The notes below the pieces were generated by a model that ran no database searches, was not told the DNA's origin, and worked only from the letters and a program-made list of their open reading frames with translations. Shown here one piece after another: positions 1 through 64,000 of a stretch of DNA of 64,000 nt. This DNA comes from Cafeteria roenbergensis (Eukaryota > Sar > Bigyra > Bicosoecida > Cafeteriaceae), in assembly GCA_008330645.1 (NCBI GenBank), contig VLTN01000002.1, positions 372,001 through 436,000 on the forward strand, read 5' to 3'. The translations under genes and the position numbers were made by a program. Position 1 is the stretch's first letter. The number at the start of each line of letters is the position of its first letter.

Positions 1-917
1 AGCCATGCGGCCGGAGAGCGGGACTTGGGATGTGCGCGCCACGGCCGCGGAGCGAGAGCGGCAGCAAGAGCCGACGCTCTGCTCAGGAATGTGCGTGGTG
101 CCTGCGGCACTCGCGAGCGCCGGTGCCTCCAAGGCTTCAGGAGTGAGCAGCCTTCCGAATGCCTGCCGCTGCCGCGCGCCTACTCTCGGGAGCGCGGCAG
201 CAGACGCTGCACCCCGCAAGCTGCGACCAGCCTGCGCTGCTGGCGCTCTCCTGCAACCAGTGACGGTCGTTGCCGGTCGGCGCCCAGGCCGTGCCGGCTT
301 GGCACGAGGCTGCCGCCAGCGCTGCTTCGTTCACCCCACGCAGTGAGGCGCGGATGGAAGGGGGTCGAGCGGCGGAGGGCGCCGTCGTGGGCAGGCGGAA
401 GCACCCCAGCGGGAACGCGACGCGCGCCCAACCACATGGCAAGTCCGCCGCCGCCGAGGATTCGACGCCGCACAAGACTGCCCCCCGGCGGCTCTGCTGA
501 TAATCGCCCCGCGTCCGACACACGGTGAGGCTTGCTGGCGACGGGCAGCACGGGGCGAGCGCACTGGGCAGCGCAGCAGCTGGCTGGCGCTGCTGCGGCC
601 ATCGCGACGGGGCTCCCGCCGATGCGTGCCTCCAGGGCCCCGCGCTTGCGGCAGAGGCTGCGGTCGCGGCCCGTCCCAGCAGGCGACGCTGCGCCCAGCC
701 GGGGGCGGCCAAGCCGGCGCTCTGGCGTCGTCGCGGCCTCCTGTTCGAGGCGTGCCGGCCGTGCAGCGGCGAAGCATCGGCCGCAGCGTTGCCTCGGGCA
801 GTCTGGCCTGGCCGGCAGAGCCGCTAGCGGCTGAGCAACCGCGCGGCACTCATGCGCCCCGACTGCGAGCTCAAGGTCCGGCAGAGGAGGCCGCCTGGCC
901 GGCGCGAATGTCCGCAG

Positions 918-2714
918 GCTTCGCCCAGAGCCCGGTCGTCGCATGCGGGCCTGGCGTTGCGCTGCAGGCGCACGCCGCGGCAGTGACCTCGTGAGCGTGG
1001 GCCGCACCGGGCAGCCTGCCGCGCCGCTCTTGCCGCAGCGCCAGCCCGCGAGCGCCCCGTCGGGCCGCCACTGACAGCGCGCTGCGCAGGGCTGTTGCCG
1101 GTTGCCCCCGCCTGCCGCAGGGTCGAGAGCCTCAACCTGGCCCTGCTGAGCCTGCTGCGCGCCACTCCATGGAAACTGTCCCTGGCCCGCCCGATGGCGT
1201 GGGTCATCGGCGCCCGCGATTGCCCCGGCGCCGGAGAGGGGTGCAATGACGGCCGCATTCAGGGCGTGGGCCGCATGCTGCGCGGCATCCTCGGCAGCCG
1301 GGCGGCGAAGAACACGCTGCTGGTGGTGACAGTGTGGTTGCCTGCGGACGGGCTGGGCAACCGGTCGGCCGTGCTGGAGTCACTGCGGCCGGCGGCCGAG
1401 AGGGCGGTGGGGCTGCTCCAGATGGGGCACACAACGTGCACGGTTGCGGCCGACAGTCTGGGCAAGCTGCCCGTCGCGGCGGGCTCGGCCCTGTCTCCGC
1501 CGCAATATCGCTCGGCAAGGCCCCCCCCGCAACAGACCGCGCGCGAGAGGCGAGGGCTGCCGCCGAACGCGCCGCCTGCTGTCGCAGCAGCCGCCCCTCT
1601 TCGGGAGTCCCCTGGCCTGGTCGTGAGCTCCCGCCCGTTCCCGCGGCCGGCCGGGCACGTGCACGGGGCGGCGCCTCCTGTGCAGCCGACCGCCTCCCGT
1701 GCCATGTTTGAAGCTGCGAGCAGGCGCGCCGCGTCCACATCGCCTGCGGCGGCAGATGCGGCCCCGGACCTCAAAGGCGCGCCCTCGGGGCAGCAGGAAC
1801 ACGACTGGGCAGCGAGCGACGCCAGAGCGGGTCGCTCGGCCCGCGCTGGGGACACCCGCTCTGCTGGCGAAGCGGCCGCAGCGGCGGGCTCCGTCGCAGG
1901 AGCGCTGGCCGGTGCTGCTGCAGCGAGCACCAGCCCCCTTGAACCGCGAGCGGCCCAGCGGGCTGGCTGGACAACGCCCCCGCTTCGCCTTGCGGGGGCG
2001 GCGCCAGCCCATGGGTCTGACGTGGGCCTCATCCTTGCGTCGCTCCCGGCCGCCGCGCAGGAGGACCAGCCCGAGGCCCTCGCGACGGCGCTGGCAGGCC
2101 TCTCTGAGGCCCTGCTGCAGGACGGACTGGGCCCGACGGCGGCGGCGGTCGCTGCTCTCGCGCCGCCGGCGTCCGCCGCTGGCAGAGCGCGCAGTAGCCA
2201 GCAGCCCCGGGGTGAAGCGCCGGCCCCCGTGCCCCGCCTCGCGCTGTCCGGCGTGCAAACCAGCGCGGCGGGCGAGCCCAGGGGTTCCGGGGCCCTTGCC
2301 GGCCGACGCGGGGCCTGCACGAGTCGGCCCGCGTCCAGAGAGCAGGCCGGCCGTGCGATGTCGCGTCTCGGCGTCGCTGAAAGCAGCGTGACGACGTTCG
2401 CCCGCGGGGGCGCTGCGACCGCCCGAGCTGCTGGCGGGCTGGGCCGCCTGTCCAGCCGCGCGGCGGCCGGGGCGCTGCTTCGAGCCACGGCTCGCCCCGA
2501 CATGCACGCGGGCCGCCTCCTTCAAGGCACCGAGCGAGCGAGGCAGGCCCACGCCCGAGGTTCGAGCAGGCTGCGCGCAACAGGGGTGGCCTCGCTGGCG
2601 CAGCCGCCGCGCGTCAGCACCGTGTACCCGCAGCAGCGCCTGACTCCTGGAGGCGCGCTGCGGGGCACGCTCGTCGACGCGTCCTGCATCGAGTGGCCCG
2701 CGGCCCTGTCCTAG
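918..2714 (+). CDS. Unrecognised protein, 3' exons of a gene that begins further left
   Basis: I do not recognise this protein. The reading frame is open to a TAG at 2712-2714. It is best entered through an acceptor (ccgcag) ending at 1120. The exon before it is probably 918-990, whose GTGAGC donor (991) has the matching phase, giving a join that reads ...HAAAVTS-VESLNLALLSLL. The encoded stretch has a short hydrophobic/helical start, then long Ala/Pro/Arg-rich sequence with a helical patch near 2030-2150 (LILASLPAAAQEDQPEALAT). Exons left of 918 are not resolved. The strand choice rests on the matched splice phases and on the tail-to-tail position with the next gene; a competing ORF on the other strand (2503-1259) looks like a shadow. 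This is the least certain coding call in the window. Confidence 0.42.
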
Positions 2715-2917
2715 CAGGGCCCCCGGCTGGAGAACGCCGCGCCCTCTGGCAGTGCTGTTGTTGTGAGCATGAGTGCGTGTTCGTTTGGCTGGCATCCCGC
2801 CGCAGTCGAGAGCAGTGGTGCGCGCAGGCGTGCTTCGAGGGTCGCGCGAGCGGACGTGCTGGCGCGCGCTTTCACCGCCGCATCGTGAACGAGAGCTCCC
2901 CAACCAGGCGCCACGGC

Positions 2918-5900
2918 TCACATTCCGCCGCCGCGCAGCAGCTCCACGATCACCTCGACCACAGGCGACAGGCGGAAGGGAAGATCCGGGTCCGCGGTCT
3001 TGGCCTCCAGCAGCTTGTCGAGCGCGCGCCGCAGCCCGGTCACCAGCGACCCGATCCGGGCCACGGCCGTGAACGCGACCCACTCGTCGCCCCCAACTGT
3101 GATGAGGCCCTTTGCGGGCAGCACCCCCAGCTCGCCGCCGAAGAGCAGCATCGCGTAGGCAGGCGCCGCGGTGATGTCCCGGATGTACACCTTGCGAGTT
3201 TCGACCTTTTCGTTGAACACGAGGCAGTGCGTGGAGTAGTTTCCGACGTGGAAGCACACCGACTGGGGGTGGACGAAGACGCGCTGCTGGGGTACGCCGT
3301 TGTACACCACAACTGACGGGTGCCCGGCGCCGCTGCGCCCCGAAGCGGCCGAGTGCGCAGCTGAGCGCTTGGATCCGGTGCTTCGGGCGGTGGACCGCCC
3401 CGAGGCGGAGCCGCCCCCAACGCTGGAGCCGCCCTTGCGCCGGGCGCTTCTCTCCGCCTCGGCAGCCGCCACTGCCAGCGACACCTCGGGGTCGGCGTCG
3501 TCGGCGCGCGTGTAGAGCCGGAGCTGGTGCGCGGAGGGGACCTTGGGCACGGACCCTGCCGCCGTGGCCTCGTACTGCACTGGCGGGAGCACAACCTTGA
3601 TCACGTTCGGGTACAGGCCGGCCACCAGCGCGGAGCGCACCACTGCGGCGTCCCCGCTGCGAGCGTTGGCCTCGGGAGCAAGCTCGCCGTACCTCCCCGC
3701 CGCGCCGCCCCTTGGGCCCTGGATGAAGCCCAGGTCGGCCAGGGTGGCTGCGTAGTCCTCCCTCAAGTCGGCGAGCGTGCGCATGCCGTCGAAAGACAGA
3801 AAGTGCTCGTCGCAAAACGCCCGACGCGCCGAGTAGCCGCCCGCCTCGCGGAACCCCTTGAACGCCTGCACCAGGCGCAGGTGGTCGCTGTGGCCGTCGT
3901 TGAAGCGCTTGTGGGCGGCGTCGGCCTGGGCGCGCTTGTCTGGCGGGGACAGGAAGGGCGAGCGGTTCGACATGCCGGCCGCCACCGTCAGGATGGGGTC
4001 TACGCACTGCAGCACCGCTCCAAAGATGAGGCACTTGCCAAGCCTGACGTCCACCGGCAGCCTGGAGAGGTGGCTTCCCAGCGGGGTGACCTTGAACTCG
4101 GGCTCCTCCGTCAGCGAGGCCGCCTTGGAGCCTGGCGCGGCCGCCAGCGCCCCCATGGCCACGAGCTGCCGCAGCGCCGAGTCCACGTGCGCGGGGCTTG
4201 GCGGGTCCATGCAGCGGCCGAGGAACCCGCGCACGCTGCCCAGCCCCAGCACGCGCACCTGCAGGCACAGGGACTCGAGCGCCACGCGCTTGATCTCGGG
4301 CACCGAGTGCGGCGGCAGCTGCCCCCACATGGCCCGCGGGTACATGCGGTAGCAAACGCCGGGGCGGGTTCGGCCGGCGCGACCGCGCCGCTGCGTGGCC
4401 GAGTCCCGCGCTGCCCACGTCTCCGCCAGGCGGGAGGCCCTGTTCATGGCGTCGTACTGCATCTCCTTGACCCTGCCGCAGTCGATCACGGTGGTCACGT
4501 CGTCGATGGTGACGGACGTCTCGGCCACGTTTGTGGAGAGGACGACCTTGGTCAGGCCCCCCGGAGGCGGGTCGAACACCCGCCCCTGCGCCTCGCCGGT
4601 CAAGGAGCCGTGCAGCTCTACGATGTGCAGGCCGCTCACGCCCTTGAGCTGCCGGCCGAGCCGGCGAATCTCGGGGACGCCGGGCAGGAACACCAGCACG
4701 GCGCCGCCGCCGCGAGGCAGTGGGCCGGGCCGCCGCCGCGGGTCTGGCGGGGGCGGCTCCAGGCCCCCCCCGGCCGCCAGGGCGGCGAGCAGGTCCGCGG
4801 CAGCGTCGAGGTTGCCGCCCCTGGACATGAAGGCGGCCGCGTCCTCCGCCGCGGCGGCTCCCTCCCGCGCCGGCAGCGTGTCCGGGTCCCACCCGGCAAT
4901 GGCCGCCACGTCGTGCAGGTAGGCCTCCCGCACCGGGTGAACGAAGCCGGGCACCTCGATGACGGGGCACGGCCGGCCGCCGGACCGGGGCGCGAAATAG
5001 TCTTGGAACTTTCCGGCGTCCACGGTGGCAGACATGAGCACCACCTTGAGCTCCGGGCGCCGCGCCACCACCTCCCTCAGCACCGCGAGCAAAAAGTCCG
5101 CGTCCACGCTGCGCTCGTGGACCTCGTCCACCACGATGTGGGTGACGGCGCCATCGAGGCCGCCCTGCAGCTGGCGCAGCAGGATGCCGGTCGTGCAGAA
5201 GACCACGCTGGTGTTGGCGTCGGCCCGCTTCTCGCCGCGAATGTGGTACCCCACGCAAGGCGGGCAGGCCGTCGAGGAGGACGAGCCGCCCCGCCCCGAC
5301 GAGGCCACCGGCTCGCACCGCTCGGCGGCCACGCGCCTTGCAAGGCCGAGCGCCGCCAGTCGCCGGGGCTGGGTGACGACGATGTGAGTGCGGCCGCCGG
5401 CTCCCGCCTCGATGGCGTCCTCCAGGAGGAACTGCGGCACCTGTGTGCTCTTGCCGCAGCCAGTCTCTCCCCTCAGCACAACGACCTGGTTCTCCCGCAC
5501 CGTCCGCACCACCTCGTCGCGGAACGAGGCGATCGGGAGCTTGGAGCGCGAGCTGCGCATGGAGGCCAGTGCCCTGTCGCCCTTGGCGCGAGCCGCGGCC
5601 TCGGCCTTCCGCGCGGTGTCAAGGCGCGCAAACTCCGCCTGCAGCCGCCTCGGAACCGGCCGCACCGCCGACACGTCAAACGACCCGTCCTTCCCGGCAG
5701 CGCGTGCGCCGCTCGCGCCCCGGCCGCGCCGCCCGCTGCGCCGCCCGGAGCTCCCGCCCGTGTCCGCGCCCGCGCCCGCGCCCGCGCCCGACGCCGCCGC
5801 CGTCGCGGCCTGGATTGCGCGCACGGTCGCCTCGTCCACCGCCTGCTTCAGCAGCGGCAGCAGGGGGCGGCACAGCCGAGCGCGCCTGTCCTTGGCCGCC

Positions 5901-8059
5901 TCAAGGTGGGGCTGCAAGGCGCCCGGCGACGCGCGAGGCTTCCGCCCGGCCTTGCCGCCCTTGCCGCCGCGAGCGGTCCCGTCCACGGTATGGAGGGCCT
6001 CCATCGCCTCGAGGGCGGCGTCGCGCGCGATCTGAAGGCACGGGCCGCCGAGGCAGGACGCCGCCGTCTCTGCAGCGGCCGTTGCGGCCAGCAGCCGGTG
6101 GCTCTCGGGGGCAAGCCCCGAGGCGGAGGGGCTGCCCTGCGGCACAACCACAAAGACGGGAGCCGTGTTCGGGTAGAGAGCCCCCCCCGCGCCTGCAGGT
6201 TCCGCCGCCGACGCGCCCTCGGCTGCGCACCGCACTGCCGCGAGCAGAACGCACTTGTCCGGCAGCGGCAAGGAGACGATCCGGAGGCTGTAGCTCGCAT
6301 CCCCCGCGCGGTCAAACTCGGCCCGGGAGGCGGCGTGGCACCCAAAGTCCGACCCGTACACCAGCTCCAGCCCCGCGAGCTCCTCCTCGAGCATTTCCGG
6401 CGCGTCCTCGTCCGCCTCATCGAGGGGCAGGCACGGGGGCCACCCCGGCTCGTCGACGTCGCCGCCCGCCGCCGGCGTCGCGCTCCCCGACTCAACTGCG
6501 CGCAGTGCCTCCGCCTGGAGCAGAGCCGCTGCGACCCACTTCGTGCCAGCCGTGCGGTGCAACGCCGCCATGGCGTCGGCGGAGTGGAACCCCGCCAGCG
6601 CGAGCCAGCCCTGAGGGGAAGCCCCGGCCGCGCCGGCACCGTCTCCCGGGCGCACCACCTCGAGGTTTCGCCCCCGCGGGTCGAAGGCCTTGGGGAGCTC
6701 CTCCTCGGGCAGGCGGATGCAGAGCCAGTCTACGAGGCAGGCGGCGATGGCCTCCGCGCTCCCCGCGTCGAGGGCTGGGGGCGGAGACGCCACCACGTCC
6801 GCCAGCGCCTCCCCAACACGCTCGGCGCTGAAGCCCAACGCCTCGACGGCTGCCGCCGCCTCCGCCGCCGTATCCTCGTCCAGCTCGACTCCGCCACCGT
6901 CGGCCTCGCTCTTGGCCTCCCCGTCGCCGAACGCCGCCGTCTCGCTCACCGCCCTCAGCACCGCCTGCACCCTGGAGCGCATCGCCTCTGACATGAGCAC
7001 CTGAGGCGGCTTGTTCGGGTCGAGGGCCCGCCTGGCCTCTCTGGTGTTCTGTTTCTCGCGGCGGCCCTGCTCGCGCTCCACTCTGGCGCGCTCCCGGTCC
7101 CGGGCGGACAGGTGCTTGTTCGCCATGGTGAGGAGGGGCACTGGGGCGGCCGGCCGGGCCAGGCCTGCACCGGCAGAGCTGTCCTTGTCGCCGTCCCAGG
7201 ACGCGGCAAAGCCCGAGTCGTCCCCTGGCCCGCTCGCCACGGACGCCGCAGCAGCCGCGCCCTTGGGCGCTGCCGCCGCCGCCGCTGCGGGAGCTGCTGC
7301 CGCCGCCGCCGCCGCCGCCCCGCCGCCGCCGCCGCCTGCCTTGCGTCCGCTGCTCGTGCCTCCTTTGCCGCCGCCGCCGCCGCCTGACTTCCCCTGCTTC
7401 ACCATGGCAAGCCACATCGCAGCGTAGGGCTCCGGGAGCTTGCGCTCCAGGGGCTGCAGCGGCGCCAGCTGGAAGAGCGCAAGCAGAGCCACGGCGTGCT
7501 GGGCGGTGGCCTCGTCCGGAAAGCTCTGGTTCGGCATGAAGAGCAGGTCCTTGTCCGTGCCTGGCCGCTTCTGGTCCTGCACGATGACTCGGCACCTAAT
7601 CTGGCCCGGGTCGTCGCCGGGCCGAGCCCGGAGCTTGCTGAATTTGGGGCGAGGGCGCTTGTCCCTCTGCGTCCACTCATGAAGCAGCTGCTTCGGGGTG
7701 CGCTGCCACTCCTTCATTGTGATGGCGCCCACGGTCACATCCCCGCGGGATGTGATTGTGGTCCCGGCGCCCTTCTGGCGGTGGCCGCGGGGCTTCTGCA
7801 GGTCGAGGGGGGGCGGGGGGGGGCGCTTCGGCACCGCAACTGGAGCCTCTGTGAATCCTGCTGGCACGCCGCTCGGAGCCGGAGGCAGTCGCATGCACTT
7901 CGCCTTTCACTGCCGCGGCGCTCGCTGCCGACGCCTCAGGCTCACCCTGGCAGGCCTGGCCTCCGCCGCTGCCGCCTGGGCCTGGGCGCTTCCCGGCTTG
8001 CCCCCGGAAGCGCCACCGGCCCCTCCGCCCTTGCCTCCCGACTTTTTCTTGCTGGGCAT
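2918..8059 (-). CDS. DHX29: DHX29-like DExH-box RNA helicase with dsRBD-like, UBA and RWD domains
   Basis: This is an ATP-dependent RNA helicase of the DEAH/RHA group; animal DHX29 binds the 40S subunit and helps scanning on structured 5' UTRs. In order it shows: a Lys/Gly-rich start; a dsRBD-like region (PKQLLHEWTQ ... AMWLAMVKQG), as in DHX29; a Gly/Ala low-complexity stretch; a UBA-like region (about 417-510); an RWD domain (about 530-617); motif I GETGCGKST (about 849); motif II DEVH followed by ERSVDADFLL (about 960); SAT motif III (about 994); then the helicase C-terminal, HA2 and OB-fold regions to the end. DEVHERSV and SATVD match DHX29 more closely than DHX57, and no CCCH finger is seen. 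The main exon is 7897-2918. A first exon 8059-7946 (MPSKKKSGGKGG...) can join through a 48-nt intron; otherwise translation starts at ATG 7894. With exon 1 the protein is 1,697 aa. It diverges from the RPC6 gene. Confidence 0.9.
7898..7945 (-). other. Candidate 48-nt intron in the helicase, atypical acceptor
   Basis: Donor GTGAGC follows the Lys/Gly-rich N-terminus, and the acceptor that keeps phase is GCGAAG rather than GCAG. It is much shorter than the other introns. If it is not spliced, translation begins at ATG 7894. Confidence 0.45.
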
Positions 8060-8385
8060 GCCACAAGGCTGGCGGGCGCTGGCCCGCAAGGCACTGTGCC
8101 GGCTTTGGCCGGAGGCGGCGTGGAGCAGCGACTGCCGCGGCGACTGTTCTTGACCCCGGCACAAATATAGCGGCGAGCAGCCAAAGTTGCAAAGCGGGAC
8201 CGCAAGCACCGCAGCGAAGCGCGCCGCGCCCAGCGAACCTGGGAACGCGCTGCCCCTGCTGCTGGCTGAGTGGCACTGTTTGAGCTCGCAGCGCAGCCGC
8301 CGGCCGGGCTCAGGCGAGGAGCGCTCGCAGCAGGCCGCACGCCCGCTCGCAGAGCAGCACCAGCCAACAGCGACTGTTTGGTGCA
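8060..8385. promoter_or_regulatory. Divergent intergenic region between helicase and RPC6
   Basis: These 326 bp separate two start codons that point away from each other, so both promoters and 5' UTRs must fit here. A short AT-richer patch (acaaatatagcggcg, near 8160) stands out against GC-rich surroundings. No TATA box or known motif can be assigned. The role is inferred from position only. Confidence 0.45.
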
Positions 8386-9712
8386 ATGGCCGCTGCAGCT
8401 GCGCCCTCGGGGCCGACCGCGCGCCTCATTCGCGTTCTCGAGAGCTACGCGGATGGCGCAACAAACGACGACCTGAAGCGCGAGCTGGGCGCCGACTACA
8501 GCTCGGCTGTGGAGCCCCTTCAGTCGCTGCTTGACGCCGTGAGCAGAGAGGCGCCTCCAGCGACGCCGGCCCAGCCAAGGCACGAGTACTGACCGCTGCG
8601 GCTGTGCCCTGGGGCCCGCATCAGTGCCGGGGCCGTCCGGTGCATCGCGCGGGTGGCCGCCCCGGTGCCGGAGGGCTCGGAGTCGCCGGCGGCGCGCCAG
8701 CCGCACCTGCTGGCGCGAAAGTTTGCGCCGCAGGCTTCCCGCGCTCCGCCGCCGCGGCGGCTACGCTGCGCACGGCCCGCTTGGCGTGTCCCGGGCGTGT
8801 GCGGGCCACGGGCCGGGGGGTCCGCGGCTGCGAGCGAACCGCCTGCCACCCTCGACGCGCGCCGTCGCTCCGCTCGCCCCTCTGCCACCGCAGCGCCGTG
8901 TGGAAGTGTACGACATGGGGGGTGGCACGATCTCGTTCAAGCTCGTTGACGCAAGCAAGGCCGCCGCCTACCAGGGGCTGTCCGTGGACGAGACTCTGGT
9001 GATGCAGGCTGTGGAGCGCGCGGGCAACACGGGAGTCTGGACGCGGAGCCTGAAGCTGTCGACCAAGCTGCAGCAGACCCAGCTGACGCGCATCCTGAAG
9101 CGGCTGGAGGCGCGCAAGCTGATCAAGGCGGTCAAGAGCATCACCCACAAGAACCGCAAGATGTACATGGCCTTCCACGTGGCGCCCTCTAAGGAGGTCA
9201 CGGGCGGGCCGTGGTACCAGGACCAGGAGCTGGACCACGTCTTCATCGAGACGCTGCGCAAGCTCGTCTACCAGATGGTGCAGCGCCGTGGCCCCCAGAC
9301 GCGCGTTCAGATCCAGTCCCGTGTGGCGGAGGCCGGCGTGTCCCAGGTTCCGCTCAGCGTGGAAGACATTCAGCAGATTCTCGACACGCTCATCTACGAC
9401 GGCAAGCTTGAGGTCATGCCGTCAGCGGAGGATGACGTGGACAGCGACGGCGAGGAGGAGGACGCGGGCGCCGGCGCCGGCGCCTCATCGGCCTCCTCGG
9501 CCGCGGCGGCGGGGAGCAGCAGCGCGGAGGGCACCACCTCGGTGAGCGGCTGCACCAACAGGACACGCTTCAAGGTTGCGCGGCTCCCTGAGGCCGTGGA
9601 CGCATTCACGTCCACGCCGTGCGGGGTGTGCCCCGTGTTTGAGCACTGCTCGCCCGGCGGAGTCGTCAGCCCGGAGCACTGCGTCTACCTGGATGGCTGG
9701 CTTGACTTCTGA
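8386..9712 (+). CDS. POLR3F: DNA-directed RNA polymerase III subunit RPC6 (RPC34/RPC39)
   Basis: A subunit of the RPC3-RPC6-RPC7 subcomplex of RNA polymerase III, needed for promoter opening and initiation of tRNA and 5S transcription. Exon 1 is 8386-8538 and exon 2 is 8894-9712, joined by a phase-0 intron of 355 nt with GTGAGC donor and CCGCAG acceptor; the product is 323 aa, about the usual length. Tandem winged-helix domains are visible: exon 1 (RLIRVLESYADGATNDDLK) and the strongly conserved segment ILKRLEARKLIKAVKSITHK with VTGGPWYQDQELDHVF after it. The third winged helix contains VEDIQQILDTLIYDGKLEV. The C-terminal end holds four cysteines spaced CxxCxxxxxC...C, the arrangement that binds a [4Fe-4S] cluster in human RPC39. 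An acidic Ala/Ser linker (about residues 230-260) separates the winged helices from the cluster region. Confidence 0.95.
8539..8893 (+). other. Intron, RPC6
   Basis: Spliceosomal intron: donor GTGAGC, acceptor ccgcag, 355 nt, phase 0. Removing it joins two conserved halves of RPC6. Confidence 0.9.
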
Positions 9713-10022
9713 AGCCGCCCCTGGCAATGGTGGTGCGGGGGGGGTTACGCTGCTTGGTTGGCGCGGTGGGGCGGCGCTTGGCCTCTGCACCGGCCGCCGT
9801 GGCTGCAGTGGGGGCGTGGCGCTGCTTTGCGCGCCCTGGGTCAGCAACAGAACGGACCGTTTCCCGAGGACGCAAGCAGAGACACGCACGATGCGCAAAG
9901 AAGACACGAACCAGGCACTCTCTCGCCGGCCCTCACGCAGCGGGGCAACAATTCTCAGGGGAACAGGGCACGGCCGAGCCCGCCCCCAGGAAGGGGGACT
10001 GGATGCGGGCGCTTCCGCCGCC
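9713..10022. other. Intergenic, convergent 3' ends
   Basis: These 310 bp lie between the stop codons of two genes that converge. It should hold both 3' UTRs. I see no RNA gene, repeat or further reading frame that I can support. Confidence 0.5.
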
Positions 10023-12145
10023 CTACATAGGGTAGGCGCCAAACGCAGGGCCGAAGATGACGTCGTCGCGCGGCCTGGCAGCGGAGAAGCGTGCTGGCCG
10101 GGAGACGATGAGGTCGGGGGAGTGAGGCGCGTGAGCGGTGGCAGCGGCGCGGAACATGGCCGGACCGCCTCGCGCGCCAGCCGCCACAATGACGTCATGC
10201 TGCATGCCAAACGCCTGAGGGGCCTGAGCTGCAGGCCACTCCCAGGCCTGGGGGGGGAGGTGGCGCAGTCCCGCCGGGACAGGACCATGGAGGTAGTGCC
10301 CTGGCTGCAGGTGCGCGTGCGGAAGGGGGGCCGGGGCAGCCATTACCTCCGCCACGAAGGCCGTGGGCAGAGGCAGAGTGGCGGCCGGCGGGGCCTCTGA
10401 GACGGGCGCTGCGGGGGAGGCGCGTCGCGACAACTCGGAGGCGGCCTCTGAAGACGACTCGGAAGGCCCCAGGACAGGCCCGGCGTCGGCACCTTCGGAT
10501 TGCGAGGAGGCGCCAGCATTGGCGAGACATGTGGAGGGAGCCGCTTGCTCCTTGTCGACCGGGACGTCCTGGGCTGCCTGCACCGGGGCTGGGGCTGATT
10601 CTGCGGCTGGCAGCGGCTCCACTGCGGCTTTGGGCGAGACGGGGCTCGAGTCGGAGGAATTCCCCGCACAGGCAAGGGCGGAGAGCTCGTCCTCTGGTGT
10701 GCTGGACGTTGCCACATCTGTGTGGACCGAGGCAGCAGCGGCGCCAGATGCTGCTGCGGGTGCTGCTGCTGGTGTGGCGGCGACAACCGGCGTGGATGCG
10801 ACGGACGCGACCCGCCGCGCCGGGGCTGCAGCAGCCGCGGGACGCGGCGCCACTGCGGCACATGCCGTCACGGCCGCCGTTACAGCTGCAGCAGTTGCTG
10901 CAGCCGTGGCCACGATGGCGGCTGCGGCTGGCTCCGCGACGCGGACGCACTCGATGCGAATCTGCGCCAGGGCTGCCGACCCGCGGCCGCGCTGGCCCTT
11001 GGTCGCATCGGCAACCTTCCGCACCACGACATTGATGGTCGACCCTGGCCTCAAGCGGCCTCCGCAGCGCTGCAAGTGTGCCAGGTGTTCGACGAAGGAG
11101 GCGCGGCCCAGAAGCTCAAGCAAATGCCCGCGTGCCGAGGTCCTCACAACGCGCGCACTGACATGCAGGCGAGGCTGGACCAGCTCTCGCCGGATGCGCG
11201 CGACAAGCTCCTTTGTCTTGCGCTCCTGCGGGCACGGGGAAAGGGAGGGGGGGGGGGGGGGTGAGGAGAGGTAGGAGCGGGGGCTGCGAATGGCCAGCAA
11301 GCGAGGCCATGCCGCGCGACGCGACACAGCTGAGCGGACTCGGACGCGATTCCCTCTCGTGGGCCGCGCTAGAAGGGCTGCGACCGTCGGCCGCGGGGTT
11401 GCCCGGAACCACTTGCGATTGCTGGAGGGGGGAAGTGCGGCGGAGGAGCCCGGGCCGCGGGGCAGGCGGGGAGCGGCAATATCAACGCGTGCTGACGCGC
11501 CGCGTCAGAGTGGTCATTCCGGGGATGCTTCGACGTCGCGGGCCTGCTCACCGCCTCTTGGGCCCTCCGCTGCTTGCGCGACACCACCTGCACGAAGTCG
11601 CCTAGGGATGCCCTGTCCACGTGCACGGGCTGGGGCAGGAACACGTCGGAGGGGCTGCTGGCCCGAACGCCTTCTTCCGCAAGCGCTGACGCTGCAGCTG
11701 GCGAGGCTGAGCTCGAGACTTCCTCTTCGGCGGCCGCGCCCTGGGCGGCCGATTGCTCCGCCTCCATCACGATTGAGGCCGCAGGAGCGGGTGCAGCTGC
11801 CGGGGCCGGCGCCCAGGTGGCCGGGGAGGGTGTTGCGGAATGGGAGTTCAAGGCAAATGCTGTGGACTTGGCCCGCGCCGAAAGCGCGGCTTCGACGGCG
11901 TCGAATCGCACCATCGTGCGAGCAAGCACCTTGTTGCAGCGCTCGGTCACGATGGCCGGGTCGTCCATGTGCCAGAGCGCCTCGTCCACGTCCGGCTCCT
12001 CGGGTGCCTGACGTGCGCACGGCGCTCCCGGAATGTGCAGTCGGTCCCGTCCCGCCGCTCGCTCGTCTTGAGCACGTCGGTGCGAGGCATACTGTTCCCG
12101 AGCCGCGCGGTTCAGGAGGGAGGCCGTCCGGAGGGCGGCAAACAT
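10023..12145 (-). CDS. Unrecognised protein with an S1/OB-like segment and Ala/Pro-rich C-terminus
   Basis: I do not recognise the family. Exon 1 is 12145-11552 and exon 2 is 11225-10023. They join in phase 0 through a 326-nt intron (GTGAGC ... CCCGCAG), giving 598 aa and a continuous basic helix across the junction (KQRRAQEA-ERKTKELVARIRREL). The N-terminal part has a helical region (PAIVTERCNKVLARTMVRFDAVEAAL). After the junction, LVQPRLHVSARVVRTSARGH, a Gly-containing loop and LRPGSTINVVVRKV have the strand pattern of an S1/OB fold. The remainder is Ala/Ser/Glu-rich and probably disordered, ending in an aromatic/Pro patch. The start ATG is the first Met of a plausible N-terminus, but an upstream exon is possible. 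It diverges from the NOL8-like gene with only 195 bp between the start codons. An RNA-related role is only a guess from the S1-like segment. Confidence 0.7.
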
Positions 12146-12340
12146 CGCGGCACTTTCCGATGCGCAGGTGACTGGGCTTCCGGCAATTCTGCTCTCCTGA
12201 CGCAACTCGCGAGCTGGATATTTGCGGCGGGCAAGCAAGGGCAACAGAGCTTGCAGAAATAAAGGGTGCCCCCGCCGACCGCGGCGCCAGGGCCGCCGCC
12301 CTGCCCCGCCGCGGGCACGTGGCGCAGGCCGAGGCGCGCC

Positions 12341-15300
12341 ATGGCAATGCCCGCGCCGAAGTGGCCGGTTGAGGCCGATCGGGTCTACAGTGAGCAGCCC
12401 GCGCCCCGCAGTCGCTGCTGCTGCACGAAATGCCCTCTCGGCGCCGCCCCGGCGACGCCTCACGCGGGCGTCGCGCGCCCTCGCGGCCCGCAACTGCCTG
12501 CACCCCCAACCTTTGGCGCGTCTTGCCCTGCCTGCGTGACTGGCTTTGACCCCTCGCAGTCTCGGGCGTGCGAAATGAGGCCGCCTTGCGGGAGGTGGCC
12601 AAGCGGCTTGCATCGGCTGCGGGCGCCCCGCTCAAGGACGTCGAGGCCATTTACAACCCGGTGTTTGACAACGGTGAGCGGCCACAGCTTGCGAGGGACC
12701 CGTATCTCGGCGGCAAAGGCCCAGGCTACCCCCGCCGCACGCACGCCCTTGCGACGACGCTGGCCCTTCCCGAGCGCGCGCTTGCCCCCCACGGCCGCAG
12801 AGTTCCGGGGATTCGGCTACGCCGAGCTCGACGGGGCGAGCGAAGAGCAGAAGATCACCGCGATTCGGCTCCTGAACAACTCCAAGTGGAACGGCCAGGT
12901 TCTGCGCGTGCAGCTGGCCAAGGCGTCGCACCTCACTCGTCTCGCGGCGATTCAGAAGGCGGCGGCCGAGGCCACCGACGCGGACGCGGACTCGGACTCG
13001 GACTCGGACTCGGACTCGGGCTCCGACTCAGGCGGCTCCGGAACTCCTGGGGCGTCCGTGGCCTCTGGGGACACGGAGCCGAGCGGCGATGCCTCGCGCT
13101 CCAGCGCCAGCCATGCGCGGTCCGATCCCGGCGACGACGACGGCAGCAGCAGCGGCGCCGGCGCCCGCGACCAAGACTCCGAGGCGGACGCTTCGGGTGA
13201 GGAGGCAGACGGAGAGGGCACGCCCCGCAGCTCCCGCCGCAGCGCCAGCGCCGGCGCCAGCGAGGCCGGCAAGACTGGCAGCAGCGGGCCGGGCTCCGTC
13301 ATTTCCGACGGCGCGGAAGTCCTGCGCCTGCGCCCGTCCAGGGGGCGGAAGCTCGTGCGCGCGCGGCCTGCCGTGCCCATCGTCGGGTCGGCCGCGGAAA
13401 TCGATCCGGCCTTCGGCTCCAGCGCCGGCGGCGTCCTGCGCGACCACCCGCGCCTCCGCCGGCGCAAGGCAGCCGTGCACCTGGTCTTCGAGGATGCGCC
13501 CGACGCTCCCCATGACAAGGAGGAGGCGCTGGCTCTCAGGCAGGCCTGGTCTGTGCACGCGCTGTGGAAGCGGGTGGCCCGCGGCGTGTCCGGCGAAGTT
13601 GCGCCTCCTCGGCGCCGCCGGCTTCTCCAGGCCATGGGGGCGAGGCGCATCGGCCGCGTAGTCGGCCCTTGCCGGCCCGGGGACTCCTCGTTCCCCTCAG
13701 CCCCTGGCGCGGCCGCGCCGGCAGAGGCTGAGGGCTGGATGCGTCACGTTGAGTGGGCGGGCCAGCCCCGCGGGGCTGCAGCCGCCAGGAGCGGCCACCA
13801 AGGCGCCTCGTCGGCGCACAGTGACGCAGACAGCCAGTCGGCGTCCTCGTCTTCGGGCTCCTCCTCCTCCTCCTCCTCCTCCTCGACGTCATCGTCATCG
13901 GCATCGTCGACGACGTCTTCGCCCACGTCGAGAGACAAGGGCAGCCGCGGCGCGAGCCCCGCTGCAGGCGCCAATCGCGGCGCAATGAGCCCTGCCGGCG
14001 CATCAGGCGAGGAGAGCGACGCCTCGGCCGACGGCCCGCTCAAGTACGGCATGGCGCCGATCCACGGGGGCGACGAGTCCGGCCGCCCCAAGTCACTGTT
14101 TGAGGACGACGACGACGACGACGACGACTTCGCCGGTGAAGCGCGGCACGCAGGCCGGGGGAGCGACGGGGCCCATCGAAGTGCGGCGGGAAGCGGGTGG
14201 GTTGACCCTCGCCTTGCGAAGCTCCGCGACCAGACAGGGGGCGACGACCGGTTCAAATTCGACGAACGGTACCTCTCGAGCGACGACGAGCAGGGCAAGG
14301 GTGGCCGCGACGATGGCGGGTGGCGCGACGCAGCGTCCCGGCCCCCGCAGGGCCGTGGCGCGTTTGCCTTGCCGGGCCGGGGCAACCCCCCCATGGCAGT
14401 GGGTACAGGCGACATGGGCAGCGGGAAGCTGATGGAGGACGACGAGTTCGAGGCCATGTACGACATCGACACCACGGAGGCCGCAGCGGAGGCAGCCTCT
14501 CGCCTGGACATGGATGACGATTACGAGCGAGCCAAGCCCGTTGCCGCCACCCCGGCAGAGCTGGACCGCGAGGTCGACCACGGCCTGGGCCTCTTGGACG
14601 CGGTGCTCGGCATCGTGAGCTCGGACGGCGCCGGCGCCCAGGACGGGAGCGGGGTGAGCAAGCTCGTGCTGGCGTCGAGCGTGCAGCGAAACCGTGCCAC
14701 AGCGGCAGAGGAGGAGGTTGAGGCTCGGCGGATGGTGCAACGCGCCGCGGCAGAGACAGGGGTCGGAGCGGGACTCGAGGCCGCTGCCCCCTGGAAGGGC
14801 CTTCGCGGGTCTGCCGCCGTCGTCGCTCGGCTCGCGGCAAGAGAGCAGGCCCTCATGTTGCGCGACGGAGACGACAACGCCGCGCTCGACGCCGCGGAGC
14901 AGGCGGAGGAGGCCCGCGGGTTCGTTCCGGGGGGAATCTTCAGGTACGACCCGTCGCGGCCCGTGAGCAGGGTGCTGCTTCGAGAGCAGCCACCCAAGGG
15001 CCAGGCAGGACAGGCCGCTGCCAGGCAGCCGGGGAAGGGCGTGCACGACGGCCGCAAGCCCGCGCCCGCCGTTGCCAAAGGTCCCCGTGAGGTGGTGGTT
15101 CAGCGCACGTGGCGCGAGCTGTACGGGATGAACCCCGCCGACAAGGCGCTGGACGCGGACATCCCGGATGCGCGCGGCGTTGTGAACCGCGAGGAGTGGC
15201 GCGAGTCCAGTCGGCTGCTCCGCGACGCCAAGGAATTCAAGTTCCTCGCATCGTCCGCGTCCTCTGCGTCTTCTTCGCTGGCGGGCGGGACGGCAGCGCT

Positions 15301-15868
15301 CGCTGGGCCTTCGCCCTTTGGGGGGCCAAGCCCGTTTGGCGGCGCGGCTCCGGCCGCGGCAGTCGCTGTCGCGCCTGCTGGCCCCAGCCCCTTTGGCGCA
15401 AGCATGGCCGCAAGCGGGCCAAGCCCGTTCGCGTTCGGGAGCGGTGCCGCGGCCTCGGGGCCCAGCCCCTTTGCATCGCAGGCGGCCTCCACGCGGCCGC
15501 AGGTTGGCAGCGGGGCGATGCGGCCTGAGCTCGGCCTGGCAGCCACTATGGGCGAGGCTTTTGGCGGGGGGGGGCTCGACTGGACCGCGGCAGGCGCCGA
15601 CGGCGACGATGCTGGGCAGTTTTCCGACGACGACACCAAGTCGAAGCGGCGGCGCCGGAACAAGGGCGCGTCGGGCAAGCAGACGGTGCCCGCGGCCGCC
15701 AAGAACATCCCGCTTGCCGCTGGGGCCGACGGCTTGGCGGCGATGGCGATGCGCTTCGGCACGTTTGGCGGGGGCGCCGCCAGGGGGGGGAAGCGGCAGC
15801 GGCCGGCCGACCGCAAACGCGTGCTGCAAGGAATGGGCAAGCGCGCCCGCGCGGCCGGCAAGCGCTGA
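12341..15868 (+). CDS. NOL8: NOL8-like nucleolar RRM protein
   Basis: Nucleolar protein 8 family: one N-terminal RRM followed by a long acidic, disordered protein, linked to pre-60S ribosome assembly. Exons are 12341-12389, 12560-12673 and 12801-15868; both introns (170 and 127 nt) begin GTGAGC and end GCAG, and the phases fit exactly. The product is 1,076 aa. Splicing assembles a complete RRM: RVYISGVRNE as RNP2 and FRGFGYAELD as RNP1, then KWNGQVLRVQLAKASHLTRL, which matches the NOL8 signature where the RRM end reads KWxGxxLxIQLAKxSFLxRL. Farther on are Ser/Asp repeats (14104-14130 encodes an Asp run), KSLFEDDDD, FKFDERYLSSDDE (resembles the NOL8 C-terminal conserved region) and five PSPF motifs near 15307-15475. 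The C-terminus is very basic (KRQRPADRKRVLQGMGKRARAAGKR split over the last 30 residues), as expected for a nucleolar protein. Confidence 0.85.
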   Translation: MAMPAPKWPVEADRVYSEQPAPRSRCCCTKCPLGAAPATPHAGVARPRGPQLPAPPTFGASCPACVTGFDPSQSRACEMRPPCGRWPSGLHRLRAPRSRTSRPFTTRCLTTVSGHSLRGTRISAAKAQATPAARTPLRRRWPFPSARLPPTAAEFRGFGYAELDGASEEQKITAIRLLNNSKWNGQVLRVQLAKASHLTRLAAIQKAAAEATDADADSDSDSDSDSGSDSGGSGTPGASVASGDTEPSGDASRSSASHARSDPGDDDGSSSGAGARDQDSEADASGEEADGEGTPRSSRRSASAGASEAGKTGSSGPGSVISDGAEVLRLRPSRGRKLVRARPAVPIVGSAAEIDPAFGSSAGGVLRDHPRLRRRKAAVHLVFEDAPDAPHDKEEALALRQAWSVHALWKRVARGVSGEVAPPRRRRLLQAMGARRIGRVVGPCRPGDSSFPSAPGAAAPAEAEGWMRHVEWAGQPRGAAAARSGHQGASSAHSDADSQSASSSSGSSSSSSSSSTSSSSASSTTSSPTSRDKGSRGASPAAGANRGAMSPAGASGEESDASADGPLKYGMAPIHGGDESGRPKSLFEDDDDDDDDFAGEARHAGRGSDGAHRSAAGSGWVDPRLAKLRDQTGGDDRFKFDERYLSSDDEQGKGGRDDGGWRDAASRPPQGRGAFALPGRGNPPMAVGTGDMGSGKLMEDDEFEAMYDIDTTEAAAEAASRLDMDDDYERAKPVAATPAELDREVDHGLGLLDAVLGIVSSDGAGAQDGSGVSKLVLASSVQRNRATAAEEEVEARRMVQRAAAETGVGAGLEAAAPWKGLRGSAAVVARLAAREQALMLRDGDDNAALDAAEQAEEARGFVPGGIFRYDPSRPVSRVLLREQPPKGQAGQAAARQPGKGVHDGRKPAPAVAKGPREVVVQRTWRELYGMNPADKALDADIPDARGVVNREEWRESSRLLRDAKEFKFLASSASSASSSLAGGTAALAGPSPFGGPSPFGGAAPAAAVAVAPAGPSPFGASMAASGPSPFAFGSGAAASGPSPFASQAASTRPQVGSGAMRPELGLAATMGEAFGGGGLDWTAAGADGDDAGQFSDDDTKSKRRRRNKGASGKQTVPAAAKNIPLAAGADGLAAMAMRFGTFGGGAARGGKRQRPADRKRVLQGMGKRARAAGKR
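13860..13885 (+). repeat. Short TCC triplet run encoding poly-Ser
   Basis: An uninterrupted run of tcc triplets within the Ser-rich part of the NOL8-like gene. It is followed by other Ser codons. A matching GAC run encoding Asp lies at about 14104-14130. Both are in frame. Confidence 0.7.
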
Positions 15869-16102
15869 GTGGCGCTCGATCCCGGTAAAACGACTTCTTT
15901 TGCCTGCTCGCGTGCTGCGCTTGGCACGTACCGGAGCGCCATGCATGCATGCACACGAGGCAGCCACAGGACTCGAATAGTCGTCATGCAAAACAGCATT
16001 TTACGGCGGGATGAACGCCGCGCTCAGCGAAAAGCAGCGCTGCATGCAACACTCATCTGTCAGATTCAAAGCTTGGTTGAGGCCCGTCACGGTCTCGCGC
16101 GC
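15869..16102. other. Intergenic, convergent 3' ends of NOL8-like and eIF4G-like genes
   Basis: Two stop codons face each other across 234 bp of lower GC content. A catgcatgcatgca run (near 15941) is a short CATG repeat. Nothing else is recognised. Confidence 0.4.
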
Positions 16103-19100
16103 CTACTTGAGCATCGCTGCCAGCGCCTGAAGGCTCTTGCTGCGCTTCGAGGCGCCGGCCTTCCACTCTGCCACTGCGGCGACGTCGAAGACCTTGCTCG
16201 ACACGAGGGCGGCGAAGAACGGCTCGGGGAAGTCGTCATCGCACATGCCAGACGCGAGCTGGGCGACGACCCAGCTTCCGAGGGCAGCGATGCAGGCAGG
16301 GGGAGATCCGCAGCCCTCCACAGCCGCAATGAAAAGCGGGGCAAGCTTTGTCACGGTGGCCGCGGCCACTGCGGCCTCGAAACCGGAGGTCTGCAGGGCA
16401 AAATCAGCAGCCGTGCAGAGGGTGGCACGGGAGAAGCTGATGGATGCAATGGGCGAGAGCTTTGGAGTCGTCGCCGCCTTGAATGCCTCCACTGCAGCTG
16501 CCGGGCCGCGTTCGGCGTCCACCGCTTCACGAACGGCAATGAGCTCCGTCAGGGACTTGGGGAGGCCGCCGAAGGCAGCCTCGACCTTGCCGCTCAGCAT
16601 CTTCATCTTGCGGGCGCTGGAGCACGGAAGCGTGCCCACGAGGCCGAACTTCTCGAGGTCGTCCAGCGTGGACTCGGTGCCCTTGAGGGCCGCCGCAACC
16701 ACCTGCCACGCGGCATCACTGGGACCAGCGATGATGCTGCTCCGGATGATCTGCGACGCGTTCGCCTTGCCTTCCTTGAGCATGACGCCAAGCAGCTGCG
16801 GGGGGCAAAGGACAGGAGCAGGACACAGAGGAAGGCTGGACAGAGAACAGCGAGGCGAGCCCAGGGCAGACTCTGTCAAGGAGCTGTCGACGCATCAGAC
16901 TTTGCGCATAATCCGTTCAGCGGCCACGACCGTGACGTGTGGCCTCGCACAAGAGGTGTCAGAATATAAAGCGATATCATCACATGCGACGACAGGAGCA
17001 GGGCGGCGGGGCGGCGAAAAGGGCATGGACTCACGTCGCCGAGGAAGGAAGGTGCGCGCGGACCGTCGGAGACGACCTTGGCCAACTCCTCAAAGGTGGA
17101 CTGGAAGCCGTTGAGAATGCGTGCGCCGTCGATGTGCTCGGAGCCGAGGAACTTTGAGAACTCGACGCCGAGCTTGGTGCGCTGCTCTTCCGAGGTGGCC
17201 GCCAGGACGGCCGAGGCGAAATGGTCGCCGACTGCCTCGGAGAGCGTCGGGCAGCTTGCCAGCTCAGCGAGGGCAACCTTGACGTCGGTCACGCCGTTGG
17301 TGCTCTCGATGACGATGCCATTGATCCGAAGCAAAAGGGCCTTGCCCTCGAGCACGTCCTTTGCTGCGGGGGCGGCCGCAGCCGCAGCTGCAGCACCGGA
17401 AGACGCGCCTGTCGCCGCTGCGCCGCCACGAGAAGGCGATGCCCCGGTGCGCGCGCCCCAGCTGCCGCCGGGGCGCGAGCCGGTTCCGCGGTGAGCCCCC
17501 GCGCCTCCGGAAGACTTTCCAGAGTCGGAGGTCCACGCCGGGCGCATCCCGGAGCGGGACATGGCAGCGGAGTTGACCTGCACCCGAGCACGCGACGAGT
17601 GGCGCGAGCCGGACTGGCTGTGGCGGCCGCCGCCGCGGTCCTGCCCGCGGAAGCCGCCCCGCCCGTAGCTGTTGCGGGCGCTCTGCGCCTGCTGCTCGGC
17701 CTCGCGCCGCGCCTCGTCCTGCTGGAACTCCTTCTTGGTCATGGTGTGGTGCACGGCGTGCTTGTGCACCGAGGGCAGGATCCAGTCGCCACGCTTTCCG
17801 GCGTCCAAAACGTCCATGCAAAGGAAGCGAGTCGAGGTCTTGATCATCTTCATCTTGGACCACTTGTCGACTGCACCAACCAGCTCTGGGAGGAGGCGAT
17901 CGCCTTCGCCCTTGGTCTTCTCCAACTCCTGCATGCGGGGCGCCACCAGGCAGAGGAGCTTGCAGAATGCCTCTGCGCTGTCGTCGTCAGGCACGGCCAC
18001 TCCCTGCTCCATGCGGGTGTCGTCCCGCCCGGATGCAAGCTGCTCCGCGCACCCGAAGATGACGTTTTGGCCCGCGATGCCCTGCACGTAGAGGTGTCCG
18101 ATGAAGCCGACGTTGGCGAGCATTCGGCTCTTGATGCGAATACGAAGGGTGTTGCGCCGGGCCTGACGACGCTTCAACTCGCCCTGGACGCCAGTGCGGA
18201 AGGTGCCGCGAGCCTCGAGTGCTGCCTGGCGGCTGAGGTCGGCCTTCTCCTCCTCGTCCAGCTCGGCGTACAGGTCGCTCCTCATGAACTCCTGCTGGCA
18301 CTGGTTCAGAAGGACGCGGCGGAAGCTGGTCCACGCCCGCGCCTTCTCTTCCGCCTGAGACTTGGTCTCGAATGGCCCAAATGGCGCCACGGCCTCGCTG
18401 TCCTCTGCGGTGCCAGTCACGTCGAACCACCAGCCGGCCTTGAGCTCCAGAGCCGGGCGGAAGTTGTTGTCCAGAAGGGCGCTGTTCTTCATCTTGTCGA
18501 AGGAGCGAGCCTTTGCGGCCGCGCGCTGCTCCGCCTTGAAGGCCAGCTTCTCCAGCTGCACGGAGTCAAGGCCGCACTCCGTGGCGCAGACGCTTGCATC
18601 CTTGGTCTTGAAGTCCGCAGCGATGCGCTCCATCATTTCCTCGTCGTCGGCACTGATGTCGTTGGCAGCGCCGTCATCCTCGTCGTCTGCGGCGCTGCCT
18701 CCGGCACCCGAAGCGGCGGCGGAGGCCTCCCCAGAGTCGCTGGCCTCCGCAACAGCACGAACTGCCTCTGCCTCGGCGGAGGCAGCCGCAGTCGCAACTT
18801 CCTCCTCAGCCAACATCTGCGCCCACTGCGTCTCGTTCTCGGCGGCCTCTTCGGCGCTCACCTCGTAGACGCGACGGAAGTTCTTGGACCAGTCAGCACG
18901 CTCAACAAGCACCTTGGACAGCTCTGCAAAGACGTCGTGGTAAAAGGCGTCCTCCAGAACCTTGTCGAAAATGGCAGTCACGACAGTCATCATCATGGCA
19001 TGGCTGGTCATCTCCAGCTTCAGCAGCTCATCCGACAGAAGAGCCAAGTTGTCGCGAGAGAGCTTGTTGCAGATGGCAATCACCTTGGCCCGCACCTTTT

Positions 19101-20551
19101 GCATCGGAGTGCGCTCAATGCCCTTGTCCGGGCTGTAGGCGTTTTCGGCCTTGTGCAACAGGGCACGGGCCGACGCCACAGAGTAGGACGGTACGAAACG
19201 CTGGTGGCGGCCGCCGCCCCTTCCCGCGGGCCTTTGCGAGCCCCGGCCCTTGTTGCCGAAGCGCTTCCCGTCGCGCGGGTCGCGGGAGTCTGAAGAGTCA
19301 CCCGACAGAGCCGGCGTGGGGGTAGAGACGTTGATCAGAGCCTCGTAGGCCCCGATGGCAAGCCACTCGTCCATGGTCGACGGGGTCGTGGCCGCACGGA
19401 AGTCATCGCGCACGGCAGCTCCAATGTCGAGCATCTGCCTCACGGAGTACCTCTTGGCGTCGAGGGCGGCATCTGCCTCGGCCTCCTCCGCGGTCGGCGC
19501 GGGGCCGCGCATCGTCGCGAACTTGTCCTCGACCGGCTGGCGCGGCTCGAATGCAGTTCCGGCCGAGGGGCGCGAAGGGGCAAGTCCCTCTGCGGAGCGG
19601 ACACCGGTTTCGGCCTCGGCCTTTGATGCCGTCGCCGCTGGCGCAGGTGAAGAAGGGGTGGACGCAGGCGCCGCGGCCTCAGCGGGCTTGGGCTCCGCCT
19701 TGGCCGCTGCTGGCGCGGCCGCTACAGGTGCAGCAGCGGCGGCCTCCGCCGGTGCGGCGGCGGCGGCGGCGGTGGCAGGCTTGGCTGCGCCGGCGAGCTC
19801 TGGGCAGCGGTCGACGAGCCATTCCGGGGCGGTGTCCAGGTCCTTGGCAATCATGAAGAGCCTGGCGACCTTTTCGGGGATGGTCGTCATCTTGTACTTG
19901 GCCATGTAGCGCGCAAGCACGCCATCACTGGGGCGTCCGTCCTTCTGGGGCAGCTTGCCAAGCTTCTGCGCCTTTTCGGCGTCGTCGGCCGGCGCAGCAG
20001 CTGGGGCCGCCGCCGCGGGCGGCGCCACATGGCGAGGGTGCGCAGGGGCAGCGTACATCATCGCCGGGCGAACGTGGTGCGCTGGGGTGTACTGACCCTG
20101 GTTGGGGAAGCCAGGTCCGCGCGGTTGCTGGAACACGTGAGCCGGGTAGCCTGGGGCCATGTGCCCTTGGACAGGCCAGCCTGGAGCGCCTGCGAGCAGC
20201 ACGTCGAGAAAAGGGCATCGCAGGCGGGACAGTGAGATATGGCACCGAGACTGGTTGGCATGGCGCAGGCAAGGGGGGGGGCACGGGGGGGGGCGGGCGA
20301 GAGGGGGCGCCAAGCGCTCAAAAAGAAGAGCGTCAAGCCCCAAACCGGCAGGACTCTGGCTTCCGGCAGGAGAGCGTGCAGAACGCAGGCGGACGGCAAG
20401 GCTCACCAGGTGCCCCGCTGCAGTACGAAGAAGTCGTGCGCGGCGATGGGCAGGGGGCGGGGAGGAGAGTGCGCGCAGCCGGGGGGGGGCGGGATCGTGG
20501 AATGGCGAGCAGATCAGTCACACACGCGCGCGCTCGCCCCGAGACGCGCAA
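16103..20551 (-). CDS. eIF4G-like translation initiation factor (MIF4G-MA3-C-terminal HEAT)
   Basis: Scaffold of the eIF4F cap-binding complex, bridging eIF4E, eIF4A and eIF3. The secure exons are exon 2 (20189-17035) and exon 3 (16795-16103), joined in phase 0 by a 239-nt intron (GTGAGT ... CCCGCAG). Counting from ATG 20160 this gives 1,272 aa. An upstream exon ending at 20408 (donor GTGAGC at 20406 to 20401) joins in phase and may carry the true start, possibly ATG 20551. Seen in order: a Gly/Pro/Tyr-rich N-terminus; low-complexity Ala/Glu linkers; a candidate eIF4E-binding motif KRYSVRQMLDIG; a MIF4G HEAT domain beginning TPMQKVRAKVIAICNKLSRD; an Arg/Gly/Ser linker; an MA3 half starting VALAELASCPTLSEAVGDHF; and a C-terminal helical W2-like domain encoded mostly by exon 3. 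It is the only gene in the window tandem with its upstream neighbour (ADE2). Confidence 0.85.
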
Positions 20552-20608
20552 CCAGGGCCGTGGGCCAGCAGCACCGCCTGCTCACTGCACTGGGTTGGGC
20601 GGGTGTTG

Positions 20609-20889
20609 CCCGTGGGGGTGGCCGCTCATGGCCGAGTTGCTGGGATCGCTGCGCGCACTACCGGCGCTGTCGTGTTTTCGCGTTTTAAGTGCTCCACCGC
20701 CGGACTTCGTGCAGCGGCTGACGTCAACGGGCCCGCCTCGCGCGGAACGGCCTGCGGCTCTGCACGATCGCGCAGGTGGCCATTCGTAGTTTTGCTTGCG
20801 TGTGTCTGATTCGGCAGGCTTGCCGCGGATTTGGCGGACTCAGGCTGGCGCGCGAGTTTCTTTGCATCGAGCCTCTGCCTGACGCGCTC
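20609..20889. other. Intergenic between ADE2 3' end and eIF4G 5' region
   Basis: This region must contain the ADE2 3' end and the eIF4G promoter and 5' UTR, because both genes run leftward. An ill-defined first eIF4G exon lies just left of it. It includes a stretch of lower GC (near 20780-20860). No further gene is supported. Confidence 0.4.
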
Positions 20890-22964
20890 TCAGTCGCTGC
20901 GGCCGTAGGCCTCCCATCCAGTGGACTCCAGCCGCTCAACCTTTTCCATCACCGTGCGCTCCATGTCGGCCTGGTAGGCCTCCATCGCATCGGCCAAGTG
21001 CGGCATGGCGACGCTGAGCATGCGCACTGCGAGGAGCGCCGCGTTGGTGGAGTTGCCGATGGCAACCGTGGCGCAAGGCACTCCCCGCGGCATTTGCACG
21101 ATGCTGTGCAGGCTGTCCACCCCGTCGAGGTGCTTCAGCGGGACGGGAACTCCGATGACGGGGAGCGGCGTCATGGCTGCGACCATGCCGGGCAGGTGGG
21201 CCGCGCCGCCGGCTGCGGCGATGATGACTCGGAGGCCCCGGGCGCGCGCCTGGCGAGCGTACTGCATCATCCTGTCGGGGGTGCGGTGCGCGCTGACGAT
21301 GCTGACCTCGAAAGGCACCCCGAAGCTGCGCAGCACCTCGGCCGCCGCTCTCATGGTCGGCAGGTCGGAGTCGCTGCCCATGATGACGCCCACCAGAGGG
21401 CCCGGGCCGCCCATCGCCGCACTGGCTGCCCCTCCCGCTGCACCTCCGGCACCTGCCGCCGCCCCGGGGAGCGGCTCGCCCAGCACTGCCTCAGCGCGCG
21501 CTGCAGCCTCCATGGGAGACGACCCGGTGACCGTCACGTGGCCCACTTTGCGGCCCAGCCGCACGCCGGCCTTGCCGTACCAATGGAGCGCCGCGCCGGG
21601 GGTGGACAGCCCGCGGGCAAGCGGCCCCCAGGTGGCCTCGAGGTCCGCGTCGCCGGACCCCGTGCCGAGCGCGTTCACCATCACCGCGGCGCCCACGCGC
21701 ATGGCCGTGGAGCCGAGGGGCAGCCCCATCACGGCCCGCAAGTGGTTCTCGAACTGGTCGCACTCGCACGCCTCGATTGTGAAGTGCCCGCTGTTGTGCG
21801 GCCTGGGAGCCACTTCGTTCAGCAGCACGCGCTGCGGCTCGCCTGCCGACGCGCGCTGCGTCAGGAAGAGCTCCACGCCGTAAATCCCCGCGCCGGGAAG
21901 CGTCGCGACGGCCGCTTCGGCGACGCGGCGCGCCTGCTCCCGCAGGACTCCGTCAACCCTGGCGGGCGCAATCACGACGTGACAGACGGAGTCGCGCTGG
22001 ACCGTCTCGACGCAGTCGTACGACCGCACCTCCCCGTCACGGCCTCGCACGACCATCACCGCCAGCTCCCGCTCGAAGGGGACCCACTTCTCCACATACA
22101 GGGCCCCGGGCCCTGCGCCGCCCAGAGCCGCCGCCGCCGCAGGCACTTGCTCGGCCGACGGCACCACCGCGTTGCCCTTGCCGTCGTAGGCCATCCGCCT
22201 GGCCTTGAGCATCAGGGGCCAGCCCCACTCCGCCCCCGCGGCCGCGATGTCGGCTTCGCTGCTGACCTCCCGGAACTCGCCAAGGCTGACGCCGCCCGCG
22301 TCTGCAAAGTGCTGCTTCTGCGCAAACTTGTCTTGGACGACAGCCATGGTTTCGGCGGACGGCTCCACGGTCGTCACGGCGGACGCCTCCGCCATCGCAG
22401 CGGCATTCACATGCTCGATCTCGCACGTGAGCACGTCAACCTGCCGAGCAAGCTCCAGGACGCTGGCCTTGTCGCGAAAGTCGCCAACCACCTGGGCGTG
22501 GCACACTGCGCAGGCCCGCACACGCGATCCCAAGCAGGTCCCGTGGCACAGGTCGACCCGCTCAAGCGGCTTGCGAGGGCAGGCCCCGCCCGGGGGGGCG
22601 GACGGGGGCCGGGGGGCAGCGCGCAAGCAAGATGCGGCACTTGTCGCCACGTCGCGAGGGGGGCAACCCGAGCCCGCTCCCGCTCCCGAGCCCCCCACAG
22701 ACCGCCCCGGCCGCCACACCCGCGCACTACACAGCAGCGCGGGAGCGGGTCTGCGAGTGAACGAGGCCGGCCTGGCGCGCTTTGCGGCTGGTGCCATTGC
22801 AACTCACCTTGCGCTGCGGGGCAGCCCTCGGTCGGGTCAAGCACCACCACGCGAGCGCCCAGTCGGTGCGCCGCCTCCGCCATCATCCGTCCCAGCTGCC
22901 CCCCCCCCAGCACTCCCACAGACCGCCACACCTTCGCCGTGGTTGGGGGCTTGGAGGCCGCCAT
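20890..22964 (-). CDS. ADE2: Phosphoribosylaminoimidazole carboxylase, PurK-PurE fusion (ADE2 type)
   Basis: De novo purine synthesis: converts AIR to CAIR. The PurK half uses ATP and bicarbonate to make N5-CAIR and the PurE half moves the carboxyl group. Exon 1 is 22964-22808 and exon 2 is 22505-20890, with a 302-nt intron (GTGAGT ... TGCGCAG). The junction reads [16 protein letters not shown] in phase 1, exactly the conserved PurK sequence; the product is 590 aa. Visible: the nucleotide-binding [23 protein letters not shown]; the ATP-grasp core with [17 protein letters not shown] and [17 protein letters not shown]; then, after a Gly/Ala linker, PurE with [25 protein letters not shown] and GGAAHLPGM, the full active-site set. 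The domain order and length match the fungal and plant enzyme, not animal PAICS. It diverges from the 23225 gene across 260 bp. Confidence 0.96.
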
Positions 22965-23224
22965 CTCGCGCGCAGCCAGGGCTGTGAGCCGGAGGGTGAC
23001 CCGGCCCGGCCGCTGCGGCAGCTCGCTGGCAGAACGGGCCGACTACGGCGGGCCGGCCGCAACTGGCTCTGCACGCGCGGAACTCTCGGCTAGTTGAACT
23101 GCGTGGTGGACCTTTGGTTGAGCCTGCAACATGCCGACCGCAGACGGGCAGCGCGCGCGCACTCCCCGAAACGACCTGCTCGCGCCGGCCCCAAGGCCCC
23201 CTCGCGTCCAGGGCGTGAGCAGCC
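22965..23224. promoter_or_regulatory. Divergent intergenic region, ADE2 and membrane protein
   Basis: These 260 bp separate two start codons facing outward. A shared promoter is inferred from position. No recognisable element was found. Confidence 0.4.
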
Positions 23225-24601
23225 ATGCGAGCGGCAGTGGCCGCGTTGGTTCTCGCCGCGGCGGTGTGCGCCGCTCAGCCGGCGGACCAGCCTTCGGCTG
23301 TGGCTGTGGTCCGCGAGCAGGACTCCGTCCCTGCGTCCGGGCTTCCGCCGACCTCCCCGGCAGAGTGGGTGCAGGCGTTCTACGCGGACACGCTGGGCGT
23401 GCCCCTGCTGGCCCCTGACGGCTCGGAGGGCGTCGGGTCGGCCGGCCCGGCCCCGACATCGCTGCTCGCTCGCCCGCGCGTCGGGCTCGTGGTGCAGACG
23501 GCCCCGCACCGCGCCGCCCGCCTGAGGGCAGCAGCAGCGGAGTCGCTCACTACCCGCGGAGCCGTCGAGCGGGTCAGTGCGGTGGAAGCGGCTTGGCCGC
23601 AAGAGCTCAGGCTGGCCTGCTCCGGCGTGGACGCAGCGGGGTCCATCATCGTCAAGGGCGCCAAGGCGACGAGCCGCCACGGCCCGTCCCCGGTCGACGT
23701 TCGGGTTGTGGGCGCGTGCGCGCGGGACGAGCTCCGCTGGGCAAACTCGGCCCGCGGGTTCGTTCCGTTCGGTGCGAAGCCGGCCGCCGGCTCGCAGGAC
23801 GCCGAGTCGTCGTTCCACGGCCCGCTGGCATGCAACCCCGCTGGCCGCGCAGTCCTTGAGGCCCTTGGAGCCTCCCCTGTCCCCGAGTCCGGCCCAAAGG
23901 CTGCGGCGCAAGCAGGGCGCCAGGGCTGCGGCTCGTTCGCTGTCAGCGAGGGAGGCGCCCCTGACCGGGCCTCGCGCGTGCACCTGAGCACCGCCGACCC
24001 CGCTATTGCCAGAGGGCTTGCTGAGGCGGCCATGCTCGTCCTTGCGTCCTCTCGCGCCGCTGCCCTGGCAGCCCAGGCCAACGGCAGCGCCACTCACGCG
24101 CTTCCTGCTGTGCTTCACCTTTCTGCGGGGCAGCTTGCGGCAAAGGACCCTGCTGCCGACGCCGCTCTGACGCGCGTTCTGGCTGCTGCACTCCGCTCGG
24201 CGGTGGGTGCGCTCCAGCCAGCCGCTGCGGGCCGCGTTGCGGTGGCGCTGGTTGCTACGCAGCAGCCGACCCGCGGAGCGCCCCCGGCCCAGCCCTTGCA
24301 AGGGACTGCTTCAAGAGCGGCGCCCGTCACCGGAAGCGCTGGAGTCGCTGCGTCAAGGCTCCTCCTTGCCGGGGCCGGCGCAGCCTCTCTCGGAGAGGCC
24401 GGCAACTCCTCCTCGAACGGCACTGCTCTGACCGAAGGCCTCGTCCTCCAGGAGACGATCACTACGTTCACTGCCGTGGGCCTCATTGTAACCGCCATTG
24501 CCGCCGTGTACGTGGTGATGCTGGCGGGCTTCGAGCCAATGGACCGCCGCCTCGTGGCGCGTCTGGTGAACATCGGCAGCGAGCGGGCCCACGCCGAGTA
24601 G
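23225..24601 (+). CDS. Type I membrane protein resembling V-ATPase accessory subunit (ATP6AP1/ATP6AP2-like)
   Basis: A single-exon gene for 458 aa. The N-terminus is a clear signal peptide (MRAAVAALVLAAAVCAAQ, cleavage near 17-18). The lumenal part has about 390 residues with few strong motifs, Cys residues and N-glycosylation sequons such as NGS and NSS near 378-400. One transmembrane helix follows (about 415-437, TAVGLIVTAIAAVYVVMLAG), and a short cytosolic tail (FEPMDRRLVARLVNIGSERAHAE). The arrangement, one helix with a short tail carrying MD and an Arg-rich stretch, resembles the end of ATP6AP2 and Ac45/VOA1, which help assemble the V-ATPase proton pump in ER and Golgi. The lumenal region shows no match I can recall, so the family assignment rests on architecture and tail. 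Alternatives: another type I secretory-pathway protein. Confidence 0.6.
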   Translation: MRAAVAALVLAAAVCAAQPADQPSAVAVVREQDSVPASGLPPTSPAEWVQAFYADTLGVPLLAPDGSEGVGSAGPAPTSLLARPRVGLVVQTAPHRAARLRAAAAESLTTRGAVERVSAVEAAWPQELRLACSGVDAAGSIIVKGAKATSRHGPSPVDVRVVGACARDELRWANSARGFVPFGAKPAAGSQDAESSFHGPLACNPAGRAVLEALGASPVPESGPKAAAQAGRQGCGSFAVSEGGAPDRASRVHLSTADPAIARGLAEAAMLVLASSRAAALAAQANGSATHALPAVLHLSAGQLAAKDPAADAALTRVLAAALRSAVGALQPAAAGRVAVALVATQQPTRGAPPAQPLQGTASRAAPVTGSAGVAASRLLLAGAGAASLGEAGNSSSNGTALTEGLVLQETITTFTAVGLIVTAIAAVYVVMLAGFEPMDRRLVARLVNIGSERAHAE

Positions 24602-25371
24602 GGAGCCGCGTCACTGCCGAGGCATCGCATTTGCGCAGGACTGTGTGGCCAGCGGGCGTGAAGAGGAATGAGTGCCGTGCACCCGAAAACGGAGAACGAA
24701 ACATCGCGCGCGCGCGTGCGAGTGGTGCAGGCAACCCGTTGGCCATCGCTTGGCGTGTGCGAGGCGTGCAGAACGATTCCCCCAAAGCAGTAAGGGCATT
24801 TGCCACGCGCAGGCGCTGCGAAATGCAGCCTAAGAACCTTCCAAACGAGTCGGCCGACGCGCGCGTGGCAGGTCGGGAGATGTAGCCGAACGGACTTACC
24901 AAGCAAGCAAGGGCTTTGATCGGAGGATGCACCACTCATCGCTGGCGGCGTGTCTCGTTCCGGTCGACCGACTCGGCCCCGCTCCGCCCTGCTGCCGTCA
25001 GTCCGCTGGGCACCCAGCCATTGCAGTGTCTGTGAGCTCAAGCATTCGACGCACACTTTCACACCCAAGATATTGTAGCCTCACTCTACAAAACTGCTGT
25101 ATTGTAAATTGTTGTTCCCATGGATGCATGCATCGAGCATTCGGAAGCGCGCCGTGTCTGAATGGGTGCCTGCGCAGCGCAAAACCTCGAGCAATGCCGC
25201 CCCCAGAGCGATGCAAGCGCGAGCGAGCTGGACCTGCGTTGCCTCGTGCACGGCAAGCGGGACCAGGGCAGCGTTCGTTGCGTGGTGGTTCTGCGAACTT
25301 GTGACAACACAACATTTTGCCGGCACAAACGCGGGCTGCCTCGCGTCACACGCGCCGGCCTGCACAATCGA
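24602..25371. other. Intergenic, convergent 3' region with lower GC
   Basis: The 770 bp between two converging stop codons form the largest tail-to-tail gap in the window. The middle (about 25040-25140) is clearly AT-richer than anything else here, with short stretches such as gtattgtaaattgttgttcc. That fits 3' UTR and polyadenylation signals. No tRNA fold, repeat or ORF of note is seen. Confidence 0.5.
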
Positions 25372-28300
25372 TCACCTCAACCGCGGGCTTGCATGCTGGC
25401 TCAGGATGCTTCGGCGAGCGAGAGGATTCGCCGTCACGGGGGACGCATCGCCGCCAGCATCCCTCTGCTGCGCGCCATGGCCCCCACCGGCCGACACCCC
25501 AGCCTTGGCTTGAGACGCAAGCCGATGCATTGGGTTGGCCGCCAACGCTGGGCCGTCGCCCCTTCGAGGGCCCTCCTCGGCCGGAGCTGCCCGCTCCGCC
25601 GGAGCTGGCCTCCGTCGTTTTTCCCTTGCCCGGGCCAGTGGGTTCTCGCAGGATTCCACGCCGAGAGCGCCGGGGGTCGGCCTCGCTGCGATGGGCGTCG
25701 GCGGCGGCCCCCTGGCCGCTGCTCCCGTCATGGCGTGGCGCCGCGCCGCCGTGTCCCGCATCGGGTTGCGTTCGAGGTCCGCAAGTCGCAAGGCCTGCTT
25801 GGTCACGCGTTCTAGCTGCCTCGCCTGCCTTGCCGCCAGGCTGCGGGCTCGCTGAGCCCTGTCGCGCCGCCGACGCACCGAAGCCGCCAGCCGCTTCTGC
25901 GCCTTGGCTCCGCAGTAGACAAGGGCGGCGCCCAGCGGCACCAGAAAGGACGCAAACACAACGGCGGTGACGCCAGCATTGGCGGTCGCGTCGGTTGCAG
26001 CCCATGCCCCGGAGAGCGGGCCGAGCAGCGCGAGGGAGGCGATGGAGTGGACGGCAGCGCCGCTCAGCGCCACACCGTTGAGCAGGGGCGTTCGGTACGG
26101 GTGCAGCCACATCAGCAAGAGCAACTCTGAAACTGCTTCGCAAGCAAGAAGCAGGGACTGAGCGCCCGGGCCGAGCCCAACTCCGGATACTCCCACCGCC
26201 ACGGCGGCGGCACGCAGACCCAGGAGCGCCGGCTCGATGAACAGCGTGAGGGGCGAAGTGGCGCGGCGACCGCAGCACCGAGGAACGACCGAGCCGAGGC
26301 CTGCGCCGCCCGCAGCGCCCTCGTCCCCGTCATCAGCGCCGCTGCCGCGGCAGCACGCCAGACAGAGTCCCGGGCAGCAGGGGGCGCGCCCCGTTGCGTC
26401 GCACCACTGCCTTGCGCCTCCGCTGACGCCGAGACCCTCGCGTCCACCTCCGCACCAGGGGTTGATCGGCCTGCCCCCGTTCCGCTTCGCAATGTCGTAT
26501 GCCTCGTCGTACCGGGTGTGCAGAAAGAGCGGCCCTGCCCATGCGCGAGTGCTCGCCGCCTCGAGGGAGCCCGAAGCGGCCCACAGGCACGCCAGCGCCG
26601 CAACGGGCAGTCCAACTGTGCACACTGCAATCATTGGGGCGGCCAGCGCCCAGTTGGTCGCCGCAACATCGGCGGAGCACGGCGTGCCCAGCGCGTACGC
26701 CATGACATGGCTGGCGAGGGGAGACGCTGGCTCCCCCGCCGGGTGAACGCTGACGCAGGCTGTGAGCCGCATCGCAGCAGCCGAGAGGGGAACGAACAGG
26801 AGCGACAGCACCACGGAGAGACCTGCCACCGCGGCCGAGGCGCAAGACGGCTCGGGCTGCGCGCCAGACGCCCACCTGGCCAGCTTTCGCGCGGCGGCAG
26901 CCAGCGCGTCGCGCCTGGGCGACGGCACTGCCGGCCGGGCAGCTCCCGCTGCCTTTCGAAAGAGCGAGTCTTGCTGGCCGCGAGCAGGCTCAACGGGGCC
27001 ACCGCCTGCCGACGAGCTCGTGAGGCCGGAGCGCGAAGCAGGAAGCCCGATGGCCTTGGCAGCCGCAGCGGCGCTGGAGCCCAGCGGCTCCCGTCCGGCG
27101 AGAGCCGCCGACCCCGACAACGACTCCAACTCGGACGACGACGACGACGATGACGACTCAGACACAGACCCGTCCGAGTCGCCGCGAGAGCGAGGCTCGT
27201 CCGCCAATACGGTCATCGCCGCCTCGCGGGCCCCCATCCCTTGCTCCATGCTCAGGCGGAGAGCGGCTTGCCGCGCTCGGGCCCGACGCTCCCGCATAGC
27301 AGCCTTTCGCACAGCATCGCCGCTGCTCGTGCCAGACGGGCCGTTCACGCGGTCGCCCTTGCCACGAAGCGCTGTCATGGGGTTTGAGAGCGTGCCGATC
27401 GCACCGGCGCCAGGGCCTGGGGGCGGCGTGGCCCACGGGCTCGGTCCGGTGACGGCGGTGGCGCCCCAGTCCTCCAAGACTGGACCCTTCCGGCCTTGAT
27501 TCCCGGCCGCGGCCGAGCTTCCTGGCGAGGCTGTCTGTCTGCGCGCTGTCTTGGCTAGCGAGCGGCCCTGCCGGCGAGCAGACCAGCGCCTGCAGCGGCC
27601 GCAGCACTGGTCCAGCGCAAGGCCGAGCCCGGCGCCAGTCGCATTGAGGGAGGACGCCCGGAGGCTGCACGCCGCCGCGGTGAAGGCTCCCGCCACGGCA
27701 ACGCCACAGCCGATCAGCGCTGCCAGGCGAGCGGCCAACGGCGCAGCAACAAGCCCACTGCTGTCGGCGCAACCAAGCGGCAGCGACAGCGTCCACGGAG
27801 GCGCCACGAGAGACTCGAACGCGAGGAGCAGCTGGGTCACAGGCGACGGCACGGTCGCCGGAAGCCACAGCGCCAATATCAGCAGCTGCATGCGCGGCAG
27901 CGCCAGCCGAAGCGCCTCGGCACTCTCCCGCGACACCCCTGTTGCCCGACCGGTTGCCAGAACTGCCCCCGCAAACACGAGCGCAGCAAGCCCGACGGCC
28001 GCGAGCAAGCCTCGGCCGGCACTCGATGCTGGATCAGGGCAGCGCTGGCAGTGACCAGCGCCCACAGGAGAGAAGCCAGGGGCACACTCGCCGCACGTCG
28101 TCCCGGTGTGGCCCTCTGCGCAGCCCTGCGCGTGGGGCAGCGCGAGCGCCGTCCAAGGCGTCGCAAACGCCGCAGGGCCGGGTGGAGCCCCGTTTCGGTC
28201 CAGAATCGAGCTGTCCCACGGCCACGGCAGCAAGTCAGCGACTCCTGCTGCCTGGGCTGGCTGCGAAGTGGCAAACGCCCAGAAGGCTTCGTGGAAAGTT

Positions 28301-31300
28301 GCGCGTTCCACCGCGCTGAGCGGGTCGCCCAGCGCGAGGCGACGTGCCACCGAGCCGGAACTCGCGTTGAATGTCGCCTCGGCGCCCCCGCCATGGAGCG
28401 CCGAGCTCGCCGGCTGGTTTCCGCCCTGGCAGGCCCGCGGGTTGAGGCATCGCGCGAAAGCCGCGGTCTCTTGGGCCCAGCTGATCCGCCAGAATCCTGG
28501 CAGTGCTGTTGCCGCCGCCTCCTCCCAGCCGCCGCAGACCGCGCCCGCCGGGCAAGGCTTGCAGTGCCACAAATGTGGGGCGAGGGCGCCCTGCCCGGAG
28601 CTGCCAGCAGCGCCGAGCTGCTGCGATACCAGCACCTCGCTCCCCTCGCATGCCGGGGCGGCAGGCGCTGCACTGGACGACCACGCGGTGGAGGCGCCCG
28701 AGGCCGTCAGCGTGCGCGCAGCCACAAGCAGGGCTGCCCCGGAGGCCGGCCTCGGCAGGTCCGGGTGGCTGACTTCGGCCTCCACACGCACCCTGGCTGC
28801 AGCCGCCGGGCCGCCTCCCGACAGCCTCCACGCGCGAGTCCGATGCAGGGGCAGCGGGATGGACGCCAGGAACCGGGACTCCGAACCCAGGGCTGCTGCA
28901 GCGCGGGAAAGGGCTTGGCAGGCGGCGAGAGTGCTGGCATCGCAGCCACCGCTGCTGCTGCCGCTCCCGGGGGGCTCGGCGGCACCGACAGCGACCTCGA
29001 ATGCGGCAGGCAAGGCGACAAGCGGCTCCGTTTCCGGGTGGGGCAGAGTCACCTCCCACTGGACCCTCAGGAACACCACGGCCTGGGCAGCCTCCTCGCC
29101 CTGGTCAGCGGGGGTCAGGACTGGGCGTTGCGCGGCTTCCACGCCCTGGGGCGGAAGCGACGGCGTCGCGTCCCGGACCTGCTGGAACGCCGAGCAGCTG
29201 CCCGATCCGCCGCTGCCGCCGGCGCCGGATCCGCTGGCGGCGAAGACGCTCGTCTGGTTGGCCACCACCAGCACTGGCCCGGAGCCGTCCCACGCGGCGC
29301 CAGTGATGCCCGAGCACTCCACCGCAGAGCTGTTCAGCCAGCGAAAGCTTGGGCACGGCTGGCCACCGAACGCAGCAGACTCGAGGTCCGACGCTTTGGT
29401 CCCGAACCCCTCGCCCAGCAGCGTGAGGCGCAGCGAGCTGGTGGAGGACAGGAGCGCCGAGGGGGGGTCGACCGACGTGATCCGCGGGGCGGTAAACGTG
29501 GCAAGGGAGTTGGCAGAGGAGCGGAGGCCTCCGCTGCTGACGGCCACAACCGGCTGCGCCTTGCCGGCGCCGGCCGGCGCCTTGCACCGCGCTTGCTGCG
29601 CGGAGACCCACTGCAAGGCAGAGCACTCAAGCTCGCCCACCAGAACTGTTGACAGCTGATCGGCGGACCACCCGAAGCGGCCGTTCAACGTCACCCACGA
29701 GCCGCCGCTGGCGGAAAGCAGCGGCGGGTCGATGGTGTCCACGGCGGGCGACGCCGCAACTCGAAGCGCAGGCAGGGACGACGCGAGCGGCGAGCTGTCA
29801 GTTCGTTGCCCGCGGAGAGCCAGCGACCACGCTGGAGCCTCTTCCGTCATGGCCGCCAGGTCAAACTTGTCACACTGCACCGCTGAGGAGTTGAGCCACC
29901 GGAGCTGCTCCAGGCACGGGCTGCCGGCCACCCACGCCTGCGTCACGTCCGAGGCGTTCACGCCAAAGCCCCGACCCAGCAGCAACACGCTGGCGTTGGA
30001 TGGCGCAGCAGTTGCGACCAGCGTCGCCGGCACCGCCCGAAGCACGACAGGAGGCTCGTACGAGACGGACACGGGTCCGTAGAATCCAAACAGCGACCTC
30101 TGGCCGGACACAACAACTTCGACGGGCAGGCCGGAGCCGACCCCCGGCGGAAGGGCACAGAGGACTCTGCGGTCAGACTCGCGGCTAACAGACGTGCAGC
30201 TGCGGCCTCCAATGCTCGCCGACACCTCGACCGCTTGCCCCAAGCCAAAGCCCCTGCCAATGATGCTGACAACGGAGCCCCCTGACTGCGCGTGCCCGGC
30301 CTGTGGGTAGGCCAAGTCCACAAGCGGGGGCAGGTACCTGACGGTGACCCCGCCGCTGCTCGTGCCGGCAGTCTGTCCTGCAACTGCAACGTTGACGCTG
30401 CGGTTCACCCCTCCGGCTGGGGGCGTCTGAGAGCACACGACGAGAGAGTCGTTCACGCGCACCGTGCGCCCCGGGTCGCAAACGTATGGACCAATGGAGA
30501 CGCGCGGCTGGTCAAGCGGCGGGCTCACGCCCTCCGGGCCAAAGCCCGCGCCAAACACTCTCAGCTCCTCGCTGCCGGCCGGGTCGAGCAGCAGCGGCGA
30601 CGCTGCAGACGGCACCAGCACGCGAATACTGGGGCCGCCCGAAGACGGGACCAGCTCGATCGCGCTGATTCGTGGGAGCTCGAAGGACACAGCCGGTGCA
30701 GGCGTCGCAGGCTCTCGGCTGCCGTCGACAAAAGTCGTTGACGACGTCGTGAGGGCGCCGCAGAGCGAGACCCCGAGCGAGACGTTCGCGCCAACCCCAA
30801 CGGGCGACACGCAGAGCGCCACGGTGTCAGACAGCCAGCTGGTCGACTCGCACTCCCGCCCTCCCACCTGCGCGCTCAGAGCGCTTGCCGTGGCCTCGGG
30901 CCCGCACCCTTGGCTTGGCACCTGGGACGAGTTGCCGGCCCCGAAGTTGCGCCCCCGAATGAGCAGCGTCGCCCCGCCCGTGGTCGGCAACAGGCCCCGC
31001 AAGCCAGGGGAGACCACCTCCGCTGCGTGCACCTCCGGCGGCGCGAACGCAAACAGGGCGCCGCCCGCCCCGCCGCTGCTCTGACTGCCCACCGACACCG
31101 ACACCGCGTGCCCCGCGCCCCCCAGCGACGGGGCATCGCACTCCACCGCGCTGTCGTTCACCCACCGCGTGGCCGCGCACGCCACGCCCCCCACGCTGGC
31201 CACGGGCCCAAAGTCGGCGCCGCCAAAGTCCGAGCCCGAGATGCGGATGGTGACGGGCGGCCCGCCGGTCGCGGACGCGTTGGTCCATCGGGAGTGGAGC

Positions 31301-34300
31301 GGTGGCGCGTGCCAGGCCAAGACGCGCGGCGGAACGAAGCTCACACGCTGCCTCAGCTCGCGCAGCACCCCGGGGCCAAGCAGGCGTGGCTGGCGGGCCC
31401 GGCCGACGCCCGGCGGCATGACGCACGAGAAGTCGGCATCCCTTGCCCAGCGCCCTCCGGGTGGGTCGGGAGCCACGACCCCACACGCTCCCGTTTGCCC
31501 TTGGAGCTCCACCGCCCAAGAAGCGCCTGCCTCCAAGTCCAGCCACCCCGAGCCGAGAGCGGCTGCGCGAAGCTCCACTACTTCGCCACCGGAAGCGCGC
31601 CACCCTGTGCTCTGCGTTCCGGACGTGATGCCGCCGTCGGGCGAGTTGAGCAGGACAACATCGTACTGGCGAAGCGGCTCGAGGAGGCCCAAGCGGAAGA
31701 AGCTGGGTTCTGCCTGCGACGCGCCAGCAAGCGCAATCGTGAGCTCCGACGTGAACACGGCCGAGGCGCCAGTTGTGTCCGACGAGCTCGGCTCATCGGC
31801 AGCGGTCAGGTTGAGGGCAAGGCCCAGAGGTGCCGGCGACCTGCAAAGCAGGTGCGAGTCGTTCAGCCGCACGACAGTGGAGGCATTGCAAGGCGAGCGA
31901 GATCCGCCCACGAGCGGCAGCGGCACCTCGCCTGAACCAGAGTCATCGCCAAAGTAGCGCCCGGTGACAAGCAAGAGCTCGTCGCCGGCTGGGGACAGGT
32001 AGCCACTGGGCGGGGCTCCTGAATCCGGCTCAACTAGCGACGGAGCCAGCGGGCGGCGAGGCGCTCCGTCATCCGGGCCTGGAATCACCAGGGCGGCAAC
32101 TTCCGGCGCCCTGAACGACACCTGCGCTGGCCAGCGCAGCCCAAACCCGGATCCGCCGGCAGCGTCGCCGTTGAACGCGGACTCGTCGCTCCGGACCGTC
32201 ACGCCACACAGGCTCACAGTGAGGTTGAGCCAGGCACCGGCACCCGAGGGCGCCACGCACAGGACCTGCGAGTCCGACTCCCAGGCGACCGACAGACACC
32301 TCCACACGCCGTCCGGAAGCGCGCTCCCGTCTCCCGCTCCTGCTGCGCCCGCCGCTGCGAAGGCGCGCGGGACGAGCAGCCCTGCCTCGAACACGCCTGC
32401 GGCGCTCGCGTTCGATGCCGGGCCGCAGGACGCAGCGTCCCACTCCCAGGCGCCAAAGTTTCGTCCTCGAATTCGAAGAACGTCCAGCCCGCCAACGGTG
32501 TCCAGTTGGGCGACACCTGGGCCAGGGGTCGCGCCTACAAGCTCCGCAGCGTGGATTTCGGGAGGCGCCACGCTGTACGAGGGAACGCTTTCCGGGTCGG
32601 AAGACTGGTTGCCAACGAGCAGCACCACCGAGTGGTTTTGGCCCCCCATGGACGGCACCCGGCACGTGACCAGGGCGTCCGTGCTCCACACCGTTTCCGC
32701 GCACTCCACGCCGCCAATGAGGACGCGGGGGCCAAAGTCGGCGCCCCCGAAACCGCGGCCGGCAAGACGGACTTCCACGGACGGCCCACCTCGGTCGCTG
32801 GTCCGCGCCCAGCGCTCCAAGCGCGGGGGGGCGGACCAGCTCTCCACGACCGGAGGGGCGAAGGACAGGCGCTGTTGCGTCACGGCCCGCGTCACCACGT
32901 GCCCAGTTGCATTTCGGACTTCAAGCACAAGGCGGTGGCCAGCGCCGACCATGGCTGGTAGCACGCACGTCGCGTTCCGTGCCCTCGTCTGACCGGGGGA
33001 GCCCGCGGCAGCGTCCCACGCCGCTGAGGAGCAAGCCAGCGGCCCTCCACCGGCAAGACCTTCCGTCCCCTCCGCTGGCCAGACCTGCACGGCAAGCGTG
33101 CCGGCCGACGGGTCGAACGCGTAGGCCCCGACCGACCGAACCGAAAGCGCAATCGTTGCGCCCCCCGCAGGCGGCCAGCCAAACGACTCCGAGCCGGCTG
33201 CGTGGACGGCGTCCGGAGGATCCACGCCAGACCTTGGCCCCAGAATGTCGGCGGCGAACTGGTCCGAGGCCCTGGCAGCCAGGACACGCAGATACGCCTT
33301 TGCGCCGTCCTGCCCCCCTGCAGCTGGGAGCAGCCACGCATCGGTCACCAGGCCGACGGGCAGGGCTGATGACGTGCACTCGACTGCCGAGTCATTGTGC
33401 CGCACGACTGTGCCGCTCTCGCAAGGAAAGTTGCCGTCCAGGGCAAACGAGGTCGGGCTGCTGCCCGTCCACCACGCCGGCGGGGGCCAGTCCCCGGCGC
33501 TCTGCTCACGAGCAGACGGCCCGAACGAGTGCCCAAGCAGCTGAATGCGTTCGCCCCCTGACGGGTCCATCAGCAGCGCGGGAAGGGCACCTGGCGCCGG
33601 CGGCTCGGCTGACACCAGTGCACTCAGGGGGGCGCTGCCGTCTCTCGGGAAGAGCAAGACTCTTTCCACAGCCGGAGGGCGGTACGAAACCAGCAGCGGC
33701 GCAGGAGCGGAGGAGCTCTGAGTCCCTTCGCGCGCCGAAGCATCGCTCGAGGCGTTAAGGCCGCAGACCTGAACCGTGACAGTGAGGTTCGCGCCCGCCC
33801 CGGCAGGCGTGATGCACACCAAGGCTCGATCGGAGCGCCAATGAACGCTCCGGCAAGGCAGGCCCCCCACGGCCACCGCAAGCGCCTCTGCGGCCGCCTT
33901 GGAGCGGTTCCCGTCCTGTTGAGGCAAGCTCGCAGCGTCGGCCCAGCTGATCGCGCCCGCACTCCGAGGGGCGCAGCCCGTCTGCCACTCGGAAGCGTCG
34001 GACAAGTTTCCGGCCCCGAAGTTGCGGCCCCGCACGAGCAGCTCCTCTCCTCCCGTCGCAGCCAGCGCCTGCACGCTCGACGACGAGCCGAGGAACTCCG
34101 CTGCGTGCACCTCCGGCGGCGCGAACGCAAACAGGGCGCCGCCCGCCCCGCCGCTGCTCTGGTTGCCCACCGACACCGTGACGGCTGCGCCAGCGCCCCC
34201 CAGCGACGGGGCATCGCACTCCACCGCGCTGTCGTTCACCCACCGCGTGGCCGCGCACGCCACGCCCCCCACGCTGGCCACGGGCCCAAAGTCGGCGCCG

Positions 34301-37300
34301 CCAAAGTCCGAGCCCGAGATGCGGATGGTGACGGGCGGCCCGCCGGTCGCGGACGCGTTGGTCCATCGGGAGTGGAGCGGGGGCGCGTGCCAGGCCAGGA
34401 CGCGCGGCGGGGAGAACGACAGCGTTTCTGCGCCCGGAGCCGCAATGGCCACTGGGCCTCCGGCGAAGCTGAGCTCCTCCACCACGACAGGGAGGAGCGA
34501 TCCAGTGCCGGGCGGCAGAGTGCAGGTGACGTTGGCGGCATCCCGTTCGGACCCAGGCAGCCCGTCGGGCTCAAACGCGGGCGAGAGGCACAGTTGCGAG
34601 CCGATGCGGACGCGCAGGGGCAGAGACACGTCCACCCGGTAGCTCCCCAGGGCGCGCACCTCGAGCCTGATCGGGGCGCCTCCCTGTGCCGCCCAGCAGC
34701 AGCGATCGCCCGGCTCGCTGCCGCCCGGACGGTTGGGTCCGTCCGGCTCGGACAGAAACGTCGCGACGTAGCGCTGGTTGTAGGGCACGTAGCTTGCCAG
34801 CAAGGGCAGCCTGCCCGTCGCGCCCTCGCTGCCGCGAGCGCCGTTCACAACGACGTCGAGGCGGAACAGCTGCGCCTCCCCAGCGGGCGTTGAAGGGCAC
34901 CGAATCACGCCGTCGGACGTCCAGTCGGCGTTGGCGCAGTCGACCCCGTCGATGGCGAGACCTGCCGGGCCAACGCCCGCGACACCCGGGACGCCAAAGA
35001 ATTCGCCGCGCACAAGCAGTGCGTCGCCGCCGGCCGGGTCGAGAAGCACGAGCGGCCCCGGCGCTCCCTGCGGGGGCACCGTGACTGTGAACGTGGGAAC
35101 GCCGTCACTCTGAGTCACCTCGACAGCGTCGACGCGCGGTCGCGTGTAGGCAACCGCCACCGGGAACCGGGAAGAGAGCTGGCCCGCCCAGCGGCTCTCT
35201 GGCTGCGACGCGGCCGATGCTGCCGCTTCTGTCCCAGGGGGCGCGCCATCGAAAGCGCTGGACCAGGAATCGACCAGTTGGCCGCAAACGCTGACGGACA
35301 GGGACATGTTCCTGCCCGCCCCGGCGGGCACTTGGCACCAAAGCTCGGAGTCTGACCGCCACTCGACCGGAGTGCAAGCCGAACCAGAGGCAAGCTGGAC
35401 GCTGGCAAGCCACCCAGCCAAGGCGGTTGCGTTGCCGGGCTGCCGGGCGGCTGCATCGCTCGCCACGTCAGGCCCGCAGGCGGCGGCCGCGGCCTCGAGC
35501 ACAGCATCCCACGGCCCCGGCGGTGCCAAGGTGGCGTTGACGACGCCAAAGCCGCGTCCCCGGACCCGAAGCACGCTCCCGCCTTTGGTGTCGGCACTGC
35601 CGTCGACCGATGGCGTCTGGAGGACTGGAAGCAGCACGGAGCCCGGCGAATCGACAAGCCCGGCCGAGTGCAGCTCTGGTGGCGCAAACGAGAAGCGGAC
35701 GCTCGCAGACGACGAGCTGTTCTGACGCTCCCAGTGCGCGCGCGCAACGGCACCCGTGGTGCTCTGGTTGCCCACCGACACCGACACCGCGTGCCCCGCG
35801 CCCCCCAGCGACGGGGCATCGCACTCCACCGCGCTGTCGTTCACCCACCGCGTGGCCGCGCACGCCACGCCCCCCACGCTGGCCACGGGCCCAAAGTCGG
35901 CGCCGCCAAAGTCCGAGCCCGAGATGCGGATGGTGACGGGCGGCCCGCCGGTCGCGGACGCATTGGTCCATCGGGAGTGGAGCGGTGGCGCGTGCCAGGC
36001 CAGGACGCGCGGCGGGGAGAACGACAGCGTTTGCGCCACGGTGGCCACGAGCTCCTCGCCGCCAAACCCTCCTTCTCCAAGCAGCGCGATTGACACTGCA
36101 TGGCCAGTGCCGACCCCAGCAGGAAGCCTGCACGTCAGGTTGGCGACTCCGGCTTGCACTCCAGACGGCGACCATCCTAAAAACGCGCAGGGCCAAACCC
36201 GGGACAGCGCGCCTGCTCCAGGTTGGCCGGCGCCTGCCGAAATATTCACCACGCCAAGCGGGTTGCTCGTGTTGACGCTGTAGGACCCCTGTGCGACAAC
36301 CTCAACCACCATCACGCTGCCGCTGCCGCTTGCAGGAACGCCAGCCACAGCCTCGTCGTCCAGTGTGGTGAAGGCATTCCCTGCAGCAACGATTCTGGCT
36401 ACAAACTGCATCGAGGGCGCAACCGTTTGCAAGGCAATTTGCGCCTCCGGGGACACTTGGCCAGTTGCGTTGATCTGCACCGTGACGTTGCGGCTGTTTT
36501 CCCAGGCGAGTGGCTCCAGGGTCCTGCAAACCACTTGGTCGTCGCTCAAATGGGTGTGCGTTCCCGCTTGGCAGGGCAAGGCATCCGCGGAAGCCACAAG
36601 CGTGGCGGGTTCGACAGCCCCAGGAGCGCCGAAATACCTGCCGATCACCGCCACGAGCTGGCCACCGGCGGGGTCGAGCAGATGCGGCAGGCCGCCCACT
36701 CCCACGTCGCGGTCTCTTCGCGGCCCGCCGTCCAGTGGCCAGATTCCCAGGGCTGTGACCACTGGCGGCAGGTAGCCTGCGAGGGCCGGCCACTGAGCCG
36801 GCGCGCCAGCAGGAGGTGGGCTTGGCGGGGCCCCAAGGAACCACGACTGCGTGCTGGCTGTTTCTTGGCCACACAGCGTCACTGCCAGGGCCAGGCTGGC
36901 GCCCGCACCGGCAGGAGTGACGCAGTCAAGCGCTGTGTCCGAGACCCACACCACTTGCTGGCAGGCATTCTGGCCAACAGCTGCTGCGAAGCTGGCTCCG
37001 CCTGACGCCCCGCCGCACAACGTGCTCCTTGCGGCGCCGGCTGAGTTGAACCCGCCGAAGTTGCGGCCCCGCACTCTGAGAGCCTGCCCGCCGAGCGTGT
37101 CCATTTCAGACCACGATGCAACACGCGCGGCCTGCAGTGCGCCGAGCGACGCGAGCGAGATCACCTCCGCTGCGTGCACCTCCGGCGGCGCGAACGCAAA
37201 CAGGGCGCCGCCCGCCCCGCCGCTGCTCTGACTGCCCACCGACAACGACACCGCGTGCCCCGCGCCCCCCAGCGACGGGGCATCGCACTCCACCGCGCTG

Positions 37301-39411
37301 TCGTTCACCCACCGCGTGGCCGCGCACGCCACGCCCCCCACGCTGGCCACGGGCCCAAAGTCGGCGCCGCCAAAGTCCGAGCCCGAGATGCGGATGGTGA
37401 CGGGCGGCCCGCCGGTCGCGGACGCGTTGGTCCATCGGGAGTGGAGCGGGGGCGCGTGCCAGGCCAGAACGCGCGGCGGTCGGACGGACAGTCGCTCTTC
37501 CGCCACAAGTTCCAGCTCCGTACCCTCTGGCTCTGACGTGAACGCTGTGCGGAACGCGTTTGCTGACCTCACGCGCACAGACCAGCCAGCACCAGCAAGC
37601 GGAGGAAGAGCGCAAACGATGCTTGCCCACGTCGCAGCCTCGCGGCCGCCCCCGCTGACGCCCGCCCTCCAGCCGTCAGCCTCGTCCCGGCCTCCGCCGC
37701 CTGCAGCATCGCCAGCCGTGCCCCACCACGCAGCCAGCGTGCAGTTTTGCTCAGTCCCACCGGGGGAGTCCTGGGTGAGAGCCACCGAGAGGTCAGAGGC
37801 TGCTGCTAGGGAGGCGTTGATACGCGCGCCTCCGATGGCTGTCACGTCGACCACCAGAAGCTCGGACCCCGCTGCCCCGACCAGAAGCTCTAGCTGTGGC
37901 GCTGCCCCTGGAACAGGGGGCTGGCCCAAGATTCGAGCCTCGGCCAGAAATCCCGACAGCTCGAGCAGGACGATTGCCCCGACCTCCAGGGCGCCATCGC
38001 GTCCCGCATCCGGCGCGCCCACAGCCACCTCTGCGGCTGCGCCGGGCCCTACCCCAGCTGGCGAAAGGGCCGCACCGAACCGCGCTATCAGGCTGTCGCT
38101 CCCGAGCACAGACTTGACCTTGGGCGTGTTCTCTGCGTGCGCCGATCCCACGACGCGCTTCGGCCAGCCGCTGGAGTTGACGGAGAGGAGCAAGACGAAG
38201 CCCGCACCTGAGCCGGCGCCGTCGTCCCCGATCGCAAGGTCGATGGTGCCACTCGGGTCGTGGTCCAGGTTTCCCAGACTGCTCAAGCTGGCGCCGAATC
38301 TCGAGGCCCAGGACGCCGACGCAGCAGCGACGTGCTCAGCCGTGGGCCGGAGCTCCACGACCCGGACCAACGATGGAATTTCCCCCGGCGTGCCGACACC
38401 AGGCATTGCGCAAGCGAGCGTGAGAAGGAACACTGCGCCTTTTGCCGCTCTGCCGGGCGCGCCGACGGCGGCCAAGCGGTGCCAAGACGACCCAGAAGCC
38501 ACGCTTGCGTTGCCGAGCATGGCGACGGCTGCCCCGAAGGCGTCGCCAGGCTGAAGTGACACGGGGGCGGCCGCGACGAGGGGGACTGGCGTCGTGCCCG
38601 CCCCCGTGTCGGTGGCGGGCGGGCCCCACACCTCAGCCGCGGGCCCTGGGAACGAGGAGATGCCCCACGACGCCGTGCCCAGGACCTGGGTTGACGCCGG
38701 CCTGATGTCCAGCAGCATCGCGACGACCATGCCTGCCGACGAGTTGGCCCCGGGCGCCCCCACAAGGAGATCGCCAGGCACACCGTCCCCGTCGAGGTCC
38801 CCTGCAGCTGCCACGCTCGCGCCAAGCAGGGCGCTGGGCCCCACGAGGCCCGATGGCACCCCAGCTGCGCCGGGGACCATCCTCATGGCATCCTTGGCCA
38901 GGCCAAGCGCCGGGTCGAAGGAGAGCACGAATACTCCCCCCGTTTCAGTGCCAGACGCCGACGCAGCCGGCGCCCCGACTACCAGGTCCACAAGCCCGGC
39001 CCCGCGCAGCCCCGCGCCCATAAGGGCCACGGACGACCCGAAGAGCTCGCCGTCGCTGAGCTTCCCACCCCGCAAGTCGCCGTTGGACTTGTCCACCGTG
39101 TCGACCGTCGTGAGGGAGCTGGCAGGCCCCATCTCCGCAACGAAGACCGTCCCTTGCGCCATGAGCGGGGCGCCCACAAGCATGCGGTCGGTGCTTCCGC
39201 CGCCCGCATAGGCCCAACCCTCTGCCCCAAGGCCAGCCGCCGTGCCGAACTGGGACCCGGGCGGGAGAACGTTGCCCAGGCCGCCGCGAGCGTTGCTGAC
39301 GAGAGAGGCCTGCTGCACCACCTCCGCCGCCATGGCGCAAGGCAGCACGGCACAGCAAGCGCGCGACAGGCCAACGCCGAGCAGCGCGAGAAGCGGCGCG
39401 TGGGGAAGCAT
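25372..39411 (-). CDS. Giant FG-GAP/IPT-TIG surface protein with multipass membrane domain
   Basis: One uninterrupted frame of 4,679 aa, with no intron over 14 kb. From the chosen start, the first Met before a signal peptide (MLPHAPLLALLGVGLSRACC), come: FG-GAP-like repeats (about 70-500; FVAEM, LVVGAPAAS, GDLDGDGVPGDLLVGAPG and IDLAIGDDGAGSGAG are typical integrin-alpha/FG-GAP patterns); many IPT/TIG domains (about 550-3,500) with the marks PPRVxxWxAPP, GGPPVTIRISGSDFGG and a CxxPxxGxG-type end; a Cys-rich ephrin-receptor-like region (about 3,590-3,800; CKPCPAGAVCGG, TGTTCGECAPGF); about nine hydrophobic helices (about 3,800-4,500) broken by a Ser/Asp-rich loop; and a basic cytosolic tail ending near RSILSQHASPRLR. 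A sizable extension with another hydrophobic patch is open upstream to 39972. The build suggests an adhesion or receptor protein. I know no named family with exactly this order; function not assigned. Confidence 0.88.
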   Translation of the reverse strand: MLPHAPLLALLGVGLSRACCAVLPCAMAAEVVQQASLVSNARGGLGNVLPPGSQFGTAAGLGAEGWAYAGGGSTDRMLVGAPLMAQGTVFVAEMGPASSLTTVDTVDKSNGDLRGGKLSDGELFGSSVALMGAGLRGAGLVDLVVGAPAASASGTETGGVFVLSFDPALGLAKDAMRMVPGAAGVPSGLVGPSALLGASVAAAGDLDGDGVPGDLLVGAPGANSSAGMVVAMLLDIRPASTQVLGTASWGISSFPGPAAEVWGPPATDTGAGTTPVPLVAAAPVSLQPGDAFGAAVAMLGNASVASGSSWHRLAAVGAPGRAAKGAVFLLTLACAMPGVGTPGEIPSLVRVVELRPTAEHVAAASASWASRFGASLSSLGNLDHDPSGTIDLAIGDDGAGSGAGFVLLLSVNSSGWPKRVVGSAHAENTPKVKSVLGSDSLIARFGAALSPAGVGPGAAAEVAVGAPDAGRDGALEVGAIVLLELSGFLAEARILGQPPVPGAAPQLELLVGAAGSELLVVDVTAIGGARINASLAAASDLSVALTQDSPGGTEQNCTLAAWWGTAGDAAGGGGRDEADGWRAGVSGGGREAATWASIVCALPPLAGAGWSVRVRSANAFRTAFTSEPEGTELELVAEERLSVRPPRVLAWHAPPLHSRWTNASATGGPPVTIRISGSDFGGADFGPVASVGGVACAATRWVNDSAVECDAPSLGGAGHAVSLSVGSQSSGGAGGALFAFAPPEVHAAEVISLASLGALQAARVASWSEMDTLGGQALRVRGRNFGGFNSAGAARSTLCGGASGGASFAAAVGQNACQQVVWVSDTALDCVTPAGAGASLALAVTLCGQETASTQSWFLGAPPSPPPAGAPAQWPALAGYLPPVVTALGIWPLDGGPRRDRDVGVGGLPHLLDPAGGQLVAVIGRYFGAPGAVEPATLVASADALPCQAGTHTHLSDDQVVCRTLEPLAWENSRNVTVQINATGQVSPEAQIALQTVAPSMQFVARIVAAGNAFTTLDDEAVAGVPASGSGSVMVVEVVAQGSYSVNTSNPLGVVNISAGAGQPGAGALSRVWPCAFLGWSPSGVQAGVANLTCRLPAGVGTGHAVSIALLGEGGFGGEELVATVAQTLSFSPPRVLAWHAPPLHSRWTNASATGGPPVTIRISGSDFGGADFGPVASVGGVACAATRWVNDSAVECDAPSLGGAGHAVSVSVGNQSTTGAVARAHWERQNSSSSASVRFSFAPPELHSAGLVDSPGSVLLPVLQTPSVDGSADTKGGSVLRVRGRGFGVVNATLAPPGPWDAVLEAAAAACGPDVASDAAARQPGNATALAGWLASVQLASGSACTPVEWRSDSELWCQVPAGAGRNMSLSVSVCGQLVDSWSSAFDGAPPGTEAAASAASQPESRWAGQLSSRFPVAVAYTRPRVDAVEVTQSDGVPTFTVTVPPQGAPGPLVLLDPAGGDALLVRGEFFGVPGVAGVGPAGLAIDGVDCANADWTSDGVIRCPSTPAGEAQLFRLDVVVNGARGSEGATGRLPLLASYVPYNQRYVATFLSEPDGPNRPGGSEPGDRCCWAAQGGAPIRLEVRALGSYRVDVSLPLRVRIGSQLCLSPAFEPDGLPGSERDAANVTCTLPPGTGSLLPVVVEELSFAGGPVAIAAPGAETLSFSPPRVLAWHAPPLHSRWTNASATGGPPVTIRISGSDFGGADFGPVASVGGVACAATRWVNDSAVECDAPSLGGAGAAVTVSVGNQSSGGAGGALFAFAPPEVHAAEFLGSSSSVQALAATGGEELLVRGRNFGAGNLSDASEWQTGCAPRSAGAISWADAASLPQQDGNRSKAAAEALAVAVGGLPCRSVHWRSDRALVCITPAGAGANLTVTVQVCGLNASSDASAREGTQSSSAPAPLLVSYRPPAVERVLLFPRDGSAPLSALVSAEPPAPGALPALLMDPSGGERIQLLGHSFGPSAREQSAGDWPPPAWWTGSSPTSFALDGNFPCESGTVVRHNDSAVECTSSALPVGLVTDAWLLPAAGGQDGAKAYLRVLAARASDQFAADILGPRSGVDPPDAVHAAGSESFGWPPAGGATIALSVRSVGAYAFDPSAGTLAVQVWPAEGTEGLAGGGPLACSSAAWDAAAGSPGQTRARNATCVLPAMVGAGHRLVLEVRNATGHVVTRAVTQQRLSFAPPVVESWSAPPRLERWARTSDRGGPSVEVRLAGRGFGGADFGPRVLIGGVECAETVWSTDALVTCRVPSMGGQNHSVVLLVGNQSSDPESVPSYSVAPPEIHAAELVGATPGPGVAQLDTVGGLDVLRIRGRNFGAWEWDAASCGPASNASAAGVFEAGLLVPRAFAAAGAAGAGDGSALPDGVWRCLSVAWESDSQVLCVAPSGAGAWLNLTVSLCGVTVRSDESAFNGDAAGGSGFGLRWPAQVSFRAPEVAALVIPGPDDGAPRRPLAPSLVEPDSGAPPSGYLSPAGDELLLVTGRYFGDDSGSGEVPLPLVGGSRSPCNASTVVRLNDSHLLCRSPAPLGLALNLTAADEPSSSDTTGASAVFTSELTIALAGASQAEPSFFRLGLLEPLRQYDVVLLNSPDGGITSGTQSTGWRASGGEVVELRAAALGSGWLDLEAGASWAVELQGQTGACGVVAPDPPGGRWARDADFSCVMPPGVGRARQPRLLGPGVLRELRQRVSFVPPRVLAWHAPPLHSRWTNASATGGPPVTIRISGSDFGGADFGPVASVGGVACAATRWVNDSAVECDAPSLGGAGHAVSVSVGSQSSGGAGGALFAFAPPEVHAAEVVSPGLRGLLPTTGGATLLIRGRNFGAGNSSQVPSQGCGPEATASALSAQVGGRECESTSWLSDTVALCVSPVGVGANVSLGVSLCGALTTSSTTFVDGSREPATPAPAVSFELPRISAIELVPSSGGPSIRVLVPSAASPLLLDPAGSEELRVFGAGFGPEGVSPPLDQPRVSIGPYVCDPGRTVRVNDSLVVCSQTPPAGGVNRSVNVAVAGQTAGTSSGGVTVRYLPPLVDLAYPQAGHAQSGGSVVSIIGRGFGLGQAVEVSASIGGRSCTSVSRESDRRVLCALPPGVGSGLPVEVVVSGQRSLFGFYGPVSVSYEPPVVLRAVPATLVATAAPSNASVLLLGRGFGVNASDVTQAWVAGSPCLEQLRWLNSSAVQCDKFDLAAMTEEAPAWSLALRGQRTDSSPLASSLPALRVAASPAVDTIDPPLLSASGGSWVTLNGRFGWSADQLSTVLVGELECSALQWVSAQQARCKAPAGAGKAQPVVAVSSGGLRSSANSLATFTAPRITSVDPPSALLSSTSSLRLTLLGEGFGTKASDLESAAFGGQPCPSFRWLNSSAVECSGITGAAWDGSGPVLVVANQTSVFAASGSGAGGSGGSGSCSAFQQVRDATPSLPPQGVEAAQRPVLTPADQGEEAAQAVVFLRVQWEVTLPHPETEPLVALPAAFEVAVGAAEPPGSGSSSGGCDASTLAACQALSRAAAALGSESRFLASIPLPLHRTRAWRLSGGGPAAAARVRVEAEVSHPDLPRPASGAALLVAARTLTASGASTAWSSSAAPAAPACEGSEVLVSQQLGAAGSSGQGALAPHLWHCKPCPAGAVCGGWEEAAATALPGFWRISWAQETAAFARCLNPRACQGGNQPASSALHGGGAEATFNASSGSVARRLALGDPLSAVERATFHEAFWAFATSQPAQAAGVADLLPWPWDSSILDRNGAPPGPAAFATPWTALALPHAQGCAEGHTGTTCGECAPGFSPVGAGHCQRCPDPASSAGRGLLAAVGLAALVFAGAVLATGRATGVSRESAEALRLALPRMQLLILALWLPATVPSPVTQLLLAFESLVAPPWTLSLPLGCADSSGLVAAPLAARLAALIGCGVAVAGAFTAAACSLRASSLNATGAGLGLALDQCCGRCRRWSARRQGRSLAKTARRQTASPGSSAAAGNQGRKGPVLEDWGATAVTGPSPWATPPPGPGAGAIGTLSNPMTALRGKGDRVNGPSGTSSGDAVRKAAMRERRARARQAALRLSMEQGMGAREAAMTVLADEPRSRGDSDGSVSESSSSSSSSELESLSGSAALAGREPLGSSAAAAAKAIGLPASRSGLTSSSAGGGPVEPARGQQDSLFRKAAGAARPAVPSPRRDALAAAARKLARWASGAQPEPSCASAAVAGLSVVLSLLFVPLSAAAMRLTACVSVHPAGEPASPLASHVMAYALGTPCSADVAATNWALAAPMIAVCTVGLPVAALACLWAASGSLEAASTRAWAGPLFLHTRYDEAYDIAKRNGGRPINPWCGGGREGLGVSGGARQWCDATGRAPCCPGLCLACCRGSGADDGDEGAAGGAGLGSVVPRCCGRRATSPLTLFIEPALLGLRAAAVAVGVSGVGLGPGAQSLLLACEAVSELLLLMWLHPYRTPLLNGVALSGAAVHSIASLALLGPLSGAWAATDATANAGVTAVVFASFLVPLGAALVYCGAKAQKRLAASVRRRRDRAQRARSLAARQARQLERVTKQALRLADLERNPMRDTAARRHAMTGAAARGPPPTPIAARPTPGALGVESCENPLARAREKRRRPAPAERAAPAEEGPRRGDGPALAANPMHRLASQAKAGVSAGGGHGAQQRDAGGDASPVTANPLARRSILSQHASPRLR
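31018..31332 (-). repeat. IPT repeat block, copy A
   Basis: One of four near-identical blocks in the giant gene. It encodes the end of one IPT domain and the start of the next (RVLAWHAPPLHSRW, GGPPVTIRISGSDFGGADFG, CDAPSLGGAGHAVSVSVG). The core of about 170 nt around 31130-31290 is identical in all four copies. It differs from copy D mainly at isolated bases. Confidence 0.9.
32530..32860 (-). repeat. Diverged IPT repeat block between copies A and B
   Basis: The fifth block at the expected spacing has the same architecture (PPVVESWSAPPRLERW, GGPSVEVRLAGRGFGGADFG, CRVPSMGGQNHSVVLLVG) but clearly different DNA. It shows what normal divergence looks like next to the homogenised copies. Confidence 0.7.
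34096..34410 (-). repeat. IPT repeat block, copy B
   Basis: Same block as copy A, with local differences near 34165-34195 (VTVSVGNQSS in place of VSVSVGSQSS). The flanking PPEVHAAE tail is also shared. The identical core lies near 34200-34360. Confidence 0.9.
35761..36014 (-). repeat. IPT repeat block, copy C
   Basis: Shares the core with copies A, B and D but breaks off on the left at about 35761, where the sequence becomes unrelated. At its right end it resembles copy B for longer (ggagaacgacagcgttt), suggesting patchwork exchange between copies. Confidence 0.9.
37165..37479 (-). repeat. IPT repeat block, copy D
   Basis: Fourth near-identical copy, the one nearest the N-terminus. It matches copy A over almost the full 315 nt, with single-base changes such as caacgac for cgacacc-type positions. 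The following flank again encodes PPEVHAAE. Confidence 0.9.
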
Positions 39412-40310
39412 GGCCGCCGTTGAGCGGCTTGGGCTGCGATGGGTGTCGCTCGGCAACCCGCCTGCCTGCCCGACGGCTGCGCCCCCTCGTTTGGGCCCGG
39501 ACGCCAGCTTCCATAGCCCAGCGGATGCCACGCCGAGGTGGGCGCGAGCGCCGGCAGCCTGCCTGCTGGCACCCGTGCCGGGCGACAGCGCTCCTGATGA
39601 CGCAGGCTGGCAGCAGCGCGCGTGCAGCCAGAGCACCGCAACGAGGGCGAGGAGCCGCGCTCCCGTGCCGCGACTCCTTTCCCACACAGAGCCGCGTGCT
39701 CCTCGCGGCGAGCTCGCCGGCTTGGCGTCCCGGGGACCGTGCCGCGGTGCTTGCCATGCGGCGCAAACTGCCATCGGCAACAGCATTGCTCGCCGTCGCG
39801 CTTGCTTCGCAGCCGCGCCTGGCACGCCCGGGTCGTTTGCGCGAAGGGCGCAGCAGCAATACTGCGCGAGGCGCGAGATGGGCGCCAGAAGCGCGCCTGC
39901 CGGTCGGGGAGCAGGCGTTGAGGGCTCGGAAATGCGGAATTCCCGGCGCTCTCGTCTGCAACTCCTCTCCATTCGCTGCTCTGCAGGTTAGGGCGGCCAC
40001 CGGCTCAAGGCGAAGGCCGGGCGACGTCGTGCCGTCATGGGCAGAGAGCTGCTCACCGGCCCGCACCTGGGTCCTGCGTAGTGAGCTTGAGCGCCCGCCT
40101 CGATCGTCAGGCTGGTTCGGAGGGGGCATGCGGCTGGCGTGCGCAAGCGGCGCTGGCGGGGTCGGGGCCGGAGGCTGGCTGCTGCGGCGGCCGCTGTTGC
40201 TGTCTTTGCTTGCGGCGCGCCTCGCCACGCCGCGCTCACGGCCGCGGTGACCAAGAGCTTGCCTTCTTGCGCCTGTTCCGACGCCCCGCGTGTTGCAGCC
40301 TGCTGTCACC
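39412..40310. promoter_or_regulatory. Divergent intergenic region, giant protein and uL22
   Basis: These 899 bp lie between outward-facing starts. The giant gene's frame stays open to 39972, so part could be coding if translation begins earlier. The uL22 promoter and 5' UTR must lie on the right side. No motif is assigned. Confidence 0.4.
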
Positions 40311-41497
40311 ATGGTGAAGGACGAGACCTACTCCCACTCCAAGTACTCCAAGTGGTTCTCCAAGGAGGGTGAGCTTCCCGCAGTCCCGGGGGACAGCGCA
40401 TACACTGCCCACCCTGGCGAGAGCCACGGCACCCGGCCACTCTCTCCACGACTGAAGGGATTGGGGGCCAGGGGCGGCTGCAGTGCTCGGCTCTGGGGCG
40501 CACGGGGGAGCGAGCAGCACCGTGTTTGGCCGGGCAGTCGTGCAGGTTGGCAGCAAGTCAATGTTGGCCTGCCGGCGCGGTCCGCGCTGCCGTTGGGCGC
40601 CACGCCTCCCTGTTCCCAAAGGTGGTGCAGCCAGCATTGGTGGAGACCGGGCTAAAGCCTGGAGGAATCCGGGGCGGGAGAGGGGGAGCAACAGTCCGGT
40701 CTGGCCGAGCGCTCGCGCGCTCTGAACCGGCGCGGGTTGTCCGCTCTCCCGGCCCGCCCGACAGCCTGCCTACGGCCCCAGGCCGATTGCGGCCGTCGTC
40801 CACGTAGCTCGGTGGGCCGTGCCCCGAGCTCGGCCACACGAGCGGGCCGGCAAAGCCCTTTGCTCGATTCGACCTCGCTCGACCCTTCGCCCTCGTTTTG
40901 CCCTGCTTGCAACCACGCCCGTCCCTACCCCCCGCAGACACGGCCGCCATGCCGCGTGCCCGCGTCACCCGCTGCCTTGTGCACTACAAGAAGATGCGCG
41001 AGGTCGCCGCCGCCATCCGTGGCATGAACATCCACGAGGCCATCGCCTACCTCAACCGCGTGCTCGAGAAGCAGGCCGGTATCCCCGCCCGCGTGCACAC
41101 CGGTGGCTGCGGCCGCCACGGCGTCGGGAAGCTCGTCAACGCCCCCGGCAACTGCGTGATGTTCCCGACCAAGCCCACCAAGGCCATGATCTGGATCCTC
41201 AACAACGTGCTCGCCGGCAAGACCTGCGAGAAGCTCGACGACACCGAGCGCGCGGCCCTCGTCCTCGCCCACGTGCAGGTGAACCGCTCCCCCAAGATGC
41301 GCCGCCGCACGTACCGTGCCCACGGCCGCATCTCCGCGTACATGCGCTCCCCGTGCCATGTTGAGGTCATCGCCAAGCCCCGTGACATGACCGTGCCGTC
41401 CGAGGCCGGCAAGGAGGAGGCCGAGGCCGCCAAGCGCCTCACGCGCAAGTCGATGGCCCGCCTTCGCCTTCGCCTTGGCCAGGGCGCCACCGCCTGA
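40311..41497 (+). CDS. RPL17: 60S ribosomal protein uL22 (RPL17)
   Basis: Large-subunit protein lining the exit tunnel. Exon 1 is only 58 nt (40311-40368) and exon 2 is 40938-41497. They are separated by a 569-nt intron (GTGAGC ... CCCGCAG), the longest placed here; the product is 205 aa. The junction completes GAC, reading WFSKE-DTAAMPRARVTRC. The diagnostic sequence follows: LVHYKKMREVAAAIRGMNIHEA, GGCGRHGVGK, the region IQVN replaced by VQVNRSPKMRRRTYRAHGR, and ISAYMRSPCHVEVI. The tail is Ala/Lys/Arg-rich. The N-terminus before VTRC differs from the animal protein, which begins MVRY, but also starts with a short Ser/Lys-rich stretch. A long first intron is common in ribosomal protein genes. 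Frame and motifs leave little doubt. Confidence 0.97.
40369..40937 (+). other. Intron, uL22
   Basis: Donor GTGAGC and acceptor cccgcag, 569 nt, phase 1; the longest placed intron in the window. It lies 58 nt after the start codon. Confidence 0.92.
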
Positions 41498-41807
41498 GCC
41501 TGATGCTCGCATGAGAGGCAGCGACGCAGGGCGAGTGTGATGCGGGGTGCCGCAATGCTCGCAACAGTGGTTGACCCAGGACGCACGCGATCGGGCCTCG
41601 CTCCAGGCTTCGTGGCCGACCACACAGAAACTGGCACACACTGCGCCCAGCGGGCAGCATCACTCATCAGATCCCGATGAAACTGGGAACAAAAGCGTGC
41701 ATGCGCGAGCGGCTGCGGTCTCGAGAACCCGCAAGCGCTCAACAGGCCCATGTCGCCCGCGCGGAACAACACCTGCAATGCCTGCCGCCGAAACTTTGAG
41801 GCCCGGT
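41498..41807. other. Intergenic, convergent 3' ends
   Basis: 310 bp between the uL22 stop and the stop of the leftward gene. I see no RNA gene or repeat here; both 3' UTRs presumably lie in it. Confidence 0.4.
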
Positions 41808-43739
41808 TCACCACGCACCATATGCACGCACAGGCCCCGAGACCCGGCGGCGCGAGAGCGGATCGAGCGGTGGAACTAGCCTGCCGCTGCTGCCCCCAGA
41901 ACGCAGAGGCCGAGCACCGCCGCCGCCGCCGCCCCCGCCGAGACGGTCTCCCCCGAACCCAAGCCCCCCTCGCGTTGGTAGGCTAGCCCCTGTCCCGTAC
42001 GGGGCGCCTGCCGTTCGGTGAGCGCCGCTGCTTCCGCTGCCGCCCCCCGCCACCCACGACGGGCCCAGAGTCACGGCCCCAGCCTCGGCTCGAGAGCGGC
42101 CGGCATGCTTGGCCGACGACGGCCTCGCCCGGGAGCCGGACGCTGGTCGGCCCGACACTGCGGAGCTTCCAGGCCCGGACGCGCTGCCGCTGCCGCTCGA
42201 AGACGCCCTTGACCGCGAGCCTGAGCGTCCCCCCTGGTGGTGGCGGCCAGCGGAAGAGGCCCGCGCCACCCCCCCCGCGGCCCCGCTGGAGTCCCTGCTC
42301 TCGCCCCTGGAGGTGGTCCGCCTTGCGGACGAGGAGCGCCCCAGTCCGCGCCGGCTTGGGAGCCCTGAGGCGTCGCTCCGTCGCCCAACGGCCGAGCGAT
42401 GGCCCATCCGGTCCGAGCTGTCAGACGCGCCAGACGAGGCGGTGCTGCCGCCCCTGTACGAGGACCGCGGCTGTTGGCCGATGGTCGTGGATGGCGTGGC
42501 CAGGGCCGACTGCGGCAGCGAGGCCGCGGCTCCTCCTCCCCCCCAGAGCGGCGCCCTCCCCGAGTCGGCAGAGGCGCCCCAAGTGCTCGAGAGGCCGGCG
42601 CCCGACGAGATGGGCGACGCAGCGGCAAAGGCGTTCCCTCCGTCGCCGCTGCTGCCTCCGTGCCTCGCGCCCCACGTTGCCGACAGCGACCCAGCCCCGT
42701 CCCCTCCGGGCTGCCCGGAGCGGCCAAGCGGCCTGCTGACCCCCCCGCCGGGCGAGTCTCCAGCCCAAGGCCCGCTGCCCAGCGGAGCGCCGCCGCCAGC
42801 CCCCGCTCTGTCCCGGTGTGCCCAGGCCGCGGCTCGGTCGGCCTCGCGGCCGCTGCTCAGGAGCACCGACGACGGCGTCGTGGCCTGCCTCGAGCCCCTC
42901 GCGGCGGAGAGCCCCCCTGCCGCCTGCGGGCCGGACGCTCCAGCCGCCGGAGGGAACAGCGGCCCGCTGCCGATCGCGGCGGGTGCGGAGCCGGGGGACT
43001 GGCCGTATGCCCGCGAGCCCGCAGCAGCGGGCAGCGTCCCCGCAGCCGGCCCGGGGCCAGCCCACGCCGAGCCGGTCTGCTGGTCGCCGGCAGGGCCCTG
43101 CGCGTCCCTGCGGTCCTGCTGGCGGGACCGCGGGGGCGGGGTGGGGCCTCTCCGGCTGTGCTGCGTGCGCGCAGACCTGCCGTCGGCGTAGGAGCCGTAG
43201 GCAGACGACACGCCCCACGAGTGTCCCCCAGCGGCGCCGGCCGCCGCCTGGCCCGGGGGCGGCAGCCCCCCGGCGGAGCCCTGGCCTCCGTCCTGCGGCG
43301 GGCGCGAGTCGGCGGGAACCGGGCCTCCTCCCACGGCGTGGCGCGGAGGGCGGGAGCTTGCCCTCCCGAAGGCAGGAGCGGGACTGTCCGAGTGCCTTGG
43401 CCGGGCTTGCGCGCGCGCCGACGAGGACCTTGGCCGAGGCCGCCTGGTGTCGCGGGAGGCCGCGCCGCCAGCGGCGGACCACGCCATGGACCCCGAGGCG
43501 CCCGCCGACTGGGCGGCTCTGCCGTCGTCTGCCAGGTCCGACGAGGGCGCCGACGCGGGGCGAGAGCTCGACGGGCGGCCGAGCGGGAGCGCCCCCCGGC
43601 CCAGGGACCCATGCTGGTCAGTGGAGCTCGCGGCCGACGTCGGAGACCGCGCGCCGCTGCTGCCTGGGCTGGCTGTCCAGGCCCCAGCGCGAATCGGCTT
43701 CGGGTCTGCCCAGGTGCGGACGGCGCCGGACCGCAGGTT

Positions 43740-43799
<60 letters not shown>

Positions 43800-45482
43800 C
43801 TGCTGCGTGGCGAGGCGGGACAGCGAGCCCGAGCGCTGCATGGGCGCTGCAGGGCTCCCAGCCGCCTGCGACGGAAACGCGCTGGTGGCAGCTCTGTTGG
43901 GCACGGCGAGCGCTGGCTCGGAGGACGAGGCCCGGGTGGACGCCCCCAGCCCGCGAGTGTCGCCGGAGGAGGCAGGGGGGGCGGCGTGAGCAGGCGAGCT
44001 GGCAGCGGCTGGCGGCCCGCTCCCTTCGCTTCCCGCTGCGGCTGCGCGGGCGCTGCCAGCGGCTGAGGGCGCTGCCCCCTGCCCCGCCGCCCTTCGTCCG
44101 ACTCTGTCGCTGGGGGCGGAGCCCGGCCGGGAATCCGTCGCATGCTGAGGTGCCGCAGAGGAGGAGGAGGAGGAGGAGGACGACGACGACGACGAGGAGG
44201 GGAGGGCGGAAGCCGGCAACGCCGAGGAAGGCGCCGAGGATGACGACGACGCCGGCGGCTGCTGCTTGAGGGAGTGCGTGATTCCTGCTGCTGGGCCGTT
44301 CGTGGCCGGGCCAGTCCGAGCGAGGCCCGGGCCGTCTGCTCCGCGGGCGCTCCCCGGGCCAGCAGCTGCAGCAGCCGGTGCCGCCTGCGCTGCCTGCGGT
44401 TTGGCGTCCCGCTCCGTGGAGCGCCGAGCAGGGGCCGAGCGCGGCCTGCCCGCTGCCGCCCGGTCGGCGGCGCTTGCACGCACGCGCAGGATGGGCGTGG
44501 CCCCGTCGTCGCCGTCCGGCCGCTGGTGGGGGAGGCCATCGGCGTAGGGCCTGGGCAGGCCGCCGGCCAGCGAGGCAGCGCTCGCGGGGGACCCGTGCGC
44601 CGCCGACGCGAGGGCGCGGCGCAGCGACGGGGAGAGAAGGTCCACCCAGCCCGGTCCCGCCTTTACGGCCGAGTAGGACGGGGTGGGGGGGCGCTCCACG
44701 CAGGGGCGCTTGGTTGTCGGAGAGATGGGAACATGGGCGTGCGTAGTGTTGCGGCGGCGCGGGTCGTCGATCCAGGTGACGCGCCGCCCAGGAGAGGTGC
44801 GCGGCCCGCGCGATGCGGCGGAGGCCGAGGCCGGAGACGGCGCCCTCGCCCGGGCGATGACTCCGTCCGGCTGCGCGCGAGAGTTGACGAAGGTGACCGT
44901 GAGCAGCAGCTCGTCGTGGCCCAGCGGGATGGGCAGCGGGCCCTGGTGCTGCGCCAGGGACCTGAGCAGCCCAACGTCCCAGTCCGTGAACCGCCGCATC
45001 ATGGAGCGCGCCTGGTCTCCGAGGGCCGCGCGGGTCACGCGCTGCAGCGAGTCGTTGAGAGCGGACAGTTGCCTCATGAACCCCGGCCGGGGCGCCAGGT
45101 CTGGGCGCTTGGACTGCATGTACTGCAGCGTCTTGGCAAGCGTCCACCGGTACTTGAGCATGAAGTAAATGCAGGCGCAGAAGCAAGCGCGAGACACTCC
45201 GTCCGTGGAGTGAACCAGCACGCTCAGGCCGTCCGCCAGCGTGTCCTCGATGAAGCTGTAGATCTCGTCGAGCACCGCGTTGGACTCGTCGAAGATGATG
45301 CAGTTGCCCGACTGCGGCCAAAAGTACGTCAGGTACCGGACGCCCGCGGCCTCGTAGAGGTTTGGCGCTTGCCGTCCGGAGCAGTTGATGATCTTCAGGA
45401 TTTTGTTTGCGGCCAGAAAGTCGATGTCTTGCGCCGCCTCAGCATCGCCCAGGAAGAGGCCATCCTTGAGCTTTGCGGCCAT
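41808..45482 (-). CDS. Dual-specificity-phosphatase-like pseudophosphatase with long disordered tail
   Basis: A single-exon gene for 1,224 aa. Residues 1-160 have the fold of small dual-specificity phosphatases: KILKIINCSGRQAPNLYEAAGVRYLTYFW as strands and loop, FIEDTLADGLSVLV leading into the P-loop, and CIYFMLKYRWTLAKTLQYMQSKRPDLAPRPGFMRQL after it. The catalytic motif HCxxGxxR reads HSTDGVSR (91-98), so the nucleophilic Cys is Ser92. The usual general-acid Asp is also not evident in the WPQSGN loop. The active-site Arg98 and Gly95 remain, so phosphate binding could survive as in STYX-type pseudophosphatases. Residues 200-1,224 are Ser/Ala/Gly/Arg-rich, probably disordered, with poly-Ser and a run of 18-19 Gln from a CAG repeat. 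It may act as a phospho-protein reader or scaffold; this is inference. Confidence 0.85.
43740..43797 (-). repeat. Pure CAG/CTG triplet run encoding poly-Gln
   Basis: Eighteen to nineteen uninterrupted triplets, read as CTG on the plus strand and CAG in the gene on the minus strand. They encode poly-Gln in the pseudophosphatase tail. The lack of interruptions suggests slippage and length variation. Confidence 0.95.
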
Positions 45483-45924
45483 GCCCGCACGGAGCTCGAG
45501 GCCGCAGCGGGGCGCGGGCGGGAGAGTCGGTCAATGCCCTGCCAGCAACGGCCTGCCGCCTCCGCGGCGCAACAGCGCGGCGCAGGGACGGCACGCAGCG
45601 CCGCGAGCCCCCTCCCCGCCGAGGCGCAGGCCCTGGGGGGCGCGGCGGCGAGCCTTTCGGTCGCGGCCCTCGCAAGCGAGGCGTGCGCAGCTCCGGCGCG
45701 CGCAGCGGCGGCAGCAAGGAGCTGCCGAAGCAGAGCCGAGGGCGAGCCGAAACGCGACCGACGCAAGGCCGGCACTGGGCGCCGATCACCCTCGCAGGCC
45801 CGAAAGCGGCCCGAGCAAGCCAGACGCGGGCGCAGCCTTCCCTTCTTCCCCCGCCCGAAGCGTGCCGTTATTCGCGAAAGCCCCCTCGCGCAGCCTTTGC
45901 GTCGCAAACCGACAGGCGGCCAGC
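45483..45924. promoter_or_regulatory. Divergent intergenic region, pseudophosphatase and TPH-like gene
   Basis: 442 bp between outward-facing starts. No motif recognised; the role is inferred from position. Confidence 0.4.
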
Positions 45925-46205
45925 ATGAACCGATCAGCGTGAGCACGCCAGCGCCCTGCGAAACCGGTCTCGCCCGACACACAGCACGCCGCCCCGGCAC
46001 CCCCGGGAGCAGTGCCATCACGGAGAGGCGGCAGTTCCTCTGCGCAGGCAGGGCGGGCAGCGTCGAGCTGCAGCCGCATGGGGCGAGGGCAATCGACAGC
46101 CCGCGCCTCCAGCTCTGGTTGGCGCCACGCTCAAATTCGAGCTTCCTGTGACGCTTCGCCCATTTGCCCTGCGCCCCTTATCTCGCCCCGCATGCACCCC
46201 CACCA

Positions 46206-46244
<39 letters not shown>

Positions 46245-48202
46245 CTGCCTCTCTTTCTTTGAATGCTTCGCGCCCCCGATATCCGCCGGCCGCAGCCGCG
46301 TCTCCAGGGAGACAGCCCGGCGGCTGAAGGAGCGTGAGGACACAAAGCTTGTGCTATCACGGAGACTGCAGGTGAGGCGGGCTGTTTGCTGGCAGGAGCA
46401 CAGCTTGAGCTGAGGCAAGGCGTGCCATGTGCGTTGTCCGCCAGATCCGGCCGCGGCCTTCCCGTCTCGCGCTGTGCCGCAGGCTGAGCTTCGACTTCCT
46501 GGCCCCAGGGCTGCACGTGCGGCCTCGCTGCTTGCTTCCCGGATGAGCGGCGAAGGACCCAGCACGGACAGGGCCAAGGCCATGGCTGTGAGACTGGTTT
46601 GGGAGCTGCAGCTGCCGCTGGTGTCGATGCAGCAATGTTCCGTTTGCGAAGAGGCCCGTTGTCCCCCTCCCCCCGCCGACTGGCTGCCCGCAGACTGACG
46701 AGCTCAAGGCGATGGTTCGGGCTGCCAGAGAGGAAAACCCGGCGGCCTTCACGAGCAGCCGCGTCCCGTCCGCTTCCGCAAGGTCACGCAGCGAGGCGGC
46801 GTCGTCTCGACTCGCTTCGAGGCAGGGGGCCGACGACGCCTCCGTCAGCGAGTCCAAGTCCGGTCGCAGCGTCGGGCGGGACTCGGGGGTGCTTCGCCGA
46901 ACGGGCACCGCCTCCATGTCCGACATGGGCGCTCCTGCGAGGATGCCTGGTCCCAAGTCTCGGGCCATGCGCACCCACACAGACATGTGGACCGGCCTGA
47001 GCTTGTTGGAGCAGGGCCTTAACGAGCTTTCGGTCATGTCCAAGGCGGTGGACGACGAGCGGTCGAAGCTCGAGTTCCGCCGAGGCCTGGACGAGCAGCG
47101 GGCGCAGCAGGAGCGGGATCGCGCAAGGCAGCGCGAAGAAGACGAGAGGGCGACTCGCCTTGCGGCCGAGCATGCCGAGGCACTGCTCCGCCGGCAAACG
47201 GAGGAGCTCAGGAAGCGGGTGGCGCGGGCGAGCGAGTTCAAGAGCGACGCTGGCGACGTCCAAGCGAATGCAAGGTGGAGGAAAGAGGAGATGGAGAGGG
47301 AGCGGCAGGCAGCTGCAAGGGAGGACCTGGCACGCGTGCGGGAAATTGCGGCGCAGGACCGGCAGGAGGCGGCTGCCAAAGCACGGCGGATGCGCGCCGA
47401 GCGGACTGCCACGAAGCAGGCAAACTTGGAGATGATGGCGGCGAAGCGGATGCACGAGAAGCTGGCTGCCGAGAAGGAGCGCGCGGAACTCGAGGAGGCC
47501 AACGCCCAGCTGGCCGCGCGAGAGGAGGCCCGGCTGGAAGTCGTGCGCCAGCGCAAGGCCGCCGTCAAGGCCAAGCTCGCGGCGATGGCCGCCGAGAAAA
47601 GCGACAGGGCCGCGGCCGAAAGGGCCGCCGCCGCTCGCGCGGACCGCGAGCTTCTTGCTCGCCACGCCCGGGAAGACGAGGCGCAGCGGCTGCGAGACGA
47701 GGAGCGCCGCCATGTCATCGCCGAGGAGAAGACCTTCCTCATTGCTCAGATGGCGGAGCACGACGTCGCCAAGCGCCGCCGCCGCCAAGAGGAGCGTGAC
47801 ATGCTCATGGCTGCCGAGGCCGACGCGCACGCCAGCCACCGCGAAGCTGAGGCCAAGCGCCTGGAGCAGCACCGCCGCAAGGTGCAGCACGGGGAAGCTC
47901 TCGTCGCGCAAATGCACGAGGCGGCGGCTGCGCGCAGCTCCTCCGACGACTCTGCTCTTGAGCGGGCGCTCAACGCCAAAATGCTGCGCAAGAAGCGGGA
48001 GGAGCTGGAAGCGCGGGCGGCCGAACTCCTCAGCACCGCTCCCGACCACCTTCTCAAGTCCTCTGGCGTTGTGGACAGAGTGCGACGCAGTGCCGCAAAG
48101 CTGGAGCAATTTCAGGAAGGGGAGCTCAGGGAGAGCGCCACGAATGTGCTTCGCCGCCTGGACGAGACGCAGCAGCGCTTCGCGTCGCCGCCCTCTCGCT
48201 GA
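45925..48202 (+). CDS. Coiled-coil protein, TPH-like (possible ciliary protein)
   Basis: Three exons fit: 45925-45938 (MNRS plus two bases), 46296-46371 and 46694-48202. Introns are 357 and 322 nt, donors GTGAGC and GTGAGG, both acceptors GCAG. The protein is 532 aa. The junctions read MNRSA-RVSRETARRLKERED and RRLQ-TDELKAMVRAAREENP. Residues about 115-470 form a nearly continuous highly charged coiled coil (Glu/Arg/Ala/Lys) with repeated EERxxLxxQ patterns, resembling the trichohyalin-plectin-homology group that includes MNS1, CFAP45 and CFAP53, which sit inside ciliary doublets. I cannot place it in one member. The 14-nt first exon is the least sure part; exons 2 and 3 are firm. It is divergent with the pseudophosphatase, convergent with transportin. 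Confidence 0.75.
46207..46241 (+). repeat. CT dinucleotide microsatellite in intron 1
   Basis: About 17 CT units in a row, inside the first intron of the TPH-like gene and shortly before its acceptor at 46295. It acts as an extended polypyrimidine tract, which the other introns in the window lack. Confidence 0.9.
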
Positions 48203-48509
48203 GCAAGGGGCAGCTGCTGTCACCACCGCTGCTACTGGAGCGGGCGAGCGTGCGGTGTGTGCGGCCCCGCATTGGCGCGCGCTGGCAGCCGCTGCTGGCG
48301 CTTCGCGCACGTTCAAACGCATCTGTGCGGACTCCACTTGCAAGGCACACACTGAGCTGCCACAACGGGGGGCCTCTCGCTCGCCGTTAAGGGGAGAAGG
48401 AACACAGAGTCTGGTGAAAAGGGGGCGACCGGGAACGAATCAGCACGCAACCAGCCGCTCTGCTGGGCTCGGGACCACGAGCAGACGCGAAGAGGGCCTC
48501 GCGGCGCGC
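48203..48509. other. Intergenic, convergent 3' ends
   Basis: 307 bp between two facing stop codons. Nothing beyond 3' UTR sequence is supported. Confidence 0.4.
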
Positions 48510-51500
48510 CTAGGCAGGCGGAAAGACCACGGTGCCCGTCACTGTGTTGACTCGTTGCTTCAGCTTCTTCCCGTTGACCGACGCAGCCTCGACCGACCAC
48601 TCGGCTTCGCTGAGCTGCGAGCGGATGGTGCTCATGATGGTCGCGCAGCACGTCCGGATCGCAGCCAAGGCCTCGGGCGGGTCGGAGGGCTTGGCAATTC
48701 CGGCAAAGGACGCCACTGCAGCGGAGCTGGCCTGCACGATCCTGGGCGTGCGAACAATGGCGGGGTTCGCCGAGATGACGGCGGAAATGGTCTGCACGAC
48801 TTCGAGCTTCTCCGACAAGTCATGGTTCATCACAGAAGAGGCGAGCCAATTCACAAGGGCGGGCTCGTGGGCAACCCAGACCCGCGCAGCATCGGGGGCG
48901 GCCAACGCAATCCTGGCGCCAAGGAGCCCCACGTTCGACAGCTGCTCGGCCGACATGCCCGTGCTGCCCTTCCCGTCGCGGTCGAACGCCCCTCCGAACA
49001 CCTTGGCGACGCGCTCGGACGTGACTGCAAGCAGCTCCGCCGGGAGCGCGCCGCGGGCGGACTTGATCATCGTCGCTAGCATCCAGGCCGCCTGCCCCGC
49101 CGCGCCTGCATAGTCGGGGTGCACGTAGCACACCACGTCTCGCCACAGCCCGAGGATGGCCGGGACGGCCTCGGCCGGGGCCTGTGTGCCGCACTCGCAG
49201 AGCGTCCCGATCGCCGACTCCACAACGTCCGTGTCGTGGCTGGAGCGGACGAAGAAGGCGATGTCCTCCAGGATGGAGGACTTGGAGACGAACTCCCTCG
49301 AGGCCGCCTCGGGCATCGCGCACAGGCAGTTCCCCACCAGCTCAAACGCCATGCCTGCGTTGAATACGCCAGCCGGGCTCTCGCCAGCATGGTCCGCTGC
49401 CATGAAGACAATCTTGGTGTTGCGGATGAGGTTCATGCAGCGCGACATCATGACCGGGGCGAACGCCGCGGAGGCCGCCGGCGCGTTCATCACCAGCTCG
49501 TTGGCTGCCTCCAGGATGGCGAGCACGGACGTGTCGCTCTCCCGCGCGCCGCCCTCTGGCCGGCGGCTCCACCACTCCAGGAGGGACGACAGGACCGGGC
49601 CGGTGACCGGGACAAGCTCCGACGGGTCGAGCACCTCGGAGAGCATCGCGAAGAAGACGCACGCCTGCGTGCGCCCCTGCACCCCGAGGGACGGGAGGGC
49701 CGCGGCGAGGCCCAGGGCGGCGCTGCTGGCCCACTCGGCGTTGAGGCGGTCCACCATGGCCAGCTCGCGCAAGGAGTTGTTCAGAGCCTGCACCGCCCTG
49801 CCCTGCACGTGCACGTTGCCGTTCTTGCACCCCCCCATGATCGCGCCGAGCACACGCACCACGGCAGCGTCGTCCAGGCTGGCGAGCACGGGCGCGGCGC
49901 GGTGAAGCACGCCAAACGCCGACACGCGCAGAACGGGGCGCGTGCTGTTGGTTGCCATGTCGCAGGCGACGGGAATCAGGCTCGCGATGCGAGTCTTGTA
50001 CCAGTCGAAGCAGCCCTCCATCGTGGTGTCGATGATCAGGAGGCCGGCTTCCACCGACTCCCAAGTCTCAGGGCGGACGTCCGACAGGAGCCTTGTGACC
50101 ACCGGCCAGAGCTGCTCCGCGACCGGGTCGCCGATGCACTTGGCAATGTTCTGCAGCGCGTCCGAGGCGGCCACGCGCGGGGTGAGGGTGCCGAAGAAGA
50201 ACGCCTGGTCGCCGTCGGCGGCCCACGCACCCTCAGCCTTGGCTTCGCCAGCCGAGGCAACGCCCCCGCCGCCGTCGTCGTCCACGTCCACGATGCTAGA
50301 GTCCTCGGGAAGGAGCTTGAGCTTCGCAACCAGCAGGGGCAGCAGCCGCGGGAGCAGCGGCACAGTGAAGCGCGCGTGGGCTGCCTTGAGAGACCCGACG
50401 GCCTCGCGCCCCGGGCCGTCGTCCACCGGTTCGTCGCGGTCTGACACCCAGCCGGTGAAGTAGATCCAAAAGTCCACGGCGGAGCCAGACACGAGGCTGC
50501 TCTTGTCGTCCGCGGCGGAAAACGCCAGCTCCACAACGCGCGCCATGTGCGGGGCCATGTGGTCCCCGTGGTTGGCCACCAGCTGGGAGACGGTCTGCAT
50601 CGCCGTGGACCGCACCCGAGGCTCAGGCGCTCCCTTGACTGCCGCCTGGAGCAGGTTCACCCACCGGTCCAGCCCGGCCAGCAGAGCGGGGGGGGCCTCC
50701 TCCGGGGACATGAGCGCCACCTTCTCCAGCGCGGACACAGCGTAGCGGATGTTGCTGCCGGGGTCGGCCTCTGCAGCCTGGTAGAGCCGCGTCAGGAAGC
50801 CGTCGAGCACGTCGGGGCCCTGCTCCGACACCCACGACGGCACGTCCTCCACGAGCTGGGAGGCAAGGCGCACGCATCCCTGCCGCACGATGGCAGAGTC
50901 GCTGCCAAGACCCCCCATGACCGTGGAGATGAGCTCGGGCCAGGCCCGGATGGCCTGCGGAATGGGGGCTCCCTCTGCCAGGTTGCTCCTCTCGTTGCGC
51001 TCCCGCCGCACCAGCACGCGGGTCAGGGCCGCCACGTTGTTGGCGCAGAAGTTGCGAACCGACTCCTCCGAAGACGCGATGCCGCTCAGGAGCAGCTGCT
51101 TGGCCGGCACCAGCGACTCGGAGGTGAAGTTCTGGGCTTTGCGGGAGATGATGCCCGTGAGCGTGCCCCCTGCCACGTCCCGGATGGGCACCAGCTCCGG
51201 GGGGCACTTGACCAGCACGAAGGACAAGTGGTTGACGAACTCGGGCGAGGATTCCCAGGTTTGCAGCGTCTGCGACGCGCGGCGGCGCACACGCAAGCTC
51301 GGGCGCAGGTGGGGCGCTGCCCGAGCCCATCCGCGCGAACGCGACACGAACGCGGCCCGCCCGCCTTCCCAGTGGCTACGCACGCCGCAGCAGCGGCGCC
51401 GCGCACGCGCCCGCACCCGTCGGTACACGCAGCCCGCGCCCCGTCAGCGGCGAGGCTCGCGTGCGCGAGCGCGAGCGCTGAGGTCGCCCGCTTCGGCAGG

Positions 51501-51697
51501 CGCGGCTGGCCCCGCAGGAGGCCGACGCGGCGCCGCAGGCGCGGCCAGCAGGTGCTCACGCCCATCGCCTCGGACATTTGCGCGGGGTCTTGCGACACAG
51601 CCTTTCGAAGCATGTCCACAATGGCGGAAATTGCCTCGGCCTTGGGCGCCCAGGGCGCTGCCCCCGGCCCTGCCGCCGCAACGGGTGCCGCAGCCAT
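48510..51697 (-). CDS. Importin beta-family nuclear import receptor, transportin (Kap-beta2) type
   Basis: A nuclear transport receptor that carries cargo through the pore and releases it on RanGTP. Exon 1 is 51697-51560 (46 codons) and exon 2 is 51269-48510. They join in phase 0 across a 290-nt intron (GTGAGC ... TCGCAG), giving 965 aa, the normal size for the family. The whole length is HEAT-repeat-like: TLQTWESSPEFVNHLSFVLVK, VRNFCANNVAALTRVLVRRE, RVRSTAMQTVSQLVANHGDH, SAVDFWIYFTGWV. An acidic loop, SSIVDVDDDGGGG, stands where transportin has its H8 acidic loop, and it is followed by LTPRVAASDALQNIAKCIGD and a GLLIIDTTMEGCFDW stretch. These features favour transportin over importin beta-1. 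An alternative is another beta-karyopherin, such as importin 4/5. It diverges from PDS5. Confidence 0.87.
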
Positions 51698-51920
51698 GAT
51701 CCACGACCCGCCTTCGGACGCGCGATGCCGGCCCCGGGATCGGGTCTTGAGTGGGCCCCTCGGGAACGGGCCGCCGCGGCGTCAGGGCCCGCTGGCGAGC
51801 GCAGGTCGACGCGGAAGGCTGGCGGCGCTCTGCCGCGTCGCGGCGCTGGCCGGGGGCCGGCCGGGCAGATTCGAAAGGGCAAACAACGGTGTGTGCCACA
51901 CGGCAACACCGACGCCCAGC
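51698..51920. promoter_or_regulatory. Bidirectional promoter candidate, transportin and PDS5
   Basis: Only 223 bp lie between the two start codons, so both transcripts must initiate in it or overlap. It is GC-rich throughout except for an AT-richer patch near 51880. No motif can be named. Confidence 0.5.
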
Positions 51921-54314
51921 ATGCCGCCCAAGCGCGGCAACCCCGCGCCGCGGGCCTCCTCCGACGCAGGGATGCCCCGCGCGTTCGCCCCGGGGTTCCT
52001 CTCCCGCGGGCGGGACTCGGCCAAGGACCTGCGCGCCCGCCTGGAGGCTGCCCACGAGGCTCTGCGTGATGTGGCACAGGGCGACCGGCAGCGCCTGGGC
52101 GACCTTGCCGCCGCGCTTGGGGACGACGACTTGCTGCATCACACCCACAGGGTGAGCCTTTGGGGGAGCGGACAGCGGGTCGCGCCCCGGGGCGCTGCTT
52201 TGTCGCGCCCGGTGCGAGCCTGTGCCGAGCGCCATTGTCCGCCGCACTCTCGCTCCTGCCCCCGGCGCTGCCCGCCCGCAGGCTGTGCGGTTGCTCGTTG
52301 CCTGTTGCGCGGCTGAGATTCTCCGGATTTACGCGCCAGACGCGCCGTTCTCGGACGACCAGGTCAAGGTGAGCCAGGGCGCAACACATTGCAACCACTG
52401 CAGGCGCGCTTGCCGCGCAGGCCTGCGCTCGCGCCAGATGGCACGCCCTCCGAGGCAACGCGCTGGCACGCTCAACGACGCCCTCCTCTGTCCCTCGCGG
52501 TTCCGCAGTCGATTTTCGCGGTCATGGCGTCGCAGCTCAAGGCCATTGCGCCGGGAGCCGATGCGGACGAGGAGCACCTGCTCGCTCTCGAGCTGCTGAC
52601 TTCCTTGGCTGAGGTGAAGAGCGCGGTGCTGCTTGTTGACTTTATGGAGGAGAGTGCCGAAGACGTGGACATCTTCGTGGCCATGATCGTCAACCTCCTC
52701 GACGCCATCACGTGAGGCCGCCCCGCCGCCGCCTCCGCCGGCCTGCCCCCGCACCCGCCCGCCCTCGCGACGTCCTGCGCTCCACGTTTGTGCCACGAGC
52801 TCTTGCCGCTGCTGCCTCGCTTGCGGATGCCGCGACGCTCTCCGCAGGCCCGCCCAGCCGGGGCGCGTGTCGGCGTGCGTGGTGGAAGTCGTTTGCAGCG
52901 TGATCGAGGAGATGGGCGAGCTGCCGCCTGCCGTGGGAGACGTCATCCTCGCCCGCCTGCTGCCCTCGTACGCTGCAGCGCACCCGGCAGGGGCAGAGGC
53001 CGCGCGCTCCATCGTCTGCCGGTGCGTGCGCCCGCTCGCTGACCACCTTTGCGCGAGGCTGCGCTCCGTGCTGGCCACAAGCTCGGGCGCAAAGGCTGAC
53101 TCCCGCGCAGCAGCTGGCGACCTCGGCGCCGGAGAAAGCGACGACGAGAGCCAAGCCGGCGACGACGAGGAGGCGGCCGCCGACAGCGGAGACGACGCTG
53201 GGAGCGAGGCAAGCGTCGGCGCTGCCGACCCCAGCACTGCGGCCGGCGCCGCCCGGAAGCAGCTCGCGCAGGCGGACGCTATTTTCGCCGTCGTGTTCGC
53301 TGTCCGGCTCGCTGGGCCGGCCGCGCTGCTTCACGTGCTGCCCCTCGTGGCCCAGGACCTGCATGCCACGGAAGAGGCGCCGCGGCTGCGTGCCGTCTCG
53401 CTGCTTGGCCGTCTCTTCACCGACACCGAGACCGACACCCCTCTCGCGAGGCAGTTCCGGAAGCCTTTCCAGGAGTTTTTGGCCCGCATGCGGGACCGCT
53501 CCAAGGCCGTGCGGCGCAGCGTCGTGGAGACGGCCGGCCGCCTGCTTGCCTGGCACGAGGACCTGGCGGAGGATGCGCGCCCGCTCGTGGTCGAGCGCAT
53601 CAGCGACCCCGACACCGAGGTGCGGCTCAAGGCCGTTGAGGTCGCTTGCGACGCTGCGGCCCTGCGCGCCAGCGTGCCCATGGCCGACGTGCTCGCCGCC
53701 GTCGGCGAGCGGGCGCGGGACCGGCACCCCGGGGTGCGGAAGGACGCCGTGACTGGGCTCGCGCAAGTGTTTTGCTCCACCGTGGTCAAGATGTGGATGG
53801 GGTGCGACGACGACGGGGAGGGCGCCCCGCTCGCCCTCACGGACCTCTTTGGCAACCGCCGCCTGCACGGCCTCCGCCCGGGAGAGGACGAGACCTCCAC
53901 CCGCCTTGCGACCGTCACGCCGGCCGACCGCGCCGTCCTGGACGCCGCGCACTGGGTGCCGGACGCGGTTCTCTGCGCCTTTGCCAGCTCCGGCGACCGC
54001 TCCGTGCAGCTTCGCGTCGTCCAGCTCGTCGACCACGTGATGCTCCCGGAGTCTCTCCCGCCTTGCCAGCGCGCCCTGGGCACCGCCCACGTCTGGGCCA
54101 GCCTCTCGTCAACTGGGCGGGCAGCGTGGGTGCGACTCATGGACCGCCGGCGCAAGGTCCAAACCGCGGCTCGCCGCCTGCTCGAGGCCAGGACGGCACT
54201 GCTTCGGGCGCAGTCGGGAGCGCGCCGCGCGTCGGGGCCGGGCCGTGTTGCCGTGCGCATGCGGTCGAGGTCAGCATCAAGGGGCTCGGCAGGACGCAGG
54301 GGCGCAAGCAAGGG

Positions 54315-54355
<41 letters not shown>

Positions 54356-57300
54356 GCGGCGGCGACGGACCGGAGGGCAAGCCCGGCGTGGACGAGTTCG
54401 ACATGGACGACCTGGAGGACAGCGAAGCCGACGACGCCGACGACGACGCCGACGACGGCGCCCGCAAGGGCGCAGGACGCGCCTCCGGCAAGGGGGCGGC
54501 AGGCCAGGCAGTCAAGGCAGCAGAGGCCGAGGCCGACCGCGCGGCGATGGAGCTGGGCATGCTCGTCGCAGCCTCGGACGACACCGCTCGCTTCGTCGCG
54601 CCCATGCGGGCAATCACTCGCTGCCGGGACGAAAAGGTGGCGCGTTGCGTGGCCACAGCGGCGGACCCCGCCTCCTCGTTCGACGCGCTGGCAGCTGCCA
54701 AGTCTCACCTGGTGCGGAGCGCCGGCTCGCTCGGCGGCAGAGAGGCCGTCCCGGCTCTCAAGTCCCTGCTCCGGTGGGCCTCCATGACCGGCGTGAACCG
54801 CAGCCTTGCCCCCGCGCTCGTGGGTGTTGTTGCCTCCGGAGCCCGGACCGTGGCCGCGCTCGACCCTGCGGACATGGACTGCGCCGAGGACGCGTTTGGG
54901 TTCCGCCGGGCTGACGAGCGCCTCGCTGACGCGCTCGACCGCACCATGGACGACCGGGCAGAGCCAGCGGACTGGGAGGACGAGGCCGCGCCCTTCCCGC
55001 CCGCCTGGCGCGGCGTGGACCTTGGGTGCGAGCTCCTGACGACGTCGGGCCGAATCTTCCCAGAGGCCATGGCCGCTGCCCTGCCCGAGCTCGTTGGCTT
55101 GGCAGCCTCGCCGTACCTTCCCGCCGCCGAGGCCGCCATGTCGACAGTGGCTGCTGTGCTGCGGAGCGACGCCGGCAAAGCGGCCGCGGACCCCGCGGCC
55201 ATCTCCGCCCTTCGGCCGGCTCTCGTCAAGTTTGCCTTTGGAAGCGACTCCCGCATCGCTCAGGCAGCGGTGTCCGCGCTCGCCGCGCTTGAGCCTCCCC
55301 GGCCAGGCCAGGACGTCGGCCCCGCGCTGGCGCTCGTTGCCCAGGCGCTCAGCGACGCTCCTGCGCTGGTGGAACCACTGAGGCGAGCTCGCCGCGCAGA
55401 CGACGGCGCGGCTGGCTCGTCGGGAGCCGCGGCCGAGGCAGACCCCGACGAAGCGGAGCACTCGCAGCGGGCGAAGAGGGCCAAGGCGCCAGCACGAGCC
55501 GGGTCCCGCTCGCGAGCGTCGGCCTCGGCGGCGGCGGCGGCCGGAAGCGACGCCGAGTCCGGTCCCGAACACAGCGGTCGAGAGGAGGAGGCGGAGGAGG
55601 ACGGCGGCGACGACACCGACGGAGGCGGTGGCGCGTCCAGGGGGCGGCGGAGGGGGGCCAGGCGTGGCGCCGCTGGCCGCCAGAAGAGCGACGGCGGCGC
55701 GCAGCCGTCCTCGTCTTCCTCGAGCGGGAGCGCGGCAGCGGGCGTGCCCACCCAATCTCCGCCCTCGCGGCACGCTGCGGCAGCAGCCTTTCGCTCTGCC
55801 ATGGAGGGCGGCGAGCGCGCCGCCGACGCCGCGATGGCTGCCCTGGCCGAGGGCGGGCGCCTCTCGGTGCCTGGCGTCGGCTCCGCTCGGCTTGCGCGCG
55901 TGCTCCGCCTCGCAGGAGCCCTTGCGCGCCACGCCCCCGAGGCGTTGCTCGACATCGGCACGGCAGTGGACCCTTGCGACGCCGAATCGCCCGCGGGGCT
56001 CGCGCTGGACCGCGTGCTTCTTGCGGCGGCGCTGGCGCCCCCCACGACCCTCGCACCCAGCAGCTCCACGACCGCGTCGCGCAGCCGCCGCACAAAGCGC
56101 CACCGTGACGGCTCGCCCGTCAGTGCCGCAGCCGCAGGCGCTGCCGACGCTGACAGCGCCGGCCCAGCGCAGCCGACCACCCCGCAGCGCAGGTCCGCCA
56201 GCCCGAGCCGCAAGGCCGCTGCCTCAGCGCTGGCGGACGCCGGCGGGCCCTCGACCCAGTGCGACGTGTCTGCCGCTGCTGCTTGCCGCGTAGCCGCCTG
56301 CGAGCTTCTGGAGGCAGCCGTTGCCGGCGTCCACCGCCTGTTCTTGGCGCAGCGCTCTGAGTCGGGGGCCTCCTCCTCGACCGTGCCGGGCGTTGCAGTG
56401 GACACAGCGGACGTTCGCAAGACTCTGCGTCGGGCGTGCGATGCTCTGACGCTGGTGCTCCAGTTCGGTGGCCAGCCCCGCACCACCGTAGCGGGAGTGG
56501 TTGAGGCCGCTGCAAACTCCACCGCGGACGCGGCCGCCATCCGCCGCGCCGCCGCCACGAGCCTGATGCGCATCCTGGCCCTGCCGCTCGCTGCGTCGGG
56601 CCCCTTCCTGTCGCCCAGGCGGACGCAGCTGCTGGCTTCGCTGGCCAGCTCGGAGATGGAGGGCGACGCCCTCACCCAGTTCGCCGTGGTGAGGGACGCC
56701 TCGGCCCTCCTCGCGCGCGGCGCCCTCGGGCTCCGCGCCCTCGTCATCCCCGCGCTGGCGGCCTCTGACCGGGGCGCTCCGCCGACGGTGCGCCGCGCTG
56801 GCGTGCAGGGCGTTGAGGCTGCCGTGCAGGCAGCCCGCGCTCGCTACAGCCGCGCTTCCCAAAGCCTGGCCGCCCAGGGCGCGAGCTCCGCCCAACTTGC
56901 CGCCGCCGCGGGGCGCCTCAGCCCCGTGTATCAGGCGCTGCACGCCCTGCACACGCTCGCTCACCTGCCCTGCTTCCCTCCGCGCGAGGAGTGGAAGCCG
57001 GCGGTGGACCAGCTCCCGGGGGCTCCCCGCCTCGAGGCCGTAATGGCTCGCGTCCGGGCGGCCGTCGAGGTCGTCTTCGGCGCTGTTGCAGGCGGCAAGG
57101 CCATCGCCGGCGCGCCCTCGTCGTCCGCCGCCGCTGCGGCCGCTGCCCGCGCGTCCGTGTCCACCGAGGCCCGCGCCACCCTCCTTCGCCTCGTCGACGC
57201 CGCCAAGGACTACGCTGACGCGCAGGTGCTCCGGGAGGCGCCTGGCGCAGACGCGGCTGGGCGCGCCGATGCCCACGCTCCGCTGCAGCTTGCCTGCATC

Positions 57301-57561
57301 ACGGCCCTCCACGTGCTCACCAACGGCATCAAGCGCTCCTCGGACGTCGACTCGTCCGCCCCCGTGGTGCTGCCCGCGGACATGTTTGCGCCCAAGCCGA
57401 AGGGAGCCGGCCGGCAGCGACCCGCTCCCGCTGCTCAGGCGGCAGCCAAGCCATCCCGCTCGCCCGCCAAGAAGGCTGCCTCCTCTCCCGCTGCCTCCGT
57501 TTCCGGGTCGCCTGCCAAGAGCCCACTGTCCCGCCCCCGCCGCCGAGCTGCGCGTGCGTGA
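51921..57561 (+). CDS. PDS5: Sister chromatid cohesion protein PDS5
   Basis: A HEAT-repeat regulator of cohesin that helps hold sister chromatids together and takes part in WAPL-driven release. Four exons fit by phase: 51921-52151, 52282-52368, 52509-52711 and 52848-57561. All donors are GTGAGC or GTGAGG and all acceptors end GCAG; the product is 1,744 aa. The junction LLHHTHR-AVRLLVACCAAEILRIYAPDAPF is the signature PDS5 sequence, followed by SIFAVMASQLKAI and VDIFVAMIVNLLDAIT. Exon 4 continues the HEAT array (VVEVVCSVIEEMGELPPAVGDVILARLLP; VRRSVVETAGRLLAWH; VRLKAVEVACDAAAL). Two disordered insertions carry poly-Ser/Gly plus acidic tracts (54305-54470) and Ser/Glu/Asp (55400-55740). The end is basic, with repeated SPAKK/SPAK-type phosphorylatable motifs. 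Confidence 0.93.
54316..54354 (+). repeat. AGC triplet run encoding poly-Ser in PDS5
   Basis: About a dozen tandem AGC codons in the first disordered insert of PDS5. Together with the neighbouring GGC triplets they form a Ser-Gly linker. It is in frame. Confidence 0.9.
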
Positions 57562-57760
57562 TGCAGTCTCGTCCGGCGCAGCTTCCCTTCGTGCTGCTGC
57601 GTGCCTGCGTTGCGTGTCGATGGTTCGTGTGAACTGCTCCTCGTTGCTTCAACTACACCCATCCACGCGCGGGGCGCCGTGCGCACGCCCTTGGGCCAGC
57701 AGCGGACACAGGCTCGCTGGCGAAAAAAAAGGCCTCGGCACTTGCCGGCAGAGGAATCAC

Positions 57761-59971
57761 TCAGCGCCTGGAGCCGGCCTTGTCCTTTGGCGGGGCAGCG
57801 AACGCGGCATCCTTGGCGAGCCAAGCCCACGGCGCCGCCGGCCTCGGGGCCCACGCCGACGTGTCGTCGGGCGATGCCAACACGGGCGGGCCCGTTGCAA
57901 CCGGTTTCGCCGCTTCCTTGGCCTTGGCAGCAGCGGTTGAGAACGCCGCCACAAGCGGCCCAGTCGGCCCATCCGAGGCGCCCGCGCCCCCCTTGCCCGG
58001 CGCAGCCGCTGGAGACTGGGCCGCCTTGGCAGTGGCGGCTTTGCTGAGCTCGGACCGCTCCACGCTGCGAAGGTCTGAGCTGTTGATGGAGTCTGCCGGG
58101 AAGGCGTCCAGCGCCGCCTTGATGCTCTGTCGCACGAAGAGCTTCTCGTTGAACGCCTCCGGAAGGAACCGGTTGCCGCGAGCAGCCTTTGTTCCCTGAG
58201 CAGCCTTCTTCCCGGCGCCGGCTGCCGACGTCGCGGCGGCGGCAAGCGCCTCCTCGGCGGCCGAGGAAGAGGGCCCGCTGGCCGAAGGGCCCGCTGCCGA
58301 CGCAGCCGCGGCTGCAGCCGCCGTCGCGGAGGACGAGGAGGCGGACGAGGAGGAAGAGGCCGCGTTGCCCTCAGCGTCGGCAGCCTTGCGGGCCTCGTTG
58401 TCCCGGTCTTGCTTGTTGAGCAGCCCTCGCCACTCGCGCTCCCTGTCGATCGCCGCGCGCACATGGGACATGTACTCGACCACGGCGCGCTTCACCGCCC
58501 CGTCCATCGCGAACCACCGCACAGAGGACGCCGAGGGCTCCGGCTCGTCAGCTGCCAGGGCAGCCAGTGCGGCCTTGGACAAGGGGGGCCTGCTCCCCTC
58601 CTTAGCCTCCTTGGCAGCCTCGCGGGCGATGAGCCGCGCCTTGGCAGCCTTCTTGGCCTCCACCGCGTTCCGTTGCATCTGCTGCGGCGGGGTCTTGGCC
58701 AGGCAGGCCTTCACGGCGACACGCAGCGGGCCGAGCGCGGCGTCCATGCGGGCCAGCTCAGCGTCTCGCTCCCGCAGCGCGCGGAGCCGGCGCAGGTGCC
58801 GGCGCACCTTCACGGGCCCCATCGTGGTCGCCTCCACGAGCCGGGCTACGAAGGGGTTTCCCTCCGTGAAGGCGGGCGACGAGGCGGCGGCGGCGGCGGC
58901 CGCGTCCACCCCCAGCACGGCGCCGTCCAGCTCGTACGGCCACACGACCATGCGCCCCGTGCGTCGTCGGGCAGCCACCGCCTTGGCCGCCCCCGCGAGC
59001 TTCTGCAAAGCCTGCTCGGCTGCAGGGCTGGGGAGCGGAGTCGCAGCCGCTGCGTGGGCAGCGATGAACTGCCGAGCAGAGTGGTCGGCGTTGTCCTTGC
59101 GGAGCTGGGTGGCGGACATACGAACCGTTGCCGCGCCGTCTGCGCGACTGCCGTCGTCGTCGTGTTCGTCGTCGTCGCCGTCGTCCTCGTCGTCGTCCTC
59201 GTCCTCCTCTTCCTCCGCCAGCTCGATGGGCCCGCCCCCCTTGTGCACGAAGTACCCTGCAAAGAGGGTCTTGGCCTTGGCCGATCGCCGCTGCTCTGCC
59301 TCCCTCAGCGCTAGCTCGTCGTCGATGAACGAGTCGTCGTCGTACCCGGCGTTGACGACGTCCTGCGCCGCCGTCTGGTATTTGTGAATCACAGCCAGAA
59401 TGCGGCCTGCGCCACGCATGTCGTCGCCGTCGGGAAACGCTCCAAGGGGGTCCGCTGCGCCGGCCGCCGCTGCGCTGCTCGCGGGGGCGTCGCCTTCGCC
59501 GGAAATATCGTCGTCGCCGTCATCATCGTCATCATCATCTTCATCGTCCTCATCGTCGTCGTCATCGTCATCGTCGTCGTCTTCGTCATCGTCGTCGTCC
59601 TGCCCTTCTTCATCGTCGTCGCTGTCGTCGTCAGCAAGGCCCCGCTCGCGAGCCCACTTGTGCTCCAAGGCCTCAAAGTCAACGATGGTCACCTCGCCCC
59701 CTCCCCCGCCGTCAGCCAAAGGGACAAAGAAATGCATGGTCGGAGCATGCTCCGTGTCCAGGTCGTCGAACTCATGCGGCGAGGCCTCCGGGGTTGATGG
59801 AGCAGCAGCGGCTTGCACGCTCCCCGGCACAGGTACCGCCGCGGGAGCGGACGCAGCCGCCTGAACCGGCACCGGCGCGGAAGAGACGGGGGGCAGAACC
59901 TGGATCAGGGTCGCCCGCTTCGCTGGCTTGGGCCGGTTGGCTGGCGCAGCGGCGCTGGCGCTGGACGCCAT
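57761..59971 (-). CDS. Ubinuclein/HPC2-like subunit of the HIRA histone chaperone
   Basis: Single-exon, 736 aa. Ubinuclein/Hpc2 binds histone H3.3-H4 within the HIRA complex for replication-independent nucleosome assembly. The diagnostic Hpc2-related domain is at about 207-250: GYDDDSFIDDELALREAE followed by KTLFAGYFVHKGG, matching the conserved YDxxDxFIDDxE...GFYVNxG pattern. Before it is an almost unbroken acidic tract (about 110-155, mostly Asp), and before that an Ala/Pro region with the motif HEFDDLD. A middle helical region (VKRAVVEYMSHVRAAIDREREWRGLLNK, about 480-520) resembles the ubinuclein middle domain. Extra acidic and Ala-rich patches fill the rest. Ends KDKAGSRR. It converges on PDS5 with a 199-bp gap, and diverges from the TOM1-like gene. 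Confidence 0.86.
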   Translation of the reverse strand: MASSASAAAPANRPKPAKRATLIQVLPPVSSAPVPVQAAASAPAAVPVPGSVQAAAAPSTPEASPHEFDDLDTEHAPTMHFFVPLADGGGGGEVTIVDFEALEHKWARERGLADDDSDDDEEGQDDDDDEDDDDDDDDDDEDDEDDDDDDDGDDDISGEGDAPASSAAAAGAADPLGAFPDGDDMRGAGRILAVIHKYQTAAQDVVNAGYDDDSFIDDELALREAEQRRSAKAKTLFAGYFVHKGGGPIELAEEEEDEDDDEDDGDDDEHDDDGSRADGAATVRMSATQLRKDNADHSARQFIAAHAAAATPLPSPAAEQALQKLAGAAKAVAARRRTGRMVVWPYELDGAVLGVDAAAAAAASSPAFTEGNPFVARLVEATTMGPVKVRRHLRRLRALRERDAELARMDAALGPLRVAVKACLAKTPPQQMQRNAVEAKKAAKARLIAREAAKEAKEGSRPPLSKAALAALAADEPEPSASSVRWFAMDGAVKRAVVEYMSHVRAAIDREREWRGLLNKQDRDNEARKAADAEGNAASSSSSASSSSATAAAAAAASAAGPSASGPSSSAAEEALAAAATSAAGAGKKAAQGTKAARGNRFLPEAFNEKLFVRQSIKAALDAFPADSINSSDLRSVERSELSKAATAKAAQSPAAAPGKGGAGASDGPTGPLVAAFSTAAAKAKEAAKPVATGPPVLASPDDTSAWAPRPAAPWAWLAKDAAFAAPPKDKAGSRR

Positions 59972-60844
59972 GCCTCGCTACGGGTGCCCGCGCGGCGGGC
60001 GACTGGGCGCGGACGCTGGCACAGCACCCGCACGCCCAGGCGCGAAACGATGGCACGGCCCGGCTTTCTTCCCTGAGCGAGTGCAGCGAGCCGCCTTGGC
60101 CCTCGCGCACGCGCTGCCGACGGTCCGAACCGCAAAAGCAGAGCCGACTCTGAGTTTGAATGAGTCTGCTGCGCAACCACGCATGTGCCTCCCGGAGGTA
60201 GCACAGCGAAGACGACAAAGGCCGGCGCTGCCCCTGAATCGCACCAGACTGCGCGTTCCGTCGTTTCGCTGGAGCAAACCGTGTGCTGCTGCCCCGGGGC
60301 ACCGGCGAGTGATGCCTAGCACCTGCCTGCTTGCCCTGCCCTCCAGCGCGCTGCTCGTGGGTTGTGTGAAGCCTCCACAGTTGCGGAATCGCACCGCAAG
60401 GAACGGGAGGGTGCCCCTCCCGCCGTGCTGCCCCGCCCCGCGGCTCGTGCCTGGGCGCAATTTTCGCTTGGGCGCAGCTCAGCGATTCCAGTCGCCAAAC
60501 CGCAACCCGGCTCCGCCCTTGCCGAGCGGCCTGCCACTGTCGGCAGCGGCGCGCACGACCTCGAAGGCGAATGTGCCTATAGCAGCCGACGGATCTGCTC
60601 GTATCGTAGCACTGGGCAAGCCGCCACTTGCGAGGTCGCGCGGATGGCACCAATTGCGGCGGGCAGCTGCAGCCGTTCGCCTCCCAATCTTTGCGCGAGC
60701 AAGTTCAATGTGGTCGCCGCCTGCTCCGCTCGGACGTGCCGCGTGCCCCCCCTCCACACGCGCGCAACCCGAACGCCAGAGCGTGGGGCTCGGCGGCAGG
60801 AACCACTTGCTGGAAAGTGCCTGCGGGGCGTGCGGCGCAGGCGG
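59972..60844. promoter_or_regulatory. Divergent intergenic region, ubinuclein and TOM1-like
   Basis: 873 bp between outward-facing starts; the TOM1-like start is not certain, so part of the right side could be 5' UTR or an upstream exon. Local lower-GC stretches occur near 60580-60700. No gene, RNA or motif is supported. Confidence 0.4.
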
Positions 60845-63808
60845 ATGCAGGGCCTCCTGCGGGGGCTGGGAGCCCAGCCTGCGCTTGACGCGGACAGCGA
60901 CCTGCATCTGGCCGCCGTGGTCCTCGGCATCCTCGGGTTCTGCGTCTTTGGCGCTCTCAGCCTCATTGCTCTCACCCAGGTGTGCGCAGGCCTGCCCAAG
61001 TGCCAGCGGGGATGGTGCCGCCTGGTCGTTTGCTCGGTGGTCCAATGCACCGACGGGACTCCCACTCCGTCCAACCTGGTCGGCATGCCTTCGCCCCGGG
61101 CACTGCGCTTTGAGTTCACGCTTCTGCTCTTTGTTGGCTGCCTGGTCCGCGCGGTGATTCTGCTCATTCAGGACCCGCTGCTTGACTTGGACTTGCATCT
61201 GTGAGCTCGTGTTCCAGGCGCGCTTGCCTGCGCTCGTCCTTCCGCTGCCCGCCATGCGCCTCGTCGTGATTGCTGTTCCGTCCCGCGCCGCGCCTGGCAA
61301 TTCGCGCGCAGTGCCGTCTTGCCCGTCCTGGAGATCGTCCCGGAGGGAATGTTCCTGTCGGCTTACCTGTGCCTGGCCGCCTTCCTCGTGCGGACGTCCA
61401 CGTGGGGTTCGCCCCGGTGGTGCTGCAAGTCCTGCATGCGCGCCGTGCCGTTCATTGAGAGAGTGCTGCCGGTTGCGGTGACGTGCGCGGCGCTGGTCAT
61501 CGGCATCTTCGCCGCTGGTGTCGCGCCGGCGGACACCTGGGCTCACTTCCGGAGCGGAGTGCAGACCGTTCTGAGCATCCTGAACGGCTTCGGGGCCATC
61601 ATGTCGGTATGGGCCGGCTGGCGCGCCTCCTCCCTCATTGAGTCACAAATCAACCGAGAGAAGGAGTTCGGATGGGGTCTCGCCGAAGAGGACGAGGATG
61701 AGGATGAGGACGACGACGACGACGACGACGAGGACGACGAGGATGGTGATGACGACGCGTCTGGCGCGATTGGCATGGGGGGCGGTGGCGTGGGCGAAAT
61801 CCAGGCCGCTATCGTGGGAAGCAGCGGGGACGGCACACCGTCCAGGGGGGGCTCCAGCCAGTTCGGGCGCGGCGCGCCAGGGAGCCCCCCGGGACGGGCG
61901 CGGCGCGCGGGAGGGCGCCGTCGTGGTGACGGGCGCAGCAGCAGCAACAGCAGCGCGGGGAGTGGGCATGGTCGGGGTGGTGGCGCCCGCAGAGCGCGCC
62001 TGCGCGGCGACGCCGGCCTCCGAGAGCTGCGCAGGGCGTCAGGACGGGGCTCCTCCAGCAGCGACCTGGAACGCCCCCCGAGCGCCGTCGGGATGATCAT
62101 CGACTTCGCCAGGGGCGGCTTTTCGGTCGCGAGGGAGGCTGCTCGACAGTCGAGCACTGAGGGCACGTCAGGGCCGACTGGCCTGCTCGCGCTCGGGTTC
62201 ATGCGCGACGGCGCTGGCGCTGGCGCTGGCGCTGGGGCACGTCATGCAAGCCGCGGCTACAGGCCCTCCGGCACCGGAGCGGCCGCCGCAGGACTGAGTC
62301 CGGGCCTCTCGCTCGCCGCCGCCCGCCCCGGCCGCACACGTGCCCGCTCGTCGGCCCAGCCGTCGCTGGAAGAACCGCCCCGCTGCGCCTCGGACTGCGC
62401 GGAGAGTTCCGCTGCGGCGGGCAGCGTCCGGCGCGGCAGCCGAGACGACGCCAGGCATGCCGCCGCCCTCAGCGCCAGCCCGCTGCTCGACTCGCGTCAG
62501 CGGGAACGGTCTCAGAGCTGCCTGGTGAAGCCGCCGCCACAAGCTGCAGGAGCGCCCGGCGCCGCCGTGCCTGATGCCGCCGGGGACGCTGCCCCCGGCC
62601 TGGCAGCGTCCCCGGTCCCGACGAGCGGGCGCGTGGCCTCCGCGGCCACGACCGCCAGGTCGGAGCTGGGCACCTTCCGCACCGGCGTGGCTGGTTCTGC
62701 TGGCCGGGCGAGCAGCGGCAGCGTGAGTGGGCCACGCCAGGCGAGCAGCGGCAGCGTGAGCGGGCCACGCCAGGCGAGCAGCTCCGCCACCAGCATCAAC
62801 TCGAGCGTTTTCAGGCAAGTTGGGGCGCTGCGCGTGGTCGACGGCCGCTGGGTCCGGCCCACCGACGCGTCGCTTGGCGGCCAGCCTGCGTACCCGGCGG
62901 TGCCCATGACCAACGCAGAGCACACGGCGAGGGCCAAGTTTCGCGAGAGCTTGCGCCACTCGCAGAGGGCGGTGGTGCTCGTGGTGGGCATCCTCATTCT
63001 GCTGCTGACTGTCCGGAGCGTGTGGGCAGCGCTCATTGCGAGCGGCGTGGTCCCTGCGATCGACGGCGTGCCGACGCTGCTGTCGTCCGAGCCGAGCGTG
63101 TACGACATGGCCCTGTTCACGCTGACGGAGCTCATTCCGTCGGCGTTCCTGCTGTGGGGCATTCGAACGCGCGCAGATGCCACGGTGGCTGGCGAGGACG
63201 CGCTGCTGGCAGAGGGCGGGCAGCGCGTGGGAGCGGCGAGGCCGGATGGCGGCTACCGGGCGCCCGTGTTGACCCAGTGGCAGCGGGGGCGAGATGAGGC
63301 CGCCCCAGGCCCTCCAGTCGTGGCGAGCCAGCAAGCTGGCTACGGCGCCATGGGCACGTTCAGGCAGCCAAGCGTGATCCCATTCGCTCGCCTGGAGTCG
63401 ACGGACGACGCTGCGGGGCTGGGCTCTCGAGCCTCCGGGCTGGCCCTTGCTGCGTCCGGGCGCCACGCCCCCCACGAGTGGGGCTCCACCAGCGAGGTGG
63501 AGGGGCCGGCAGGCAGCGGCGTGGGCGCCGACTGTCTGGCGGATATGGACGAATCGCTGGTCGATGCTGCCCCCCCCGGCTCAGCATCCTGGCACCAGCT
63601 CATGGAGGGCTCGCAGCGAGGGGCAGGGAGCGCGGCGGCGGCGACGCCAGCGCGTAGCGGAGAGCGGGCGGGCCTCATGTCGCCCGACAGCGACTTCAGG
63701 ACATCAACCGGCAGGGCGGGTGCAAGGGGTGGTCTGGCGTCGCTGGGGACTCCCAAGCAGCTGTTCTCGGCTTTGGGGCCGTCACCTCGGCCGAGCCCCG
63801 ATCGCTAG
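60845..63808 (+). CDS. TOM1/TOM3/THH1-family 7TM protein with large cytoplasmic insert
   Basis: Exons 60845-61200 and 61312-63808 join in phase 2 across a 111-nt intron (GTGAGC ... GCGCAG); total 950 aa. Seven hydrophobic segments are visible: TM1 AAVVLGILGFCVFGALSLIALT, TM2 near LRFEFTLLLFVGCLVRAVIL, TM3 MFLSAYLCLAAFLVR, TM4 VLPVAVTCAALVIGIFAAGV, TM5 VLSILNGFGAIMSVWAGW, TM6 VVLVVGILILLLTVRSVWAAL, TM7 DMALFTLTELIPSAFLLWGI. The ELIPSAxxLW end of TM7 resembles the VEILPSALVLFIL of plant TOM1/TOM3, and TM1 resembles theirs too. Plant family members sit in the vacuolar membrane; animal GPR137 proteins are distant relatives. Between TM5 and TM6 lies about 440 residues of disordered Asp-, Gly-, Ser- and Arg-rich sequence (about 228-670), which the family normally lacks. 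ATG 60845 is chosen as the last Met before TM1. Confidence 0.8.
62708..62781 (+). repeat. 33-nt tandem repeat in TOM1-like insert
   Basis: Two full copies and a partial third of a 33-nt unit (begins gcgagcagcggcagcgtgag), encoding ASSGSVSGPRQ twice. One base differs between the full copies. It sits in the disordered insert. Confidence 0.9.
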
Positions 63809-64000
63809 CGCACTCAGTTGCCGACTTGAAGGAAACCGATCGCAGCGCCACTGTGCGTGTGTGCGCCCTGCAGGGGGCCCAATCATCCGGCGCCACCCGC
63901 TTTCCGCAATGCTGGTTTGGTCGCAAGGCGCCCGCCTCACCCATGCTTTTCGTTTGCTCAAACGTTTGCCTTTCAATGCGAGCATGGCGCAGCGCCAAGG
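63809..64000. other. Right edge, intergenic
   Basis: 192 bp follow the last stop. Short frames on both strands are not supported; a neighbouring gene probably lies beyond the edge. Confidence 0.3.

Follow-up and report, generated by a model that had tools for sequence, protein, structure and literature searches.

A 4,679-aa open reading frame in Cafeteria burkhardae with an FG-GAP-like head, a TIG array and a nine-helix module related to paralogs that match the TRP family PF06011

A single giant open reading frame occupies positions 25372..39411 of the stretch of DNA analysed here (the window, 64,000 nt, C2:372001-436000; labels such as C1, C2 and C4 denote contigs of the same genome). It runs on the minus strand from an ATG at 39411 to a stop at 25372 and encodes 4,679 aa, exactly as claimed in an earlier sequence-only reading, from which the strand was absent. 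The same frame is open upstream as far as an ATG at 39972, giving a protein of 4,866 aa (P0001), and all amino acid numbers below are counted from that ATG. The plus strand of 25372..39411 contains many stops. Given the base frequencies of the window, the ln probability of 4,866 open codons in a row is about -87, and a coding pattern by codon position was seen in all ten blocks of 500 codons (the last block being shorter), so no long non-coding gap is hidden in the frame. Within the 14 kb, for which no intron had been claimed, a short, stop-free intron may still sit in frame. GC contents at the three codon positions were 0.72/0.72/0.73 over aa 1-187 and 0.74/0.59/0.82 from aa 188 onwards; since the codon-position pattern is missing from the former and present in the latter, ATG 39411 is the likelier start rather than ATG 39972. 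The in-frame extension of aa 1-187 (39412..39972, minus strand) is probably 5' untranslated, and right after the favoured ATG comes a signal-peptide-like start (aa 188-213, 39334..39411, minus strand) with a hydrophobic stretch at aa 194-212, where hydropathy peaks.

The species is currently filed under Cafeteria burkhardae, a bicosoecid stramenopile, the sequenced strains formerly called C. roenbergensis presumably having been renamed. The source organism matches C. burkhardae BVI, a marine heterotroph that feeds on bacteria: the genome that we scanned has 36,303,456 bases in 167 contigs, and the published assembly of strain BVI, under the name Cafeteria roenbergensis, is given as 170 contigs, 36,327,047 bp and 70.1% GC in the available text of PMC6972860, with the newer name used in PMC10945749 and PMC8547959. 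The organism is not an alga, and our scan of the genome found no light-harvesting protein families.

Behind the signal-peptide-like start lies a region (aa 240-684, 37921..39255, minus strand) with about six blade-like repeats by eye, one of which carries GDLDGDGVPGD. The Pfam FG-GAP model (PF01839) matched two stretches of the window protein at 18.0 bits (E 0.0028), under its 22.1-bit cut-off, and phmmer returned a weak match to integrin alpha-4 (E 0.025). Moreover, an FG-GAP-type pattern (FG...D...VGA), although written after the sequence had been seen, occurs three times in aa 214-690, compared with a mean of 0.055 and a maximum of two in 2000 shuffles. These results suggest that the region is likely to form a propeller head of the FG-GAP type. 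The likeness to integrin alpha chains consists of this head with its DxDxDG loop and the phmmer match. Integrin alpha has a single helix and carries leg domains after the propeller, whereas the window protein shows no leg-domain matches (Pfam), has nine helices and has a TIG rod, and we rejected membership of the integrin alpha family.

The head is followed by an IPT/TIG array (aa 685-3579, 29236..37920, minus strand), which matched Pfam TIG (PF01833) in 14 stretches at 335 bits (E 3.5e-102), over the curated cut-off of 20.9 bits. An iterative profile, seeded with TIG units from elsewhere in the genome and absorbing its own hits, resolved 24 units, which fall into five A-B-C-D tetrads, each about 510 aa long, and additional single units, and in the shuffle control the same procedure gave no hits in 18 of 20 cases and one hit in the other two. 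The very long array proposed earlier is thereby confirmed, with IPT hits standing above background. Unit A recurs at aa 834, 1322, 1857, 2375 and 2883 with a B unit after each, and C and D are less clearly distinct: mean identity is 0.77 among A units, 0.44 among B, 0.36 among C and 0.35 among D, and 0.30-0.35 between classes. The five A units are A1 at aa 834-921 (37210..37473), A2 at aa 1322-1409 (35746..36009), A3 at aa 1857-1944 (34141..34404), A4 at aa 2375-2462 (32587..32850) and A5 at aa 2883-2970 (31063..31326), all on the minus strand. A1, A2, A3 and A5 share 94-98% DNA identity over 258 nt (98% between A1 and A5), with dS of 0.04-0.13, while A4 is a diverged copy with only 57-58% nucleotide identity to them; the same four units make up an ungapped 300-nt repeat family with 77-94% identity to its reference copy. 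This near-identity points to recent duplication or gene conversion of A units, confined to about one domain. Long TIG arrays at the cell surface are also found in fibrocystin/PKHD1L1, which have G8 and PbH1 domains and a single helix; the window protein has no G8 or parallel beta-helix (PbH1) match and nine helices rather than one, and membership of that family was rejected.

Next to the membrane lies a Cys-rich region (aa 3775-3978, 28039..28650, minus strand) that ends in a DUF7630-like module with five cysteines (aa 3951-3978, 28039..28122, minus strand). These cysteines, at aa 3951, 3960, 3963, 3975 and 3978, form the pattern CxxG...CxxC...CxxC just before the first helix, and we refer to the module as the collar. 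DUF7630 (PF24633) scored 13.2 and 18.1 bits on the window protein and 24.8 bits in the genome scan, all under the 27-bit cut-off, which was passed at 13 of the 37 genome places, the window place not being among them. The Cys region had been read as ephrin-receptor-like; the region is real, but Ephrin_rec_like (PF07699) did not match the window protein even with E allowed up to 1 (two of the 21 family modules described below match, best E 0.11), and DUF7630-like is the better description. At E up to 1, the Pfam scan of the window protein returned nothing beyond TIG, FG-GAP and DUF7630.

With the Kyte-Doolittle threshold set at 1.4, the C-terminal part (aa 3988-4685, 25918..28011, minus strand) shows nine hydrophobic helices, in agreement with the roughly nine counted previously. 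The third helix is followed by a 276-aa loop, rich in Ser and Arg and carrying an acidic Ser cluster (TM3-TM4, 26842..27669, minus strand), and the ninth by a C-terminal tail (25375..25917, minus strand). With the N-terminus outside and nine helices, both loop and tail are predicted to be cytosolic, and both are Arg-rich. A long adhesive ectodomain joined to a multipass end could also be expected of a seven-helix receptor resembling adhesion GPCRs, which combine GAIN/GPS with seven helices. GAIN weakly matches one of the 21 family modules (E 0.16), and the available text of PMC7852580 lists the GPS motif with the domains enriched in stationary-phase C. burkhardae. At the same time, P0001 has no GAIN match at E up to 1 and has nine helices by hydropathy, on which grounds we rejected membership of this class and consider such a receptor, already disfavoured, very improbable.

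Genome scans revealed that the window protein has many relatives. We found at least 144 TIG matches (150 of 250 candidates scored), 22 FG-GAP, 37 DUF7630 and 19 TRP (PF06011) matches; TIG also occurs in at least 25 of the 37 DUF7630 frames, and FG-GAP, TIG and DUF7630 coincide in frames on at least C4, C12 and C32. The window frame is missing from the FG-GAP list because its score falls below the list threshold. Some frames (for example C49/C54 and C95/C105/C106) resemble alleles or near-duplicates. Ten paralog frames were scanned with Pfam (the C1 frame being cut at its N-terminal side), and nine of them contain TIG. The C4 paralog has FG-GAP at 37.0 bits, over the cut-off, eight TIG stretches and sub-threshold DUF7630 and TRP (25.1 bits), and the C12 paralog has FG-GAP at 21.7 bits, just under the cut-off (26.2 in the genome scan), five TIG stretches and weak DUF7630 and TRP. 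Other combinations are 18 TIG stretches with TRP at 32.0 bits (C7), RCC1 repeats and three TIG stretches with TRP at 29.6 (C48), three TIG stretches with TRP at 28.8 (C1), FG-GAP at 23.1 with cadherin repeats and TIG (C32), cadherin repeats with TIG (C49, C52 and C2b) and weak FG-GAP only (C17).

In the C4 and C12 paralogs the domain order is that of the window protein: FG-GAP, TIG, Cys region and multipass end. The order given by the sequence-only reading was right, with the Cys region reclassified and the multipass end now tied to paralogs that match PF06011, and the window protein, for whose exact order it knew no characterised family, is one member of a large family within this genome. Across this family (C4, C12, C7, C48, C1, C32, C49, C52, C2 and others) the collar and the multipass module are common and the outer parts vary (cadherin arrays, RCC1, TIG length), so that exchangeable outer parts go with a constant Cys collar and multipass end. 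Among the matches listed in our literature search, which was incomplete and covered few subscription papers, neither this gene nor a fusion of TIG with a TRP/Flc module was described. The available text of PMC12221091 and of PMC5447177 contains nothing on these domains, and that of PMC2926784 describes oomycete cadherins, with IPT, TIG and polycystin absent from it; TIG-TRP/Flc architectures may be listed elsewhere.

To compare the membrane modules, we examined 29 loci, 25 of which gave a collar with enough sequence behind it, and aligned 21 modules from collar to end (20 from paralogs and that of the window protein). Left out of this alignment were L011 and L023, which are the same places as L014 and L049, L043, which nearly duplicates L037, and L045 and L046, because of the poor alignment of their last helices; of the four loci without a collar one, L059, was added to set A3. 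As the modules were chosen by the Cys pattern of the collar, its five cysteines are invariant by construction, while Cys aa 4068 and Pro aa 4625, for which no selection was made, are likewise invariant across the 21 modules. At the hydropathy threshold used, exactly nine helices were counted in 11 of the 21 modules and seven to 11 in the others. A profile of the 20 paralog modules, built without the sequence of the window protein, matched the C-terminus of that protein at E 1.4e-27, and the match persisted for residues 281-771 (E 3.6e-18) and 401-771 (E 3.1e-12) of the window module, with E-values set for 1000 sequences. Controls run on residues 401-771 scored no more than 3.0 bits in 30 block shuffles, and no match was left when the stretch was reversed. 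When the final 375 aa of the membrane part served as a single-sequence query, no paralog was returned.

PF06011 matched eight of the 21 modules at E up to 1 (best E 4.6e-10) and none of three further collar modules (L043, L045 and L046), which makes 8 of 24 overall; L059 matched at E 7.3e-4, under the cut-off. Three paralogs scored over the 28.5-bit cut-off (C48b at 29.6, C7 at 32.0 and C1 at 28.8). Genome-wide, 11 of the 19 PF06011 places were over the cut-off, and 14 control genomes contained none. The window protein itself was not matched by PF06011 even with E allowed up to 1, so its link to this family runs via the paralogs: the profile comparison shows homology of its membrane module with the paralog modules, several of which match TRP PF06011. 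In a tree of the 21 modules, the window module sits on a long branch and groups with C48, C1, C4, C7, C12, C76 and C17, although support was modest (83/87) and the grouping is drawn open.

AlphaFold models had a pLDDT of 65.2 and a pTM of 0.61 for the window module, and 72.7 and 0.72 for the C48b module. The best viral structural match of both models was an entry known to us by name only, 'Transient receptor potential ion channel [Megaviridae environmental sample]', with a probability of 0.98 and E 0.27 for the window module and a probability of 1.00 and E 6.2e-5 over 427 columns for C48b, this being the only viral match with E < 0.001; TM-scores of the viral matches were low (0.19-0.47). Among solved structures, neither model matched above the chance range, and no PDB sequences matched the module profiles.

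The loop and the tail of the window protein share a short motif, NP[ML], which occurs five times: as NPM in the TM3-TM4 loop (aa 4197-4199, 27376..27384) and, in the tail, as NPM (aa 4736-4738, 25759..25767), NPL (aa 4777-4779, 25636..25644), NPM (aa 4813-4815, 25528..25536) and NPL (aa 4849-4851, 25420..25428), all on the minus strand. The slightly wider motif NP[MLI] was found 23 times in the 15,227 aa of the 21 modules, in 16 of them, compared with a mean of 2.23 and a maximum of seven in 500 shuffles, while ten ectodomains contained five in 30,170 aa, close to the 5.63 expected. When only non-helix segments of the 21 modules were considered, NP[ML] occurred 21 times, in 14 modules, whereas 2000 shuffles gave 1.39 on average and seven at most, an enrichment of about 15-fold. 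These counts are not independent events, as the rows are related and locus ends truncate some of the modules. Nine motifs obtained by permutation or alteration fell inside their own shuffle ranges, and three soluble ORFs of the window had no NP[ML], with only 0.06-0.15 expected in each. Of the 23 NP[MLI] motifs, 19 follow an odd number of helices, which places them inside if the N-terminus is outside, and the other four are in modules counted with eight helices. The enrichment of NP[ML] in these membrane modules is a new observation, the matches listed in the literature search including nothing on such a motif, and a natural guess is that it acts as a sorting or docking signal.

NP[ML] could also serve as a location signal on a flagellum, where the rod would be a filament, or a flagellar hair, held in place by a channel of the TRP type. 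Animal polycystin-1/PKD2 is known for coupling a long adhesive ectodomain to such a channel; the window protein differs from it in having no PKD, REJ, GAIN or PLAT match and in belonging with a different TRP family. A parallel for a flagellar-surface receptor is found in Chlamydomonas, where MST1 filaments, in whose structure Ig-like and Sushi domains dominate, depend on PKD2 for their anchoring, so that an Ig-like-rich filament stands on a TRP-type channel (available text of PMC10846610). However, MST1 and PKD2 are separate chains, whereas rod and module form one chain here, and the channel family is different; we judge a flagellar role improbable.

Further clues to function come from the fungal TRP-like/Flc family. 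Pkd2 carries PF06011, and the fungal TRP-like/Flc proteins, such as S. pombe Pkd2, Flc1 and A. nidulans TrpR, are small. According to the available text of PMC8618638, fungal TRP-like proteins of this kind are searched for with the PF06011 model, and the text of PMC11277609, citing earlier work, describes a nine-helix membrane domain for fission yeast Pkd2, which passes Ca2+ under membrane stretch. The nine helices and the three paralogs over the PF06011 cut-off are the points of likeness; at the same time, the protein described here has an outer part of about 3,700 aa made of FG-GAP, TIG and Cys regions, and is too divergent to match PF06011 itself. Homology to the PF06011-matching paralogs gives the mechanosensor idea a concrete basis, although members of PF06011 have also been described as carriers of flavin or regulators of calcium, so that the family name is no proof of a channel. 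Flc1-type proteins with a TRP domain are reported to regulate calcium homeostasis and flavin transport (available text of PMC9600462), and the module could be a transporter or lipid handler of the Flc kind that moves lipid, flavin or another small molecule while the outer part senses the envelope or a surface. A giant rod is ill-suited to a plain carrier, and the outside lipid-binding domain of fungal members is not seen here (the Pfam scan of the window protein, with E allowed up to 1, shows no ML/TRP_N match), which makes a transporter a rather improbable reading, if a shade less so than the flagellar one.

The reading that we prefer, with a probability of roughly 0.45, is an adhesion receptor whose long rod gates a Pkd2/Flc-like cation channel; the adhesion receptor or mechanosensor proposed earlier thus remains the leading idea, now based on homology to PF06011-matching paralogs, with function itself still deduced from the parts. 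The signal peptide would deliver the protein to the plasma membrane of C. burkhardae, where a head resembling an FG-GAP propeller would sit atop a flexible rod. With about 24 Ig-like IPT/TIG domains at about 4 nm each, this rod could reach roughly 100 nm if extended. The Cys-rich collar would couple this rod to the nine-helix TRP/Flc-type (Pkd2-like) membrane module. We infer that the head would attach to prey, to a surface or to another cell, and that force or binding, passed on through rod and collar, may open the module to cations such as Ca2+, while the long loop and the tail with their repeated NP[ML] may provide for sorting and docking. Family members would keep collar and membrane module constant and exchange the outer parts (TIG, FG-GAP, cadherin, RCC1).

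The strongest rival is that the protein serves adhesion only, in attachment, prey capture or a starvation-stage coat, with the nine-helix module as a non-conducting anchor. Such a role would suit the divergence of the window module, with no recognisable PF06011 match, and it would also suit, as the preferred reading does, expression data in the available text of PMC7852580: IPT-domain genes of C. burkhardae are there enriched, as a class, among those with raised expression in stationary phase (log2 1.62, adjusted p 0.002), jointly with Fibrocystin-L, G8, EGF, lectin and laminin domains, under cell adhesion and signalling, these data concerning the IPT class and not the window gene. On the other hand, the sampled family members retain the membrane module though their outer parts are exchanged, and so many conserved helices together with long loops are more than a mere anchor would need. 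We therefore regard a purely adhesive or coat role as unlikely, and return to the tethered, force-gated channel as the preferred reading.

Prey and surface recognition by free-living phagotrophs is poorly known, and a single chain that combines animal-like adhesion domains with a fungal-type TRP/Flc module would, if true, be a directly testable candidate in C. burkhardae, for which four sequenced strains and growth-phase RNA data exist. A wider picture, which we offer tentatively and hold to be doubtful as a whole, is that this flagellate may own a repertoire of giant one-chain tethered channels of the TRP/Flc type, with nine-helix modules, swappable adhesive antennae (TIG, FG-GAP, cadherin, RCC1) that may reach about 100 nm and, on the cytosolic side, a common NP[ML] code that would direct delivery or docking, serving touch sensing of prey, surfaces or starvation. 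If the preferred reading is true, the pairing of an adhesive ectodomain with a TRP-type channel, as in polycystins and in Chlamydomonas PKD2 and its mastigonemes, would exist in another form in stramenopiles.

Within the 21 membrane modules of the family that we aligned from the Cys collar to the end (that of the giant protein and those of 20 paralogs), NP[ML] is about 15-fold enriched in the segments between and beyond the helices, while motif counts in the ectodomains showed no enrichment. The motif, which in the giant gene falls within window 25420-27384 (-), is a candidate sorting or docking signal. By eye, NPM motifs are also seen in loops or tails of the frames at loci L060 and L062 of the same genome, both of which match PF06011 (TRP) and are absent from the list of 37 genome matches to the Cys-collar model, DUF7630. 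The TM5-TM6 loop of the giant protein, predicted to be cytosolic, carries a Cys-rich patch (CCPGLCLACC and more; window 26230-26577 (-)), possibly a lipidation or metal site.

At the other end of the gene, the N-terminal extension lacks a coding pattern by codon position and contains a second hydrophobic, signal-like stretch at about aa 105-118 of the 4,866-aa frame (window 39619-39660 (-)). The giant gene and a ribosomal protein L17e gene (window 40311-41497 (+), the first ATG at 40311 being read by eye) are arranged head to head; the frame of the L17e gene at 40898-41497 matches Pfam Ribosomal_L22 (E 3e-22), and this gene seems to have an intron. Further frames with Pfam matches to DEAD/DEAH-helicase (2918-7894 (-)), MIF4G (16876-20406 (-)), dual-specificity phosphatase (41808-45482 (-)) and PDS5 (52867-57561 (+)) are ordinary eukaryotic neighbours.

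Pfam scans of paralog frames from the genome found other outer domains: a single frame (C48:270916-280446 (+)) joins RCC1-type repeats (RCC1_2, 13 stretches), TIG and a PF06011 module, and four bicosoecid frames (C32:57400-72927, C49:258126-266939, C52:237112-247242 and C2:566875-579030, all (+)) combine cadherin repeats above the Pfam cut-off with TIG and a multipass C-terminus. In the giant protein's own array, TIG unit A (window 31063-37473 (-)) is near-identical in four of the five tetrads and the adjoining units have diverged; the sameness of these copies suggests either gene conversion or a recent duplication. On contig C10, the genome TIG scan gave equal-scoring matches within a frame of 8,336 codons, one per 837 bases (668396-671986 (-)), a pattern suggestive of a tandem array of near-identical TIG units, possibly subject to copy-number variation.
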